From positions 1-64,000 of the forward strand of contig NZ_QGGI01000004.1 in assembly GCF_003148465.1 (NCBI RefSeq): 64,000 nt of DNA, read 5' to 3'. Under the pieces are notes generated by a model, which worked only from the letters and a program-made list of their open reading frames with translations, was not told where the DNA came from and did not search any database. Every line of letters starts with the position of its first letter. The first letter of the stretch is position 1. A program made the position numbers and the translations under genes. Shown in pieces: positions 1 to 64,000 of the stretch. The DNA is from Oceanotoga teriensis. GTDB taxonomy: Bacteria; Thermotogota; Thermotogae; Petrotogales; Petrotogaceae.

Positions 1-73
1 TTGCTATATCTACTCCCACTACTAATGTTTTTTCATCCACTTGTTTTATTTTATTATTTTGTGTATAATTCAT
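1..73 (-). CDS. IS110-family recombinase, N-terminal fragment
   Basis: Only the first 24 codons lie in the window; the gene continues past the left edge. The start MNYTQNNKIKQV followed by LVVGVDIA is typical of IS110-family transposases, where the first Asp of the RuvC-like DEDD catalytic site sits in the GVDIA strand. The ATG at 73-71 has a strong ribosome-binding site AGGAGG (complement of 81-86) 7 nt upstream. IS110 recombinases are guided by a structured RNA encoded in the non-coding ends of the element, so the sequence upstream (74-400) deserves attention. The family call rests on a short N-terminus and is good but not certain. Confidence 0.7.
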   Translation of the reverse strand, partial: MNYTQNNKIKQVDEKTLVVGVDIA

Positions 74-131
74 TTAGGTTCCTCCTTTGTAAAATATTTG
101 ATGGATTCTTGTTACACTTTTATTTTACGGG

Positions 132-154
132 GAGGTTCCTTTTTTTTCAACCTC
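132..154 (-). other. Hairpin upstream of the IS110 recombinase
   Basis: GAGGTT (132-137) and AACCTC (149-154) form a 6-bp stem in the untranslated region just before the recombinase. It may belong to the element's end or to a structured leader RNA. No terminal inverted repeat was recognised, as expected for IS110. Confidence 0.3.
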
Positions 155-193
155 TTTCTTTTTTTATTTCAGGAATGCTCCTAATAATAATTA

Positions 194-238
194 AAAAAAG
201 AGGTCGATTACAACAAATATGTAATCGACCTCTTTTTA
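194..238 (-). terminator. Strong terminator with an alternative antiterminator partner
   Basis: Arms of 17-18 bp (194-211 and 221-238, core GAGGTCGATTAC / GTAATCGACCTC) are followed on the minus strand by a T run. On the minus-strand RNA the first arm (221-232) can also pair with GTAATCG at 288-294, which lies inside the preceding 34-codon ORF and in the loop of hairpin 272-302. That gives a mutually exclusive terminator/antiterminator pair. Confidence 0.75.
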
Positions 239-256
239 TATAGTCAATATCTATTT

Positions 257-361
257 TTACATAACAAAATAGACATGGCTTAAAGAACGATTACGCCATG
301 TCATACACATGTATGTGTTCAAAATATATATTTTAGCTTTTAATAATTTAATACATTTCAT
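257..361 (-). CDS. Putative 34-residue leader peptide
   Basis: The short ORF starts MKCIKLLKAK and ends HVYFVM. The ATG at 361-359 has an AAGAGGTG ribosome-binding site (368-375) at 6 nt spacing. It lies between a consensus promoter (391-419) and a terminator (194-238), so it is very likely transcribed and translated. Its codons overlap hairpin 272-302 (GACATGGC / GCCATGTC) and the antiterminator segment 288-294. I infer a leader peptide of an attenuator rather than a functional protein. I recognise no homologue. Confidence 0.5.
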   Translation of the reverse strand: MKCIKLLKAKIYILNTYMCMTWRNRSLSHVYFVM

Positions 362-390
362 AAAAAACACCTCTTATAGTAATTAAAAAG

Positions 391-419
391 ATTATAGCAT
401 AAGATGAAAATTATGTCAA
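391..419 (-). promoter_or_regulatory. Consensus sigma-A promoter
   Basis: On the minus strand there is a TTGACA box (419-414), a 17-nt spacer and TATAAT (396-391), a perfect match to the housekeeping consensus. The predicted start near 384 would give an RNA of about 190 nt ending at the 194-238 terminator. Confidence 0.8.
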
Positions 420-727
420 ATAAATTAAAATATTTGCTTTTAATTGCTATATTTTGGCGTTTTTAAACTTTTTATTTATAAAAAATGCGGACTTTTTAAA
501 AGCCCGCTTTAATTTAAGGGATTCGCATGAACAGGTGAATGTATTTAGCGATTCAAATATATTAAAACAGATGAAACTGAAAATAAGCTTAATAGTTTTT
601 ATTTTTTTTAAAATATTAAATAATAAAATATTAAAATTTAAAATCAAAAGATATAAAGTTTTCATATCTTTTTCTTAATTTAATTTTAATTTAATTTTTA
701 TATACTATAATAGTATCTTATTATTAA
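420..727. other. Non-coding AT-rich interval
   Basis: No convincing gene. Overlapping low-complexity ORFs on both strands have no recognisable protein features. A small imperfect GC hairpin (about 487-508) and a hairpin at 647-671 (AAAGATAT / ATATCTTT, T-rich on both sides) probably end minus-strand transcription from the gene at 728-1408. Confidence 0.5.
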
Positions 728-1408
728 TTAAATTAATTCTGTGTATTGAATATTGTTATTAGTGTCTCTTTCTATCATATAAGATTTTTTCTTTGAAGAA
801 GAGATTATTTTATTTATTTTGTTATCGATCCATTCTAAAGCACTTTCATTTCTTAAATGTAAACATCTTAAATTTTGTCTTATTATTAATTTTAAGAGAT
901 CGTCTTTCAAATCTTCTGAGTCTAAGTTATTTATGCATATATCTAAAAAATTCAATCCATTTATTTTAATTGGGGCACTGGACCTATTTTTTATCAGTAT
1001 GTTTTTGTATAATATACTTGATCCTGCTCCAATTCCAACTATTTTTATACCTTTTAAATATGCATTTTTTAATATTATATCCATTCCATTACTTATTAGG
1101 TAGTTATATAGAAGAAGTATATCTCCGTCTCCTAAAAATAAAATATCCGAGTTATATATTATATTTTCAAGTTCTTCAAAGTCATATTCTTTATTTGTAA
1201 GCGTTATAGGGATTATACTACATCCGAGTATTTCAGAGTATATTTTATAGAATTCTTCTATTTCTTTAAAAGAATCGTATGAAGCAGCTGAAATATAGGA
1301 TACTCTCGGTTTTAATTTTTCTGTAGATTCTACAATATATTTATGAATATTCATTATATTTGATGAATCTTCTAATTTATTATGCTTTATAGATATTATA
1401 TTTTTCAC
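728..1408 (-). CDS. Degenerate peptidase S51 / dipeptidase E-like protein
   Basis: The 226-residue protein has the class I amidotransferase-like layout of the S51 family: a strand followed by FLGDGD (91-96), where active members have GG(N/D)T, and then VGIGAGS (124-130). Active members have G-x-S-A-G with the Ser as nucleophile; here that position is Gly127, and the downstream catalytic His region is not recognisable. I infer a catalytically dead or repurposed homologue. The GTG start has a GGGGG ribosome-binding site. It is divergent from 1467-2411 and monocistronic. Confidence 0.6.
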   Translation of the reverse strand: MKNIISIKHNKLEDSSNIMNIHKYIVESTEKLKPRVSYISAASYDSFKEIEEFYKIYSEILGCSIIPITLTNKEYDFEELENIIYNSDILFLGDGDILLLYNYLISNGMDIILKNAYLKGIKIVGIGAGSSILYKNILIKNRSSAPIKINGLNFLDICINNLDSEDLKDDLLKLIIRQNLRCLHLRNESALEWIDNKINKIISSSKKKSYMIERDTNNNIQYTELI

Positions 1409-1466
1409 GTATATCCCCCTTATATTTTACGATTGTTTATTATATTATCGGATAGGAGAGATTTTT

Positions 1467-2411
1467 ATGAAATCATTTAACAAGTATTTTACAGAGTATG
1501 AAAAGATAAAAAACTTTTTAAAATGGCGTTTAAATCCTGAGATTATCAAGTTGATTGCTTTAATTTATTATATTTTTGATTCTGAATTTGATGAATTTAG
1601 ATTTAAAGAAACTGTTAAATTAATAAAAGAAAATTCTAAATTATTTGTTCATTATAAAGGATATTTAATTTATCAACTTGCGGCTATGCTTTGTTCAAAA
1701 TATGAAAATTCTTCTGAAAAATTTGATGAATTAAAAAGAATAGATATGGAATTTAATAAGTTGAGATTTGAAAATAGCTCTTATTTGTCCATAGTTTCTT
1801 TTTTTCTTATTGAAATGGCGGATAAAGATGATATTATAAGTAAATCTTCTGAGATATATTTAACCATGAAGAATAAAAATTTTTTTATAAGTTCAGAAGA
1901 TGATTATCCTCTTGCAGTTTTACTTTCGGTCACTGAAAAGAATGAGATAGAACTCTTTGAAGATATAGAGAGTTATTACAAAAGTTTGATGAAAAGAAAA
2001 TTCAAAAAAGGTAAAGAATTACAATTCTTGTCTCAACTATTAGGGGTTTTTGAAATCGATCAAAAAGGATTATATATGGATAAGTGTAGAACATTATTTG
2101 AATTTTTAAAGTCTTCAAATATGTCTAAAGAGAAAATGATTTATCCTGTGATAGGGTTGGCAGTTATAAATGATGAAGATCTTGACTCTTATTTTAAAAA
2201 AACTATGAACACTTATGAAATAATAAAAAATACAAAAGGTTTTAAGTTCGGTAAAACTATAAACACTGTATTGGCTTTTGTATTGAACTTTGATTTTAAT
2301 GAAAAAGATAAACTTAAACCAAAGATAAAATTGAATTTAGATGAGATAATGAAAGCTCAATTAGTAACTTTAATAGCCCTATATTCAGCATCTTTGAATT
2401 GTGCAGAATAA
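1467..2411 (+). CDS. DUF4003-family protein
   Basis: A 314-residue soluble helical protein resembling DUF4003: an N-terminal helical half, the segment DDYPLAVLLS (about 146-155), then the motif KKGKELQFLSQLL (about 181-193). No signal peptide, membrane segment or catalytic motif is visible. Members of this family have no assigned role that I know. The ATG at 1467 follows AGGAGAG. The gene ends in a terminator shared with the convergent hydrolase. Confidence 0.65.
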   Translation: MKSFNKYFTEYEKIKNFLKWRLNPEIIKLIALIYYIFDSEFDEFRFKETVKLIKENSKLFVHYKGYLIYQLAAMLCSKYENSSEKFDELKRIDMEFNKLRFENSSYLSIVSFFLIEMADKDDIISKSSEIYLTMKNKNFFISSEDDYPLAVLLSVTEKNEIELFEDIESYYKSLMKRKFKKGKELQFLSQLLGVFEIDQKGLYMDKCRTLFEFLKSSNMSKEKMIYPVIGLAVINDEDLDSYFKKTMNTYEIIKNTKGFKFGKTINTVLAFVLNFDFNEKDKLKPKIKLNLDEIMKAQLVTLIALYSASLNCAE

Positions 2412-2413
2412 AA

Positions 2414-2443
2414 AATAAGCATGGTTTTTTAACCATGCTTATT
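2414..2443. terminator. Bidirectional terminator
   Basis: A 13-bp perfect stem (AATAAGCATGGTT / AACCATGCTTATT, 4-nt loop) with A/T tracts on both sides. It serves the convergent genes ending at 2411 (+) and 2439 (-) and overlaps the last codons of the latter. Confidence 0.85.
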
Positions 2444-3362
2444 TTATAGCTTTTTTTATAATATTTATAAATACTTCAGGACATTCTTCTTGTGGAACAT
2501 GGCCACAATTATCTATCAAAAATAATTCTGAATTTTCTATATTTTCAAATAATCTTATGCTATCTGTATAAGGTATTATTTCATCTTTTTTGCCATGTAT
2601 TATTATGGTTTTATTTTTTATGTTTGAAATGATTGATTCGAAATTATACATTTTGCTTCCTTTTGTAAATTCCCAAAAAGCTTTTTTATAACCTTTAACT
2701 TTTAAAGGTTTTTTATATTTTTCTAAAGTATTTTCATCTATTTTATTTTCATCATAAAAAGATAATTTTAAAAGATCTTCTGAAGCATTTAAAAGTAAAT
2801 TTGAACTTATTTCTGGTCCGAGATAGTTTATTTGAGGAATATTTAAAAAAGGTTTTATAAAATCTGGAGAACCGCCGCCAGTATATATTGCCGCATCAAC
2901 AAGAATTAAATTTTCAACAAGATTCGGATATTTATTTGTGAACAATGTTGCTAAAGAACCACCAGCAGAATTTCCTATTAAAGTTGTTTTCTTTATTTTG
3001 AATTCATCCATAATTTTTTTTATTAATTCTACATGATAATCTGTGTTATAAGGATTTAAATCTTCATTGAAAACTCTTTCTGTTATTCCAAAGCCAGGTC
3101 TATCAAAAGATATTACTGTAAATTTTTCTGATAATTCTTTAATTGTCTTATCCCATGTATAAGTGCCAGATCCAAATCCATGTAATAGTATTATATATTT
3201 ATCTTTTGATCCATATTTTTTATAATGTATATCTATACCATCTATTTTTACAAATTGACTGTCTTTATCAGCTAAACTCTTATATGTATACATACCATCA
3301 TCATATTTATATGAGAAAGGAATTGCAAAAAGAAGAATCAATATTATATTGAATATTTTCAA
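2439..3362 (-). CDS. Exported or membrane-anchored alpha/beta hydrolase
   Basis: Starting at the TTG (3362-3360), the 307-residue protein begins MKIFNIILILLFAIPFS, a signal peptide or anchor. A typical alpha/beta-hydrolase follows: oxyanion segment LLHGFGSG (about 59-66), nucleophile elbow GNSAGG (Ser132), acid Asp260 in GKKDEIIPY and His288 in NCGHVPQEE. The TTG is preferred because GGGAGGTG lies at proper spacing; a GTG three codons upstream overlaps that ribosome-binding site. The substrate is unknown; esterase or lipase-like activity is the family expectation. Confidence 0.8.
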   Translation of the reverse strand: MKIFNIILILLFAIPFSYKYDDGMYTYKSLADKDSQFVKIDGIDIHYKKYGSKDKYIILLHGFGSGTYTWDKTIKELSEKFTVISFDRPGFGITERVFNEDLNPYNTDYHVELIKKIMDEFKIKKTTLIGNSAGGSLATLFTNKYPNLVENLILVDAAIYTGGGSPDFIKPFLNIPQINYLGPEISSNLLLNASEDLLKLSFYDENKIDENTLEKYKKPLKVKGYKKAFWEFTKGSKMYNFESIISNIKNKTIIIHGKKDEIIPYTDSIRLFENIENSELFLIDNCGHVPQEECPEVFINIIKKAIK

Positions 3363-3435
3363 ATTAATCACCTCCCATTTAAATTATACCTTAAAAATGA
3401 TATCATATTATTAGATTGAGATTGGAGTGATATAA

Positions 3436-4005
3436 ATGAATTCTATTTTTGTTGAAAAAACAAGAGATTATATTTTAAGCCAAGAGTATCATATTACGCA
3501 TTCTATTGATCACATATTTAGAGTTTTAAAGAATTCTATTTTTATTTCTACTTTTGAAGGGGGAGATATGGAAGAAATTGCAATATCAGCTTTATTACAT
3601 GATATTGCGAGAGATGAAGAATTAAAAAATCCTAAAATAGATCATGCTGAAAAGGGAGCTGAAATAGCTAAAAATTTTTTGATAAATATAAATTATCCTA
3701 AGCATGAAGAAGTTTATTATAATATAATGGTTCATAGATATTCAAAAGGTAAAATTCCCAAGACAATTGAAGCGAAAATACTTCAAGATGCCGATAGATT
3801 AGATGCTTTAGGTGCTATAGGTATTTCAAGAGTTTTAATGCATAACAATGGAGAAACACTTAATAAAAGAATTGAACATTTTTATGATAAGATTTTAAAA
3901 TTAAAAGATGGTATGAATACTCAAAAAGGTTATGAACTTGCATTGGAAAAACATAGACTTGTTGAAAAGTTTGTTCATGCATTAGAAGAAGAATTACGAT
4001 ATTAA
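3436..4005 (+). CDS. HD-domain metal-dependent phosphohydrolase
   Basis: A 189-residue HD-superfamily protein. Metal ligands are visible: His22 in THSIDH, the His55-Asp56 pair in LLHDIARD, His in MVHRYSKG (about 102) and Asp in QDADRLDALGA. The length and the DADRLDALG segment match stand-alone HD hydrolases of the YedJ/YpgQ type, which act on nucleotides; the substrate here is unknown. It has its own terminator and is divergent from the alpha/beta hydrolase. Confidence 0.75.
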   Translation: MNSIFVEKTRDYILSQEYHITHSIDHIFRVLKNSIFISTFEGGDMEEIAISALLHDIARDEELKNPKIDHAEKGAEIAKNFLININYPKHEEVYYNIMVHRYSKGKIPKTIEAKILQDADRLDALGAIGISRVLMHNNGETLNKRIEHFYDKILKLKDGMNTQKGYELALEKHRLVEKFVHALEEELRY

Positions 4006-4006
4006 A

Positions 4007-4038
4007 AAAGCATTTCCCGATATTTCGGGAAATGCTTT
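4007..4038. terminator. Terminator after the HD hydrolase
   Basis: 14-bp perfect stem (4007-4020 / 4025-4038, core GCATTTCCCGA). Flanking A and T tracts allow use from both strands, so it may also end the hut operon read from the right. Confidence 0.8.
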
Positions 4039-4181
4039 GTTTTCTTGGCATACTTTCTGGCCTGAACATTAAATAGGGATTTTCTAACTTTTATTTGAAA
4101 GGGATTATTGCTGTTATTTAATTACACTTATATTATGCTTTTTTAGACTTAAAAATACCTTAGAAATCCCTTATAAATTAC

Positions 4182-4799
4182 TTAAAAATCTATTTTAGTC
4201 AATATCTTTTGTTCAAGTAATTTAGTCTGAGTTTCGATAGTTTCAACTTCTTTTTTTAATCTTTGAACATATTCTTCGTCTTTTATAGAACCAAGATTTA
4301 TTTTTACATTATATAGAGCACCTAATATGCCTGTTCTTGCCATCATTGCAGCAACAGCACCATCTGTAATAGCATTTTTATTTCCTTTTTCAACTACTAC
4401 TTCGGCTAATTGCATAATTTCAAAAGAGATTTTTGCTATGTTTAAAGGTACTTCAGCAGCTTTTTTAGTTGCATTTTGAATTAAAGTAGTTCTTTTAGAT
4501 TTTTCTTCATCAGTCTCTTTTGGAGCTTTAAAAGCATTCATAACTTCATTAAAAGCTTGTGAATCTTTATCTATATAATCTAAGAGAATATTTCTTAAAT
4601 TTTCAGATTTTTCAAAAATTTCTTTCATGGTAGCTTCTTGATCTATATATTTCTTTTTTCCTATAGTTAAACTGGCTACCATTTTTGAAAGAGAAGCGGC
4701 AATTGCAGAAGCCGCTGCTGATACACTTCCCCCACCAGGTACTGGATCAGAAGAAGCTATTTTTTCTGTAAATTCATTTAAAGTCATATCTTTAAACAT
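4182..4799 (-). CDS. fchA: Formiminotetrahydrofolate cyclodeaminase
   Basis: The 205-residue protein has the length of stand-alone cyclodeaminases. The N-terminal motif SSDPVPGGGSVSAAASAIAA is the family folate-binding signature. It converts 5-formimino-THF to 5,10-methenyl-THF and ammonia, the last step of this histidine route. It is the last gene of hutU-ftcD-hutI-fchA, beginning 3 nt after the hutI stop. In vertebrates this activity is fused to the formiminotransferase; here the two are separate genes. Confidence 0.93.
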   Translation of the reverse strand: MFKDMTLNEFTEKIASSDPVPGGGSVSAAASAIAASLSKMVASLTIGKKKYIDQEATMKEIFEKSENLRNILLDYIDKDSQAFNEVMNAFKAPKETDEEKSKRTTLIQNATKKAAEVPLNIAKISFEIMQLAEVVVEKGNKNAITDGAVAAMMARTGILGALYNVKINLGSIKDEEYVQRLKKEVETIETQTKLLEQKILTKIDF

Positions 4800-4802
4800 A
4801 TT

Positions 4803-6074
4803 TTAAATTTCCCCCTTTTGAAATACAATTTTTCCATTTTTAATAACTGTTTCAACTATATTTACACCAAAATTATAAGTTAAAAATTCATATGAAGGAT
4901 ATTTTAAAATTACAAAATCAGCTTTTTTACCAGGATCTATACTACCTATTATATTAGCTCTATCAAGAGCGGCTGCACCATTTATTGTTAAAGCAGTTAT
5001 TGTTTCTTCTGGAGTCATTTTCATATATATTGAAGATATAGCTATCATTAAAGGTATTGAATTTGAAAAACATGAACCAGGATTTAAATCTGTTGCAAGT
5101 GCAACAGCACAGTTATTATCTATCATATATCTTGCTCTTGCATAATTTTCCTTTAAACTGAAAGCTGTTAAAGGCAATAAAGTTGCAATAACATTATTTT
5201 TAGCCATTTTTTTAATATCTTCGTCGCTGGCATTCAAAAGATGATCAGCTGAAATTGCATTTATATCTGCAGCCAATCCAGCTCCACCGAGTGGATAGAT
5301 TTCATCAGCATGGATTTTTGGCTTTAAATTATATTTTCTGCCAGCTTTTAACATTTTTTCTGATTGTTTTAAATCAAATACATTTTTTTCACAAAAAATA
5401 TCACAAAATTCTGCGAGATTTCTTTTAGAAATTTCAGGGAGTACTTCATCTATCAAGAAATCAATGAATTCATTTTCACGATTTTTATATTCAGATGGTA
5501 CGGCATGAGCACCTAAAAAAGTACTTACAATGTCTATAGGGTGTGTGGAGTTTAGATCTTTCATGACCTCTAATTGTTTTATTTCTGTTTCATGATCAAG
5601 ACCATAACCACTTTTTCCTTCCACTGTTGTTATACCAAATTCAAGCATTTCATCCAATCTTTTTTTACCCATTTCATATAATTCTTCTTTAGAGGCATTT
5701 TTAGTTGCATTTACACTTCTTATTATTCCTCCGCCTTTTTCCATTATTTCCATATAAGATTTACCACGTAGCCTCATTCCAAATTCATCTTCACGATATC
5801 CTCCGAATATAAAATGAGTATGAGAATCTACGAAACCTGGGAGCATAGTTTTTCCCGTTAAATCCATAACTATATATTCTGATACATCTATATGAGATAA
5901 TATGTCTTTTGTTTTTCCAACTTTTTCTATTATTCCATTTTTTATTATTACACAACCATCGTTTATTATGTTTAAATCATTCATGGATTTTCCTTTTTTT
6001 GCTTCAAATCCAGAACAAGTAACCAATTGAGTTATATTTTTTATTATTAAATTATTTTTCAATTTTCGAATCAC
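4803..6074 (-). CDS. hutI: Imidazolonepropionase
   Basis: A 423-residue amidohydrolase-superfamily enzyme opening the imidazolone ring to N-formimino-L-glutamate. Visible motifs are the metal-binding HTH in GFVDSHTHF (His85, His87), RLRGKSYMEIM, GKSGYGLD and IHADEIYP, followed by a late ATDLNPGSC. The ORF overlaps the ftcD stop by 4 nt (GTGA). A TTG four codons downstream is a possible alternative start with the same GGAG site. Translational coupling with ftcD is likely. Confidence 0.94.
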   Translation of the reverse strand: MIRKLKNNLIIKNITQLVTCSGFEAKKGKSMNDLNIINDGCVIIKNGIIEKVGKTKDILSHIDVSEYIVMDLTGKTMLPGFVDSHTHFIFGGYREDEFGMRLRGKSYMEIMEKGGGIIRSVNATKNASKEELYEMGKKRLDEMLEFGITTVEGKSGYGLDHETEIKQLEVMKDLNSTHPIDIVSTFLGAHAVPSEYKNRENEFIDFLIDEVLPEISKRNLAEFCDIFCEKNVFDLKQSEKMLKAGRKYNLKPKIHADEIYPLGGAGLAADINAISADHLLNASDEDIKKMAKNNVIATLLPLTAFSLKENYARARYMIDNNCAVALATDLNPGSCFSNSIPLMIAISSIYMKMTPEETITALTINGAAALDRANIIGSIDPGKKADFVILKYPSYEFLTYNFGVNIVETVIKNGKIVFQKGEI

Positions 6075-6973
6075 TCCATAATTCTTGTTTCGAGTATTTG
6101 TTCAGGTTTAAATTCTTCAAGACCTAAATAATATTCAGCACTTTCTATTAAAGCCATCATAGGGACAAGGCCAACTATTTCGCTTCCTATTACATTAACT
6201 CCCCATCTTTTAGCTTCAAATTTTACTGTTTCAAATACTCTATACAAAGAAGTTTTTGTATAATCTGTCATATTTATAGAAACTTGAGAAATATTTCTGT
6301 CTTTTAATTCAACTCCCATAGCTTTTACAAACCTATAACCGCCACTTAAATGTCTTATATTTTTTGCAATTTTATTAGCTATATCAACATTTGAAGTATC
6401 GAGATTTATATTATATGCAACTAAAGGAGCTCTTGCACCTATAGCACAAACACCTGCCGTTGGATGAGGAGCATTGTTTCCAAAATCAGGATGCCAATCT
6501 TCTTCCTGCATTTTTTCAAACATACCTTCATATTCACCTTTTCTTATTTTTGCAAGATTTTTTCTTTTTGAAGAAGATGCTGAGTTTTCGTATAAAAATG
6601 AAGGCATTTCATATTTTTCCCATATTTCTTTAGCCACATCTTTTGAAAGAGAAACACATTCTTCGACTGTTGAGTTTTTTATTGGTATAAAAGGCACTAC
6701 ATCTACAGCACCCATTCTTGGATGTTGTCCCTTATGTTCATTCATGTTTATTTCTTTTATTGCTGTACCTATTGCGGCAACAACAGCATCTTTTAAAGGT
6801 GTAGGTTCTCCTACGACTGTTACAACACATCTATTGTGATCTTCATCCCAAGAATAATCTAAGAGTTTTACACCATCTTTAGCTCTAAAGTTTTCAACTA
6901 TTTTTTCAATAACATTTATATTTCTTCCTTCAGAAAAATTAGGTACACATTCTATAATTTTGCTAAAAGCCAT
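6071..6973 (-). CDS. ftcD: Glutamate formimidoyltransferase
   Basis: A 300-residue protein starting MAFSKIIECVPNFSEG, the classic N-terminus of the formiminotransferase domain, with later motifs DHNRCVVT and GQHPRMGAVDVVPFIP. It transfers the formimino group of N-formimino-glutamate to THF, releasing glutamate. The ATG at 6973 is chosen because GAGGGA sits 8 nt upstream; the frame opens 5 codons earlier at a GTG without its own site. It lies 23 nt downstream of hutU. Confidence 0.93.
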   Translation of the reverse strand: MAFSKIIECVPNFSEGRNINVIEKIVENFRAKDGVKLLDYSWDEDHNRCVVTVVGEPTPLKDAVVAAIGTAIKEINMNEHKGQHPRMGAVDVVPFIPIKNSTVEECVSLSKDVAKEIWEKYEMPSFLYENSASSSKRKNLAKIRKGEYEGMFEKMQEEDWHPDFGNNAPHPTAGVCAIGARAPLVAYNINLDTSNVDIANKIAKNIRHLSGGYRFVKAMGVELKDRNISQVSINMTDYTKTSLYRVFETVKFEAKRWGVNVIGSEIVGLVPMMALIESAEYYLGLEEFKPEQILETRIME

Positions 6974-6996
6974 TTTGAATTCCCTCACTTTTTATT

Positions 6997-9015
6997 TTAT
7001 TTTATATCATTTATTAATGTATCTATCATTTCATCATCACTTATATACGGTATGGTTATGTGATTTTCTGTGTAATTTATATTGTATTCTATTGAAGTAT
7101 TTATTGAATTTTCATTTCTTGCCCAAGCACGTCTTGCAACTCCACCCATTACATCCCATGGAATTGCCATTTTTATTATATTGTCAACTCTTTCTGAGCC
7201 ATCTAATACAAGGCCAAAACCTCCATTGATAGATTTTCCAATTCCTACTCCACCACCATTATGCAATGCGATCAAACTCATACCACGAGCTGCATTTCCT
7301 GCATAACATTGAGTTGCCATATCGGCCATTATATTAGAACCATCTTTTATATTTGCAGTTTCTCTATAAGGTGAGTCTGTACCACCTGTATCATGATGGT
7401 CTCTTCCTATCATAACAGGTCCTATTTCTCCGTTTTTGACCATTTCATTAAATTTTAAAGCTATAGTCATTCTCCCGAGGGCATCTTGATAAAGTATTCT
7501 TGCTTGAGTGCCTACAACAAGGTTGTTTTTTTCTGCGTCTCTTATCCAAACCCAATTATCTCTATCTTGGCCTCTTCTGTCCGGATTTATACAGTTCATA
7601 GCTGCTTTATCTGTTTTTATAAGATCTTCTTTACTTCCAGACAGACATACCCATCTAAATGGACCATATCCATAGTCAAAAAGCATAGGGCCCATTATAT
7701 CTTCGACATAAGAAGGGAATATAAAACCTTCTGAAGTATCTTTACCATTTTTTGAAATTTCTTTAGCACCTGCATCAAACACTGCTTTCATAAAACTATT
7801 TCCATAATCAAAGAAATAAGTTCCTTTTTCTACAAGTTTTTTTATAGCATTAAAATGTCTTATAAGAGTTTCATTTACAAGAGTTTTAAATTTATTTTTA
7901 TTTGAGGATAATAAACTTGTCCTTTCTTCAAATGTTATTCCAATAGGACAATAACCACCATCATATGGAGCATGACAAGATGTTTGATCAGATAATAAAT
8001 CTATATGAATATTATTTTCAACGGCATATTCGAGTAAATCAACTATATTTCCATGAAAAGCTATAGATAAAGTTTCATTGTTTTTTTGAGCTTCTTTCGC
8101 AATTTTGAAGGCTTCTTCAGGTGATTCAGCTATTTTGCCGACCCATCCTTGATCATGTCTTGTTTCTATTCTTGAATAATCTACTTCTGCAACTATGGCA
8201 ACACCATTTGCAATTTCAGCAGCCTTTGGTTGAGCACCACTCATTCCGCCGAGTCCAGATGAAACAAATAATTTTCCTTTTAAATCTTTATCTGAATCTA
8301 TACCAAGTTTTAATCTACCGGCATTTAAAAGTGTGTTGAATGTTCCATGAACAATACCTTGAGGACCTATATACATCCAACCTCCTGCAGTCATCTGGCC
8401 ATAATTGGCAACACCAAGTGCTTGAGCTTTTATCCAATTTTCTTGATCATCAAAAAGACCAATCATCAAAGCATTTGTTATTATAACTCTTGGAGCCATT
8501 TTATGAGATTTAAAAAGTCCTAAAGGGTGACCAGATTCTACAACTAAAGTTTGTTCATCTGTCATCACTTCGAGATATTTTTTTATCAATCTATATTGCA
8601 TCCAATTTTGACAAACTTGTCCTGTTTCGCCATATGTAACGAGTTCATAAGGATATAATGCAACATCGAAATCAAGATTGTTATCTATCATAACTTGAAA
8701 AGCTTTGGCTTCTATTATATTACCCCTATATTCGTTTATTGGTTTACCTTTAATATTACCTTCGGGTCTAAATCTATAGCCATAAATCCTACCTTTTTCC
8801 ATCAGTTCATTTAAAAATTCTTTTGCCATCATTTCATGATGTTCCTTAGGTATATACCTTAAAGCATTTTTTAATGCGAGCTTTATTTCATTTTTGTTTA
8901 AAGTTAGTTCTCTCTTTGGAGCTCTTCTTATATCTTTTTTAAACTTTGGATATTCTGGCAATTCGTTGTCCAATTTAATGGTCATAGCTTTAGAAATATC
9001 ATAATTAATATCCAT
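6997..9015 (-). CDS. hutU: Urocanate hydratase, long form
   Basis: The 672-residue protein converts urocanate to imidazolonepropionate using NAD+ as electrophile. Signature segments include YGQMTAGGWMYIGPQGIVHG, SSGLGGMSGAQPKAA, RHDQGWVGK and DHHDTGGTDSPYRETANI. It is about 120 residues longer than the common roughly 550-residue enzyme, matching the longer type known from some anaerobes. First gene of the operon; GGAGGGG precedes the ATG. No histidine ammonia-lyase (hutH) accompanies it in the window, so urocanate must come from elsewhere. Confidence 0.95.
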   Translation of the reverse strand: MDINYDISKAMTIKLDNELPEYPKFKKDIRRAPKRELTLNKNEIKLALKNALRYIPKEHHEMMAKEFLNELMEKGRIYGYRFRPEGNIKGKPINEYRGNIIEAKAFQVMIDNNLDFDVALYPYELVTYGETGQVCQNWMQYRLIKKYLEVMTDEQTLVVESGHPLGLFKSHKMAPRVIITNALMIGLFDDQENWIKAQALGVANYGQMTAGGWMYIGPQGIVHGTFNTLLNAGRLKLGIDSDKDLKGKLFVSSGLGGMSGAQPKAAEIANGVAIVAEVDYSRIETRHDQGWVGKIAESPEEAFKIAKEAQKNNETLSIAFHGNIVDLLEYAVENNIHIDLLSDQTSCHAPYDGGYCPIGITFEERTSLLSSNKNKFKTLVNETLIRHFNAIKKLVEKGTYFFDYGNSFMKAVFDAGAKEISKNGKDTSEGFIFPSYVEDIMGPMLFDYGYGPFRWVCLSGSKEDLIKTDKAAMNCINPDRRGQDRDNWVWIRDAEKNNLVVGTQARILYQDALGRMTIALKFNEMVKNGEIGPVMIGRDHHDTGGTDSPYRETANIKDGSNIMADMATQCYAGNAARGMSLIALHNGGGVGIGKSINGGFGLVLDGSERVDNIIKMAIPWDVMGGVARRAWARNENSINTSIEYNINYTENHITIPYISDDEMIDTLINDIK

Positions 9016-9209
9016 AAAACCCCTCCTTTTTTGTTTTAATTATAATTATGTTTATACTATTCTGTATATTCAAACAAATTATAACATTTTAAAAAAAATT
9101 AAATAAGGGATTTCATGGATAATTACATGTAAATAATAGTAAATATAACTAAAAATCTTTAGGTATTTTGAAAATAGATATTTCATTGAAAAAAATTTCA
9201 TAAAAAAAG
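9016..9209. other. Non-coding interval between hutU and the toroid-fold gene
   Basis: Contains the hutU leader (GGAGGGG at the start) and AT-rich sequence. A minus-strand TATAAT-like box lies about 40 nt upstream of hutU, but I could not assign a convincing -35 box. No gene or structured RNA was recognised. Confidence 0.4.
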
Positions 9210-9232
9210 GGAAGGATTTTTTAAATCCTTCC
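9210..9232 (-). terminator. Terminator overlapping a stop codon
   Basis: Stem GGAAGGATTT / AAATCCTTCC (9210-9219 / 9223-9232), followed on the minus strand by a T run. The TAA of the gene at 9221 lies inside the hairpin. Confidence 0.8.
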
Positions 9233-10129
9233 AAAATCTTTCAAATAAAAGAGGTTTTTTACTGTGAGAAGTCCGCTCCATATTTTTTTTGAAATATTCC
9301 AATTTGTTTCATCCCAACCCCATTGCCAGATGGGTGTCCAACTTCCATTGTTATTTTGGCTTTTTATTAAATAATTTAAATAATCATTTATAACTGAAGA
9401 AAAATCATCTGCAAAGTCAGAATTTTTATTGAATATAAACATTGAAGGAACTGCTGAATAAGTTTTCCATCCTTCTTCAGTATATTTTAAAGTGTTTTTT
9501 ATCAACACTTTTAGTTTTGGATATAATAAAGCTTTTAATTCGTCTTGAAAATTTTCATACATTCTTATATAACAACTCAATTCATGCATTTCAATTTCTG
9601 TTTTATAAATTAAATTTTTAATAGCCTTGTCATTTAATTGATTTAATATTTTATAATCGATGATTTCAAATGAATTATTTAAATAACCAGTTATTTCGGC
9701 GGAAGGATTACCCCAATCATCTTCATTATCATCATCTTCATTATAATGCCACCAAGGTGCATGCGGAAAATTATTAATAGTTTTAGGAACACTTATCCAT
9801 CTTAAATTCTCTTTATCCATAGAATATATAAAATAATTTAATCCATTTTTTTTAATTTCTTGAACATCATCAGAATTTTCATTTAAGTAATCTAAATATT
9901 GAAAAGCAAATGTAGTTGCAATAGGAGAAGATTCTTTTAACCAGAAATCAGGTTCTATTCCATGGCCAAAACCACCGTCTTCATTTTGATAATTTTTTAA
10001 TACCTTTAAAAAATCATGTGAACATTTGTTTTTAAATATCAATTCAAATAAACATATATCTATATCTCTTGCATTATTATATATATAATTTTCAGCCATT
10101 TCAAAACTACTTTTTTTAAAAGGAATCAC
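9221..10129 (-). CDS. Predicted alpha/alpha-toroid (prenyltransferase/terpenoid cyclase-like) protein
   Basis: 302 residues, soluble, no signal peptide. YQNEDGGFGHGIEPD (about 47-61) resembles a QW repeat of the squalene cyclase/prenyltransferase toroid, and SQNNNGSWTPIWQWGWDET near the C-terminus resembles a second. The catalytic DxDD of cyclases is not seen, although an acidic NEDDDNEDDW stretch lies mid-protein. GTG start behind GGGGGTG. Function unknown; the fold assignment is an inference from the repeat motifs. Confidence 0.5.
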   Translation of the reverse strand: MIPFKKSSFEMAENYIYNNARDIDICLFELIFKNKCSHDFLKVLKNYQNEDGGFGHGIEPDFWLKESSPIATTFAFQYLDYLNENSDDVQEIKKNGLNYFIYSMDKENLRWISVPKTINNFPHAPWWHYNEDDDNEDDWGNPSAEITGYLNNSFEIIDYKILNQLNDKAIKNLIYKTEIEMHELSCYIRMYENFQDELKALLYPKLKVLIKNTLKYTEEGWKTYSAVPSMFIFNKNSDFADDFSSVINDYLNYLIKSQNNNGSWTPIWQWGWDETNWNISKKIWSGLLTVKNLFYLKDFGRI

Positions 10130-10220
10130 AAAATCACCCCCCTCATAGTATATTATACATAATTTTAAGATAAAAGTAAATATAAATTAAAATTATACAC
10201 CAAATATTAATAAAATATAG

Positions 10221-10226
10221 TATAAT
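10221..10226 (+). promoter_or_regulatory. Candidate -10 box
   Basis: TATAAT lies 29 nt upstream of the ATG at 10255, in an AT-rich region. The -35 region is not convincing. Confidence 0.4.
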
Positions 10227-10254
10227 ATATTAAAACGTGTTGGAGGTGTTATAT

Positions 10255-10806
10255 ATGTACAATATTTATGTTATGGATGATAAGATGAATATAATAAATA
10301 TTCAAGGATATTCAGTCGGATATATAAGTCGTGCTGGAAAAATATTTAGAAATAATAAATTAGAAAACATAAAAATTGGAAAATTTGGAAAAATATATTT
10401 AAATGATGAAATTGTGGGAAGTCTTGAAAATAAGATTATATGCATAATGAAAAATAAAGATCCATTCATAAATGAAGATGAATTTCAAAATATAGAAAGA
10501 TATGAGTATTTAGAGTTTGAAAATCCTTATTTTTACAGAAGGACACAATTAATAACAGATTTTTTGAAAAAACATGAAAATTATGAACAAAAGAATTCCA
10601 TGTTCATAGATAATGAAAAAATAAAATTTTCTTTTAGAAAACCAAATGAACTTGAAAAATTGTTAAAAGAACTTTTTAAAATTAAATATAATAATCCACT
10701 TGAAATGTTTAAACCGCAAGAATTTGAAAAACCTTATAATATTGAAGAACCAATTAAGATGAGTTATACAGAACTTATGAAAGAATATATTGAAAATAAT
10801 GAATAA
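10255..10806 (+). CDS. Hypothetical protein with N-terminal beta-rich region
   Basis: 183 residues with no family I recognise. The first roughly 65 residues contain repeated short strands (GYSVGYISRAGKIF, KIGKFGKIYLNDEIVGSL) that recall small beta-flower or WG-like repeats. The remainder is charged and helical. No signal peptide or membrane segment. The ATG at 10255 is chosen over a GTG 6 codons upstream because GGAGGTG (10242-10248) fits only the ATG. Monocistronic. Confidence 0.5.
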   Translation: MYNIYVMDDKMNIINIQGYSVGYISRAGKIFRNNKLENIKIGKFGKIYLNDEIVGSLENKIICIMKNKDPFINEDEFQNIERYEYLEFENPYFYRRTQLITDFLKKHENYEQKNSMFIDNEKIKFSFRKPNELEKLLKELFKIKYNNPLEMFKPQEFEKPYNIEEPIKMSYTELMKEYIENNE

Positions 10807-10906
10807 AAAATTTTAATAAATGGTTTGAAAATGTAACTTCATTAAACCAATATTAAAACAACAAAGGTATAATATATCAACTGATATAAAAAAGTGGGTG
10901 ATGTGT

Positions 10907-12985
10907 ATGAAAAAGTTAGTTTATACTTTGAGTATAATATTCTTATTGGTTGGGTTGATACCTTTTATAACAAATTCATTTATACTTTCTAATATTTCTA
11001 ATGATCAAATACAGCAAAATACGATATCTAATCTTGAAGCTATAAAAACTATAAAGAAAAATCAAATAGAAACATATTTTGAAGAAAGAGAAGGAGATTT
11101 GAAAGTATTTTCAGAGAATGATTTTGTTATTAATGCCCTTTTAGAGTTTAAAGAAAATTTTAAAAATTATGGTATAGATTCGCAAGAGTGGAAAGACTCA
11201 GAAAAGAAATTTGGAGAATATTTTAGTAAATATCTTGAAGAATATAATTATTATGATATCTTTTTGATATCTGAAAATGGAGATATAGTTTATACAGTAA
11301 CAAAAGAAACTGATTTCGGTAAAAATGTTGAAGATTATATTATAAAAAATACTGGATTAAACAAAGTTTTTTATGGTTCTTTTAATGGCTTTTCAATTAT
11401 TGATTTTGAATGGTATGATATTTCAAATGAACCAGCTATGTTTATTGCTGTCCCTATTAAAATCGATGGTAATTTTGAAGGGTCTGTGGTATTTCAAATA
11501 AGTTTAAAAGCTATAAACCATATTATGCAAGAAAGAACGGGAATGGGTGAAACAGGTGAGACTTATTTAGTTGGTTCTGATAATCTTTTAAGATCTGATT
11601 CATATTTAAAACCAGATACTTATAATGTTAAAAATTCATTTGAAAACCCAGATAAGATAAATATTAAAACAGATGCTTCTAAAAATGCATTGAATGGACA
11701 AAATGAAACAAAAATTATAATGGATTATCTCGGAAATGAAGTTTTATCTTCTTATTCGTCTGTTAATGTATTAGGACTTAATTGGGCCATAATAGCTGAA
11801 ATTGATACTCAAGAAGCTTTTAAATCTATAAATACTATAAATTTTATTACATATACAATTCTTGGATTAGGGTTTGTGATTATATTGATAGTAGCAATAT
11901 TTATATCTAAAAGTATAACAAAACCTATTGAATATGTTGCTGATGCTATGCTTAAAAGAGATTTAACACATAAAATTCCTGAAAAATTTGAAAAAAGAAA
12001 AGATGAAATCGGAGTATTAGCAAAAGAATTTAATTCTTTAACTTATAATTTAAAAAGTGTATTTTCATCATTAGAAGAATCATCTACACAAGTTAATGAT
12101 GCAGCTGGAAATCTTGCAGCTACTGCTGAAGAATCAAGTGCTACGAGTGAAGAATTGAGTGCACAGATCAATACTATTTCAGATAATGTAAAAAATGTTT
12201 TACAAAATGTCGAAGATGTCAATGAAAAAGTTAATTTAATATCTGAAAGTGCTGGATTAATTTCTGGTTCAACTATGGAACTTACAAATACATCTACTAT
12301 AGTTTATGATGCAACAGAAAGTGGATACAAATCGATTGAAAAAATAAAAGAAAAAGTAATAGAGACAAAGAATATTTCAGATAAAAATCTTGAAGAAGTT
12401 AAAAATTTAAATGAAAAAACTAATAATATTAAAGATATACTTACTACAATAAATTCAATAACTGAGCAAACTAATTTATTATCTTTAAATGCATCGATAG
12501 AAGCAGCAAGAGCAGGAGAAGCAGGAAGAGGATTTGCAGTAGTTGCCGATGAAATAAGAAAATTAGCGGAAGAATCTAAAAAATCTACAGATAAGATAGA
12601 AAAAATACTGGATGAAATAAAGAAAAATTCTGGAAGAGTTAATGATCAAACTGTTAAATCTGCCGTTGGAATAAAGGAAATTACAAATGAAATAGAAGTT
12701 GTATCTCAAGAGATAATAGATATAAAAGAAAAAATACAGATGATAAGTGCTGGAATAGCGAATTTAAATTCAAGTTCTACAGAGCAAACTCATTCTACCG
12801 ATTCTATAAAAACATCTATGTCAGATATATTGAATATGATGGAAGATATTACACAACAAGTTGAAAATGGTGATGATGCTGTTAGAAATCAAGCTGAAGG
12901 AGCACAAATGATAAGTGCAAGTTCAGAGGAACTTTCAGCTCTTGCAGAAAACTTAAAAACTGAAGTAAAAAGTTTTAAATTTTAA
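10907..12985 (+). CDS. Methyl-accepting chemotaxis protein
   Basis: 692 residues. An N-terminal membrane helix (about 5-27) is followed by a large extracytoplasmic sensor domain that looks like a Cache module, a second helix (about 313-333), HAMP, and the cytoplasmic signalling hairpin with [19 protein letters not shown] starting near residue 526, which binds CheA/CheW. The C-terminus (KSFKF) lacks a CheR/CheB-tethering pentapeptide. The ATG at 10907 is preferred to in-frame GTG/ATG codons 2-3 codons upstream from the position of GTGGGTG. A TATAAT (10868-10873) lies upstream. Ligand unknown. Confidence 0.92.
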
Positions 12986-12994
12986 TTGATATGG

Positions 12995-13000
12995 TATAAT
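12995..13000 (+). promoter_or_regulatory. TATAAT box between the MCP stop and its terminator
   Basis: A -10 consensus lies between the MCP stop and the terminator 13022-13057, with a weak -35. If it is used, the transcript for the ribU-like gene would begin with the terminator hairpin. Confidence 0.35.
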
Positions 13001-13021
13001 ATATTTGAATTAAATAATGGG

Positions 13022-13057
13022 GCCATTCGCTATTTAAATAGCGAATGGCTTTTTTTA
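13022..13057 (+). terminator. Rho-independent terminator
   Basis: A perfect 14-bp palindromic stem (13022-13035 / 13036-13049, core CATTCGCTATTT) followed by eight T. It ends the MCP transcript and sits just upstream of the ribU-like ribosome-binding site GGAGGGG (13062-13068). Confidence 0.85.
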
Positions 13058-13072
13058 ATTTGGAGGGGTATT

Positions 13073-13627
13073 TTGTCAAAAAAAATTTCTGTAATAGGAG
13101 TAATATCTTCATTATCATTTTTGATGATGTTTTTAGAGTTTAATATACCTATTTTTCCGAATTTTTTAAAGTTTGATTTTAGTGATTTACCAGTTTTATT
13201 TTTGAGTATAAACATGCCTCTATATGGCTTATTTTCTATATTTATAAGGAATATAATACATGTTTTTTTTAGTTCTAATTTTGGTGTAGGAGAATTTTTG
13301 AATTTTTTGATTTCTGGTTTTTTTATAACATTTAGTGGATATTTATTCAAAAAATATAAAACAAATTTTATTTTTATATTTTCCATATTATTATCTTCTT
13401 TTTTTGCTATTATTATTAATTATTATATTATGCTTCCAATGTATGATTTGATTTTAAATATAAGTAAAAATGATTTATTATATTATGCCAAAATGTTTAA
13501 TCCAAATATAGATAATTTATTCAATTATTTTTTGATGTTTATATTTCCTTTTAATTTAATAAAATTTACTTTTGTTTCTTTAATATTTATATTATCAAAA
13601 AATAAATTAGGGAGAGTGGTTTTATGA
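13073..13627 (+). CDS. ribU: ECF transporter S component, RibU-like (riboflavin)
   Basis: 184 residues with about 5-6 membrane helices. LKFDFSDLPVLFLS (about 34-47), RNIIHVFF and GVGEFLNFLISG are the RibU-type substrate-binding signature. The TTG at 13073 is the start because GGAGGGG precedes it by 4 nt; upstream in-frame codons cross a terminator. It would need a general ECF module (EcfA/EcfT), and candidates lie 10-13 kb downstream. It overlaps the next gene by 4 nt (ATGA), so the two are translationally coupled. Confidence 0.75.
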   Translation: MSKKISVIGVISSLSFLMMFLEFNIPIFPNFLKFDFSDLPVLFLSINMPLYGLFSIFIRNIIHVFFSSNFGVGEFLNFLISGFFITFSGYLFKKYKTNFIFIFSILLSSFFAIIINYYIMLPMYDLILNISKNDLLYYAKMFNPNIDNLFNYFLMFIFPFNLIKFTFVSLIFILSKNKLGRVVL

Positions 13628-14154
13628 ATTTTTCGTTATATAAGAAGATTTTTGATAAGGTTGAAGGTGAAATAAATGAGATGTATAATGCTAAAGAAAG
13701 TGCTTTAAGAGCTTTGAGTTTGAAATATGAAACAGATATACCTTCATTAGAAAGAATGTGTTATATAATGGAAGAAGTATTGATGAAAAATAAGTCTGAT
13801 GCTGTTGTTTATGCGGGATTTCAAAAGAGATCAAGAGCTAAAGCTATTTGGGAAAGATATTTAAAAATAGCAGATAATGTAAAAAAAATCTATCTTTTTG
13901 GAGAGCCTGATTTAGAATTAAAAAATCATTCTAATATAGAATTTATAAATATATCTAAAGATGATGAACTTTATAAAGAATGGTTTCTCGTAATAGATAA
14001 AAAAATGGGAAAATCTATGATGGTTGCGTATGATTTAGATGGTTTTGGGAAATATTCTGATGAGAAAATGAGAAAATTTAAAGGAGCAAAAACAACAGAT
14101 CCAAAAGTTGTATCTTTGGCATCAGAATATTTAAATGATTTTTTGAATAAATAA
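13624..14154 (+). CDS. DICT sensory-domain protein
   Basis: A 176-residue soluble protein consisting almost only of a DICT-like domain. Features seen: VVYAGFQKRSRAKAIWERY, KKIYLFGEPD, then KEWFLVIDKKMGKSMMVAYDLDG. DICT domains normally accompany diguanylate cyclases and two-component proteins, with unknown ligands. Here the domain stands alone and is coupled to a riboflavin-type transporter (ATGA overlap). A role linked to flavin or to transporter regulation is inference only. Confidence 0.6.
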   Translation: MNFSLYKKIFDKVEGEINEMYNAKESALRALSLKYETDIPSLERMCYIMEEVLMKNKSDAVVYAGFQKRSRAKAIWERYLKIADNVKKIYLFGEPDLELKNHSNIEFINISKDDELYKEWFLVIDKKMGKSMMVAYDLDGFGKYSDEKMRKFKGAKTTDPKVVSLASEYLNDFLNK

Positions 14155-14159
14155 GAAGA

Positions 14160-14190
14160 TCCCTACAAAGAGTATATATCTTTGTAGGGA
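14160..14190. terminator. Bidirectional terminator
   Basis: A 12-bp stem (TCCCTACAAAGA / TCTTTGTAGGGA) between convergent genes ending at 14154 (+) and 14196 (-). Confidence 0.8.
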
Positions 14191-14195
14191 TTATT

Positions 14196-14498
14196 TTAAT
14201 ATTTAAAAAATTTTTGGAATCCAACTAAAGTTTTTAAAAGTAAAAATAAAATAATTGCAAAAAAAGCTATTGAGATAATTACAAATCCTTTGAATATCAT
14301 AAACATAATACTAAATACTACAAGAGTTATACCTATAGTAAACATATTTCCACCTAAATAATTTACTAATCCTTCGGCATCTACCATGGCATTTGGATCG
14401 AATTTATTTATAAATTTGTCTCTTAAAGTATATTTCATCATGTATCCATACAATGCTATGATTAAACCAACTATCATTATAACGAAATAAACTATCAT
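14196..14498 (-). CDS. Small membrane protein, DUF3784-like
   Basis: 100 residues with three predicted membrane helices (about 2-20, 52-70 and 72-90). A soluble loop DKFINKFDPNAMVDAEGLVNYLGG sits between the first and second. The order helix, charged loop, YLGG, two helices resembles DUF3784 proteins. Ribosome-binding site AGGAGG. Role unknown. Confidence 0.55.
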   Translation of the reverse strand: MIVYFVIMIVGLIIALYGYMMKYTLRDKFINKFDPNAMVDAEGLVNYLGGNMFTIGITLVVFSIMFMIFKGFVIISIAFFAIILFLLLKTLVGFQKFFKY

Positions 14499-14580
14499 AT
14501 TTTTCCTCCTTATGATTATATATTTTTGAAATCATTCTGTTATAATTATAATACAAACTTTACTAAAGGGGGAAAATAAA

Positions 14581-16275
14581 TTGAAATTTAAAGATTTTAA
14601 GTACGAAAGACCAGATATAGATAGTATAAAAGAATATTCTGTAGATTTATTTGAAAAACTAAAAAAAGCTAAGAGTTTTGAAGAATTTGATGATTATTAT
14701 AGAAATTTTATAAAAAAAGAAAAAAATTTATTAACTATGGAAAGTATTGCAAGTATAAGATATACTATAGATACTGAAGATGAATTTTATAATTCAGAAA
14801 AAGATTATTTTGATGAAAATTCTCCTAAAATTCAACAAATAGAGAATGAACTCCAAAAAATAATTTTAAATTCAAATTTTAAAGAAGAATTTAAAGAAAA
14901 ATATGGAGAACATGTTTTAAATCTTGCAGAAGTTGGTTTGAAAACTTTTAATGAAGATATAATCGAAGAATTAAAAGAAGAAAATAAATTAAACAGTAAA
15001 TATGTTAAACTTCTTGGATCAGTTAAAGTTAATTTTGAAGGTCAAGAAAGAAATTTATCTCAAATGAGACCTTTCATGCTCGTACCAGATAGAAGTAAAA
15101 GAAAAGAAGCCATGAAAACTATTTTTGGATGGTTTGATGAACATCAAAATGAATTTGATGATATATATGATCAACTTGTAAAAGTTAGAGATAAAATGGC
15201 TAAAAAACTTGGTTATGATAATTTCATTGAACTTGCTTATTATAGATTATCCAGAACAGATTATAATGCCGAAGATGTTGCAAATTATAGAAAACAAGTT
15301 GAAGAATTTGTTGTTCCAGTTGCAAGTGAATTAAGAAAAAGACAAAAAGAAAGAATAAATTTAGATAAATTATATTATTATGATGAAGACTATAGTTTTG
15401 AAGGTGGGAATCCAAAACCAGAAGGTAGTACCGAAGAAAAAGTAAATAAAGCTCAAAAGATGTATAAGGAACTTTCAAAAGAGACAGAAGAATTTTTTAA
15501 TTTCATGGTAGAAAATGAATTAATGGATCTTGATTCAAAAAAAGGTAAAACTCCTGGTGGATACTGTACCTTTATATTTGACTATGATTCACCATTCATA
15601 TTTTCTAATTTTAATGGAACTTCAGGAGATGTCGATGTATTAACTCATGAAGCTGGACATGCTTTTCAATCTTATCAATCAAGACATATAGAATTACCAG
15701 AACTTCTTTTTCCTACACTTGAATCAGCAGAAATACATTCTATGAGTATGGAATTTATAACTTATCCATGGTGGGATCTTTTTTATGGTGAACAAACAGA
15801 AAAAGCTAAATTTATGCATCTTTCAGAAGCTTTGTTGTTTATTCCATATGGAGTATCTGTTGATGAATTTCAGCATTGGGTTTATGAAAATCCAGAGGCA
15901 ACTCCAGAAAGTAGAAGGAAAAAATGGTCAGAAATAGAAAAAAAATATTTGCCTGAAAGAGATTATGATGGGGTTGATTATCTTGTAAATGGAGGATTTT
16001 GGCAAAAACAGTCACATATTTATGAATCTCCATTTTATTATATAGATTATACATTGGCACAGATATGTGCATTTCAATTTTTTAAAAAATTTAATGAAGA
16101 CAGAAAAATAGCTTGGGAAGATTATTTGAGGTTATGTAAAGCTGGAGGTTCAAAACCTTTTACAGGTCTTATCAATATTGCGAATTTAAAAAATCCTTTT
16201 AAAGATGGTTCTTTAAAAGAAACTATAGATTTTGTAGAAAGTTATTTAAATAAAATAAATGATAAAACTTTATAA
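14581..16275 (+). CDS. pepF: M3-family oligoendopeptidase (PepF-like)
   Basis: A 564-residue cytosolic zinc metallopeptidase. The catalytic HExxH is HEAGH at 356-360, with the downstream Glu ligand in TLESAEIHSMSME (about 379-391), the M3B arrangement. It degrades short peptides. The TTG start follows a G-rich site (GGGGG) 6-8 nt upstream; no better start is present. Monocistronic with a terminator shared with msrBA. Confidence 0.9.
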   Translation: MKFKDFKYERPDIDSIKEYSVDLFEKLKKAKSFEEFDDYYRNFIKKEKNLLTMESIASIRYTIDTEDEFYNSEKDYFDENSPKIQQIENELQKIILNSNFKEEFKEKYGEHVLNLAEVGLKTFNEDIIEELKEENKLNSKYVKLLGSVKVNFEGQERNLSQMRPFMLVPDRSKRKEAMKTIFGWFDEHQNEFDDIYDQLVKVRDKMAKKLGYDNFIELAYYRLSRTDYNAEDVANYRKQVEEFVVPVASELRKRQKERINLDKLYYYDEDYSFEGGNPKPEGSTEEKVNKAQKMYKELSKETEEFFNFMVENELMDLDSKKGKTPGGYCTFIFDYDSPFIFSNFNGTSGDVDVLTHEAGHAFQSYQSRHIELPELLFPTLESAEIHSMSMEFITYPWWDLFYGEQTEKAKFMHLSEALLFIPYGVSVDEFQHWVYENPEATPESRRKKWSEIEKKYLPERDYDGVDYLVNGGFWQKQSHIYESPFYYIDYTLAQICAFQFFKKFNEDRKIAWEDYLRLCKAGGSKPFTGLINIANLKNPFKDGSLKETIDFVESYLNKINDKTL

Positions 16276-16301
16276 AAAAGCCGGATTTAAATCCGGCTTT
16301 T
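16276..16301. terminator. Bidirectional terminator
   Basis: A 26-nt perfect palindrome (AAAAGCCGGATTT and its complement) between pepF (+) and msrBA (-). It overlaps the msrBA stop. Confidence 0.85.
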
Positions 16302-17184
16302 ATATTTTAAAATTTAGATAATCTTCTTTAAATATAGTTCTTCTACTATGACAATAAGGTGCTTTACCCGTTTTTTCATAATATTTTTGATGATAATCTT
16401 CTGCGCTATAAAAATTTTTAACTTTTTCTATTTGTGTAGACACTTCTAAATTTCTATCTTTTAGTTCCTTAACTATTTTTTCAGCGGTCTTTTTTTGTTC
16501 TTCATTTACAAAAAATATAAAACTTTTATATTGATCACCAATATCAGGTCCTTGACCATCTTTTTGTGAAAAGTCATGTATTTCGAAAAAATATTTTAAA
16601 AGTTTTTCATAGCTTATTATATTTGGATTATAAACTATTTGAACAGTTTCAACATGGCCTGTTTTATTAGAACATACCTGTTCATAAGAAGGATTTTTTA
16701 AAAAACCACCACTATAACCAGAGATGGCATCTATTACTCCAGATAATTTTGAAAACATATATTCTACACCCCAAAAACAACCAGCTGCAAAGTATGCTGT
16801 CATTTTTTCTAAAGAAGATGTTTGAGGTATAAAGTCCATAGAAATAGAGTTTACACAATGGCGTATATTTTTTTCTGTAAAATTTTCTCCTTCAAAAACA
16901 TGTCCTAAATGTCCTCCACAGTGTGAACATAATATTTCTGTTCTGATTCCATCAGCATCGGTATTTTTTCTTATAGAGCCGGGAATTTCATCATCAAAAC
17001 TTGGCCAGCCACAATTAGATTTGAATTTTGAATTAGATCTGTATAAAGGAATACCACATTGTTTACATATATAAGTTCCTTCTTCAAAAAAATCGTCATA
17101 TTTTCCAGTATAAGGTCTTTCTGTATGTTTATTTATTATTACTTTGAACTCTTCTGGAGTTAATTTTTTATATTTATCACACAT
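16300..17184 (-). CDS. msrBA: Bifunctional methionine sulfoxide reductase, MsrB-MsrA fusion
   Basis: 294 residues. The N-terminal MsrB domain (1-125) carries zinc cysteines Cys40/Cys43 and Cys86/Cys89 and catalytic Cys110 in RHCVNS. The C-terminal MsrA domain (about 128-290) carries GCFWGVE with catalytic Cys136. It repairs both R- and S-methionine sulfoxide. The B-then-A order is the reverse of the MsrA-MsrB order in many pathogens. The ATG at 17184 follows GGGGGG. The enzyme is cytosolic, with no signal peptide. Confidence 0.93.
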   Translation of the reverse strand: MCDKYKKLTPEEFKVIINKHTERPYTGKYDDFFEEGTYICKQCGIPLYRSNSKFKSNCGWPSFDDEIPGSIRKNTDADGIRTEILCSHCGGHLGHVFEGENFTEKNIRHCVNSISMDFIPQTSSLEKMTAYFAAGCFWGVEYMFSKLSGVIDAISGYSGGFLKNPSYEQVCSNKTGHVETVQIVYNPNIISYEKLLKYFFEIHDFSQKDGQGPDIGDQYKSFIFFVNEEQKKTAEKIVKELKDRNLEVSTQIEKVKNFYSAEDYHQKYYEKTGKAPYCHSRRTIFKEDYLNFKI

Positions 17185-17236
17185 TTTATTCCCCCCTTTT
17201 CTTATCCCATTAATTATATCAAAAAAAAATAAATAC

Positions 17237-17282
17237 AAATAATGAAAAAAATTTCATATATAAGAAATTTTTTTCATTATTT
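17237..17282. repeat. 19-bp perfect inverted repeat in a divergent intergenic region
   Basis: Arms AAATAATGAAAAAAATTTC (17237-17255) and its exact complement (17264-17282), 8-nt loop. It lies between the divergent msrBA and the gene at 17381. It could be a regulator-binding palindrome or a transcribed hairpin; it lacks a GC-rich stem. Confidence 0.6.
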
Positions 17283-17380
17283 GACTATATATAAACTTAT
17301 TTAGCTATAAAAAAGTTTTAAAGTATCAAAAAAAAAGAGTAAAATTAATTTGTTGTATTTACTGAATTGGGGGGATTAAA

Positions 17381-17812
17381 ATGGAGCTTTTAAAAGAAAT
17401 CAATGATTGCATTTTGGGTTATCAAAAAGATGTTCATAATCCAGACATATCTGTAATTGATATTATAAAAAAATATTTTTACATAGAAATAAATGATTAT
17501 GAACTCAAAGATTTTATAAAATGGTTTTCTTCAGATAGGTTTAGAGGAAATCCAAAAATAAAAAATGTTAATATATCAAATATAAAAATAAAAGAAAAAG
17601 GTTTATTCAGCCCAAACTTTATAGATTTGGAAGCAGAAGCTTATTTAAGTTATGAGTTGTTTAAAGAAAGTTGTGGCTGGATTAAAGTTAAAGGAAAAAC
17701 GAATATTATAAAAATTAAAAATAAATGGTATTATTCGAGTATATATAAAAATAAATGTGAAAGTATTTCTTATCCTGTAAATTATGGTTTTTTTGGGAGA
17801 GAATTTGATTAA
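17381..17812 (+). CDS. Hypothetical protein
   Basis: A 143-residue soluble protein with no recognised family. An N-terminal helical part is followed by strands (NVNISNIKIKEKG, FIDLEAEAYLSYELF, GWIKVKGKTNIIKIKNKWYYSS) whose order resembles an NTF2/SnoaL-like cone, a weak inference. It starts with ATG behind GGGGGG and ends in its own terminator at 17814-17841. Confidence 0.5.
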   Translation: MELLKEINDCILGYQKDVHNPDISVIDIIKKYFYIEINDYELKDFIKWFSSDRFRGNPKIKNVNISNIKIKEKGLFSPNFIDLEAEAYLSYELFKESCGWIKVKGKTNIIKIKNKWYYSSIYKNKCESISYPVNYGFFGREFD

Positions 17813-17813
17813 T

Positions 17814-17841
17814 AAAAAGCAATCTTTAAAGATTGCTTTTT
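17814..17841 (+). terminator. Terminator
   Basis: A 28-nt perfect palindrome (AAAAAGCAATCTTT and complement) followed by a T-rich tract, just after the stop at 17812. Confidence 0.85.
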
Positions 17842-17896
17842 ATTTTATTAATTTTTTTGTATAATTTAGTATAAGTTATTTTTTGGAGGAGTTTGA

Positions 17897-20575
17897 ATGA
17901 ATGAAAAAATAATACCTGATTTGAAAAAATTTAATACTTCTATATTAAAGCAAAGAAATATCAGATTTAAAAATCTTCTTTATTTAGGAATTTTTTCAAG
18001 TTTTATACAAATAATTATTTACTTTTTATATGAAAGTACTATCAAAATTTTGTATGCAAATTTGATATTCTTATTTTTAAATTTATTTTTGATATTATTC
18101 ATAAAAAATAAAAAAAATTTTAAAATAATAAATTGGTATACATTATGCTATTTTATATGGGCAGTTTTTCCAATAATGAATTTAAATCATAATTTTTATC
18201 TTGCAAATTATATTATAAGTGTATTATATATATCTTCTTATATGCTGCTAAGTGGATCTTTGATAATATCTTCAAATATCTTAAATTTCCTTTTGTTTTT
18301 ATTTTTTAATAATTATAATATAAATTTTAATCGGGAAAGAAATGAAATATTGATAATCATCTTTATAGTCGGAATTATTTCTTTTATTTTAAACAGTCTT
18401 TTTAAAAATTATTTTAAAGATTTTTTTATAAATAATTATAAATTAAAAGAGAATAAAGAAAAACTCGAAAATTATAGAAATACTCTTGAAAATGTCGTAA
18501 AAAATAAAACTAAAGAAATTGAGTCAACTAATAAAACTCTTAATGAATACTCAGAAAAAATTTCCAATACAAATCTTGAACTTGAAAAATCATATATAGA
18601 ATTATATAAGATGAATAAACAGCTTGAAAGTATAAATAAAATAACTTCTAAACTTGGAGATATGAATATTTTAAATGATGAATCTCTATATTTAAAAGAA
18701 ATAATAAAAGCTATGATAGGAGTTTTTCCAGAAATAGAGTCTGCAATAGCTATAAAAATTAATGATGAAGAAATCAATTTTATTGAAAGTGGAAATTTTA
18801 ATATTGACAAGATAAAAAATAAAAAAATGAAAATAAAAAATAAAATGTTTATAAAAATACTTGAAGATATAGCTATTTTTGGATATTTTTATAGAATTAT
18901 AATAGAGGATATTTTTGATAAAAATGATAAAAAAGATGTATATAAATTATTCGAAAATATTGAAAAAACTATGGTATTAAAATTTCATATAAATGAAGAA
19001 AATATAACTTTGATAGTATTAAATATAAAAAACAACATTCCAGATATATTTAATGAAGAATATATGAAAGTATTAAAATCTTTTTATAATATAATAAAAA
19101 TGTTTTATTATATTATAGATAATAATGAAATGCGAAAAAAATATGAAGAAAATCTTAGAAAATCAAAATTAAAAGCTGAACTTGCCAATCAAACAAAATC
19201 TTTATTTGTTGCGAATATGAATCATGAGATAAGAACACCAGTAAATACAATATTTATAGTCAATGATCTTTTAAGAAAGATGAATATTAATGATGAAATA
19301 GAAAGACTTGTCAATATGTCTAGAAATGCATCTAAAAATCTTTTAAATATAATAGATAAAATGCTTGATTTTTCAAAAATAGAACAAGGTACTATAAAGC
19401 TTATAGAAAAGCCATTTTTATTAAAAGAAATAATAGAAAATATAATAAAAGAATATAAAATAAAACAAAATAGATATGTAAAATTTATTCCAGATGTTAA
19501 AATTGAAGATTTTGATATAAAGGTTATAGGTGATTACACAAAATTAAGCCAAATCATTCAAAATATTTTAAATAATGCTTTTAAATTTACAGAAGAAGGA
19601 TTTGTAAAGTTGAGTATAAAACTCGATAGATTTAATACATTGAAGAACTTTCAAAGAATAATTTTTATAATCGAAGATACTGGAATTGGTATAGATGAAA
19701 ATGAACAAAGTAAAGTTTTTGAACCTTTTTATCAAGGTAAAAGAAAATCACATAATGAAAGCGGTGGAACAGGTTTAGGATTAGCCATTTCAAAAGAAAT
19801 AATAAATCTTATGGGAGGAGAAATTATATATATTTCAAAAGAAGATAGGGGAAGTATATTTAAATTTTCTGTATTATTAAAAAATAATGTGAATGAAGAA
19901 ATACTTAAAAGTCCAAAAAATAAGGAAAATGTAGAAGGAATTAAAGTTTTATTAGCTGAAGATAATTCTGTGAACAGAGAGATTCAAAAAATGCAACTTG
20001 AAAGTCTTGGATTTAAGGTAGATACAGTTAAAAATGGGGTAGAAGTTTTAGATAGAATAAAAAAACATAATTTTGATATAATATTAATGGATATTTCTAT
20101 GCCTGAATTAGATGGATATGAGACTACTGTTAAAATAAGAGAAATCGAAAAAGGTACAGATAAACATCTACCAATAATAGCATTAACAGCTTTTTCTAAT
20201 AGCAATAATTTTAAAAAGTGTATAGAAATGGGAATGGATGATTATATACCTAAACCTTTAAATGAAGAAGATTTAATAGAAAAAGTTGGAATAAATGTCA
20301 AGAAAAAGAAAAGAGATATTAATAATCAGAAAATAAAAAAAATGTTTATAAAAGATCTTGAAGAAAAAATTGAAATTTTAAAAACTTTAGATCCAAAAAA
20401 AGATTATTTAAAAATTGCAGATATTGCACATCAAATAAAAAATCCTTTTAAATATTTAAAATTTAATCAAGCAAGTGATACATGTAAAAAACTTGAAGAT
20501 CTTGCAAGAAACAAAGAACTTAATGATTTAAGTCCTTTTTTAAAAAAGATAGAAGATTATAAAGAGAAATTATGA
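17897..20575 (+). CDS. Tripartite hybrid sensor histidine kinase (HisKA-HATPase-REC-HPt)
   Basis: 892 residues: about six N-terminal membrane helices (20-175), a coiled coil (185-255), a poorly conserved linker domain, HisKA with phospho-acceptor His443 in MNHEIRTP, HATPase with DTGIGID and GGTGLGLAIS, a receiver with phospho-acceptor Asp732 in ILMDISMPELDG, and a C-terminal HPt-like helix with AHQIKNPF (His845). A BarA/ArcB-type phosphorelay. GGAGGAG ribosome-binding site. First gene of a three-gene signalling operon. Confidence 0.9.
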   Translation: MNEKIIPDLKKFNTSILKQRNIRFKNLLYLGIFSSFIQIIIYFLYESTIKILYANLIFLFLNLFLILFIKNKKNFKIINWYTLCYFIWAVFPIMNLNHNFYLANYIISVLYISSYMLLSGSLIISSNILNFLLFLFFNNYNINFNRERNEILIIIFIVGIISFILNSLFKNYFKDFFINNYKLKENKEKLENYRNTLENVVKNKTKEIESTNKTLNEYSEKISNTNLELEKSYIELYKMNKQLESINKITSKLGDMNILNDESLYLKEIIKAMIGVFPEIESAIAIKINDEEINFIESGNFNIDKIKNKKMKIKNKMFIKILEDIAIFGYFYRIIIEDIFDKNDKKDVYKLFENIEKTMVLKFHINEENITLIVLNIKNNIPDIFNEEYMKVLKSFYNIIKMFYYIIDNNEMRKKYEENLRKSKLKAELANQTKSLFVANMNHEIRTPVNTIFIVNDLLRKMNINDEIERLVNMSRNASKNLLNIIDKMLDFSKIEQGTIKLIEKPFLLKEIIENIIKEYKIKQNRYVKFIPDVKIEDFDIKVIGDYTKLSQIIQNILNNAFKFTEEGFVKLSIKLDRFNTLKNFQRIIFIIEDTGIGIDENEQSKVFEPFYQGKRKSHNESGGTGLGLAISKEIINLMGGEIIYISKEDRGSIFKFSVLLKNNVNEEILKSPKNKENVEGIKVLLAEDNSVNREIQKMQLESLGFKVDTVKNGVEVLDRIKKHNFDIILMDISMPELDGYETTVKIREIEKGTDKHLPIIALTAFSNSNNFKKCIEMGMDDYIPKPLNEEDLIEKVGINVKKKKRDINNQKIKKMFIKDLEEKIEILKTLDPKKDYLKIADIAHQIKNPFKYLKFNQASDTCKKLEDLARNKELNDLSPFLKKIEDYKEKL

Positions 20576-20592
20576 TTTGAGGGGGAATAAAA

Positions 20593-22269
20593 TTGAGTAA
20601 TGAATTGGAAAAACTTTTTTTTGAACTTTCTTCTGAATTAGTGCCCAATGTTATAAAAGGAATGATAGCCTTAAAAAATGAAGATGAATATGTTGAAATA
20701 AAAAGCTATGATGGTATAAAAAATTCTATAAATTATGAATTATCTGGAATTTCTTTTGAAATAAGTACTTTAGAAAAAAACTTTGAAGAATATGATGATT
20801 TTTATATAAAAGAAATAGATGTTGAAAAGTTTAAATATCAATATTGGTGGGCGTTTCATGACATAAAAGCTGAAAAAGTTTATATATACATAAAAAAAAT
20901 ATATAAACCTCTTATAAATGAAAGAGAAGAAATGGCTATAATGGTTTATTTGTTTTTTGAAGATATATCAGATATTATGAATCAAAGTATAGAGAGAGTT
21001 TTCATAGAACTTACAGACTATATATATCAATATCATAAAACATTCACAAAAAAAGATTTGATAGAAAAATTTCTAAATAATTTTATAAGACTTACAAAAA
21101 TTTCAGATTCTGATATATATAATCATTCATTGAGGGTTGCAGATATTGCCACCATAATTTCTAAAGCTATGCCATTAAACCAAGAACAAACAAATTTAAT
21201 AAGAAATGCTGCCATAATTCATGATATTGGAAAATTATGGCAAAAAACAGGAATGCTTGAAAATAATATAGAAAAAACGGAAAATGAAACCAATAAAATG
21301 TATCTTGAGAAATTAGAAGAAATATTTTTAGGAAATAATTTTATGAATAATATAGTGAAAATTGCAAAATTAATATATGAAAGAGAAAATGGAACCGGAC
21401 CATATGGACTAAGAGGACCTGAAATACCTATAGAGGCTAAAATTCTTTCTGTTTCTAATGCATTTGATTCTACAATGTCAAAGATTGATAAACCAAACCC
21501 TTTACAGTATTCTTTAAGCAATTTAAAATATATGGTAGAAAGTAATTTATTATCAGAAAGAGTTGTTGAAGTTGCGACTAAAATATTACCTACATTTTAT
21601 GGTGGAATAAGAAATCTTGATATATTTTCTTCAATGGGTTATGGAAGAGAAGTATATATTCAAGATAAGTATGAAAAAGAAAAACTTCATAAAGCTCTTA
21701 TAAATAGTTCTATGGGTAATATATTAAATATTAAATTTGTTGAAAAAGATTTAGATTTAAAGACTGGAACTGAGATTGAATTCGTTTTAGACATTGGTGG
21801 AATAGTAGAGGATTATAATGCAAAAATAATATCTAAATCTAAAGAAAATTATACAATTTTGATAGAAAGTAAATCTTCAAAAAATTCAAAGCTTGTTAGA
21901 ATAGTTTGGTATAAAAATGTAAATATATTTAAAATAGATTCAAAGGTTGATCTAAAAAATCTAAAAATAAATCCAGAAAAATCATATACAGGTGTTATGA
22001 GGGTAATCGGAGGAAGCTCTTTGAATTTTTCTTCTGAAAATGAATTTAGGGCTGGACAAATTTTACTTTTGAACTTTGAGTATAAAGGTGAAAATGTAAA
22101 TATTATAGGAATAATAAAAAGTATAACCTATGAAAAAAGTTTTAATAATTATTTTCTAGAATATTTAGATATGGGTGAAAAACATACAAGTGCCATATAT
22201 AGGGCAATATTTAAAAGACAAATAGATTTAAGAATGAAAAATAACAGTATTGGAGGGGAAGAAATATGA
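20593..22269 (+). CDS. HD-GYP-like protein with C-terminal PilZ-like domain
   Basis: 558 residues. An N-terminal region of unclear type (1-170) precedes an HD domain with NHSLRVADIA and His210-Asp211 in IHDIGKLW. Where HD-GYP phosphodiesterases have GYP, this protein reads GPYGLRGPEIPIEAKILSV. The C-terminal part (about 370-550) has the PilZ/YcgR-like ending YRAIFKRQIDLR, but the c-di-GMP signature (RxxxR, DxSxxG) is degenerate (RVIGGSSLNF). Probably c-di-GMP-related; catalysis and binding are uncertain. TTG start behind GAGGGGG; overlaps the next gene by 4 nt. Confidence 0.65.
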   Translation: MSNELEKLFFELSSELVPNVIKGMIALKNEDEYVEIKSYDGIKNSINYELSGISFEISTLEKNFEEYDDFYIKEIDVEKFKYQYWWAFHDIKAEKVYIYIKKIYKPLINEREEMAIMVYLFFEDISDIMNQSIERVFIELTDYIYQYHKTFTKKDLIEKFLNNFIRLTKISDSDIYNHSLRVADIATIISKAMPLNQEQTNLIRNAAIIHDIGKLWQKTGMLENNIEKTENETNKMYLEKLEEIFLGNNFMNNIVKIAKLIYERENGTGPYGLRGPEIPIEAKILSVSNAFDSTMSKIDKPNPLQYSLSNLKYMVESNLLSERVVEVATKILPTFYGGIRNLDIFSSMGYGREVYIQDKYEKEKLHKALINSSMGNILNIKFVEKDLDLKTGTEIEFVLDIGGIVEDYNAKIISKSKENYTILIESKSSKNSKLVRIVWYKNVNIFKIDSKVDLKNLKINPEKSYTGVMRVIGGSSLNFSSENEFRAGQILLLNFEYKGENVNIIGIIKSITYEKSFNNYFLEYLDMGEKHTSAIYRAIFKRQIDLRMKNNSIGGEEI

Positions 22270-22652
22270 AAATAAAACCTTTAATTGTAGTAGAAGATTA
22301 TGATATTGATTATGAAATAATAAAAGAAACGATAGAAGAATCTGGAATAAATAATCCTCTAATAAGATTTAAAAATGGTTTAGAAATAATGAATTATTTA
22401 AAAGATGAAAATTTTGAAAAACCTGTAGCAATATTATTAGACCTATATATGCCAGAAATGGATGGATTTGAATTTTTAAAAAGTGCAAAAGAAGAAAAAC
22501 TTTTAAAAAATATAAAAATTATAGTTCTTACAGCTAAAAATACTGATAAAACAAGAATAGAAAGTTATAAACTTGGAGTTAATGGATATCTTGAAAAACC
22601 TTTTGATGTTTTTGATTTTTTACAAATAATCAGAAGTAACAATTATAACTGA
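22266..22652 (+). CDS. Single-domain response regulator (Rcp1-like)
   Basis: 128 residues, receiver domain only. Acidic pair in VVEDYDID, phospho-acceptor Asp59 in LLDLYMPEMDG, Thr in VLTAK and Lys in LEKPFD. The Rcp1-like insertion after helix 1 (SGINNPLIRFKNGLEIMNYL) is typical of receivers paired with light- or hybrid-kinases. The ATGA overlap with the HD-GYP-like gene indicates coupled expression. Likely partner of the upstream hybrid kinase. Confidence 0.88.
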   Translation: MKIKPLIVVEDYDIDYEIIKETIEESGINNPLIRFKNGLEIMNYLKDENFEKPVAILLDLYMPEMDGFEFLKSAKEEKLLKNIKIIVLTAKNTDKTRIESYKLGVNGYLEKPFDVFDFLQIIRSNNYN

Positions 22653-22689
22653 TATTTATAATAATAAAATTTTTGAAGGAGGGTTTTAT

Positions 22690-23502
22690 ATGATATACTT
22701 TGAACTTAATAATGGAATTAAAATACCATCTATTGGGTATGGAACTTATAAAGCTGAAGGAAATAAAGTTTTTCAAGGAGTTTTATGGGCTTTAGAAACA
22801 GGATATAGAAGTATAGATACTGCATCCTTCTATGGAAATGAAACTGAAATTGGAGATGCAATCATAAAGTCTGGAATATCCAGAAAAGAAATATTTTTAA
22901 CTTCTAAAGTTTGGAATACACAACAAGGATATGAAAATACCTTAAAAGCTTTTGAAGAGAGTCTTTCAAAATTACAGACTGATTATTTAGATTTATATCT
23001 TGTACATTGGCCTGTAAAAGGAAAATTTATAGATACTTGGAAAGCACTTGAAAAATTATATAAAGAAAAAAAGGTTAGAGCTATAGGTGTTTGTAATTTT
23101 ATGCAACATCATTTAGAAGAATTATTGATTAATTCTGAGATAAAACCAGTTATAAATCAAGTAGAATTTCATCCATATTTAAATCAAGAAGATCTATTGA
23201 ATTACTGTAAAGAAAATGATATTATTCTTGAAGCATGGAGACCTATAATGAAAGGACAAGTAAATGAAATACCTCAAATAATTGAAATTTCTAATAAATA
23301 CAATAAAACTCCTGTTCAGGTTGTTTTAAGATGGCAAATTCAAAAAAATATAATAACTATTCCAAAATCAACCACAAAAGAAAGAATAGAAAGTAATTTT
23401 AATATATTTGATTTTGAATTAAATCAAGAAGATATTAAAATTATAGACTCTTTAAATAAAGATGAAAGAATGGGTCCCCATCCAGATGAAATAGATTTTT
23501 AG
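22690..23502 (+). CDS. Aldo/keto reductase
   Basis: A 270-residue TIM-barrel NADPH-dependent oxidoreductase. The catalytic tetrad is complete: Asp43, Tyr48, Lys73 and His106 (SIDTASFYGNE, TSKVWN, LVHWP). Closest in look to the 2,5-diketo-gluconate reductase group (AKR5). Substrate not predictable. GGAGGG ribosome-binding site; terminator follows. Confidence 0.9.
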   Translation: MIYFELNNGIKIPSIGYGTYKAEGNKVFQGVLWALETGYRSIDTASFYGNETEIGDAIIKSGISRKEIFLTSKVWNTQQGYENTLKAFEESLSKLQTDYLDLYLVHWPVKGKFIDTWKALEKLYKEKKVRAIGVCNFMQHHLEELLINSEIKPVINQVEFHPYLNQEDLLNYCKENDIILEAWRPIMKGQVNEIPQIIEISNKYNKTPVQVVLRWQIQKNIITIPKSTTKERIESNFNIFDFELNQEDIKIIDSLNKDERMGPHPDEIDF

Positions 23503-23511
23503 AAAATATTT

Positions 23512-23542
23512 TAGGTTAATCTACATAATGTAGATTAACCTA
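23512..23542 (+). terminator. Terminator
   Basis: A 15-bp perfect stem (TAGGTTAATCTACAT and complement, 1-nt centre) followed by a T-rich tract. Confidence 0.8.
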
Positions 23543-23620
23543 ATTTTATTTTAATTTTAATAAATCCTCCAGAAACATAATATATAATAAAAATAAAATC
23601 TATTATATGAGGGGGAAAAA

Positions 23621-24295
23621 ATGAAAAAATACAAAGTAAATCCTTTAACACTTTTATATGTTAATATGCTTTTTCCTTTTGTTTTGATGTTTACTTCTTC
23701 TTTAACTGCAATCATAATATGTTTTTTAATATCTTCGGGTTTTTTATTATTTTTTAATGAAAAAAAGAGATTATTAAAATTTTCAATAATATTTTTAATA
23801 TTTCTTCTCATATTTCAATTTCAAGATTATTTAGATTCTGGAAAATTTAAAATGTTTTTTGAACTTATTAATTATATAGCTTTAAAGATAATACCAGTAC
23901 TTATGATAGCTTCAATTTTATTTTATAATATTCAAACGAGTGAATTACTTTCAGCTTTAAATAATTTGAAACTTCCAAAAAATCTTATAATTGGTATTAC
24001 CGTAGCTTTTAGATTTTTTCCGACTTTTGGTCATGAATTTAAATTTATCAAACAAACTATGAAAATGAGAAATATATCTATGAGCATTTTAAAACCATTT
24101 AAAAGTTTAGAATATTTCTTAGTTCCTATGCTTTTTAGATGCTCATTACTTGCAGATGAATTGACTTCCGCTGGATTGACAAAAGGTATAGAATGTGATG
24201 TTAAAAGAAGTTCTATATACGATGTTAAAATAAAAAAATTTGATATTTTTATAATGATTTTATCCACAATAATGACAATAGGTGTTTTAATATAA
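23621..24295 (+). CDS. ecfT: ECF transporter T component (EcfT/CbiQ family)
   Basis: A 224-residue membrane protein, about five helices. The cytoplasmic coupling segment AFRFFPTFGHEFKFIKQTMKMRN (about 129-151) and the later SAGLTKGIE correspond to EcfT coupling helices, although the usual A-R-G motifs are only partly conserved. It links ECF ATPases to an S component. It is convergent with an S component and double ATPase at 24354-26356, so the module is split across strands. Confidence 0.8.
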   Translation: MKKYKVNPLTLLYVNMLFPFVLMFTSSLTAIIICFLISSGFLLFFNEKKRLLKFSIIFLIFLLIFQFQDYLDSGKFKMFFELINYIALKIIPVLMIASILFYNIQTSELLSALNNLKLPKNLIIGITVAFRFFPTFGHEFKFIKQTMKMRNISMSILKPFKSLEYFLVPMLFRCSLLADELTSAGLTKGIECDVKRSSIYDVKIKKFDIFIMILSTIMTIGVLI

Positions 24296-24331
24296 AAAGA
24301 CGTCCAATTATTTTATAATTGGACGTCTTTT
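24295..24331. terminator. Bidirectional terminator
   Basis: A 16-bp perfect stem (24295-24310 / 24316-24331, core GACGTCCAATTA) between ecfT (+) and the S component (-). Confidence 0.85.
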
Positions 24332-24353
24332 ATTGACATTTTAAGAATTATAA

Positions 24354-24941
24354 TTATTGATTTTCAAAATGTTTTTTTAATATAGCTTTTCCTATTAAAA
24401 TACCTATAAAGGCGAGTATAAATACTAAAATAAGAGCATAAAAACCCATAATACCCTTAGCGGCATTTATCATTTCATTCATTCCCTCAGGAGTCATCCC
24501 TCTTCTTTCAAATGTTTCTTTATAAGAATCCACAAAAAACCAAACAGGTATTATACTTCCCATTGCTTGGCCAACAGATAAAATACCATAAGAAATACCT
24601 AAAGTCAATGTTTTTTTATAACCAAATTTAAAACTTATTATATCAGCTAATATTGCCGTTGTTAAAGAAGTTAAAATCCAAGGAAGATAACCTCCACCAA
24701 ATAATGACATGAGAATCATTATTATGATACTCAATATTGTAAATGTACCAAATTTAGAACATTTAGAAACTATAAAAGTTATAATAGTACCACCTATTAA
24801 AGCAAAAATTCCAGGAGATATGATATGGAAAAAGGCTCCAAGTCCAATGGCATAAAAAGACATAATAATTACAAAATATAAAGCGGTATATAAAGCACCT
24901 GTAATACCTAAAAATACATAATCCTTAGTTTTAAACTTCAC
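24354..24941 (-). CDS. ECF transporter S component, MptD/Trep_Strep family
   Basis: A 195-residue membrane protein with about six helices. ISPGIFALIGGTI, GGGYLPWILTSL and ADIISFKFGYKK fit the Trep_Strep (MptD) S-component family, whose substrates are unassigned. It lies 11 nt downstream of the double ATPase and should be co-transcribed with it. Confidence 0.75.
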   Translation of the reverse strand: MKFKTKDYVFLGITGALYTALYFVIIMSFYAIGLGAFFHIISPGIFALIGGTIITFIVSKCSKFGTFTILSIIIMILMSLFGGGYLPWILTSLTTAILADIISFKFGYKKTLTLGISYGILSVGQAMGSIIPVWFFVDSYKETFERRGMTPEGMNEMINAAKGIMGFYALILVFILAFIGILIGKAILKKHFENQ

Positions 24942-24952
24942 AATAATCCCTC

Positions 24953-26356
24953 CTATAAATTAAGTTCTTTAAAAATATTAATTAATTGTTCTTCTTCATC
25001 TTTTTTAAAATTAAATTCTTTTGAAACTTTTCCATCTTCTAAATAAATTGCACTATTGCATACATTAGTTATAAATTCAAAATCATGTGAAATTATTAAA
25101 ATAGCATGATTATTAGACAAATCTTTAATAAGATCAGAGATTTTTTGCATATTAATTGCATCCAATCCACTTGTTGGTTCATCTAAAATTATCAAATCTG
25201 ATTCAGAAACATAAGCTAAAGCTATTGTAAGCCTTTGTTTTTGTCCACCAGATAAAGAAAAAGGGTGTTTATTTTTTACAGAACTCAAACCCACTTTTTT
25301 TAAAGCCTCATCAATTTTTTTATCAGTTATTTTAGGATTTCCTATTTTTAATTCTTGATAAACTGAACTACCAAATAATTGATAATCTGTATCTTGCATT
25401 ATAAAAATTGATTTTCCTTTAAGTTTAATTTCACCGGAATTTGGTTTTTCTATTTTGGAAATCAATTTGGCAAGTGTTGTTTTTCCAACACCATTTTTCC
25501 CTATAATAGCTGTGATATCACCTTTATAAGTTTTAAAAGATATATCTTTTAAAATATTTTTAAAATAAATTCTTTTTAAAGAAAGAATTTCTTCAGTATT
25601 GTTTTTCCCAATATTTTTGAATTTGCTTTTGAAAATATCAAAAACTCTTAAATTCTTATCTTCAATATGATTTAAATCTTCTTTTAAGAAAATATTTTTA
25701 ATTTTTCCGTCTTCAATGTAAATCATTTTATCTATGATATTTTTTAAATAAAAAAGCCTATGTTCGGCAATGATTATAGTATAACCCTTTGATTTTAGAT
25801 CTAATAAAATATCTCTTAAATTTAACGTATTTTTATAATCAAGATTTGAAGAAGGTTCATCAAATAAAAGAATATTAGGATTCATAGTCAAAGCACAAGC
25901 TATGCTTAATTTTTGTCTTTCTCCACTCGATATATTGAGTATATTTTTGTCTAAGATACTATTTAAATTTAAAATTTTACAGACATTTTCTATTCTCTTT
26001 TGAATTTTATCTTTTGAAAGACCATAATTTTCCATAGTGAAAGCAAGTTCAGAAGTAGTATTAGTTGTAAAAAATTGACCTCTCGGATCTTGAAAAACAG
26101 AACCAACATTTTTACTTATTTCATGTATTTTTTTATCATTTAGAGATTTATTATCGATATAAACACATCCTTCTAAATCGCCTTCTATTAAATTTGGAAT
26201 CAAACCATTTAAACATTTTGAAATTGTAGATTTACCACTACCACTCAATCCAGTCAAAAGAACTAATTCCCCCTTTTTTATTGAAAAGGAAATATCTTTT
26301 AAGTTATTTGTTTTGCTATCTGAATATTTAAATCCAACATTTTTATAATTTATCAA
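24953..26356 (-). CDS. ECF-type ABC transporter, two fused ATPase domains
   Basis: About 467 residues with two complete nucleotide-binding domains. Domain 1: Walker A GLSGSGKST (36-44), ISSGERQK, LLFDEPSSNLD. Domain 2: GKNGVGKTT, SLSGGQKQR, IILDEPTSGLD. It energises an ECF importer together with ecfT and an S component. The TTG at 26356 has AAAGGTGAT at good spacing; a GTG three codons upstream overlaps that site. A palindrome next to a -10-like box lies directly upstream. Confidence 0.88.
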   Translation of the reverse strand: MINYKNVGFKYSDSKTNNLKDISFSIKKGELVLLTGLSGSGKSTISKCLNGLIPNLIEGDLEGCVYIDNKSLNDKKIHEISKNVGSVFQDPRGQFFTTNTTSELAFTMENYGLSKDKIQKRIENVCKILNLNSILDKNILNISSGERQKLSIACALTMNPNILLFDEPSSNLDYKNTLNLRDILLDLKSKGYTIIIAEHRLFYLKNIIDKMIYIEDGKIKNIFLKEDLNHIEDKNLRVFDIFKSKFKNIGKNNTEEILSLKRIYFKNILKDISFKTYKGDITAIIGKNGVGKTTLAKLISKIEKPNSGEIKLKGKSIFIMQDTDYQLFGSSVYQELKIGNPKITDKKIDEALKKVGLSSVKNKHPFSLSGGQKQRLTIALAYVSESDLIILDEPTSGLDAINMQKISDLIKDLSNNHAILIISHDFEFITNVCNSAIYLEDGKVSKEFNFKKDEEEQLINIFKELNL

Positions 26357-26378
26357 ATTAATCACCTTTTAAAATATT

Positions 26379-26409
26379 TTTATGTAGTTTAAGCTACATA
26401 AATATTATA
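26379..26409 (-). promoter_or_regulatory. Palindromic operator candidate next to a -10 box
   Basis: A 24-bp near-perfect palindrome (26379-26402, half-site TTTATGTAG, one mismatch) lies right after a minus-strand TATAAT (26409-26404) and about 25 nt before the ATPase start. The placement suits a repressor operator; the regulator is unknown. Confidence 0.5.
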
Positions 26410-26471
26410 TAGCTAATTTTATCATGATAATATGATTAAAAAAAATTAAAAATATTAAAAAAATGTAAAAA

Positions 26472-26509
26472 ATAAAAGCGAAAAGATCTTAAGATCTTTT
26501 CGCTTTTAT
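26472..26509 (-). terminator. Terminator overlapping the pdxT stop
   Basis: A 19-bp perfect palindrome with core AAAAGCGAAAAGATCTT. The pdxT TAA (26491-26489) sits at the dyad, so the last six codons form half the stem. Confidence 0.85.
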
Positions 26510-27073
26510 GAAATTATTTATAAAGTATTCGTGAAATAACGTTTGATTTGTCAATTCAGGATGAAAAGAAGTCACGAGAATATTATTTTGTTTTGCAGCA
26601 ACTATTTTATCTTCTAAACGAATCAAAACTTTAACATTTTCACCCACATTCTTTATTATTGGAGCTCTTATAAAAATTAATTCTAAAGGTATTGATGAAA
26701 TTTTTTCGACAATTTTATTACAAGAAAAAGAATTAATTTGACTTCCAAAAGCATTTCTTGAGACATCTATATCTATAAGTTTTAAAGTTCCATCTTCATC
26801 ATCTACTTTATTTGAAAGTAAAATAAGTCCTGCACAAGTTCCCCATATACTTTTTCCATTTTTTGAAAAATTTTTGATCGCTTCTATAAAACCATATTTT
26901 TTCATCAATTTACTTATAGTAGTACTTTCACCACCGGGAATTATAAGTCCATCAATATTATTCAAGTCTTTTGGATATTTTACTTTTAAAACTTCAATAT
27001 TTTCTATTTTTTTTAATATATTAACATGCTCTTCAACGCCACCTTGAATATCAAGTACACCAATTTTTATCAT
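26489..27073 (-). CDS. pdxT: PLP synthase glutaminase subunit
   Basis: A 194-residue class I glutaminase delivering ammonia to PdxS for pyridoxal 5'-phosphate synthesis. The catalytic triad is visible: Cys80 in GTCAG, His171 and Glu173 in SFHPELT; the oxyanion loop is PGGEST. It starts 1 nt after the pdxS stop. Confidence 0.96.
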   Translation of the reverse strand: MIKIGVLDIQGGVEEHVNILKKIENIEVLKVKYPKDLNNIDGLIIPGGESTTISKLMKKYGFIEAIKNFSKNGKSIWGTCAGLILLSNKVDDEDGTLKLIDIDVSRNAFGSQINSFSCNKIVEKISSIPLELIFIRAPIIKNVGENVKVLIRLEDKIVAAKQNNILVTSFHPELTNQTLFHEYFINNFIKAKRS

Positions 27074-27074
27074 T

Positions 27075-27962
27075 TCACCAGCCTCTTTCAGCCATCATAT
27101 CCTTATCTTCTAAATCTCTTATATCAATTCCATACATTGGTTCACCGAGATTTTCTGACACTTTTGCAATAATGTCTGGATTATTAAAATTCATAGTTGC
27201 TTCAACTATTGCTTTTGCTCTTTTTTCTGGATTATTTGATTTAAATATTCCAGAACCAACAAAGACACCATCACAACCTAATTGCATCATTAAAGCTGCA
27301 TCAGCTGGAGTTGCTATTCCACCAGCAGCAAAATTTACAACTGGAAGTTTTTGATTTATTGAAACATACTCGATTAAATCAAGTGGAGCTTTGATGTCTT
27401 TTAATTTAGCTATCAATTGTTCAGAACTTAATTTATTTAATTCTTTAATTTCAGAATTTATTTTTCTAATATGTCTAACGGCTTCAACAACATTACCAGT
27501 ACCAGCTTCACCTTTTGTTCTTATCATACTTGCACCTTCACTGATTCTTCTCAAAGCCTCTCCTAAATTTCTGGCACCACAAACGAATGGTATTTTAAAT
27601 GCTTTTTTATTTATATGAAATTCTTCATCTGCGGGAGTTAAAACTTCACTTTCATCTATGAAATCTATACCAAGTGATTCTAATATTTGTGCTTCTACAA
27701 AATGACCAATTCTCACTTTAGCCATTACTGGTATTGAAACAGAACTCGCTATTTCTTTTATCATCTTTGGATCAGACATTCTTGCAACTCCGCCTTCTTT
27801 TCTTATATCAGCTGGAACTCTTTCAAGTGCCATAACGGCTATTGCTCCTGAATTTTCAGCAATCTTTGCTTGTTCAACATTAGTTACATCCATTATTACG
27901 CCACCTTTTAACATTTGTGCAAGGTTTTTGTTTAAATTATATCTATTTTTGATATTTTCCAT
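27075..27962 (-). CDS. pdxS: PLP synthase lyase subunit
   Basis: 295 residues, standard length. It builds PLP from ribose-5-phosphate, glyceraldehyde-3-phosphate and PdxT-derived ammonia. Key features are Asp25 in VIMDV, the Schiff-base Lys82 in MAKVRIGH, and the second Lys in [11 protein letters not shown]. First gene of pdxST, divergent from pdxR. GGGGGAG ribosome-binding site. Confidence 0.97.
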
Positions 27963-27990
27963 TTAAAAATCTCCCCCTTTTTGATATAAT

Positions 27991-28072
27991 AGTATTGTTA
28001 TATATACACAATACACTTTATTATTGCATATAAAAATTGTATTGTCAATTGCGGTAAAATTAATAATTGTAT
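27991..28072. promoter_or_regulatory. Repeated PdxR-type operator motifs
   Basis: The pdxS-pdxR intergenic region holds several copies of a GTATTG / ATTGTAT motif: GTATTG at 27992-27997, its complement around 28008-28013, ATTGTATTG at 28036-28044 and ATTGTAT at 28066-28072. MocR/PdxR regulators bind repeated sites between pdxR and pdxST, so these are likely operators. Confidence 0.55.
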
Positions 28073-28095
28073 CATGACGGATGAGGGGGGTTTGA

Positions 28096-29529
28096 ATGTT
28101 TGATTATAAGATAAATAAAAATATTGATAAAAAACTTTATTTACAAGTTTATGAATCTATAAAAAAGGACATTTTAACAAGGAAAATAGTTGCAAATACT
28201 AAATTGCCACCTATAAGAAAAATAGCTTCAGATTTAAAATTAAATCCTTCTACAATCGTAAAAGCATATAATTTACTTGAAGAAGAAAAACTTGTATACA
28301 AAAAGCTTGGTAGTGGTAGCTATGTAGCTTATTTAGATGATGAAATGAATGATTCGGAAGATTATAATGATTTAAAAATAAATGAGAGATTGAATTCTGG
28401 ACAAATAAATATAGAGAATAACATAAATTTCGCTTCAGCCACTCCATCGGCTAATTTATTTCCAGTAGAAGATTTTAAAAGTGTTTTGATAAAGGTTTTA
28501 GATAGAGATGGTGGAGATGCTTTTACTTATCAACAAACTCAAGGTTATTATCCATTGAGAAAATGTATATCTGAAAAACTTAAAGAAGATTGTATCGCTA
28601 CAAATCCGGAAAAAATACAAATTGTATCTGGAGCACAACAAGCAATTGATTTGATAAGTAGAATACTTTTGAATGAAAAAGATACAGTTGTAGTTGAAGA
28701 ACCAACATACTCTGGAGCTATAGCTTCGTTTAATAATAGAAATACAAATATAAAATCATTTCCAATTCAAAAAGATGGGATAGATCTTTCAGAATTCGAA
28801 AAATTTTTAAACAAAAATAATATAAAATTATTTTATACTATGCCAACATTTCAGAATCCTACAGGTATTTTATGGAGTGAAGAAAAAAAACAAAAACTCT
28901 TAGAACTTTCATATAAATATGATTTTTATATTTTAGAAGATGATTGCCTTTCTGAACTTTATTATGACAAAATTAAATTAAAATCTTTAAAATCTATGGA
29001 CAAAAATGGAAAAATTATATATATAAAAAGTTATTCGAAAATATTTATGCCTGGACTTAGACTTGGATTTATAATTTTACCCGAAGATCTTTTTAATCCT
29101 TTTGTATCTTTTAAATATTCGAGTGATATTTCAAGTCCAGGATTAAATCAGAGAGCCTTTGAAATGTATTTAAAAGAAGGATATTGGGATAAACATATTG
29201 AAAAAATGAGAGTATTATATAAAAAAAGATTTGAGAAAATGTATAATAAAATAAAAGAAATAAAAGAGTTTGAGATATTTGAAGTTCCTATGGGAGGATT
29301 ATATTTTTGGATAAAGATAAATGATAATTTTGAAAATTTATTTTTAAAAGCTTCCAAAAGAGGTGTATCAATATTACCTGGAAAAGTATTTTCTCCAGAA
29401 GGAAATATTAAAAATTTCTATAGACTTAGTTTTGCCGATGCAGATGAACAAAAAATAGAGAAAGGAATGAATATAATAAAAAGTATAATACAAGATGATA
29501 AAAACTTAGATTTATATCCAATTCTGTAA
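28096..29529 (+). CDS. pdxR: PdxR, MocR-type regulator of PLP synthesis
   Basis: 477 residues. A GntR winged helix (1-75: LYLQVYESIKKDIL, LPPIRKIASDLKLNPSTIVKAY) is fused to a fold-type I aminotransferase domain (100-470) with PLP lysine Lys315 in SYSKIFMPGLRLG. PdxR proteins sense PLP and activate pdxST; divergent placement next to pdxS supports this. ATG behind GAGGGGGG. Confidence 0.92.
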   Translation: MFDYKINKNIDKKLYLQVYESIKKDILTRKIVANTKLPPIRKIASDLKLNPSTIVKAYNLLEEEKLVYKKLGSGSYVAYLDDEMNDSEDYNDLKINERLNSGQINIENNINFASATPSANLFPVEDFKSVLIKVLDRDGGDAFTYQQTQGYYPLRKCISEKLKEDCIATNPEKIQIVSGAQQAIDLISRILLNEKDTVVVEEPTYSGAIASFNNRNTNIKSFPIQKDGIDLSEFEKFLNKNNIKLFYTMPTFQNPTGILWSEEKKQKLLELSYKYDFYILEDDCLSELYYDKIKLKSLKSMDKNGKIIYIKSYSKIFMPGLRLGFIILPEDLFNPFVSFKYSSDISSPGLNQRAFEMYLKEGYWDKHIEKMRVLYKKRFEKMYNKIKEIKEFEIFEVPMGGLYFWIKINDNFENLFLKASKRGVSILPGKVFSPEGNIKNFYRLSFADADEQKIEKGMNIIKSIIQDDKNLDLYPIL

Positions 29530-29606
29530 ATTAAAAATAAATAAGGAGGGTAGACGTTATTATAAAACAAATATTATGTGATTTTGTTTTATATAGCGGT
29601 ATAATT

Positions 29607-29957
29607 TTGAGTCAAGAATATGAAATATTAATAAAGAAAATAATGAAATTTGTTGAAGAAAGAGACTGGAATCAATATCATAATCCTAAAGATCTTATAA
29701 TATCCCTTAATCTTGAAGCTGCTGAATTACTTGAGATATTTCAATGGAAAGATGAAAAAGAAGTGAAACAAGTGTTGAGTGATGAAAGAGAACATATTGA
29801 AGAAGAAGTTGCTGATGTTGCTATTTATTTGATGGAATTTTGTAATTATTTAGGTATAGATTTATATGAAGCAATTGATAAAAAAATTGTAAAAAATGGT
29901 ATAAAATATCCCGTAAATAAATGTAAAGGTTCAAATAAAAAATATAATGAATTATGA
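29607..29957 (+). CDS. MazG-like nucleotide pyrophosphohydrolase
   Basis: 116 residues from the TTG at 29607. Typical small MazG-like protein: ISLNLEAAELLEIFQW (Mg-binding ExxE) and EEEVADVAIYLMEF (ExxD), ending NGIKYPVNKCKG. It would hydrolyse nucleoside triphosphates to monophosphates. The homology-typical N-terminus starts at this TTG, which has no good ribosome-binding site. A strong AAGGAGGG at 29543-29550 sits 8 nt before in-frame ATT (29559) and ATA (29562), which would add about 16 residues; a non-canonical start is possible. Confidence 0.85.
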   Translation: MSQEYEILIKKIMKFVEERDWNQYHNPKDLIISLNLEAAELLEIFQWKDEKEVKQVLSDEREHIEEEVADVAIYLMEFCNYLGIDLYEAIDKKIVKNGIKYPVNKCKGSNKKYNEL

Positions 29958-29966
29958 TTAAAAAAA

Positions 29967-29990
29967 GTCTGAATCAATTTTGATTCAGAC
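29967..29990 (-). terminator. Terminator for the AEC permease
   Basis: An 11-bp stem (GTCTGAATCAA / TTGATTCAGAC) followed on the minus strand by seven T. It may also slow plus-strand transcription from the MazG-like gene. Confidence 0.75.
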
Positions 29991-29992
29991 CT

Positions 29993-30916
29993 TTAAGCAA
30001 CAAACCACTTTAATATCAGGGGTATTGATATAATTGACAATAAGGTTGAAATAAATACAGTTTGAGATGACAATTCGGCATTTCCTCCATATTCTTCTGC
30101 AAGAATAGCACTATTGGCAGCAACAGGCATAGCTGTTATTAAAAGTGGAATACCTATCATTAAATAGTCATTTACAAAAGGTTTTAAAATAAAATAAACA
30201 ATTATTGGCATTAAAAATAATCTTGCAAAACTTATTATATAAACTTTAGGATTAGAGAAAATATTTTTGATAGAACTTTTAGCGAGTAAAGAACCTATTA
30301 CAAGCATTGATAAAGGAGTAGTTACGGAACCAAGTAATGATAAAGTTTCGTCGACTGCCGTAGGTAATTTTATAGAGAATATGAATATTATCATACCTAT
30401 TAATACCGATATAATACCGGGATTTAAAAACATTTTCAAATCAAATTTATTTTTTTCTTTATTATTAGCTAAAAGTACAATTCCCAAAGTGAAGACCAAA
30501 AAGTTAAAAGGAAGATTATATATTGCTGTATAAAAAAGTGCATCATTACCAAATGCTGCTTTAATAACTGGAAATCCCATAAAACCTACATTTGAAAAGA
30601 CGAGTGCAAACTTATATGCTCCGAGTTCGTCTTTTGAAGAACCGATTAGTTTTGGAAAAAATAATGATATTATAAAAGAAACTAAATATACAACAGTTGA
30701 AATTATAACAATTTGAAAAACTTTTCCTAAAAGTTCAGGAGAAAATTCTTTTTGCATGCTTTGAATGATCATAGCGGGTAAAGTGATTTTTAAAACTAAA
30801 TCGGAAAGTCCTTTTGTTCCACTATCATTAAAAACATTGATTTTTCTTGAAACATATCCTATAAGGATTAGAAAAAATAATACAAAGATTTGGTTAAAAA
30901 TATTAGAAAAATTCAT
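29993..30916 (-). CDS. AEC-family transporter (auxin efflux carrier family)
   Basis: 307 residues, about ten membrane helices in two inverted halves. GLSDLVLKITLPAMII and SNVGFMGFPVIKAAFG are family hallmarks, the latter with its helix-breaking segment. Bacterial members export or take up organic acids such as malate or malonate; the substrate is not predictable. The ATG at 30916 has GGAGG at 6 nt; the frame continues four codons upstream to a TTG inside that site. Confidence 0.85.
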   Translation of the reverse strand: MNFSNIFNQIFVLFFLILIGYVSRKINVFNDSGTKGLSDLVLKITLPAMIIQSMQKEFSPELLGKVFQIVIISTVVYLVSFIISLFFPKLIGSSKDELGAYKFALVFSNVGFMGFPVIKAAFGNDALFYTAIYNLPFNFLVFTLGIVLLANNKEKNKFDLKMFLNPGIISVLIGMIIFIFSIKLPTAVDETLSLLGSVTTPLSMLVIGSLLAKSSIKNIFSNPKVYIISFARLFLMPIIVYFILKPFVNDYLMIGIPLLITAMPVAANSAILAEEYGGNAELSSQTVFISTLLSIISIPLILKWFVA

Positions 30917-31052
30917 AAAATCCTCCAAAAAATATCATGTTATTAAAATTATAACATTTAAAAATTATTAAAAAAATAACGATTATTAATTTAATGTATT
31001 TTATGGTTAACTTTTAATTAACTCTTAAGAAAACAAAATGAAAGAAAATTAT

Positions 31053-31058
31053 TATAAT
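31053..31058 (+). promoter_or_regulatory. Candidate -10 box of the ABC-F leader
   Basis: TATAAT lies 41 nt before the first leader ORF. The -35 region is weak. Transcription from here would give a leader of about 300 nt before the ABC-F gene. Confidence 0.45.
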
Positions 31059-31098
31059 ATTTAGATATAAAAGCTGTTAAAGGGAGGTATTCATTAAG

Positions 31099-31179
31099 AT
31101 GAAAAAAATAAATTTTAAAATCAATCATTTTAATATAACTAAGAATACCAGGCTCTATAGCTTTTTGTTGTTTATTTAA
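31099..31179 (+). CDS. 26-residue leader peptide of the ABC-F gene
   Basis: Starts MKKINFKINHF and ends YSFLLFI. GGGAGG lies 10 nt upstream. Codons 17-19 (ACC AGG CTC) contain CCAGGCTC (31148-31155), complementary to GAGCC-a-TGG at 31214-31222, which otherwise forms hairpin 31215-31236. Translation of this ORF could therefore switch downstream RNA structure, as in ribosome-stalling control of antibiotic-resistance genes. The peptide matches no leader I know. Confidence 0.6.
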   Translation: MKKINFKINHFNITKNTRLYSFLLFI

Positions 31180-31214
31180 AATTCAAATAATACGAGTATA
31201 CCAATAAAAAATTG

Positions 31215-31236
31215 AGCCATGGTTAATACCATGGCT
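31215..31236 (+). promoter_or_regulatory. Leader hairpin with a competing partner
   Basis: AGCCATGGT / ACCATGGCT stem with a 4-nt loop, then a short T-rich tract. Its left arm can instead pair with CCAGGCTC in the leader ORF (8 bp with one bulged A). Confidence 0.6.
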
Positions 31237-31263
31237 TTGTTAATTAAATTATTATTAATTTTA

Positions 31264-31302
31264 AAATAAGGAGAGTCTTTAAAAGACTCTCCTTATTTTT
31301 TT
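31264..31302 (+). terminator. Leader terminator (attenuator) upstream of the ABC-F gene
   Basis: A near-perfect 17-bp stem (core AATAAGGAGAGTC / GACTCTCCTTATT) ends in a T run of 7-8. It lies between the leader ORF and the ABC-F gene, so transcription must pass it to express the pump-like protein. Confidence 0.8.
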
Positions 31303-31315
31303 AGGAGGTGAAAAA

Positions 31316-31351
31316 ATGAATATTCATATAAATATTGAAAAAATTAATTAA
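31316..31351 (+). CDS. Second short leader ORF (11 residues)
   Basis: MNIHINIEKIN. A very strong AGGAGGTG (31303-31310) lies 5 nt upstream, immediately after the attenuator's T run. The stop is 13 nt before the ABC-F ribosome-binding site. It may load ribosomes for translational coupling or act as a second regulatory peptide. Confidence 0.5.
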   Translation: MNIHINIEKIN

Positions 31352-31369
31352 AATATTAAATATGAAGGA

Positions 31370-32947
31370 GTGATATTTATATCAATAATAAGTATTAAAA
31401 ATATGACTTTCTATTATAATAACCCATATAAAGAAGTATTTGAAAATCTCAATCTTAATATAGATACTTCATGGAAAACAGGATTGATTGGTAGAAATGG
31501 AAGAGGAAAAAGTACATTATTAAATTTGATACAAAAAAAGTTAAAACCTTTAATGGGAAGCATAAGTTTAGATGAAAAAATATCATATTTTCCATTTAAA
31601 ACTGAAGAATATAAAAATGTAAAAGACTTTATAAAAAATAATATAGCACCATTTCAAAAATGGGAAAATTTAATGGATGAACTTTTAAAAAATCCAACTA
31701 TAAATAATATTGAAAGATATGATGAAATTCATAATATGTATATGCATAATAATGGATATGAAATAGATGGATTAATAGAAAAAGAATTATATGATATGAA
31801 TATGAATTCAGATATTCTTTATAGAAAGAAAGCTACATTGAGTGGTGGTGAGCTTACGAGGGTAATGATAATAATACTTTTTTTGAAAAATGGATATTTT
31901 CCACTTATTGATGAACCAACGAATCATTTAGATTTAAAAGGAAGGGAAATATTAGCTGAGTATTTGAATAGAAAAAAAGGATTTATTATAGTGTCTCATG
32001 ATAGATATTTTTTAGATAAATGTATAGATCATATAATAGCCATAAATAAATCAGATATAAAAGTATATAAAACTAATTATACTGAATGGGAATATAATTT
32101 TGAACTTCAAAAAAATTATGAAAGAAAAACGAATGAAAAATTGAAAAAACAAATAAATCTTTTAGATGAAGCTTCTAAAAGAAGTAGAAAATGGTCATCT
32201 AAAAAAGAAAAAGAAAAAGCTGCTCATACGGATAAAGGTTATATAGGAGCACAATCTAAAAGGCTTATGAAGCAAGCTATGGTTTTTGAGCAAAAAATAG
32301 AAAAAAGTATAGAAGAAAAAAATAAATTATTAAAAAATGAAGAAAAAGATTATGATTTAAAAATATTTGTGGATGAAAAAGTTCCAAATAATATATTAGA
32401 AATAAGAGATTTAAAAATAAAATATGGTGAAAAATATATAATTCGAGACTTTAATTTAAATCTTTATAAAGGTCAAAGATTATTTATAAAAGGTGAAAAT
32501 GGAAGTGGAAAAACATCTATAATAAATGCTATATTAAATAAAATTGATTATGAAGGTCAGATAATAATTCCGGCTCATATAAAAATAAACTATGCATCGC
32601 AAATACCAAAATGGAAAAACGGAACAATAAAAGAAAATTTAGAAAAAGAAAAATTAGATGAACAAAGGTATAGAGATATAATAGCTTGTTTTAATTTAAG
32701 AGGAAATATATGGAATAAAAATTTAGAAACATTTTCTGATGGAGAAAAAAAGAAAATAGAAATTGCAAGAAGTATAGTAGAACCAAGTGGACTTTATATT
32801 TGGGATGAGCCCATGAATTATTTAGATATAATAATAAGAGAAAAAATAGAAGAAGCAATCTTAGAATCAAATCCAACCATGATCATTATAGAACATGATA
32901 AATATTTTATGGAAAAAATAGCTACCAATATAATAGAAATAAATTAA
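31370..32947 (+). CDS. ABC-F ribosomal protection protein, Lsa-type
   Basis: About 522 residues, no membrane segments, two ATPase domains joined by a charged linker (about 215-330). Domain 1 Walker A is GRNGRGKST preceded by DTSWKTGLI; LSGGE, IDEPTNHLD. Domain 2 has GENGSGKTS, FSDGEKKK, IWDEPMNYLD, the wording typical of Lsa/Vga/OptrA-like antibiotic-resistance ABC-F proteins (lincosamides, streptogramin A, pleuromutilins). The GTG at 31370 overlaps the AAGGAG site; homology and spacing favour an ATA start at 31379. The long leader suggests drug-inducible expression. Specificity is inferred. Confidence 0.85.
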   Translation: MIFISIISIKNMTFYYNNPYKEVFENLNLNIDTSWKTGLIGRNGRGKSTLLNLIQKKLKPLMGSISLDEKISYFPFKTEEYKNVKDFIKNNIAPFQKWENLMDELLKNPTINNIERYDEIHNMYMHNNGYEIDGLIEKELYDMNMNSDILYRKKATLSGGELTRVMIIILFLKNGYFPLIDEPTNHLDLKGREILAEYLNRKKGFIIVSHDRYFLDKCIDHIIAINKSDIKVYKTNYTEWEYNFELQKNYERKTNEKLKKQINLLDEASKRSRKWSSKKEKEKAAHTDKGYIGAQSKRLMKQAMVFEQKIEKSIEEKNKLLKNEEKDYDLKIFVDEKVPNNILEIRDLKIKYGEKYIIRDFNLNLYKGQRLFIKGENGSGKTSIINAILNKIDYEGQIIIPAHIKINYASQIPKWKNGTIKENLEKEKLDEQRYRDIIACFNLRGNIWNKNLETFSDGEKKKIEIARSIVEPSGLYIWDEPMNYLDIIIREKIEEAILESNPTMIIIEHDKYFMEKIATNIIEIN

Positions 32948-32957
32948 GAAACAAACG

Positions 32958-32985
32958 AAAAGCTGGAGAATTTGCTCCAGCTTTT
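32958..32985 (+). terminator. Terminator of the ABC-F gene
   Basis: An 11-bp stem AAAAGCTGGAG / CTCCAGCTTTT followed by a T run. Confidence 0.85.
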
Positions 32986-32989
32986 TGTT

Positions 32990-33348
32990 TTAAATTTTCT
33001 AATAAGTTTCATAAAGAAAAAAAGAATGAAAATACATTTTTATTTTAATCTTTATTATAGATATCTTTAGAATTGTTAAGGAAAAATAAAAAAAATTAAT
33101 CCTTCTTAATAAAACTTATTAAAAAAACATAAAAACTAAAATCCTTTATTATAAAGTATTTTAAAGAAGTTTTATCATGAAACAAAATAAAATTATTGTT
33201 ACGCTATTTGAGAATATTTTATATCATAGTAATTTAAGTCTAAACATTAATACATGTCTATAATTGTCTATAATTAATATTTCACTTGATATAAAATAAT
33301 GTTAAACTTAAGCTGAAATGGTGAAAAAAATTTTTGGAGGGATAAATC
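32990..33348 (+). promoter_or_regulatory. Long AT-rich upstream region of the carbohydrate locus
   Basis: 360 nt without a gene. It contains a perfect tandem repeat of GTCTATAATT (33256-33265 and 33266-33275) and TATAAA/TAAAAT boxes at 33290-33297, 50-60 nt before the first gene. It probably carries the promoter and operator for the 15-kb locus. I could not fix a -35/-10 pair or a ROK operator with confidence. GGAGGG precedes the first start. Confidence 0.4.
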
Positions 33349-34275
33349 TTGAAGAAATTATTTAGCATATTCTTATTGATATTAATAGGGTTAATAGGAT
33401 TTTCACAGTTAGAGGTTAGATCTATTAATATTTCTACAAAGGGTGCAGAAAGAATGCCTTTTATGTTTGAAGATGAACTATATTTTGTTGATCAAAATCA
33501 TGATATAAGAGTGAGCAAATATATAAATGGACAGTTTTCAATGCCAAGAAAAATAAAAGGAGATATAAATACAGAACAAAATGAATTATATCCAAATGTT
33601 TTATTATTAGAAGGAAAAAAAATAATGTATTTTACAAGGTATACTCCTGTAACAGATTATGATGTTTATAAAGCAGAATACAATGAAAATACAGAAGAAT
33701 GGATAAATGTATCTAAAGTTGAAGAGCTTTCAACATCAGAACAAGAATGGGGAATTAGTGTTAGTCCAGATCATAAAAAAGCTTTTGTAACAACTAAAGG
33801 TATTTATAATAATTTATCGAATGTTGGTGGAAGAGATATTTGGATGTTTGAATTTAAAAATGGAAAATGGATAAACCCTATAAATTTAAAAGAAATAAAT
33901 ACATCTTTTGATGAATGGGATGTTTTCTATTATTTAGATAAAAATGAATTATATTTTTCTTCTAAAAGAGATGATTCTTTTGGAGGGTATGATATATATT
34001 CATATTCATTGAATACAAAAAAAATAAATCATTTAGATAGAAATATTAATTCAGATAAAGATGAAAGAAGTTTTTTCAGAAATAAAGATTTAATGATATT
34101 TACAGGAAAATCAAGAGATGATGGACAAGGGGGATATGATTTATTTATTCATAATATAAACCCTGAAGAAATTCATATAGAAAAAACAGAAGAAAAAATT
34201 TCATCAAATATAAATTATGAATATTTTATATTTGCAGGATTAAGTTTATACCTAATACTCAAAAATATTATATAA
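33349..34275 (+). CDS. Exported PD40/WD40-like beta-propeller protein
   Basis: 308 residues. Signal peptide (1-19), then repeated propeller blades with AERMPFMFEDELYF, GKKIMYFTRY, GGRDIWMFE, NELYFSSKRD and GGYDIYSYS, the DIW/DIY-type repeats of TolB/PD40 proteins. A final hydrophobic helix (about 288-305) may anchor it. Paralogous to the protein at 36497. First gene of a long co-oriented locus; a surface or periplasmic binding role is inferred. TTG start behind GGAGGG. Confidence 0.75.
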   Translation: MKKLFSIFLLILIGLIGFSQLEVRSINISTKGAERMPFMFEDELYFVDQNHDIRVSKYINGQFSMPRKIKGDINTEQNELYPNVLLLEGKKIMYFTRYTPVTDYDVYKAEYNENTEEWINVSKVEELSTSEQEWGISVSPDHKKAFVTTKGIYNNLSNVGGRDIWMFEFKNGKWINPINLKEINTSFDEWDVFYYLDKNELYFSSKRDDSFGGYDIYSYSLNTKKINHLDRNINSDKDERSFFRNKDLMIFTGKSRDDGQGGYDLFIHNINPEEIHIEKTEEKISSNINYEYFIFAGLSLYLILKNII

Positions 34276-34295
34276 ATAAAAGGGGGATTTTCTTA

Positions 34296-35411
34296 ATGAA
34301 AAAATTACTTATACCTTTAATAGTTCTCTTGATTTTACTGGTTGGTTGTACAAAGACACCAACAAATGGTCAAGATATGTCGGGATTGAGAATACAAGTT
34401 TCGAATGATTTTATTTCTGATGGAGAGATGGGAGTTCCAGTAAATAGAGAGATTTCATGGAATTCAACAGAAGTTGATAAATATCAAGTTATGCTTAAAG
34501 AAGGAAATGAAACTTTTAAAATAATTGAAGAAACTAAAGCAAAAACATATGCTTTGGAATTAAAAGAAGCTACAAAATATCAATTAAAAATAATAGCTTT
34601 AAAAGATGATAAAAAGGTTGAAACAGATACAGTAGAATTTTTTACAGAAGGTACTTTTACAGCTCTTGAAGAAACAAACATAATGAAATCTATTAATTCT
34701 AAATTTAGTTCTGGTTATGTTAGAATGCCATGGTTTTTAGAAGATAAAATGTTTTTTATTCATACAAGCGGAGGATATAATCTTTATGTAATTCAAAAAA
34801 ATTCTGATGAATCATGGACATCTCCTTTAAAATTACCTTCTGAAATAAATGAAGATGGTAAAAATATTATATCTCCAGCTGTTATTAAAAATGGTGAAAA
34901 TTATAATATTTATTTTTTAAAAAACAATGAAAGCACAAAATATGATGTATATATTGCAGAATATAACTTTGAAAACAATAAAGTTTTAAGTATTGAAAAA
35001 ATAGATTCTTTATCTTCTTCAAATGAGGAATGGGATATTTGGGTTAATGAAAATGAAGATGAAGTTTATTTAACTTCTTATGGACCATTTTCTGGTGTTG
35101 ATTCTGGAAATAGAAGAAGTGTTTGGAAAGGTATTAAAGAAAATAACAATTGGAAAGTTTCCTTAAATGAAGAATTAAATACAGCATATACAAAAACTAT
35201 AAGAAATATATTTAAAATAAATGATAATAAATTCATAATGGATGATTCAGATATTTTTGTGGTTTATAAAACTAATGAAGTATTTAGTGCATATAAAATA
35301 CCTTTAAATATAACAGATAAAAATGAAAGAGAATCATTTTATATGAATGATAAATTATACTTTGTATCATCTGCATCGGGAGCTTATTCCATTTATAGTG
35401 TACAATTTTAA
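34296..35411 (+). CDS. Lipoprotein with FnIII-like and propeller-like regions
   Basis: 371 residues. A lipobox LLVGC with Cys18 marks a lipoprotein. Residues about 40-125 look like a fibronectin III-type domain (EISWNSTEVDKYQVML, TKYQLKIIALKDD). The rest has propeller-like repeats (KMFFIHTSGGYNLYV, EEWDIWVNENEDEVYLTS) related to the flanking propeller genes. Likely attached to the envelope as part of a substrate-capture assembly. Function inferred from context. Confidence 0.7.
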   Translation: MKKLLIPLIVLLILLVGCTKTPTNGQDMSGLRIQVSNDFISDGEMGVPVNREISWNSTEVDKYQVMLKEGNETFKIIEETKAKTYALELKEATKYQLKIIALKDDKKVETDTVEFFTEGTFTALEETNIMKSINSKFSSGYVRMPWFLEDKMFFIHTSGGYNLYVIQKNSDESWTSPLKLPSEINEDGKNIISPAVIKNGENYNIYFLKNNESTKYDVYIAEYNFENNKVLSIEKIDSLSSSNEEWDIWVNENEDEVYLTSYGPFSGVDSGNRRSVWKGIKENNNWKVSLNEELNTAYTKTIRNIFKINDNKFIMDDSDIFVVYKTNEVFSAYKIPLNITDKNERESFYMNDKLYFVSSASGAYSIYSVQF

Positions 35412-35430
35412 ATCAGGAGTTGAAAAATAA

Positions 35431-36414
35431 ATGAAAAAAATAATGCTAATATTGATACTATTGATATCTATAATGAGTTTTTCAAATGTAGACATATCAG
35501 GGACTACAGAGATATTCTATAATTTTAGACCATCTTCAGGTTTGAGTTCAGATGTGGGACTTTGGCTTGATAGAGTTGGTTTAACAGCACAAAGTGATGA
35601 TTATTATGCGAGATTTTATTTAACAAATCAAGATAAAGGTGGATCTATAGGACCAAATCAATTTTATTTTGATCAACTTTATGGAATTTATTCTATAAAA
35701 GATCTCGACATATTTTTTGGTAGAAAAAGATATAGAGATTTTACATTTCAACTTGGAAATTATTCGCTTTCTGAAGAAATGAAACATGGTGGAGATACTT
35801 TTGTAAGTATTCAAAAAGATCTTGGAATGGGATTAAATACAAAATATGGAACATTTTATACAGTTACAAATCCTTCATCACCTTTGATAGCATCATTTTT
35901 ATTTAATGCAGAATATAAAGATATAAAATCAAGTCTTTATTTAGAAAATATCAAAAAAAATGATGAAGATAAAATACAAGGAAAAATTTCAACAAGAAAT
36001 AGAGTAAAATTTGGAGATATACAGATTTCGAATGCTTTTGGATACAATCTATACAATAAAACGACAAAAGAGGGAACTATAACTTCTGTATTATTTTCAG
36101 GAAGAATAAATTTTATGGATTTTGGATTTATATTAGAAACAGATATTACAGATATGAAAAATCCGGTGTATCTCGGAGAAATAGAATATAAAAATGATAA
36201 TAGTCTAAAAGCTGTTGCAAATATTATATATAAAAGTGGAGATACTAATAAAGATGGATTTTTAGATGAGCTTGATAAACATTGGAAAACTGCTTATTGG
36301 GTTGAATATGATATAACTAATAATATCAATTTACAAGCTAAACTCACCTTTGAAAATAAAAATGCTGAAGACAAAGAACCTATGATCCAAGTTAAATTTA
36401 AGTGGTCATTTTAA
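35431..36414 (+). CDS. Outer-membrane beta-barrel-type protein
   Basis: 327 residues. Signal peptide (1-18), then a series of alternating amphipathic strands, ending in KFKWSF with a C-terminal Phe, the usual barrel-assembly signal. The segment TEIFYNFRPSSG and repeated strand-turn patterns fit a porin-like barrel. An EF-hand-like SGDTNKDGFLDELDK lies near 270. It may let the substrate cross the outer sheath. No specific family recognised. Confidence 0.65.
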   Translation: MKKIMLILILLISIMSFSNVDISGTTEIFYNFRPSSGLSSDVGLWLDRVGLTAQSDDYYARFYLTNQDKGGSIGPNQFYFDQLYGIYSIKDLDIFFGRKRYRDFTFQLGNYSLSEEMKHGGDTFVSIQKDLGMGLNTKYGTFYTVTNPSSPLIASFLFNAEYKDIKSSLYLENIKKNDEDKIQGKISTRNRVKFGDIQISNAFGYNLYNKTTKEGTITSVLFSGRINFMDFGFILETDITDMKNPVYLGEIEYKNDNSLKAVANIIYKSGDTNKDGFLDELDKHWKTAYWVEYDITNNINLQAKLTFENKNAEDKEPMIQVKFKWSF

Positions 36415-36442
36415 TTGTAGGCCCGTTTAAACGGGCTTTACA
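36415..36442 (+). terminator. Intra-locus hairpin (terminator or attenuator)
   Basis: GCCCGTTTAAACGGGC core with TTGTA/TACAA flanks directly after the barrel gene. The T tract is short. It may set lower expression of downstream genes or separate two transcription units. Confidence 0.6.
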
Positions 36443-36496
36443 ATTAAACAAATATTTTCATAAAGAAACAAAATATAAAATAATAGGAGAGATTTT

Positions 36497-37321
36497 ATGA
36501 AGAAAAATTTAATTTTTTTAATGCTTTTATTATCAACAATCACAATTTTTTCAAAAGTAAATGTTAAACCTTTAAACATATGTACTACAAAACTTGAGAG
36601 AATGCCCCAAAGAATTGGAAATACTTTATATTTTGTTGCAAATAATTATGATATATACGAAAGTCAATTTGAAAATGGAAAATGGAATAATCCTAAAAAA
36701 GTGAATGGTGAAGTTAATACATCAGCTAATGAAATAAATCCACATGTAATAATTAATAATGGTAAAAAAATAATGTATTTCGCAAGATATACAGATTCTG
36801 ATACAAATTATGACTTTTATAGAGCTGAATTTGATGAAAATAAAAATATTTGGAAAAATGTTCAAACAGTAAATGAACTTAATACTAAAGCTCAAGAATG
36901 GGATATTTGGGTAAATCAAGATGAAACTTTAGCTTATTTTACATCTGCCGGAGAATATGAAGGTTCAAAATCAAAAGGTGGAAGAGATATATGGAAATCT
37001 GAAAAGAAAAATGGGAAATGGTGTACACCAGTTAATGTATCAAAATTAAATGATGAAGGAAATCAATGGTCGGTATTTGTTGATGAATCTGAAAATATTT
37101 ATTTTGATTCTGCAAGAAGTGATGCATTAGGTGGTTATGATATATATGTTTATTTGAAACAAAAAGATGAAATAAAACATTTATCAAGAGATATAAATTC
37201 ATTTTATGATGATAGAGCTATGTCTGTATATGAAAATAAAATTTATTTCACAACAAAAGATAGATCTAATGGTCCTGGATTTTATGATATTTATGAAGGA
37301 GATTTGTCAGGAGGTTTTTAA
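36497..37321 (+). CDS. Exported PD40-like beta-propeller protein, paralogue
   Basis: 274 residues with a signal peptide (1-19). Blade motifs closely parallel those at 33349: LERMPQRIGNTLYFV, GKKIMYFARY, AQEWDIWVNQDE, GGRDIWKSEKKNGKW and GGYDIYVYL. It lacks the C-terminal helix of its paralogue and so is probably soluble in the periplasm. It ends 1 nt before the ROK regulator's start, whose ribosome-binding site lies inside its last codons. Confidence 0.72.
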   Translation: MKKNLIFLMLLLSTITIFSKVNVKPLNICTTKLERMPQRIGNTLYFVANNYDIYESQFENGKWNNPKKVNGEVNTSANEINPHVIINNGKKIMYFARYTDSDTNYDFYRAEFDENKNIWKNVQTVNELNTKAQEWDIWVNQDETLAYFTSAGEYEGSKSKGGRDIWKSEKKNGKWCTPVNVSKLNDEGNQWSVFVDESENIYFDSARSDALGGYDIYVYLKQKDEIKHLSRDINSFYDDRAMSVYENKIYFTTKDRSNGPGFYDIYEGDLSGGF

Positions 37322-38455
37322 TTGATAGAGTTAAGTGAAAAAGAAAAATTAGTTTTACATACAATTTGGAATAAAAAATTTGGAATTTCTCAAACAGATA
37401 TAAAAGATAGTTTGAAAATAAGTAAAGCTACTATATCAAGAGCTGTTAACAAACTTCTTGATTATAAGTTTGTAAAAGAAGGCGAATTAATTCCAACTAA
37501 TTCTAAAGGAAGACCTCAAAAGCTCCTTTTAGTTAATGACAAAAAAATACTTGTATCTGGAATAATGATTAGATCTAATCATTATAATCTTGTTGTTGGA
37601 AATTTGAATGGAGAGATCAAATATTCAGAAAAAATAGATATAAAAAGTATAGACATAATAAAATCAATAAATAATATTCCAAACCATTTAAAAGAAAAAC
37701 TTGGAGAAAAATTTGAAAATATAATGGCTTTTAGTATAGTAACTCCTGGATATGTAAATAAAAAAGATTATACGATAAGAAAAAGTTTTTTTGCAAAAAA
37801 ACAAGAAATTTCTTTTAAAAATTTTATAAATGATTGGCCTATATTATTTCAAATCGAAAATGATGTAAATGCTTCTTTAATAACGAAAATATTATTCGAT
37901 TCAGCTACTTTCAAAAGCACTTTTTATATAGATAAAGGATTTGGTGCTTCTTTTATAATAAACAATAAGTTAATAAGAGGAGAAAAAGGCGGAGAAGGAG
38001 AATTTGGCCATTTTCAGGTAGATCCAAAAGGACCAAAATGTTGGTGTGGAAAGAATGGATGTATTTCAGCTTTTTTTAGTGAGGGATATTTAAAAGAATA
38101 TTATAAAAATATATTACCAAAAACTTATTTGAATCTTGAAAAAAATGTTTTTTTAGATACTCTAAGTGATTTATATAATGAAAGATTTACTGAAATATAT
38201 GTGACAATGTATGAAGAACTTCTTGAAAAATTAGCAAATGCTATAACAAATGTGACTGATTTATTATGCATAGATAATATTATTTTAAATACTATAAATC
38301 CATTTTTTAGAGGTAACTCATATAAATTTTTAAAAGACAAAATAAATGAATATTCATCTAGAAATAATAAAATATTACCTATGATTTTTACAGAAAATGA
38401 AATAAAACAAATACCATTGGCAGTATCTTTAACAAGCCTTATAGGCGAAATATAG
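37322..38455 (+). CDS. ROK-family transcriptional regulator (NagC/XylR type)
   Basis: 377 residues. N-terminal winged helix (SQTDIKDSLKISKATISRAV, 18-37) followed by a ROK sugar-kinase-like domain with GGEGEFGHF and the zinc motif CWCGKNGC. The kinase catalytic region (FQIENDVNASL) retains Asn-Asp. These regulators release DNA on binding a sugar or sugar phosphate, so this is the likely local repressor. TTG start, AGGAGG 7 nt upstream. Confidence 0.9.
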   Translation: MIELSEKEKLVLHTIWNKKFGISQTDIKDSLKISKATISRAVNKLLDYKFVKEGELIPTNSKGRPQKLLLVNDKKILVSGIMIRSNHYNLVVGNLNGEIKYSEKIDIKSIDIIKSINNIPNHLKEKLGEKFENIMAFSIVTPGYVNKKDYTIRKSFFAKKQEISFKNFINDWPILFQIENDVNASLITKILFDSATFKSTFYIDKGFGASFIINNKLIRGEKGGEGEFGHFQVDPKGPKCWCGKNGCISAFFSEGYLKEYYKNILPKTYLNLEKNVFLDTLSDLYNERFTEIYVTMYEELLEKLANAITNVTDLLCIDNIILNTINPFFRGNSYKFLKDKINEYSSRNNKILPMIFTENEIKQIPLAVSLTSLIGEI

Positions 38456-38471
38456 ACAAGGGGGTAGTAGC

Positions 38472-39710
38472 ATGAAAAAAATATTGACAGTATTTTTAGC
38501 TATAACTTTAATGAGTATAGCCTTTTCAAAAACTACATTAGTTCATTGGATGCATCATTCACCTAAGAGAGCAGAAATAATATATGAAATGTCTGAAGAA
38601 TTTATGAAAGAAAATCCAGATGTAGAAATAGTTATACAATCTATTCCATATTCGGAATATAAAACAAAATTACTCGCAGCTATTGCAGCTGGTAGTGGAC
38701 CTGATGTGGCACAAATACCAGCAGAAGCAATAGAGGAATTTTATAATTATCAAATAATTCAACCATTTCCAGAAGATATAGTTTCATCTAAAGAAATGTT
38801 AGAAAAAAATATAGAGCCAGCTGTAAAAAATTTGATAATTGATGATGAAGTATATGGCTTACCTACAGATATTCAAACAATAGTTTTATTTTATAATCCA
38901 TATCTTTTTGAAAAAGCAGGATTAGATCCTGATAAAGCTCCAGAAGATTGGAATGAATTGATAGATTTTGCAAAAAAAACAACAGTTTGGGAAAATGATA
39001 AGATGATAGAAAGTGGATGGGGAATTGCAGGTTATCATCCGGTTTTAGAAAGTTTTATGCGTTCAGCAGGAGCAACATTTTGGGCAGATGGAGATAAAAA
39101 ACAAATAAAACTTGAACAAGCTCAGATAGATACATACGAATTTTTTAGAAAAGCGATAGAAGAAGACAAAGTATATACACCAAAATTTGGTTCAAGATGG
39201 ACAGGATTTAGACAAATAAAAGAAGCTATGGTTTTTGGACATGGTGCTATGGTAGGTTCTTTTAAAGTTGGAGGACATCCAGATCTCATTTTTAAAACAG
39301 CTCCAATACCTAAAAATCCAACAACAGGAAAAAGAATAACTTCATTAACAAGTTGGTCATTAGTTATAATGGATGATTGTCAAGAATCAGAAGCAGCGGC
39401 AAAATGGTTGAAATTTATAACTTCAGAAGATTCTCAAAAATTATGGCTTGAACAAACAGGAGAATTACCTTCATTAAAATCAGTTATAAATGATCCTAAA
39501 TATAAAAATGATGAATTATTTGGACCTATACTCGATTCTTTGAGTTATGCAGAACCAACATTCTCAAAAGGTTGGGCAAACCCTGCTGGCATGATGAGAG
39601 AAGTAGGCTATAATGAAATATTAAATAAGGGAGTACCTGTTAAAGAAGCAGCAGAAAAAGTTGTAGAACAAATAAATATTTATTTAGATGAAACATTCTC
39701 ACAATTTTAA
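38472..39710 (+). CDS. Sugar ABC transporter, extracellular solute-binding protein
   Basis: A 412-residue family 1 solute-binding protein with a Sec signal peptide (1-19) and no lipobox. Typical motifs: LLAAIAAGSGPDVAQIP, VYGLPTDIQTIVLFYNP and the late PSLKSV. Close in type to maltose/UgpB-like binders; the ligand is not deducible. It begins the transporter unit; a hairpin after its stop could raise its expression over the permeases. Confidence 0.92.
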   Translation: MKKILTVFLAITLMSIAFSKTTLVHWMHHSPKRAEIIYEMSEEFMKENPDVEIVIQSIPYSEYKTKLLAAIAAGSGPDVAQIPAEAIEEFYNYQIIQPFPEDIVSSKEMLEKNIEPAVKNLIIDDEVYGLPTDIQTIVLFYNPYLFEKAGLDPDKAPEDWNELIDFAKKTTVWENDKMIESGWGIAGYHPVLESFMRSAGATFWADGDKKQIKLEQAQIDTYEFFRKAIEEDKVYTPKFGSRWTGFRQIKEAMVFGHGAMVGSFKVGGHPDLIFKTAPIPKNPTTGKRITSLTSWSLVIMDDCQESEAAAKWLKFITSEDSQKLWLEQTGELPSLKSVINDPKYKNDELFGPILDSLSYAEPTFSKGWANPAGMMREVGYNEILNKGVPVKEAAEKVVEQINIYLDETFSQF

Positions 39711-39712
39711 AT

Positions 39713-39734
39713 AATGGCCCCATAAGGGGCTATT
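39713..39734 (+). promoter_or_regulatory. Hairpin between binding-protein and permease genes
   Basis: AATGGCCCC / GGGGCTATT, one G-U pair, with only a weak T tract. Such hairpins often protect the binding-protein mRNA and reduce read-through into permeases. Confidence 0.55.
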
Positions 39735-39749
39735 ATATGGAGGTATACA

Positions 39750-40991
39750 ATGAAATTATTCAATAAAAATCTTAATATATTATATATCCCAGGTATTCTT
39801 ATAACTTTTATAGGTATGTTTTTACCAATTATTGCAGATAAAAAAATAATGTTTCTAAAAGATTTTAATTTCTTGGGACTTTCTTTTATCTATGTGTTTT
39901 TAGCTTTAATAATAGCAAATATCATTATTAATTTTACAAAAAAAAGAAAATTAATAATGATAGTATCTTTTTTACAATTGTTTTTTGTAATGTATTTACC
40001 ATTTCTTGTAAAACAATGGAAATATGCATATAGAGCGAAATTTGTTTTGAACTTTTTTGAAAAAGCAAATTTTGGTTGGTATTTTTTATTGATTGGAAGT
40101 ATATTTTTAATAATATATTCTTTTAAATTATTTTCTAAAAAACAAACAATACCATATATGTTCATAACACCTATGGTATTTGGAGTAAGTTTCTTAACAT
40201 TTTTCCCAGCAATATTTGCTGTGATAATAAGTTTTAGAAAATGGAATATATTAATTCCAAATAAACCTTTTATAGGATTAGATAACTTTGTAAAAGCTTT
40301 TACAGATGAATATTTTTTAAATTCCTTATGGATAAGTTTTAAGTATGCATTGGCAGTTATACCAACAAAAATAATAATATCATTTTTATTTGCATATCTT
40401 ATATATTCTTTACCTAAATTCAAAGGTTTTTTTAGAGTAGTGTATTTTTTACCTACAGTTACATCCGTAGTTGCAGTAAGTGTTATATGGAATTGGATAT
40501 ATCATCCATACTATGGACTTGCAAATTATATTATAGGATTATTTGGAATGAAACCTGTAGATTGGCTTGGAGATCCATCAATAGCTATATGGGCTGTTGC
40601 AGCTGTTTCTATTTGGAGAGGACTTGGTTATGATATTATAATATTCCTTTCTGGATTAAATGATATACCAGAAGCTATTCTTGAAGCATCAGAAATAGAT
40701 GGAGCAACGAGATGGCAAAAATTTTGGAAAATAATAATTCCTCAAGTAAAACCATCTTTAATATTAATATTTATAACATCTACTATAGGTGCTATACAAG
40801 TATTCTCTGAAATATATATGATGACTGGTGGTAATGCTGATACAAAAACAGCAGTTTATTATATATGGGAATATGGTTTTAGCAGACTTCAAATGGGATA
40901 TGCAAGTGCAATGTCATTGATACTTTTTGCTATTATATTAACTATAACACTCATTCAAATGAGAGTCACCAAGCTTCTCAAGGAGGATTGA
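39750..40991 (+). CDS. Sugar ABC transporter permease, MalF-like with extra N-terminal helices
   Basis: 413 residues, about 100-130 longer than minimal MalF/UgpA permeases. Four extra hydrophobic helices (about 10-130) precede the core permease, which starts near TIPYMFITPMVFG. The ATPase-docking EAA loop is EASEIDGATRWQKFWKIIIP. Overlaps the next gene by 4 nt. Confidence 0.92.
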   Translation: MKLFNKNLNILYIPGILITFIGMFLPIIADKKIMFLKDFNFLGLSFIYVFLALIIANIIINFTKKRKLIMIVSFLQLFFVMYLPFLVKQWKYAYRAKFVLNFFEKANFGWYFLLIGSIFLIIYSFKLFSKKQTIPYMFITPMVFGVSFLTFFPAIFAVIISFRKWNILIPNKPFIGLDNFVKAFTDEYFLNSLWISFKYALAVIPTKIIISFLFAYLIYSLPKFKGFFRVVYFLPTVTSVVAVSVIWNWIYHPYYGLANYIIGLFGMKPVDWLGDPSIAIWAVAAVSIWRGLGYDIIIFLSGLNDIPEAILEASEIDGATRWQKFWKIIIPQVKPSLILIFITSTIGAIQVFSEIYMMTGGNADTKTAVYYIWEYGFSRLQMGYASAMSLILFAIILTITLIQMRVTKLLKED

Positions 40992-41830
40992 TTATGAGAT
41001 CCAAGAAAAAAAGTGAAAGATTATTTTATATCATATGTTATGTAGTTTTATCATTATTTGCTGTTGTTATGATAATGCCATTTATATGGATGATACTCTC
41101 AACATTTAAACCACAGAATGAATTAATGACATTTCCACCCAAATTTTTTCCAAAACATTTTACCTTAGACAATTATAAAGAGGTATTAACAACAGTACCC
41201 TTTTTTAAATATTATTTAAATTCACTTTTAGTAACAACTGTATCAGTTATTTTAGTATTATTTACTTCATCAACAGCTGGATTTGCATTTGCAAAATATC
41301 AGTTTAAAGGAAAAAATCAAATATTTAAATTATTGGTTAGTGCTATGATGATACCTTTTCCTGTAACTATAATTCCATTATATATAATGATATATACATT
41401 AGGATTGGTAGATTCATATATAGCCTTAATAATAACTGGTATAGTTAGTATATTTGGAACATTTTTAATGAGACAATTCATATTAGGAATTCCGAATGAT
41501 TTATTAGATGCAGCTCGTATAGATGGATGTAATGAATGGATGGTATATAGAAAAATAATACTTCCAAATATAAAACCTGTATTATCTGCATTAGCTATAT
41601 TTTCATTCATGGGTGTTTGGAATGCTTTTCTATGGCCATTATTAGTTGTTAATGGAGATAAACATAGAACAGTTCAACTTGGGGTACAATATTTTACCCA
41701 ACAATATGGAGATCTCGTACATCTTCAAATAACTGCAGCTGCAATGGCTGTATTACCAATAATAATATTATATTTATTTTTACAAAAACAATTTATAAAA
41801 GGAATAACAATGACGGGTTTGAAAGGATAG
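40988..41830 (+). CDS. Sugar ABC transporter permease, MalG-like
   Basis: 280 residues, six membrane helices. EAA loop DAARIDGCNEWMVYRKIILP. Forms the transmembrane pore with the preceding permease. No ATPase gene lies in this locus, so a shared MsmX/UgpC-type ATPase encoded elsewhere is expected. Confidence 0.93.
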   Translation: MIMRSKKKSERLFYIICYVVLSLFAVVMIMPFIWMILSTFKPQNELMTFPPKFFPKHFTLDNYKEVLTTVPFFKYYLNSLLVTTVSVILVLFTSSTAGFAFAKYQFKGKNQIFKLLVSAMMIPFPVTIIPLYIMIYTLGLVDSYIALIITGIVSIFGTFLMRQFILGIPNDLLDAARIDGCNEWMVYRKIILPNIKPVLSALAIFSFMGVWNAFLWPLLVVNGDKHRTVQLGVQYFTQQYGDLVHLQITAAAMAVLPIIILYLFLQKQFIKGITMTGLKG

Positions 41831-41838
41831 TGTTTTAA

Positions 41839-42918
41839 ATGAAAAAATTTTTATCTTTAATAATAATATTAAGCTTAATGATAGTATCTTATGCAAAACC
41901 TAAAAATGTTATTGTAATAATGGGAGATGGCATGGGATATAATCATGTGTTATTATCTGAACTTTTATGTCAAGCAAATAATCTGGAGATAGCAACAAAA
42001 AACTTTCAAGTTGCTTCTCTCGTAAGAAATGATACTCTTGATAATGTGGTAACAGATTCTGGTGCGGCTGCAACAGCTTTTTTTTGTGGAGAAAAAACAA
42101 AATTACAGTATGTTGGAATGGATAAAGAACAAAAATCTTTAGATTCTCTTGGAAGAATATTAAAAAGAGAAGGTTATAAGGTTGGTTTAATTACAAATAC
42201 AAGATATTATGATGCAACGCCAGCGGGTATTTATGCACATGCACATAGAAGAGATACAGAAAAAATTACTAAAGATCTTGTTTCTTCTAATTTTATGGAT
42301 TTTTTTGTAGCAGGAGGATTTGAAAAATTAGGAGTAAATCCTTTTACTATGAAACCAAAAAAAGATTCTGAATTAAAAAAAATAAATGAAAATGGTTATA
42401 AAGTATATGGTAATAATTATGAATTATTGTTTGATTCAAATCAAGAAAGGTTTATGGCTTTTGTAGCCCCTGGAGATAAAAATTTTGAAAATGAATTAAT
42501 AACAGGAGAATTACCTTTTATAGATGTTGTCGAGAAAACAGTAGAAAAAATAAAAGACGATCAACCTCTTTTTATGTTTGTTGAAGCTGGGAGAATAGAT
42601 GATGCTTCTCATATAAATAATACAGAAGCTGTTAAAAGTGAATTATTAATGTTCCAAAAAATTGTAAATTATTTAACAAAAGAATTTAATCCTGAAGAAA
42701 CATTGTTTATAATATTTGCCGATCATGAAACAGGAGGATTGTCTATTTTTAGTTCTACTGTTGATGGAAGTGATATAACAATAAAATGGAATCATACAGA
42801 TCATACAGGCACATATGTTCCATTTTTAACCTATGGAAATTCTAAAGATATATTCCCAAAACAAATGCATCTTGAAAATGTCAAGGATGTACTTCTCAAA
42901 ACATTAGAGGTGGAATAA
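41839..42918 (+). CDS. Exported alkaline phosphatase
   Basis: 359 residues with a signal peptide (1-19). Alkaline phosphatase signature complete: Asp30 in MGDGMG, nucleophile Ser74 in TDSGAAATA, FVEAGRIDDASH, FADHETGG and HTDHTGTYVPF. It removes phosphate from monoesters in the periplasm. Its place after a sugar importer suggests release of sugar or alcohol from phosphorylated substrates. The stop overlaps the next ATG by 1 nt. Confidence 0.9.
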   Translation: MKKFLSLIIILSLMIVSYAKPKNVIVIMGDGMGYNHVLLSELLCQANNLEIATKNFQVASLVRNDTLDNVVTDSGAAATAFFCGEKTKLQYVGMDKEQKSLDSLGRILKREGYKVGLITNTRYYDATPAGIYAHAHRRDTEKITKDLVSSNFMDFFVAGGFEKLGVNPFTMKPKKDSELKKINENGYKVYGNNYELLFDSNQERFMAFVAPGDKNFENELITGELPFIDVVEKTVEKIKDDQPLFMFVEAGRIDDASHINNTEAVKSELLMFQKIVNYLTKEFNPEETLFIIFADHETGGLSIFSSTVDGSDITIKWNHTDHTGTYVPFLTYGNSKDIFPKQMHLENVKDVLLKTLEVE

Positions 42919-43682
42919 TGAAAAAAATATTATTTTTAATAAGTTTAATAACTTTATTTACAATTAGTTTTGCAACTCCATTAAAAGTGATGACATACAA
43001 TATAAGACATGGACTTGGCGTAGATGATAAATTAGATTTTCAAAGAGTTATTGATGTAATAAAAGATCAAGATCCAGATATATTAATGATTCAAGAAGTA
43101 GATGAAGGAAGAGCAAGAAGCTACGGTTTAAGGCAAGCAAAGATAATTTCTAAAGAAACTGGAATGGACTATTATTTTTATGCTACAGAAGGTAAGAGAG
43201 ACTATGGAATAGCAGTTTTAAGCAAATTTAAACCAATAGAAAAATTTGGATATGATTTACCACAACCAAAATGGATGAAAGCTGTTCAAAGGGGAGCGGC
43301 TTCTATGATAATAGATGTAAATGGTCAAGAAGTAATGATAGTAAGCTTACATTTAGGCCTTGGAGGAATACAAGAAATTCAAACAGAATTGATGGAAGCT
43401 TATGAAGTTTCAAAAAAATATAATATTCCAACATTAATAGCTGGAGATTTCAATGTGGAATATTTTAATCTACAAACAGGAGTTATTGAATTTATGAAAG
43501 ATTTTAAATCTGTAAATCATACAATAGATAAACAATTAAACACAATTCCAGCAGATAATCCAGGCCCTCAAATAGATTTTATTTTTTATTCAAACGATGA
43601 TTTTAAAATAAAAGATGTATACACAGTATCTTCTTATGCATCGGATCATCTTCCAGTTATAGCTGAGGTAGAATTGAAATGA
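42918..43682 (+). CDS. Exported endonuclease/exonuclease/phosphatase-family enzyme (1)
   Basis: 254 residues with a signal peptide (1-19). EEP fold: MTYNIRHG, MIQEVDEG (catalytic Glu), AGDFNVEY and SDHLPVI at the end. The family includes sphingomyelinases, inositol polyphosphate phosphatases and nucleases; context favours a phosphodiesterase acting on a small or glycan phosphodiester. Overlaps its paralogue by 4 nt. Confidence 0.85.
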   Translation: MKKILFLISLITLFTISFATPLKVMTYNIRHGLGVDDKLDFQRVIDVIKDQDPDILMIQEVDEGRARSYGLRQAKIISKETGMDYYFYATEGKRDYGIAVLSKFKPIEKFGYDLPQPKWMKAVQRGAASMIIDVNGQEVMIVSLHLGLGGIQEIQTELMEAYEVSKKYNIPTLIAGDFNVEYFNLQTGVIEFMKDFKSVNHTIDKQLNTIPADNPGPQIDFIFYSNDDFKIKDVYTVSSYASDHLPVIAEVELK

Positions 43683-44527
43683 AAATCAAAGATAAAGTAT
43701 TTATATTATTTATAATACTTTTTGGAGGATTTTATATGAATGCTCAAGATATAACATTTTTTAAAGAAGATATAAAAATAAAAGTTATGACTTATAACAT
43801 AAGAGGTGGAAAAAGTTATCCAGATAATGTACAAAATTTAGAAAATATAATAAAAACTATAGAGAAAGATTCACCAGATATATTAATGCTTCAAGAAGTC
43901 GGTTATAGAGAAAGAATAAATTGGTTTGAATATAAAGAGCAAAAAGGGCAAGAACAAACAAAAATAATAGCTGAAAAATTTGGAATGGATTATTATTTTT
44001 ATTTAACAGAAAATACAGATTATTTTGGAAATGCAATATTATCAAAATATCCAATAAAAGAAAAATTTGGATATGATCTTCCTTTACCAACTAATTTGAC
44101 CTCAGAAGAACAAAAAAAAGCTTGGCAAAGAGGAGCTGTTGGATTAATTATAGATGTTAATGGTGTTGAAATAATGGTTATAAGTACTCATTTAGGTCTT
44201 TTAGGAATTAAAGAGGTAAAATCAGAGTTAAATGAAATATATAAAAGATCTATAAATTCAAATATGCCAGTTTTAATAGCGGGAGATTTTAATCTTGAAT
44301 ATGAAGAAATAAAATCTAATCTTTCTGCGATGTTTTATGATTTTGGATCTGTAAACCATGAAATAAATAAACGATTAAAAACAATACCATCTACAAATCC
44401 TAATAGGCAGATAGATTATATACTTGCGACAAAAAAAGATTTTAATATATATGACTGTAAGACAATATCCTCTCAAGCATCAGATCATATCCCTATTATA
44501 AGCATATTGGGGGTTAAAAAAAATTGA
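43679..44527 (+). CDS. Exported endonuclease/exonuclease/phosphatase-family enzyme (2)
   Basis: 282 residues, tandem paralogue of the preceding protein with the same motif order: signal peptide (about 1-22), MTYNIRGG, MLQEVGYR, AGDFNLEY, SDHIPII. A roughly 15-residue insertion (WFEYKEQKGQEQ) follows the catalytic Glu. Duplication with divergence suggests two related phosphoesters or successive steps. Confidence 0.83.
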   Translation: MKIKDKVFILFIILFGGFYMNAQDITFFKEDIKIKVMTYNIRGGKSYPDNVQNLENIIKTIEKDSPDILMLQEVGYRERINWFEYKEQKGQEQTKIIAEKFGMDYYFYLTENTDYFGNAILSKYPIKEKFGYDLPLPTNLTSEEQKKAWQRGAVGLIIDVNGVEIMVISTHLGLLGIKEVKSELNEIYKRSINSNMPVLIAGDFNLEYEEIKSNLSAMFYDFGSVNHEINKRLKTIPSTNPNRQIDYILATKKDFNIYDCKTISSQASDHIPIISILGVKKN

Positions 44528-45597
44528 AAAAACTTTTATTTGTTACTATAGATTCTCTTGGAAATGATTTAATTGAAAAATCTAATGCAAAATTTATAAA
44601 AGAAATATTAAAAAATGGAAATACAATAAAAAATGTAAAAACAGCATTTCCTTCTCTAACAACACCTATGATGACAACCATATTGACTGGAAAGTATCCA
44701 TTTGAACATGGCATATATTCAAATTCTGTATATGATTTTGAAAAAAATAAAGTTATAGGAAAATTGAGAGATATAAAAGTTCCAACAATATCAGAAATAT
44801 TGATGGAAAAAGGATATAAAACATTATCTGTACAACATTTTATGCTTGAAAATAGATGTGATAAATACATACAAATAGATGGATCAAAACCAGAAAATAA
44901 TACAAATTCAATAATAAAAGAATTAGATCAAAAAAATTATGATGCAATATTCACTATATATCAAAGTGTTGATTCTATTGGACATAAATATGGTGCCATG
45001 AGTAAAAAAAGAATAAATGAATTAGAAAAAGTAGATTCAGAACTTGAAAGATTATATGAATATCTCAATAAAAAATGGGGAGATTTTTTATTAGTAATAA
45101 ATTCAGACCATTCTATGAGTTCATTTGAAAATCATAGCGATTTTTCTATAATAGAATTTATGGAAAAATTTGGATTTAAAGGAGATTTCTATGAACCAGG
45201 AAATGAAATACCTGAAAACTTAGATTATATAATTATTAGACAACCTACTGTACAGATATATTTAATAAGTAAGAAAGCTAAAATATTAAAAAAGAATATA
45301 ATAAAAGATTTAAATGAAATAGAAGATATTGCAGAAGTATATGATCAAATAAAATTAAAAGAATTAAAAAATGAACACTTATGTGATATTGCTTACACTT
45401 TAAAAAGAGGCTACACTAATAATATAAGTAATATTTTGTTAAAGATAAGAAAGTTTGGATATCATGGAACATTCGAAGAAAACAATGCAATAATAAGTTT
45501 TTATGAAAATGGAATAAAAAAAGAAAATCTTAAGGGTTATGATTTAACTATAATACTTAATAAAACACTTGAACATCTTGAATTGAGTATTAATTGA
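44524..45597 (+). CDS. Cytosolic type I phosphodiesterase / nucleotide pyrophosphatase-family enzyme
   Basis: 357 residues, no signal peptide. Alkaline phosphatase-superfamily NPP signature: first Asp in TIDSLG, nucleophile Thr in FPSLTTPMMTTILTGKYP, SVDSIGHKYG, NSDHSM and FGYHGTF for the bimetal site. It would cleave phosphodiesters or pyrophosphates inside the cell. TTG start with GGGGG 10 nt upstream; ATGA-like coupling (TTGA) with the EEP gene. Confidence 0.8.
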   Translation: MKKLLFVTIDSLGNDLIEKSNAKFIKEILKNGNTIKNVKTAFPSLTTPMMTTILTGKYPFEHGIYSNSVYDFEKNKVIGKLRDIKVPTISEILMEKGYKTLSVQHFMLENRCDKYIQIDGSKPENNTNSIIKELDQKNYDAIFTIYQSVDSIGHKYGAMSKKRINELEKVDSELERLYEYLNKKWGDFLLVINSDHSMSSFENHSDFSIIEFMEKFGFKGDFYEPGNEIPENLDYIIIRQPTVQIYLISKKAKILKKNIIKDLNEIEDIAEVYDQIKLKELKNEHLCDIAYTLKRGYTNNISNILLKIRKFGYHGTFEENNAIISFYENGIKKENLKGYDLTIILNKTLEHLELSIN

Positions 45598-45614
45598 GGA
45601 GATGATTTTATAAA

Positions 45615-46376
45615 ATGAACCCTAAATACGACTTACACATGCACACATTCTATTCAGATGGTTCACAAAGCTTTGAAGACATATTGAAAAAAGTAAAAGA
45701 AATAGGTCTTAAATGTTTTGGAGTTACCGACCATTATGAAGTAGGACATAATTATACAGTAAAAGAAAATCCTGAAAAGTATTATGCACATTTTTTAAAA
45801 ATAAAAGAAGAAGCAGAAAAATTTGGAATAACAGCTTTAATAGGAGCCGAAATAGGATTCAATGATTTAGAACTTCTTAAACCAAAAAATCTTCCAGAGA
45901 TTGATTATATAATAGGTAGTGTACATCAAATGCCTCAAGAACTCGAAGAAAAAGAATATTGGAATTTATATAGAAAATATTTAGAAAATGCAGTTACAAA
46001 ATATGATTTCCAAATACTTGGTCATGCTGAAGGATATCTTCCAGTCAATAAATTTATGAAATCTGGAAGTAATTTTGAAGATAGAAGAAAATATGAAAAA
46101 ATAATTGCAAAAAAATATTTTTCATTAGAATGGTATAAAGATTTGGCAAAAGAAATGAACAAAAATGAAATTGCACTTGAAATACATGAAATGTCAGAAT
46201 CACCACGATTAGAAGTCATAAATTTGATGATTGAAAATGGTGTAAAACTAACATACGGAACAGATTCTCATGCAAATTATCAATTGGCTAAAAGAGATTA
46301 TTTTAAAAAAGTTCTCAATGAATTAGAATTAAATGATGAAAACTTTTTAGACATAGAGGCAGTTAGGAGGAAATAA
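45615..46376 (+). CDS. PHP-domain phosphoesterase (histidinol-phosphatase-like)
   Basis: 253 residues. PHP metal sites: DLHMHTFYSDG at the N-terminus, TDHYEVGH, GAEIGF, HQMPQ, LGHAEGY and the late GTDSHANY. No signal peptide. The histidine-biosynthesis reading is unlikely here, since no his gene is nearby. More probably it dephosphorylates a sugar or polyol phosphate produced by the neighbouring phosphodiesterase. Confidence 0.8.
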   Translation: MNPKYDLHMHTFYSDGSQSFEDILKKVKEIGLKCFGVTDHYEVGHNYTVKENPEKYYAHFLKIKEEAEKFGITALIGAEIGFNDLELLKPKNLPEIDYIIGSVHQMPQELEEKEYWNLYRKYLENAVTKYDFQILGHAEGYLPVNKFMKSGSNFEDRRKYEKIIAKKYFSLEWYKDLAKEMNKNEIALEIHEMSESPRLEVINLMIENGVKLTYGTDSHANYQLAKRDYFKKVLNELELNDENFLDIEAVRRK

Positions 46377-46378
46377 AA

Positions 46379-47380
46379 ATGTTAAATATAGGATTAATAG
46401 GTTGTGGTATGATGGGAAAAGTTCATACCAACGCATATAAAAATCTAAAAGATGTAGATTTTAATGTAAAATATGTTTCAGATTTTATAAAAGAAAAATC
46501 TGATTTTTGTGAAAAAGAATTAAATACTTCAACAGCAACATTTGAAGAAATAATAAATGATGAAGAAATAGATGTTATAGATCTATGTACACCTACTTAT
46601 ACACATAAAGATTTAGCTATAAAAGCTGCAAAAAAAGGTAAAAATATATTTTGTGAAAAACCAATAGCATTAAATGAAAAAGATGCACAAGAAATAATAG
46701 ATGTTTGTAAAGAAAATAATGTAAAACTCATGATAGGACATGTAGTTAGATTTTTTCCTGAATATAAAAAAGCAAAAATGTTAATAGAAAACAATGAAAT
46801 AGGAAAAGCTACTATAGCGAGATTTTATAGAGGTGGTGTATATCCATCTCATGGAATAGATAATTGGTTTAATGATTTAGAAAAAAGTGGAGGAGTATTT
46901 GTAGATCTTTCAATACATGATTTTGATTTTCTAAGAACAATATTTGGAGAAATAGAATCAATAGAAGCAAGAAGTGCAAAAATATCTTATGGAAATATAA
47001 AAAATTTTGATCATGGAACTGCAATATTAAAATTCAAAAATGGAAAAATAGCTCATGTAGAAGGAAGTTGGGCAGAACCAGAAAATATGCCTATTAATTT
47101 CAAAACTGATTATGAAATATTTGGTGATGATGGAATGTTAAACTATGATTCTGAAAAGAGTTTAACATTTAGAATACAAAAAAACAAACAATATACAAGA
47201 ATGAACCCTTCAAATATAAATCCATATATGGAAGAAATAAAAGCATTTTTATTGAGTGTTATTAACAATGAAGAACCGCCAGTAAGTGGAGAAGAAGCAT
47301 TAAAATCATTAAAAATAGCCTTAGCAGCAAATAAATCTGCCAAAGAAAAAAGAACCATTTGTTTTGAGGAGATGAATTAA
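46379..47380 (+). CDS. Gfo/Idh/MocA-family oxidoreductase (1)
   Basis: 333 residues. Rossmann start GLIGCGMMGKVH, then CEKPIAL with the conserved Lys-Pro, and the C-terminal alpha/beta domain with GGVFVDLSIHDFD. NAD(P)-dependent oxidation or reduction of sugars or polyols such as myo-inositol. Follows the PHP gene by 2 nt, so tightly co-transcribed. Confidence 0.9.
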   Translation: MLNIGLIGCGMMGKVHTNAYKNLKDVDFNVKYVSDFIKEKSDFCEKELNTSTATFEEIINDEEIDVIDLCTPTYTHKDLAIKAAKKGKNIFCEKPIALNEKDAQEIIDVCKENNVKLMIGHVVRFFPEYKKAKMLIENNEIGKATIARFYRGGVYPSHGIDNWFNDLEKSGGVFVDLSIHDFDFLRTIFGEIESIEARSAKISYGNIKNFDHGTAILKFKNGKIAHVEGSWAEPENMPINFKTDYEIFGDDGMLNYDSEKSLTFRIQKNKQYTRMNPSNINPYMEEIKAFLLSVINNEEPPVSGEEALKSLKIALAANKSAKEKRTICFEEMN

Positions 47381-47381
47381 T

Positions 47382-48359
47382 ATGATTAAAGTAGGTATAC
47401 TCGGAATAGCACATATGCATGGATATTCTTATGTAAATCAGTTAAAACAATTAAATGATGTAGAAATTGTTGGAGTCTTTGACAGAGATGAAGAAAAAGC
47501 TATGAAGGCATCAGAGACATTAAATATAAAAAAATATGATGATTATAATAAATTAATAGAAGAATCAGACTCTATTATAATAGCTTCAGAAAATTCATAT
47601 CATAAAGAATATACAATAGCTTCAGCAAAACAGAAAAAAAATATATTATGTGAAAAGCCAATAGCTACAAATATAGAAGATGCTGAAGAGATGATAAAAG
47701 TATGTGAAGAAAATGATGTAATATTACAAATAGCTTTTCCTGTAAGATATGCTCCATCAGTATTTGAACTAAAAAAAATAATTGAAAATGATGAAATTGG
47801 AGAAATAGTATCAATAAGTTCAACTAATCATGGAAGAATGCCTGGTGGATGGTTTATACAAAAAGAATTGAGTGGTGGAGGTTCTGTAATAGATCATACA
47901 GTTCATGTCGTTGATGTTATAAGATGGGTATTAAATACAGAAATAAAAGGTGTTTCATGCAAAAAAAATACATTAAATCATGATATAAACGTTGAAGATT
48001 CAGGCCTTTTGATGATGGAACTTGAAAATGGAGCATTCATGACATTAGATTCAAGTTGGTCATATCCAAATAATCATCCTTATTGGGGAGATGTAAGAAT
48101 AAGAATTGTAGGAACAAAAGGAACAATAAATTTAGATGTGTTTGATCCCAAGGTGACAAAGTATCTTAATTCTGGAACAAAATATGAAAATTATGCAGAT
48201 AATTTTGATTATCTTTTGATAAAAGATTTTATAAATAATGTTAAAACAAACAATAAAAATCCTTTAACTTCTGGTAAAGATGGCCTTGAAGCTTTAAGAG
48301 TAGCTGTTTGGGCGTATAAAAGTTCAGAAAAAAATAATTTTTTAAATATAAAAAAATAA
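47382..48359 (+). CDS. Gfo/Idh/MocA-family oxidoreductase (2)
   Basis: 325 residues. GILGIAHMHGYSY (Rossmann turn modified, His rather than the second Gly), CEKPIAT and GGGSVIDHTVHVVD with the catalytic His. Lies 1 nt after the previous oxidoreductase. Two different family members in tandem suggest sequential redox steps, for example oxidation and re-reduction at different carbons. Last gene of the locus. Confidence 0.88.
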   Translation: MIKVGILGIAHMHGYSYVNQLKQLNDVEIVGVFDRDEEKAMKASETLNIKKYDDYNKLIEESDSIIIASENSYHKEYTIASAKQKKNILCEKPIATNIEDAEEMIKVCEENDVILQIAFPVRYAPSVFELKKIIENDEIGEIVSISSTNHGRMPGGWFIQKELSGGGSVIDHTVHVVDVIRWVLNTEIKGVSCKKNTLNHDINVEDSGLLMMELENGAFMTLDSSWSYPNNHPYWGDVRIRIVGTKGTINLDVFDPKVTKYLNSGTKYENYADNFDYLLIKDFINNVKTNNKNPLTSGKDGLEALRVAVWAYKSSEKNNFLNIKK

Positions 48360-48360
48360 A

Positions 48361-48385
48361 AAATAGCTCCTTTAAGGAGCTATTT
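48361..48385. terminator. Bidirectional terminator
   Basis: A 12-bp stem AAATAGCTCCTT / AAGGAGCTATTT between the convergent oxidoreductase genes ending at 48359 (+) and 48380 (-). Confidence 0.85.
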
Positions 48386-49624
48386 TATAAAAGAATTTTT
48401 AAATTTTAAATAGTCTATATTACTTTTATTAATTCTTGAAATTTCAGCTGCTTCAGCCATAAAATGACTTTCAATCAAATTAAAATAATCTATATTTTTA
48501 TTTGAATCAATGAAGTTTATAAAAAAATCCATCAATTTAAAATCAGAACCATTATGAGCAGAAACATATTCTGGTTTTATGTTTATAATCTCTTTAGTAT
48601 CATTTATGAAATCAAATATTTCTATTATATTCTTTTCAAAATTTCCAATTATTTCTCCATGTGAACCACTTATTTTTATTATTCTTGTCTTATCATGAGT
48701 AAATGCATTTAATTTAAATACAACATTTATACCATCTTCAAATTCCATAAAAACTGTTTGATTATCTAAAACATTGTTATCACATGTATAAACACATGTT
48801 CCATATTGTGTGTTCTTTAATGCATTTAACCTTCCTTCATAAGATAAATCATTAGTTATTGTATCAACAGGCCATCCTTTTAATTCCATATTTAGATATA
48901 ATTTCTTTGCCGAATAAGGACATTCTTCTTCTACTGAACATTCTAAGCATTTATCAGAAGAGTTGTTAGGTTTATTAATAGAATTAAAAAGACTTAAATT
49001 TCCATAAGAAAATATAGACTTACATGGTTTATCAATTAACCATTGAATTATATCTAAATCATGACAACTTTTTGTTAAAATTATAGATGCCGTTTCAATA
49101 GAATTATTCCATCTTCCTCTAACATAACTATGAGCCATATGAAAATATCCAATATTTTCATTTTGTTCAATTGAGATTATTTTTCCTATTTTATTATTTT
49201 TTATAAGATTTTTTATTTCAGAATAAAACTCTGAGAATCTTAAAACATAACATGGCATTATAAAACGTTTTAATTCTTTAGCTTTTTTTATAATTTCTAC
49301 AGAATCTTCTATATTTGTAGAAACGGGCTTTTCTATTAGAATATCATAACCAAGTTTTAAAAATTCTAAAGCAGGTTCTTTGTGAAGTTTATCCATAGTA
49401 GAAATTACTACAAAATCGGCTATTTTACCAAATTTAATCAAATTTTTCCAATCTTTTACACTATAATTTTCATCTATATTATGTAATTTTTTAAAATATT
49501 CTCTTTTAAATTCATCAGGTTCAGCAACTGCAATAAATTTTAATTTTTCTTTTTTTTCAATAGCATAAGCACCATAAGCATGTATACCCCTTTGTCCGGC
49601 ACCGATAAGAATAGCACTTTTCAT
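48380..49624 (-). CDS. Gfo/Idh/MocA-family oxidoreductase (3) with Cys cluster
   Basis: 414 residues, longer than the other two. GAGQRGIHAYG Rossmann motif, EKPVSTN, and LTKSCHDLDIIQW with the catalytic His. An insertion holds CLECSVEEECPYSAKKLY, a Cys-rich segment seen in a subgroup of this family. Facing the locus, with its own leader. It may act on the same substrate or belong to another pathway. Confidence 0.85.
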   Translation of the reverse strand: MKSAILIGAGQRGIHAYGAYAIEKKEKLKFIAVAEPDEFKREYFKKLHNIDENYSVKDWKNLIKFGKIADFVVISTMDKLHKEPALEFLKLGYDILIEKPVSTNIEDSVEIIKKAKELKRFIMPCYVLRFSEFYSEIKNLIKNNKIGKIISIEQNENIGYFHMAHSYVRGRWNNSIETASIILTKSCHDLDIIQWLIDKPCKSIFSYGNLSLFNSINKPNNSSDKCLECSVEEECPYSAKKLYLNMELKGWPVDTITNDLSYEGRLNALKNTQYGTCVYTCDNNVLDNQTVFMEFEDGINVVFKLNAFTHDKTRIIKISGSHGEIIGNFEKNIIEIFDFINDTKEIINIKPEYVSAHNGSDFKLMDFFINFIDSNKNIDYFNLIESHFMAEAAEISRINKSNIDYLKFKNSFIK

Positions 49625-49726
49625 ATAAATAACCTCCTTAAACTATACAATTAAAGTATACCAATTAATCTGTTTAAGGAAAATATTAATAATATTAATT
49701 ATTGATATATTTTATAAATACTGAAA

Positions 49727-50227
49727 CTAAATGATATTCTTTTCAAAACAAATAAAAGGTTCTTTTTTATTTCTAAAATAAACTTTTCCAACTTCAAAGT
49801 ATCCAAGTTTTTTAAATAAATTCTGTGCTTTTTTATTCATTGAAAATGTATCAATCCTTATAGAAAATACATTTGATTTTATAGCTAATTTTTCGGCAAA
49901 TTTCATGAAATCAACAGCTATTCCTTGATTTTGAAAATTTGGATCTATAATTATTCTATGAATTACAAAAGAATTATCAGAGGATATTTTCCATTTAATA
50001 TTTTTATATTCTTCAGCTTGTATTTGATTTATACATGCAGCAGCAACAATCTGATCTCCCTTTATAAATACATATAAATCTTCATTTTCTATATCTTTTA
50101 AATAAATATCTTTGGTGGGATAAGAACTATCCCATTGTGGATTTCCTTCAGAGATCATTTTATTGACAACATCTTTCATTATATTAACTATTTTAGAGAT
50201 ATCATCTTTGATTGCTTTTCTTATCAT
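49727..50227 (-). CDS. GNAT-family N-acetyltransferase
   Basis: 166 residues. Acetyl-CoA-binding region HRIIIDPNFQNQGIAVDFMKF (R/Q-x-x-G-x-A pattern) and the C-terminal NKKAQNLFKKLGYFEVGK. Substrate unknown. Standalone gene. Confidence 0.85.
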   Translation of the reverse strand: MIRKAIKDDISKIVNIMKDVVNKMISEGNPQWDSSYPTKDIYLKDIENEDLYVFIKGDQIVAAACINQIQAEEYKNIKWKISSDNSFVIHRIIIDPNFQNQGIAVDFMKFAEKLAIKSNVFSIRIDTFSMNKKAQNLFKKLGYFEVGKVYFRNKKEPFICFEKNII

Positions 50228-50349
50228 TTTTTTAACTCCTTTAAAGTTTAAAGAGTATATTTGATGATTATATATTTTGGGAGATTTTAAGAGAAGTATA
50301 ATTAAGAAGCCATAATTTTATAATACTTTAAAAAATTCCATACTCGTAT

Positions 50350-50381
50350 AAAACCATCTTAGAAAAATCTAAGATGGTTTT
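50350..50381 (-). terminator. Terminator of the pts operon
   Basis: A 14-bp stem AAAACCATCTTAGA / TCTAAGATGGTTTT just after the ptsI stop. Confidence 0.85.
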
Positions 50382-50386
50382 ATTGA

Positions 50387-52084
50387 TTAACTAAGAAGTC
50401 TTTGAATTGGATCGGAACTTTCATAATTTAGTATATCTTTTGCAAGTTTTATATTTTCTGAATTATTACTTTCACAAATATTCTTTCTTGTTTTTAATAC
50501 ACTTGCAGGATTAACGGAAAATTCATTAAGTCCAAATCCACATAATAATCTTGTGAAACTTGGATCTGATGCTAATTCCCCACACATTCCTACAGAGATA
50601 TTATTTTTATGAGCATTACTTATTATTGTATTTAAAATTCTTATTATTGCTGGATTGTAAGGATCATAAAGTGATTGAACTTTGTCATTAGTTCTATCAA
50701 CCGCTGTAAAGTATTGAATCAAGTCATTAGTACCTATACTAAAGAAATCAACATGCTTTGCAAAGATATCGCTTAAAATTGCAGCTGATGGAACTTCGAT
50801 CATCATACCAACTTTAATATCTTCAGAAAACTTTATTTGTTCATCTTTTAATTCGTTTTTAACTTCTTCAAGTATTTTTTTAGCCTCGAATAATTCTTCA
50901 ACACTTGAGATCATAGGGAACATTATTTCAAGTTTTCCATATATACTTGCTCTTAATAAAGCTCTCAATTGAGTTTTAAAAATATCTTTTCTATCAAGAC
51001 AAATCCTTATTGCTCTGTATCCCATGAAAGGATTCATTTCTTTTGGAAGATTAAGATAATTAACTTCTTTATCTCCACCTATATCTAAAGTTCTTATAAT
51101 TACAGGTTTATTTTGCATACTTTCGAGTACTTTTTTATATATTTTGAATTGTTCATCTTCTTCAGGTAAAGAGTTTCTATCCATATAAATAAACTCTGTT
51201 CTGAATAATCCTACACCTTCGGCATCATTTTCGAGTACAAATTCAACATCTTTATGATTTGCTATATTTGCAAATACTTTAAAAGATTCACCATCTTTAG
51301 TAATTGTTTTTTTATTTATATATTTTTTTAATTCTTCTTTTTCTCTTAAAAAATCTTTTAAAATCAAACTATATTCTGAAATTGTTCTGTCATCAGGATT
51401 AACAAAAACATCTCCAGAATCTCCGTCAACAATTATTTCTACATTATCATCTATTTTTTCAAATATAGAATCTATTCCAACAACTGCCGGAATACCCATT
51501 GTTTTTGCAATTATTGATGTATGTGAAGTTTTACCGCCTACTTGAGTGACAAAACCTTTTACCTTGTCTTTATTCATAGATGCAGTATCAGAAGGAGTTA
51601 AATCATAAGCAATTATTATACAATCTTCTGAAATATTAGAAAGATTAGGATCTTTTATACCAAGAAGATTTCTTAACATTCTATCTGATACATCTTGAAT
51701 ATCTACTATTCTTTCTTTAATATATTCATCATCTATAAGACTAAAATTTTGTATTAAAATATCTCTAACTGTTTTTATTGCAAATTCTGAATTAATACCA
51801 GTATTAATTTGTTCTTTTATATTTGAAATGAATTCTGGATCATTTAAGAACATCTTATGAGCTGAAAATATTTCAGCTTCATCTTCACCAATATCTTTTT
51901 TTGTTTTTTCGTATAATTCATCCAATTGTTTTTTAGAAATATCTACAGACTTTTCAAATCTTTTAATTTCTTCATCAGTATTCGATATATTCTTTTTTTC
52001 TATAATAATTTCTGTTTTTTTATATATAAAAGACTTTGAAATAGCTATTCCTTCAGAAACACCAAGTCCTTTTAAATTTAACAT
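50387..52084 (-). CDS. ptsI: PTS enzyme I
   Basis: 565 residues. Phosphohistidine in GGKTSHTSIIAKTMGIPAVVG; PEP-binding domain with LFRTEFIYMDR, RTLDIGGDK, GTNDLIQYF and CGELASD. Transfers phosphate from PEP to HPr. The ATG at 52084 has GAGGTG upstream; the longer frame start at 52105 overlaps ptsH. Last gene of the EIIBA-ptsH-ptsI operon. Confidence 0.96.
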   Translation of the reverse strand: MLNLKGLGVSEGIAISKSFIYKKTEIIIEKKNISNTDEEIKRFEKSVDISKKQLDELYEKTKKDIGEDEAEIFSAHKMFLNDPEFISNIKEQINTGINSEFAIKTVRDILIQNFSLIDDEYIKERIVDIQDVSDRMLRNLLGIKDPNLSNISEDCIIIAYDLTPSDTASMNKDKVKGFVTQVGGKTSHTSIIAKTMGIPAVVGIDSIFEKIDDNVEIIVDGDSGDVFVNPDDRTISEYSLILKDFLREKEELKKYINKKTITKDGESFKVFANIANHKDVEFVLENDAEGVGLFRTEFIYMDRNSLPEEDEQFKIYKKVLESMQNKPVIIRTLDIGGDKEVNYLNLPKEMNPFMGYRAIRICLDRKDIFKTQLRALLRASIYGKLEIMFPMISSVEELFEAKKILEEVKNELKDEQIKFSEDIKVGMMIEVPSAAILSDIFAKHVDFFSIGTNDLIQYFTAVDRTNDKVQSLYDPYNPAIIRILNTIISNAHKNNISVGMCGELASDPSFTRLLCGFGLNEFSVNPASVLKTRKNICESNNSENIKLAKDILNYESSDPIQRLLS

Positions 52085-52094
52085 AAAAAACACC

Positions 52095-52352
52095 TCAATC
52101 TTCAAAAGAATTAATTAAATCAGTTAAAGCTGAAATAGCTTCATTTTCATCTGCTCCATTAGCGATTAATTTTATTTCAGTTCCTTGAGTTACACCTAAA
52201 GATAAAACTGAAAGAATTGATTTTGCATTTATAGATTTTCCATTAGCCTCTAATTTGATATCACAATTAAAAGAAGCTGCCTTTTGTGAGAATAATGCTG
52301 CTGGTCTTGCATGTAATCCTGTCTTGTTTTTAATTTTTAAAGTTTTTTCCAT
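52095..52352 (-). CDS. ptsH: HPr phosphocarrier protein
   Basis: 85 residues. His15 in TGLHARPAA accepts phosphate from enzyme I. The regulatory Ser46-type site lies in INAKSILSVLSLG, so HPr kinase control is possible. Its start overlaps the end of the EIIBA gene by 23 nt, and its GGAGGAG lies inside that gene. Confidence 0.96.
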   Translation of the reverse strand: MEKTLKIKNKTGLHARPAALFSQKAASFNCDIKLEANGKSINAKSILSVLSLGVTQGTEIKLIANGADENEAISALTDLINSFED

Positions 52353-53091
52353 TTAAAAACTCCTCCTTAAATTTAATTTTTATGACTAAATCATTTTTAT
52401 TAACAATCAATTTTTCAGTATAATCCATATCCTCAATACACTCAGTATCTGTTATTAAAACCATAGTTACTGGAGAAATACCCTTAGATTTAAAAAAATT
52501 TAAATCGAGTTTAGCCATTAGATCTCCTTCTTTTATAACATCATTTTCTGAAATATAAAGATCTAAGCCTTCTCCTTTTAAATGTACTGTATTTATGCCA
52601 ATATGAACCAAAATGTCTTTTCCGAAATCAGTTTCTATTACAATAGCATGCTTTGAATCAAATATACTCTTAACTCTTCCATTTACAGGAGAATATACAT
52701 TATTTGAATCTGGAAATATTGCAAATCCATCACCGGCAAGTTTCCTTGAAAAAACATCATCATCTACATCGCAAATATTAATCAATCTACCTCTGCAAGG
52801 TGATTTTAATGAAAGAATTTCATTCAAGTTATCTTTTATGATACTTTTATTTTCATTTGTTATTAATATTTCATCTTTTATTATCTTTGAATTTATACCA
52901 AAAACTATTTGAACACCATCATTTTTAAAAAATACTTCTTTTGCACCATTTTTTAAAAGAGTTTCTCTATTTACAATATCATTATTCAATAGTTTGACTC
53001 TAAGTCTTGTATAACATGAATCTAAATCAAGAATATTAGATTTTCCACCTAAAGAAGATATTATTTTTTGTATATTTTCTGAAAATAACAT
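52330..53091 (-). CDS. PTS EIIB-EIIA fusion of the glucose family, without EIIC
   Basis: 253 residues. N-terminal EIIB (1-75) with the phospho-Cys in SCYTRLRV; C-terminal EIIA (about 95-250) with DILVHIGINTVHL (phospho-His). The membrane EIIC domain is absent, so it probably serves separate EIIC proteins, such as the EIIC at 63056, and acts as a Crr-like regulator. The ATG at 53091 is used; a GTG two codons upstream lies inside the AGGGGGAG site. Expression is gated by the RAT at 53158-53186. Confidence 0.85.
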   Translation of the reverse strand: MLFSENIQKIISSLGGKSNILDLDSCYTRLRVKLLNNDIVNRETLLKNGAKEVFFKNDGVQIVFGINSKIIKDEILITNENKSIIKDNLNEILSLKSPCRGRLINICDVDDDVFSRKLAGDGFAIFPDSNNVYSPVNGRVKSIFDSKHAIVIETDFGKDILVHIGINTVHLKGEGLDLYISENDVIKEGDLMAKLDLNFFKSKGISPVTMVLITDTECIEDMDYTEKLIVNKNDLVIKIKFKEEFLNGKNFKN

Positions 53092-53104
53092 AATCACTCC
53101 CCCT

Positions 53105-53186
53105 AAATAAAAAATCAGGCATCAACCAAATAAAACACTAATAAGTGCTTTTATTTAGCTGGTGCCTGATCTCATCAGTAACACGC
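53105..53186 (-). promoter_or_regulatory. RAT antiterminator / terminator 1 (pts operon)
   Basis: The RAT-like segment 53186-53158 reads GCGTGTTACTGATGAGATCA followed by GGCACCAGC. It overlaps the left arm of terminator 53114-53170 (ATCAGGC...GCCTGAT, then six T). Binding of the upstream-encoded antiterminator would let transcription reach EIIBA-ptsHI. Confidence 0.85.
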
Positions 53187-53198
53187 AAAATATTTATA

Positions 53199-54026
53199 TT
53201 ATAAATTTTTTAGTTTATATACATGAACAGCTATAAAACCTAATTCATCATCGGATAAACTTATGTTTAACTCTTCAAATATTATATTGTTTATTTCTTT
53301 TGATATTTCATACTCTTCACTCATTTTATTTAAAATATCTTTGAGCAGAGGATTAGAAATATTTTTTTTATCATTATTTCTTTTTATGCAATCTTTTATA
53401 TGGTCTATAAATCTTTTGAAATCAAAAGGATGGTTCAAAACATCTATATTTTTATTGGATAAGAGTTTTTCAATCTTATTAACTATTTGATTTAGTTTTA
53501 TCAAATCTTTTTTTGATTTAGATTCTTTGGCAGAATTCAAATGCAAAGCTATAAAACCTGCTTCATCATCTGGAATATTTATACCTGTTTCTCTTTTCAA
53601 AATATTCAAACATTCTTTTGCTATCTCAAACTCAATTGGAAATAAAAATTTTGTTTCTTCTAAAAAAGGATTTCTTAATGATATGCCTTCTTTAAGTCTT
53701 CTAATTGCAAAGTTTATATGATCTATCATTCCGAGATGAGTGTCAACTTTAAATTTCATATCGAGTTTTTTTGACGCCAAGTTAAGTATTTTTTCTGTTA
53801 TTAAAGCAATTTTTGGATCTATATCAGATAAAATATCTTTGTTTTTAATCAAATCAGATTTCTCAGTAGATATAAATATATGCTCAACAGTATCGACGTT
53901 TTTTACATAAGAACCTTTTTGTCTTGCAAAACCTATACCTTTACCTATCAAAATAAAATCTTCATCATTTTTTTCAACAAGTACAACATTATTGTTGAAT
54001 ACTTTTTTTATTTTATATTCGTTCAC
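53199..54026 (-). CDS. BglG/LicT/GlcT-family transcriptional antiterminator (1)
   Basis: 275 residues. N-terminal RNA-binding CAT domain (1-58: FNNNVVLVEK, GKGIGFARQKG) and two PRDs with the four regulatory histidines His103, His162, His209 and His268 (IDHINFAI, IALHLNSA, FIDHIKD, IAVHVYKL). Phosphorylation by PTS proteins sets RNA binding. Its own mRNA continues into the RAT at 53186 and the pts operon, the GlcT-like layout. GTG start behind GAGGGTG. Confidence 0.93.
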   Translation of the reverse strand: MNEYKIKKVFNNNVVLVEKNDEDFILIGKGIGFARQKGSYVKNVDTVEHIFISTEKSDLIKNKDILSDIDPKIALITEKILNLASKKLDMKFKVDTHLGMIDHINFAIRRLKEGISLRNPFLEETKFLFPIEFEIAKECLNILKRETGINIPDDEAGFIALHLNSAKESKSKKDLIKLNQIVNKIEKLLSNKNIDVLNHPFDFKRFIDHIKDCIKRNNDKKNISNPLLKDILNKMSEEYEISKEINNIIFEELNISLSDDELGFIAVHVYKLKNL

Positions 54027-54057
54027 ATTATCACCCTCAGTGAACTATTCGAGTTCA

Positions 54058-54087
54058 ATTATATTATCATTTGATACAACATGTCAA
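54058..54087 (-). promoter_or_regulatory. Consensus promoter of the antiterminator/pts operon
   Basis: Minus strand TTGACA (54087-54082), 18-nt spacer, TATAAT (54063-54058). The predicted leader contains GAACT-N5-AGTTC, a small inverted repeat just before the ribosome-binding site. Confidence 0.8.
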
Positions 54088-54245
54088 ATCTGAATATCTC
54101 TGAATAGTCCTTAATATATCTTAATAGAAGTTATTAAATAGGTTTATTTATAAAAATTAGACCTCTATATAGTATACAACAAAAAAGTATATAAAATTTA
54201 ACATTAAATTAAAAAATAGATGTTATTATATATGCAAATGATTCT

Positions 54246-54268
54246 TAAATGCAAATTATTTGCATTTA
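54246..54268 (+). promoter_or_regulatory. Zur/Fur-type operator
   Basis: A perfect palindrome TAAATGCAAAT-T-ATTTGCATTTA, 18 nt before the znuA start, with a further partial copy of ATGCAAATGATT upstream. Fur-family boxes have this AT-rich dyad, and a Fur-family gene lies in the same operon. Confidence 0.75.
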
Positions 54269-54285
54269 AATTTTAGGAGGTTAAA

Positions 54286-55185
54286 ATGAAAAAATTTATA
54301 TTATCAATTTTATTATTTGTATTTATATTTAGTTCTGGATATGCGGTAAAAATATCAGTATCTATGAATCCTTATTATCTGTTGTTAAAAGATATAGTTG
54401 CTGAAGAGGATACTGTAAATCTTATAATTCCTGTTGGAAAAAGTCCGCATACATATTCTTTAAGTCCAAATGATTTAAAAAATATATATGATTCAGATGT
54501 TGTATTTTATAATGGCCTTGGTGCTGAAGTTTTTATAGACAAACTTTTGGACAATTTAAAAAATAAAGGTATAGAAACTATTGAATTTGGGAAAAAAATA
54601 CCACATTATCTTTTAATAAATTCATCCAAAGCATCACATGATCATGATGAAGAAGATGAACATGAACACCATCATCACGGAGTTAACCCTCATGTTTGGC
54701 TTGATACTTTGATAATAAGAGATTATGTTTTACCACAAATAGTTGAAACATTATCAGAAATTAATCCAGATAATGAAGAAATATATGAAGAAAATGCTAG
54801 AAATTTTGTAGAGAAATTTGATAAAATGGATAAAGAGTTTATTTATAAAATGAAAAATACTGAAAGTTCGATAATGGTTTTTCATAATGCTTATCCATAT
54901 TTTACAAAAAGATATAACATAAAAACAGGCGGAGTCATACAAACATCACCAGGTATAGATCCATCATTATCTCAAATGAAAGATACGATAAAACAAGCAA
55001 AAGAAAATAATGTAAAAGTGATATTCATAGAGCCTCAACTAAGTGATGTTGCAGCAAAAAAAATAGCTGCCATGCTTGGAATTGATATTGGTATTTTAGA
55101 TCCATTAGGAAATACTTCTTATAATAGTATAATGGATTTATATGAATATAATTTTGATGCCATATATAAATTCTTAAATAAATAA
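54286..55185 (+). CDS. znuA: Zinc ABC transporter, substrate-binding protein
   Basis: 299 residues with signal peptide (1-20). Cluster A-I metal binder: ligands in SPHTYSLSP, the His/Asp/Glu-rich loop (HDHDEEDEHEHHHHG, about 117-131) typical of zinc members, NPHVWLD and VFHNAYPY. Binds Zn2+ and delivers it to ZnuBC. First gene of the operon, under the palindrome at 54246. Confidence 0.93.
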   Translation: MKKFILSILLFVFIFSSGYAVKISVSMNPYYLLLKDIVAEEDTVNLIIPVGKSPHTYSLSPNDLKNIYDSDVVFYNGLGAEVFIDKLLDNLKNKGIETIEFGKKIPHYLLINSSKASHDHDEEDEHEHHHHGVNPHVWLDTLIIRDYVLPQIVETLSEINPDNEEIYEENARNFVEKFDKMDKEFIYKMKNTESSIMVFHNAYPYFTKRYNIKTGGVIQTSPGIDPSLSQMKDTIKQAKENNVKVIFIEPQLSDVAAKKIAAMLGIDIGILDPLGNTSYNSIMDLYEYNFDAIYKFLNK

Positions 55186-55216
55186 TAGGATATTTTAGTA
55201 ATTTGGAATGGATTTT

Positions 55217-55242
55217 GGGGCCTTTTTTTTAAGCCCCCTTTT
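55217..55242 (+). terminator. Weak hairpin between znuA and the fur-family gene
   Basis: GGGGC / GCCCC, 5 bp, with a T-rich loop and following T tract. May partly end transcription after znuA. Confidence 0.5.
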
Positions 55243-55268
55243 TCTCATTTAAAAAAGAAGGTGATTCT

Positions 55269-55634
55269 ATGAAGCTAACAAAAGCGAGAAGAGATATTTT
55301 AGAAATATTTAAAAATTCAAATTATCCATTGAGTGCTGAACAATTATTTGAACTATTGAAAAAAGAATATGATTTATCAACGATATACAGAAATTTAAAT
55401 TTTTTTGAAAAAAATAGTGCATTGAAATCTATAGTTTTTTCTGATAAAGTAAAGTATTTTTATTCTGGAGAAGGACATTTTCATTTTATATATTGTGTAA
55501 AATGTAAAAAATTTGAAAAATTTGATTTATGTTATGAAGATAAGATTTCTCAATATATTAAAGAAAATTTAAAATTTGAGATATTAAATCATACGCTTTA
55601 TTTTGAAGGAATATGTCAAGATTGTAGAAATTGA
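55269..55634 (+). CDS. zur: Fur-family metalloregulator, probable Zur
   Basis: 121 residues. Winged helix with LSAEQLFELL and DLSTIYRNLNFFE, metal site GHFHFIYC, and two Cys pairs CVKC and CQDC for structural zinc. Its place inside the znu operon indicates zinc sensing rather than iron or peroxide. It would bind the palindrome upstream of znuA and so repress itself too. Confidence 0.87.
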   Translation: MKLTKARRDILEIFKNSNYPLSAEQLFELLKKEYDLSTIYRNLNFFEKNSALKSIVFSDKVKYFYSGEGHFHFIYCVKCKKFEKFDLCYEDKISQYIKENLKFEILNHTLYFEGICQDCRN

Positions 55635-55648
55635 TAGGAGAATTATAC

Positions 55649-56392
55649 ATGAAAGATATTATGATAAATGTGAATAATCTTAACTATAAAGTTGAAAACA
55701 CAGAAATATTAAAAGACATTAATTTTAATATATATAAAGGTGATTTTGTAGGGATTATAGGACCAAATGGAGCTGGTAAATCAACTCTTATAAAAATATT
55801 ATTGAATGAAATAGAAGATTATGAGGGAGATATAAAAATATCTGGAAAAATAGGTTATGTTGCCCAACATGATGAATTTGAAAGGGATTTTCCAATAAAG
55901 GCATACGAAATTGTATTGTTGGGAATGTATAAAAAAAGAGGTATTTTTAAAAGGTATAAAAAAGAAGATTATGAAAAAGTAAAAAAACTTATGAAAATAC
56001 TTGAAATAGACTATTTATATGATAGAAAAGTTGGCAAATTATCTGGAGGAGAATATCAAAGACTTGCACTTGCACGTGCTTTAGCTTCCGAACCAAGTAT
56101 CCTCATATTAGATGAACCTGAAGCAGGTGTGGATAAACAAGGACAAAATTTGTTTTATTCATTATTAAAAAAATTAAATAATGAAAAAAATATAACCATA
56201 ATAATGGTAAGTCATGATTTGTCTATGGTTTTTAAAGAAACAACTAAAATAATGTGCTTAAACAAAAATTTACATTGTCATAAAGATACAAAAGAAATGA
56301 CAGCTGAGGAATTGAAAAAAATATATTCAGAAGATCTTGAATTACTTGTACATGTTGATGAATCAGTTAAGGTGGTAGATAGAAATGATTGA
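55649..56392 (+). CDS. znuC: Zinc ABC transporter, ATP-binding protein
   Basis: 248 residues. Walker A GPNGAGKST, LSGGEYQR signature, ILDEPEAG Walker B and switch His in VSHDLSM. Energises uptake by ZnuB. The ATG at 55649 has TAGGAG at 8 nt; a TTG at 55631 overlapping the zur stop is a less likely start. Overlaps znuB by 8 nt. Confidence 0.92.
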   Translation: MKDIMINVNNLNYKVENTEILKDINFNIYKGDFVGIIGPNGAGKSTLIKILLNEIEDYEGDIKISGKIGYVAQHDEFERDFPIKAYEIVLLGMYKKRGIFKRYKKEDYEKVKKLMKILEIDYLYDRKVGKLSGGEYQRLALARALASEPSILILDEPEAGVDKQGQNLFYSLLKKLNNEKNITIIMVSHDLSMVFKETTKIMCLNKNLHCHKDTKEMTAEELKKIYSEDLELLVHVDESVKVVDRND

Positions 56393-57197
56393 GATATTTC
56401 AATATGATTTTATAATCTATTCTCTTTTAACTGGTATACTTTCTGGAATAAGTTGTGCATTATTATCAAATCTTATAGTTTTGAAAAAGATGGAATTCAT
56501 TGGAGATGGAGCTGCTCACGCTTCATTTGGTGGAATTGCTTTTGCAATTTTGATGGGATGGAATTTAAATATTGTTGGTATAATTACCGCTTCTATATTT
56601 GCCTCTATTATTTATTTAATAAGCAAAAAACAAAAAATACATGAAAATTCTATTATAGGAATGCTTTTATCATTATCTATGGCTTTAGGAGTAATATTTT
56701 TGTACATCAAACCTGGTTATACACCAGAAATTTCAAGTTATTTATTTGGGGATATACTCATGGTGAATAAACAAGATGTTATATTACTCAGTACAATACT
56801 TATGATAATTATTTTTTCAATCATACTTTTTAATAAAGAAATAAAATATTTTACATTTAATCAAAGAATGGCTAAAATATATGGAGTTCCAGTCAGTATT
56901 ATAAATTTTATATTTTTATTGACAGTGTCCATAGTAGTTGTGACATCTGTTAAAATAGTTGGAATAATACTTGTAACATCATTATTGATAACGCCTGGTG
57001 TAATATCAAAAATGTGGGCTAAAACATTAAATCAAATGTTCATTATATCCTCATTTATAGGATTTTTCAGTTCTTCATTGGGAATAATAATATCTTATTA
57101 TTTAAATATACCATCTGGGCCTTCAATAGTTGTAACTCTTTTTACGATGTTTATATTTTCATATATTTTAAATTATTCAAAAAAATTATTCTCATAA
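56385..57197 (+). CDS. znuB: Zinc ABC transporter, permease
   Basis: 270 residues, about eight membrane helices. FIGDGAAHASFGGIAFA near the N-terminus and VGIILVTSLLITPG are the ABC-3 permease hallmarks. Last gene of znuA-zur-znuC-znuB. Confidence 0.92.
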   Translation: MIEIFQYDFIIYSLLTGILSGISCALLSNLIVLKKMEFIGDGAAHASFGGIAFAILMGWNLNIVGIITASIFASIIYLISKKQKIHENSIIGMLLSLSMALGVIFLYIKPGYTPEISSYLFGDILMVNKQDVILLSTILMIIIFSIILFNKEIKYFTFNQRMAKIYGVPVSIINFIFLLTVSIVVVTSVKIVGIILVTSLLITPGVISKMWAKTLNQMFIISSFIGFFSSSLGIIISYYLNIPSGPSIVVTLFTMFIFSYILNYSKKLFS

Positions 57198-57232
57198 AAC
57201 AATCTCATACATTTGTATGAGATTGTTTTTTT
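57196..57232 (+). terminator. Terminator of the znu operon
   Basis: A 15-bp perfect stem AAAACAATCTCATAC and complement, followed by a T run. Confidence 0.85.
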
Positions 57233-57315
57233 AAGATAAGTACAATATATTCAAGAAAATTGTATTTAACAAAACTTAATAGTTTTAAATTACTTGTAAT
57301 TAATTATAATCGATT

Positions 57316-57344
57316 TTGACTTAATTTTATATCTTTGTTATTAT
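57316..57344 (+). promoter_or_regulatory. Promoter of the second antiterminator gene
   Basis: TTGACT (57316-57321), 17-nt spacer, TATTAT (57339-57344). Predicted start about 57351, just before RAT 2. Confidence 0.75.
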
Positions 57345-57361
57345 TAACATAATACTATAGG

Positions 57362-57433
57362 GCGTGTAACTGTTTGGCAGGCATAAACCTATATAAGGGA
57401 ATCATAAGAGAGTTCCTTTATATAGGTTTTTTT
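57362..57433 (+). promoter_or_regulatory. RAT antiterminator / terminator 2
   Basis: GCGTGTAACTGTTTGGCAGG followed by CATAAACC (57362-57389), overlapping the left arm of a terminator (57385-57433, AAACCTATATAA pairing with TTATATAGGTTT, then T run). Lies before the antiterminator gene itself, giving autoregulation. Confidence 0.85.
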
Positions 57434-57455
57434 CTATTATAAGGGGGGGCTTTAA

Positions 57456-58304
57456 ATGAATCATGGATTTTTTAAAGTAATAAAAGTTGTTAATAATAAT
57501 GTCATATTAGCCCTTGAAATGGCTACTAATAAAGAAGTGATGGCTATTGGTAAAGGTGTTGGCTTTGGAAAAAAAACTGGTGAAGAACATTATTATAAAC
57601 CCGGAATAATAGAAAAAACTTATATTTCAAGAAACGATGAAATAGGTAATGAGTTTTATAAATTATTAAATCAAATTGATATGGAAATAATAGGCTTATC
57701 AGAAGAAATAATATTCCATGCTGAAAAAAAGCTTGGGAAATTAAATTCCCATATTCATATTGCTTTGACAGATCATATAAGTTTTGCACTTGAGAGAATA
57801 AAAGAAGGATTGATTATAGAAAATCCATTCTTATTTGAAATAAAAACTATGTATGATGATGAATATGAGATTGCAGAAGAAGTGGCGCTTGTAATAAGAA
57901 AGAGGTTTAATATTGATATTCCTGATTCTGAAAAAGGATATATAGCTTTACACTTGAATTCCGCAAGACAATCAAAAGATATAAAAGAAACTCTAAAAGA
58001 TACAAAAGTAATAAAAGGAATAATTGAAATTTTAAATGAAGAACTTAATATGAAAATACAAGAAGATAAATTAAGTTATTCAAGACTTTTAACTCATTTA
58101 AAGTATGTAATAAATATTTCTACTGAAAATAATGAATTACAAAATCCTTTACTCTCAGATATAAAAAAAGAATTTAAAAATTCATTTAAAATAGCCAAAA
58201 AAGTAGCTGATTATTTGAAGAAGAAATTAAATGTGGTTTTGAATGAAAATGAACTTGGATATCTTGCTTTACATTTAGAAAGAATTAAGAAATTCAAAAA
58301 TTAA
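57456..58304 (+). CDS. licT: BglG/LicT-family transcriptional antiterminator (2)
   Basis: 282 residues. CAT RNA-binding domain (VNNNVILALE, GKGVGFGKKTGE), PRD1 with His107 and His166, PRD2 with His214 and His273. Controls the adjacent bglA and PTS genes through RATs 3 and 4 and itself through RAT 2. Closely similar to the antiterminator at 62081, less so to that at 53199. GGGGGG ribosome-binding site. Confidence 0.94.
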   Translation: MNHGFFKVIKVVNNNVILALEMATNKEVMAIGKGVGFGKKTGEEHYYKPGIIEKTYISRNDEIGNEFYKLLNQIDMEIIGLSEEIIFHAEKKLGKLNSHIHIALTDHISFALERIKEGLIIENPFLFEIKTMYDDEYEIAEEVALVIRKRFNIDIPDSEKGYIALHLNSARQSKDIKETLKDTKVIKGIIEILNEELNMKIQEDKLSYSRLLTHLKYVINISTENNELQNPLLSDIKKEFKNSFKIAKKVADYLKKKLNVVLNENELGYLALHLERIKKFKN

Positions 58305-58307
58305 TAT

Positions 58308-58379
58308 GCGTGTAACTGAATAAAATCAGGCATGAGCTTAACAAAACAATTTATTTTGTTTATGTTAAGCTCATTTTTA
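58308..58379 (+). promoter_or_regulatory. RAT antiterminator / terminator 3 (phospho-beta-glucosidase)
   Basis: TGTAACTGAATAAAATCAGG core (RAT 58308-58337), overlapping terminator arms ATGAGCTTAACA / TGTTAAGCTCAT (58332-58374) with a T run. Confidence 0.87.
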
Positions 58380-58403
58380 TTTAAATCTTAAAAGGAGGAA
58401 TAA

Positions 58404-59816
<1,413 letters not shown>

Positions 59817-59827
59817 AATTTAATATT

Positions 59828-61823
<1,996 letters not shown>

Positions 61824-61825
61824 AA

Positions 61826-61869
61826 AATAGGAACTCAGAATAATATTTATTTTGAGTTCCTATTTTTTA
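61826..61869 (+). terminator. Terminator after bglP
   Basis: A 13-bp stem AAATAGGAACTCA / TGAGTTCCTATTT followed by a T run. Confidence 0.82.
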
Positions 61870-61941
61870 AGAATATTCGTATTAATAAAACTTATTCAAT
61901 GAATTTTTGCTATAATTACATTTAATTAACAATAACTCGCT

Positions 61942-61970
61942 TTGATTAAAAAATTCATTTATGATACTAT
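61942..61970 (+). promoter_or_regulatory. Promoter of the third antiterminator gene
   Basis: TTGATT (61942-61947), 17-nt spacer, TACTAT (61965-61970). Predicted start about 61977, just before RAT 5. Confidence 0.65.
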
Positions 61971-61982
61971 AAATTTAAATTG

Positions 61983-62058
61983 GCGTGTAACTGAGTAATA
62001 TCAGGCATAAACCTATATAAAGGAATTAATATCGAAAAATTCCCTTATATAGGTTTTT
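61983..62058 (+). promoter_or_regulatory. RAT antiterminator / terminator 5
   Basis: GCGTGTAACTGAGTAATATC then AGGCATAAACC (61983-62013), overlapping terminator 62009-62058 (AAACCTATATAA / TTATATAGGTTT arms, T run). The terminator half is nearly the same as in RAT 2. Confidence 0.85.
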
Positions 62059-62080
62059 CTAATTGTTGGGAGGGCTTTAT

Positions 62081-62935
62081 ATGATAATGTCAGGTGAATT
62101 TGAAATACTTAAAATAATAAATAATAATGTCGTTTTAGCCCGTGAAATAAATTATAATAGAGAAATGATAGTAATAGGAAAAGGTGTCGGATTTAAAAAG
62201 AAGATTGGTAAAGTATATAAATTAGATCCTGGGGTTATAGAAAAATCATATATATCAAAAGATGATGAAATAAAATCAAATTTCTTTAAACTTATGGATC
62301 AATTAGACTCAGATGTAATAGGTGTAACTGAGGAAATAATAGCTTTAGGTGAAAAAAGACTTGGCAGATTAAATGCCCATATACATATTGCTTTGACAGA
62401 TCATATAAGTTTTGCTATTGATAGGCTTAAAGAAGGATTGATTATAGAAAATCCATTTTTATTTGAAATAAAGACTATGTATCCTGAAGAATATGAAGTT
62501 GCTCAAGAAGCTGCTGATTTGATAAAAGAAAGATTAAATATGGAAATATCACCATCAGAAAAAGGATTCATAGCCATGCATTTGAACTCTGCAAGACAAG
62601 ACAAAATGATTATGGAAACCTTAAAAGATACAAGAGTAGTTAAAGATGTTATAGAACTTATAAATCAAGAATTAAGCATAAAAATACAAGAAGATGAGAT
62701 GAGCTATTCAAGACTTTTAACACATTTAAAATATGTTATAAGCATCATAAATGATGATAAAAACCTTGAAAATCCGTTACTATCAAATATAAAGAAAGAA
62801 TTTAAAAAATCTTTCAAAATAGCTGAAAAGGTAACACAATATCTTGAAAAAGAATTGAACATAAAGTTGAGTGAACATGAAATTGGGTATCTTGCTTTAC
62901 ATATAGAAAGAATAGATCGTTTAAAAACTGAATAA
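62081..62935 (+). CDS. licT: BglG/LicT-family transcriptional antiterminator (3)
   Basis: 284 residues from the ATG at 62081 (GGGAGGG 6 nt upstream; the frame opens 6 codons earlier at a TTG). CAT domain with INNNVVLARE and GKGVGFKKKIG, PRD1 IALTDHISFAI and IAMHLNSARQ, PRD2 RLLTHLKYVI and LALHIERI. Very similar to the antiterminator at 57456 through both PRDs, a recent duplication. It precedes the EIIC at 63056 and likely controls it through RAT 6. Confidence 0.94.
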   Translation: MIMSGEFEILKIINNNVVLAREINYNREMIVIGKGVGFKKKIGKVYKLDPGVIEKSYISKDDEIKSNFFKLMDQLDSDVIGVTEEIIALGEKRLGRLNAHIHIALTDHISFAIDRLKEGLIIENPFLFEIKTMYPEEYEVAQEAADLIKERLNMEISPSEKGFIAMHLNSARQDKMIMETLKDTRVVKDVIELINQELSIKIQEDEMSYSRLLTHLKYVISIINDDKNLENPLLSNIKKEFKKSFKIAEKVTQYLEKELNIKLSEHEIGYLALHIERIDRLKTE

Positions 62936-62942
62936 AAAATAA

Positions 62943-63022
62943 GCGTGTAACTGAATAAAATCAGGCATGAGCTTAAACAGGGACAATTGATATTGTCATT
63001 ATGTTTTAGTTCATGCCTTTTT
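62943..63022 (+). promoter_or_regulatory. RAT antiterminator / terminator 6 (EIIC gene)
   Basis: The RAT 62943-62972 has the same 30 nt as RATs 3 and 4. It overlaps a longer, imperfect terminator (AGGCATGAGCTTAAACA pairing with TGTTTTAGTTCATGCCT) ending in a T run at 63017-63022. Confidence 0.85.
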
Positions 63023-63055
63023 TATATATAAAAATATAAAGGGGGAAGTATTGCT

Positions 63056-64000
63056 ATGATGAAATATCTACAAAGACTTGGTAGATCTTTAATGTTACCA
63101 GTTGCAGTTTTACCTGCTGCTTCTATACTTATGGGTATAGGATATTGGATTGACCCAGTAGGATGGGGTGGAAATAGCATATTGGCGGCATTTTTAATTA
63201 AAGCTGGTGGAGCTTTAATAGATAATATGGGTATTCTTTTTGCTGTTGGTGTAGCTCTTGGAATGTCTAAAGAAAAAGACGGTTCATCTGGCTTGAGTGG
63301 ACTTGTTGCTTTTATGACAATTACAACATTATTATCAACCGCAGTTGTTTCAAATCTTTTGAAAGTTCCTATTGAAGAAGTAAATCCAGGATTTGGAAAA
63401 ATAAATAATCAATTTATTGGTATATTATCAGGTTTGATAGCAGCACATTGTTATAATAAATTTTCACATGTGAAATTACCAGATTTTTTAGCTTTCTTTA
63501 GTGGTAAAAGACTTGTTCCAATAATGACAGCTGTTTATATGCTTGCTGTTTCTGGAGTATTTTTATTTGTATGGCCTGTTATATATTCTGGACTTGTAGC
63601 ATTTGGTTCAGCAATAGCAAGTCTTGGAGCTTTTGGTGCTGGAATCTACGCTTTTTTCAACAGACTTTTAATACCAACAGGACTTCATCATGCATTGAAT
63701 TCAGTTTTCTGGTTTGATGCCATAGGAATAAATGATATAGGTAATTTCTGGTCAAATACTGCGGCAACATTCCCAGGAGTTACAACGGGTATGTATCAAG
63801 CAGGATTTTTCCCAATAATGATGTTTGGATTACCTGGAGCAGCACTTGCAATGTATCATACTGCTAAAGATAATAAGAAAAAATTAGCTGCAGGACTTTT
63901 AATGGCAGGAGCATTTTCTTCTTTCTTTACAGGAGTTACAGAACCATTAGAATTCTCCTTTATGTTCTTAGCACCTGTATTATATTTTATACATGCTTTA
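63056..64000 (+). CDS. PTS EIIC, glucose/N-acetylglucosamine family (3' end outside)
   Basis: 315 codons in the window with no stop; the gene runs past the right edge. YLQRLGRSLMLPVAVLPAAS at the start and LIPTGLHHALNSVFWF, then FTGVTEPLEF, place it in the glucose/GlcNAc (NagE/PtsG) EIIC group. Whether EIIB and EIIA follow on the same chain cannot be seen; the stand-alone EIIBA at 52330 could serve it. GGGGGAAG precedes the ATG; a second ATG follows at once. Confidence 0.9.
   Translation, partial: MMKYLQRLGRSLMLPVAVLPAASILMGIGYWIDPVGWGGNSILAAFLIKAGGALIDNMGILFAVGVALGMSKEKDGSSGLSGLVAFMTITTLLSTAVVSNLLKVPIEEVNPGFGKINNQFIGILSGLIAAHCYNKFSHVKLPDFLAFFSGKRLVPIMTAVYMLAVSGVFLFVWPVIYSGLVAFGSAIASLGAFGAGIYAFFNRLLIPTGLHHALNSVFWFDAIGINDIGNFWSNTAATFPGVTTGMYQAGFFPIMMFGLPGAALAMYHTAKDNKKKLAAGLLMAGAFSSFFTGVTEPLEFSFMFLAPVLYFIHAL

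Follow-up and report, generated by a model that had tools for sequence, protein, structure and literature searches.

A candidate ROK-regulated locus for a phosphoester-bearing, sugar-like compound in Oceanotoga teriensis and other Thermotogota

We analysed 64,000 nucleotides of Oceanotoga teriensis DNA (contig NZ_QGGI01000004.1, positions 1-64,000, forward strand; GCF_003148465.1), referred to here as the window. The genes at 33349-48359 appear to form a self-contained catabolic locus, under ROK control and present in some Thermotogota. Its target would be a small molecule, resembling a sugar or polyol, with both phosphomonoester and phosphodiester groups. We assign this reading a probability of roughly 0.55. 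A ten-gene core is conserved, the propellers travel with that core, and a palindrome precedes both transcription units. The locus would define a compact regulon with one operator, one ROK regulator, one importer and five enzyme classes, through which anaerobic Thermotogota would use a phosphorylated carbon source. Knowing what its solute-binding protein binds would show which phosphoester compound these bacteria scavenge.

Gene layout and borders

The positions and strand of the ORFs agreed throughout with the sequence-only reading of this DNA, which had described 15 co-oriented genes over about 15 kb. All 15 lie on the plus strand, each with a purine-rich, RBS-like stretch on its 5' side. The features of the locus are as follows.

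32953..32990, +, intrinsic terminator upstream of the locus (16-bp stem; dG -22.9, z -7.4)
33169..33189, +, operator-like palindrome copy 1, candidate ROK site, GTTTTATCATGAAACAAAATA (22.6 bits, top match in the 64-kb window)
33349..34275, +, prop1, exported beta-propeller with a hydrophobic stretch at the C-terminus (ORF and sequence comparison)
34296..35411, +, lipoprop, lipoprotein carrying a propeller domain (lipobox LVGC, ...LLVGC)
35431..36414, +, putative outer-membrane barrel, lineage-specific (signal peptide; C-terminal F)
36415..36448, +, strong hairpin that probably terminates the first unit ahead of the second (dG -19.7, z -6.2; no long T-run after it)
36455..36475, +, operator-like palindrome copy 2, TTTTCATAAAGAAACAAAATA (18.1, second match in the window; 2 mismatches)
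36497..37321, +, prop2, exported beta-propeller of a family conserved with the cassette (relatives; AlphaFold2)
37322..38455, +, ROK-family regulator that may bind the palindrome (PF00480, E 6e-31)
38472..39710, +, SBP, CUT1 solute-binding protein (PF01547)
39711..39742, +, hairpin between SBP and permease (dG -18.5, z -4.1)
39750..40991, +, permF, ABC permease of UgpA/MalF type (profile matches)
40988..41830, +, permG, ABC permease of GlcU/UgpE type (profile matches)
41839..42918, +, ALP, exported alkaline phosphatase (PF00245; catalytic motifs)
42918..43682, +, EEP1, exported enzyme of the endonuclease/exonuclease/phosphatase fold (Pfam, profile comparison)
43679..44527, +, EEP2, exported EEP1 paralogue (Pfam, motifs)
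44524..45597, +, PDE, cytosolic NPP-type phosphodiesterase (PF01663, E 5e-34)
45615..46376, +, PHP-domain phosphoesterase (PF02811; motifs)
46379..47380, +, Gfo1, Gfo/Idh/MocA oxidoreductase 1 (Pfam, NCBIfam, PDB comparison, residues)
47382..48359, +, Gfo2, Gfo/Idh/MocA oxidoreductase 2 (Pfam, NCBIfam, PDB comparison, residues)
48360..48386, no strand assigned, terminator-like hairpin at the end of the locus (dG -15.1)
48380..49624, -, GFO3, convergent Gfo/Idh/MocA oxidoreductase

The upstream terminator separates the locus from an ABC-F-like gene. Neighbouring genes overlap by 4 nt at permF/permG, EEP1/EEP2 and EEP2/PDE and by 1 nt at ALP/EEP1, they abut at prop2/ROK (0 nt), and gaps of 1-2 nt separate PHP, Gfo1 and Gfo2; the remaining junctions measure 8-82 nt. 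Since a strong hairpin follows the barrel gene and the second operator copy precedes prop2, the locus is probably arranged as two tandem units.

The activity classes proposed from the letters alone were confirmed by Pfam together with retained catalytic residues in ALP, EEP1, EEP2, PDE, PHP and the Gfo proteins; the metal-binding and Thr residues of PDE are invariant in the aligned relatives. Signal peptides on envelope proteins were seen as well, with exported N-termini visible on the three propellers, the barrel, SBP, ALP, EEP1 and EEP2; PDE, PHP and the Gfo proteins carry none. The proposed sugar ABC importer was found in part: SBP and two permeases are present, but no ABC ATPase is encoded in the locus, and the only OB_MalK-type ATPase of the genome lies on another contig. 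Neither a glycoside hydrolase nor a sugar kinase was found among the Pfam/NCBIfam profile matches in the locus.

Conservation, propellers and the operator-like site

Several Thermotogota families keep the order of a ten-gene core (ROK-SBP-permF-permG-ALP-EEP1-PDE-PHP-GFO1-GFO2), with protein identities of 32-84% across relatives, and the cassette order is conserved in about eleven Thermotogota genomes. Of the 103 genomes compared, 11 encode PDE and 9 the propeller; eight of these 9 also carry the PDE cassette (Fisher P=6e-9). Two genomes (G003 and G009) possess the enzyme core but lack propellers, this ROK and the palindrome, so the propellers are not indispensable. A contig scan, which worked by exact short peptide patterns and could miss distant members, found PDE solely in Thermotogota MAGs and in one contig labelled Marinimicrobia. 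In open-access papers, to which the literature search was confined, we found no description of the cassette.

The palindrome has the consensus GTTTCA-NNN-TGAAAC-AAAATA and lies 5' of both halves of the locus (33169, 36455). The window was scanned with a leave-genome-out matrix, built from other genomes alone, and the third-ranked match scored 11.4. The copy at 33169 was the only palindrome with <=1 mismatch in the 2.79-Mb genome, and all seven such palindromes found across 15 genomes lay at the cassette, against a chance expectation of 0.075 per genome calculated from composition at the window's GC. The site is thus almost exclusive to the locus, and its co-occurrence with the ROK gene makes ROK a candidate binder. 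A 2-mismatch palindrome on contig C3 fell inside an ORF and was taken as chance. In one genome (G011), an isolated propeller-phosphoesterase gene carries a 2-mismatch palindrome ~140 bp upstream. Since the palindrome is common to both halves and specific to the cassette, and since this isolated gene has its own copy, the importer/phosphatase genes most likely share one regulon with the propellers, laid out as two tandem units.

The sequence-only reading had proposed one functional locus joining envelope and cytosolic steps, and had named missing linkage in relatives, or separate units with unrelated induction, as findings that would count against it. We found gene order conserved in several families, propellers co-occurring with the cassette, and an operator-like site common to both halves, which argues for the single locus.

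An AlphaFold2 model of prop2 (pLDDT 85, pTM 0.84) supported the propeller fold. Foldseek returned generic propellers at ~6-15% identity (paraoxonase, GH43, GH62) with TM ~0.5 and gave no functional call, and no phytase was matched in Pfam. One propeller is joined, in relatives, to a calcineurin-like phosphoesterase/metallophosphatase (PF00149, E 1e-17), and this fusion is a new part of the envelope that could be studied. The portion of the fusion that follows the propeller had no match elsewhere in the O. teriensis genome, so this species appears to lack that enzyme. The locus propellers resemble the TolB/PD40/PorE type in being short, exported and marked by GGYDIY-like motifs (PorE and CHU_0125 were matched below cut-off), but they have no OmpA domain and in relatives are fused to TolB-like and metallophosphatase parts.

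The putative barrel was so labelled from a signal peptide and the C-terminal ...QVKFKWSF. The protein gave no Pfam match, its single-sequence AlphaFold2 model was uninformative (pLDDT 31), and no homologue was found among 60 relatives. A conserved capture layer of propellers and barrel, as earlier suggested, is therefore unlikely, and propellers are instead fused to phosphoesterase. The protein looks like a lineage-specific addition and may perhaps act as a diffusion pore.

Candidate substrates

A phosphoester-bearing sugar or polyol that is trimmed outside, imported and oxidised remains the best inference from the earlier reading, but the glycerophosphoinositol-like identity attached to it was not supported by the UgpB ligand residues or the IolG substrate motifs. 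It is unlikely that glycerophosphoinositol or di-myo-inositol phosphate is scavenged and converted to inositol, with Gfo1 acting as an inositol dehydrogenase. The PDE profile matches ENPP enzymes, and the top PDB match of both Gfo1 and Gfo2 is 3ezy ('Dehydrogenase'), which we take to be Thermotoga maritima TM0414/IolG. IolG is also the best NCBIfam match of Gfo1 (TIGR04380), but its 215 bits fall below the cut-off of 355 bits. The catalytic Lys-Asp-His triad of Gfo1 is present and invariant (K94, D176, H180), whereas motif III, GF[MN]RR[YF]D in IolG, reads GHVVRFFP, and motif V, YGY in one subgroup, is absent (motifs as in PMC9603128). Some true inositol dehydrogenases also lack YGY, so its absence weighs little. 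No IolD scored above cut-off in the genome, its matches being below cut-off only, which led us to reject the canonical inositol pathway, and the cassette holds neither an inositol kinase nor IolE.

We consider it quite unlikely that the locus serves extracellular nucleic acid or nucleotide scavenging, in which the EEP enzymes would be nucleases, ALP and the metallophosphatase nucleotidases, and the sugar moiety would be imported. The EEP fold does include nucleases, and the propeller-phosphoesterase fusion matched cAMP phosphodiesterase and an ExeM/NucH nuclease region below cut-off, but the best alignments of the EEP1 profile were to EEP structures that are sphingomyelinase-like or uncharacterised. 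The cassette has no nucleosidase, nucleoside permease or deoxyribose enzymes, and the Gfo proteins would go unexplained.

Uptake of glycerol phosphate, or of glycerophosphodiesters from phospholipid head groups, by a Ugp-like system is improbable. The locus and the Ugp system both combine a CUT1 importer with a cytosolic phosphodiesterase; UgpA is the best profile match of permF, and Ugp models are second best for SBP and permG. ENPP6 and ENPP7, which act on choline lipids, are among the PDE profile matches. However, PDE belongs to PF01663 and not to the GDPD family of UgpQ, the locus has no UgpC ATPase, and it adds exported phosphatases and a pair of sugar-type Gfo proteins that glycerophosphodiester uptake would leave without a role. 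In UgpB and the GPC- and U3G-binding proteins, phosphate is coordinated by a conserved set of two Tyr and two Ser (PMC12718374); the E. coli UgpB positions used here were aligned to that study's Phaeobacter numbering. The cassette SBPs do not keep this set in full; among the UgpB ligand residues, E89 is replaced by A/G/S, S144 by Q, S270 by H, G307 by S/N and Y346 by E in 6/6 proteins, and W195 by Y. The window SBP keeps Y65 as Y63 and has Q135, H257 and E331 for S144, S270 and Y346. We therefore rejected glycerophosphodiester uptake by UgpB criteria. With most UgpB ligand residues missing from SBP and the IolG substrate motifs from Gfo1, the sequence points to specificity neither for glycerophosphodiesters nor for inositol. 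Only a Tyr and an Arg of the UgpB set persist throughout, so SBP may bind an unphosphorylated sugar, which would leave the cytosolic phosphodiesterase and PHP unexplained.

The genes could also be two unrelated neighbours, a surface operon of propellers and barrel beside a sugar-phosphatase operon. This would fit the hairpin between barrel and prop2 and the propeller-free cores, but is very improbable given the common operator-like site (present also before the isolated fusion gene), the co-occurrence and the fusion itself.

Proposed pathway and related systems

For a phosphoester-bearing sugar-like target, the exported EEP enzymes and ALP, joined in relatives by the propeller-fused phosphoesterase, would strip phosphate groups in the envelope, with propellers binding or positioning the substrate. 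The trimmed or partly trimmed compound would enter through the CUT1 importer, presumably powered by the shared MalK-type ATPase encoded elsewhere. Leftover phosphate would be removed in the cytosol by the NPP-type phosphodiesterase and the PHP enzyme, and the Gfo/Idh/MocA pair would oxidise and rearrange the carbon skeleton. ROK would repress (less likely, activate) both units through the palindrome until an inducer appears.

We know of no battery of phosphoesterases in the ROK-controlled sugar regulons of Thermotoga. These regulons include the IolR-InoEFGK inositol locus (PMC3750489), which likewise combines a ROK regulator, a CUT1-type importer, a Gfo dehydrogenase and a locus-specific operator. 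The locus described here fits this type in placing an HTH-bearing ROK beside a CUT1 importer and catabolic genes, with a locus-specific, operator-like palindrome upstream. It differs in that Gfo1 lacks the IolG substrate motifs, and that SBP, 54-69% identical in relatives, had no close homologue (E<=1e-60) where other families of the class were searched. It is best read as a variant of the ROK/CUT1 type of sugar-catabolic locus, with several phosphoesterase superfamilies standing in for glycosidases.

More tentatively, the genes could represent an undescribed envelope-to-cytosol route for the catabolism of a sugar or cyclitol that contains a phosphodiester. Its exported propellers, free or phosphoesterase-fused, would hand the compound to phosphoesterases from several superfamilies and to a CUT1 importer, so that the locus would parallel a polysaccharide utilisation locus but be built on phosphoesterases. 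SusCD-type loci of Bacteroidota also encode envelope proteins beside catabolic enzymes, but here Pfam gave no SusC TonB-dependent transporter, SusD lipoprotein or glycoside hydrolase, and an ABC importer stands in their place. Judging by its 61% identity to cassette-adjoining genes in two relatives (L049/L050), the convergent GFO3 is part of the neighbourhood there as well.

Gene content and layout of the locus

The sequence-only reading placed 15 co-oriented genes at positions 33349-48359 and interpreted them as one envelope-to-cytosol system. All 15 genes are present at these positions on the plus strand, in a genome of 2.79 Mb, and each is preceded by an RBS-like sequence. The gene junctions in the second half of the locus are short or overlapping, and a terminator-like hairpin was found on either side:

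32953-32990, terminator-like hairpin ahead of the locus
48360-48386, terminator-like hairpin at the locus end

Pfam matches were obtained for the ROK protein, the CUT1 solute-binding protein (SBP), two permeases (permF and permG), the alkaline phosphatase (ALP), two EEP enzymes, the NPP-type phosphodiesterase (PDE), the PHP domain and two Gfo/Idh/MocA proteins (GFO1 and GFO2). The activity classes noted earlier for the enzymes agree with Pfam, and the catalytic residues are in place. No confident Pfam match was found for the propellers of the locus; the predicted structure of the second (prop2) is a propeller, with a pLDDT of 85. The identity of the gene at 35431-36414 as an outer-membrane barrel is putative and unproven. 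We also observed a strong hairpin at 39711-39742 that separates SBP from the first permease, a pattern typical of differential expression in importer operons. A third Gfo/Idh/MocA gene (48380-49624, minus strand) is convergent to the locus. A 61% homologue of this gene adjoins the cassette, that is the conserved ROK-to-GFO2 core, in two retrieved contigs (L049 and L050), where it lies beside a TIM-barrel epimerase-like gene.

Conservation of the cassette among relatives

The earlier interpretation holds in part: the unity of the locus is well supported, and the barrel capture layer that formed part of the same proposal is unsupported. We searched 60 relatives for prop2, EEP1 (one of the two EEP enzymes) and SBP, retrieved the regions and compared every ORF by BLAST. 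Five genomes, all from a single related genus, carry the full order ROK-SBP-permF-permG-ALP-EEP1-PDE-PHP-GFO1-GFO2: G024-G027, and also G032, in which GFO2 is shortened. Three genomes (G007, G033 and G089) showed the cassette order in pieces, at contig ends. In G003 and G009 the SBP-to-PHP part is kept, and ROK, GFO1 and GFO2 are replaced by a divergent ROK-Gfo-TIM-Gfo set on the opposite strand; the cassettes of these two genomes also contain an extra, second phosphodiesterase, which is exported.

Of 103 Thermotogota genomes, 11 contain PDE, 9 contain the propeller and 8 contain both (Fisher P=6e-9, a value that overstates independence because the genomes are related). When 84,980 species genomes were scanned for PDE, only Thermotogota MAGs were returned, together with one MAG contig labelled Marinimicrobia, the contents of which resemble the f2/g11 loci. 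The contig with this label (L064, Marinimicrobia 46_43) has the same cassette order as the f2/g11 Thermotogota loci, and it is probably mis-binned.

Propellers, barrel and an operator-like palindrome

Relatives encode an exported protein of 1,140-1,170 aa in which a propeller is fused to a calcineurin-like phosphoesterase at the C-terminus, with a middle part and a TolB-like stretch between them. At three loci the propeller, OB-like and TolB-like parts and the calcineurin-like phosphoesterase were all identified:

L066:4295-7804, exported propeller-phosphoesterase fusion, ~1,160 aa
L051:15002-18487, exported propeller-phosphoesterase fusion, ~1,160 aa
L059:5967-9446, exported propeller-phosphoesterase fusion, ~1,160 aa

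We found no functional description of this fusion. A homologue of the barrel in the window was found in 0 of the 60 relatives. Since the barrel lacks homologues there and the propeller occurs fused to a phosphoesterase, the SusCD-like layer of propellers and barrel that had been proposed for substrate capture is not a conserved feature. The propellers go with phosphoesterases rather than with the barrel.

Side-by-side reading of upstream regions brought out the palindrome GTTTCA-NNN-TGAAAC-AAAATA. A matrix built from other genomes only ranked window position 33169 first (score 22.6) and 36455 second (18.1), with the third at 11.4; the maxima in six random sequences were 10.3-16.1. Across 15 genomes scanned, all copies with at most one mismatch (7/7) lie at the cassette, and the chance expectation from composition is 0.075 per genome at the GC content of the window. 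Every genome contains chance copies once two or three mismatches are allowed, and for this reason evidence was drawn from the close copies alone. A pair of copies ~151 bp apart lies upstream of the propeller gene in three relatives, and G007 has a single copy upstream of ROK. An isolated propeller-phosphoesterase gene in G011 has a two-mismatch copy ~140 bp upstream. The palindrome is absent from the cassette in G003 and G009, genomes without an orthologous ROK. A different perfect palindrome, ATATTTTTA-GTT/GAT-TAAAAATAT, was observed in the divergent ROK/SBP intergenic region of two contigs (L049:5857-6375 and L050:5928-6440), and may serve the replacement ROK as its operator.

In the window, one copy lies ahead of the first propeller gene (prop1) and one ahead of prop2, and a strong hairpin is located between the barrel and copy 2. 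From this arrangement we read the locus as two putative tandem units that would share one regulator.

Substrate and neighbouring genes

The envelope enzymes of the locus are ALP and the EEPs, the cytosolic ones are PDE, PHP and the Gfo pair, and the locus contains neither a glycosidase nor a kinase. From this distribution, the likely substrate is a sugar or polyol that carries phosphoester groups. Sequence tests of the two obvious candidates were negative. For a Ugp-type substrate, the UgpB ligand residues are mostly replaced in the SBP of the locus. For inositol, Gfo1 scored under the cut-off against IolG and the IolG substrate motifs are missing; no IolD was found above cut-off in the genome. 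The best solved relatives of the SBP are sugar binders. The importer is encoded without its own ATPase, and the one MalK-type ATPase encoded elsewhere could energise it.

Translations elsewhere in the window were judged by eye. They include a histidine-utilisation-like set at 4182-9015 on the minus strand (urocanase, imidazolonepropionase, formiminotransferase and cyclodeaminase), a zinc-importer-like set at 54286-57197 and, at 52330-62935, antiterminator-like genes interspersed among PTS components and a gene resembling glycoside hydrolase family 1.
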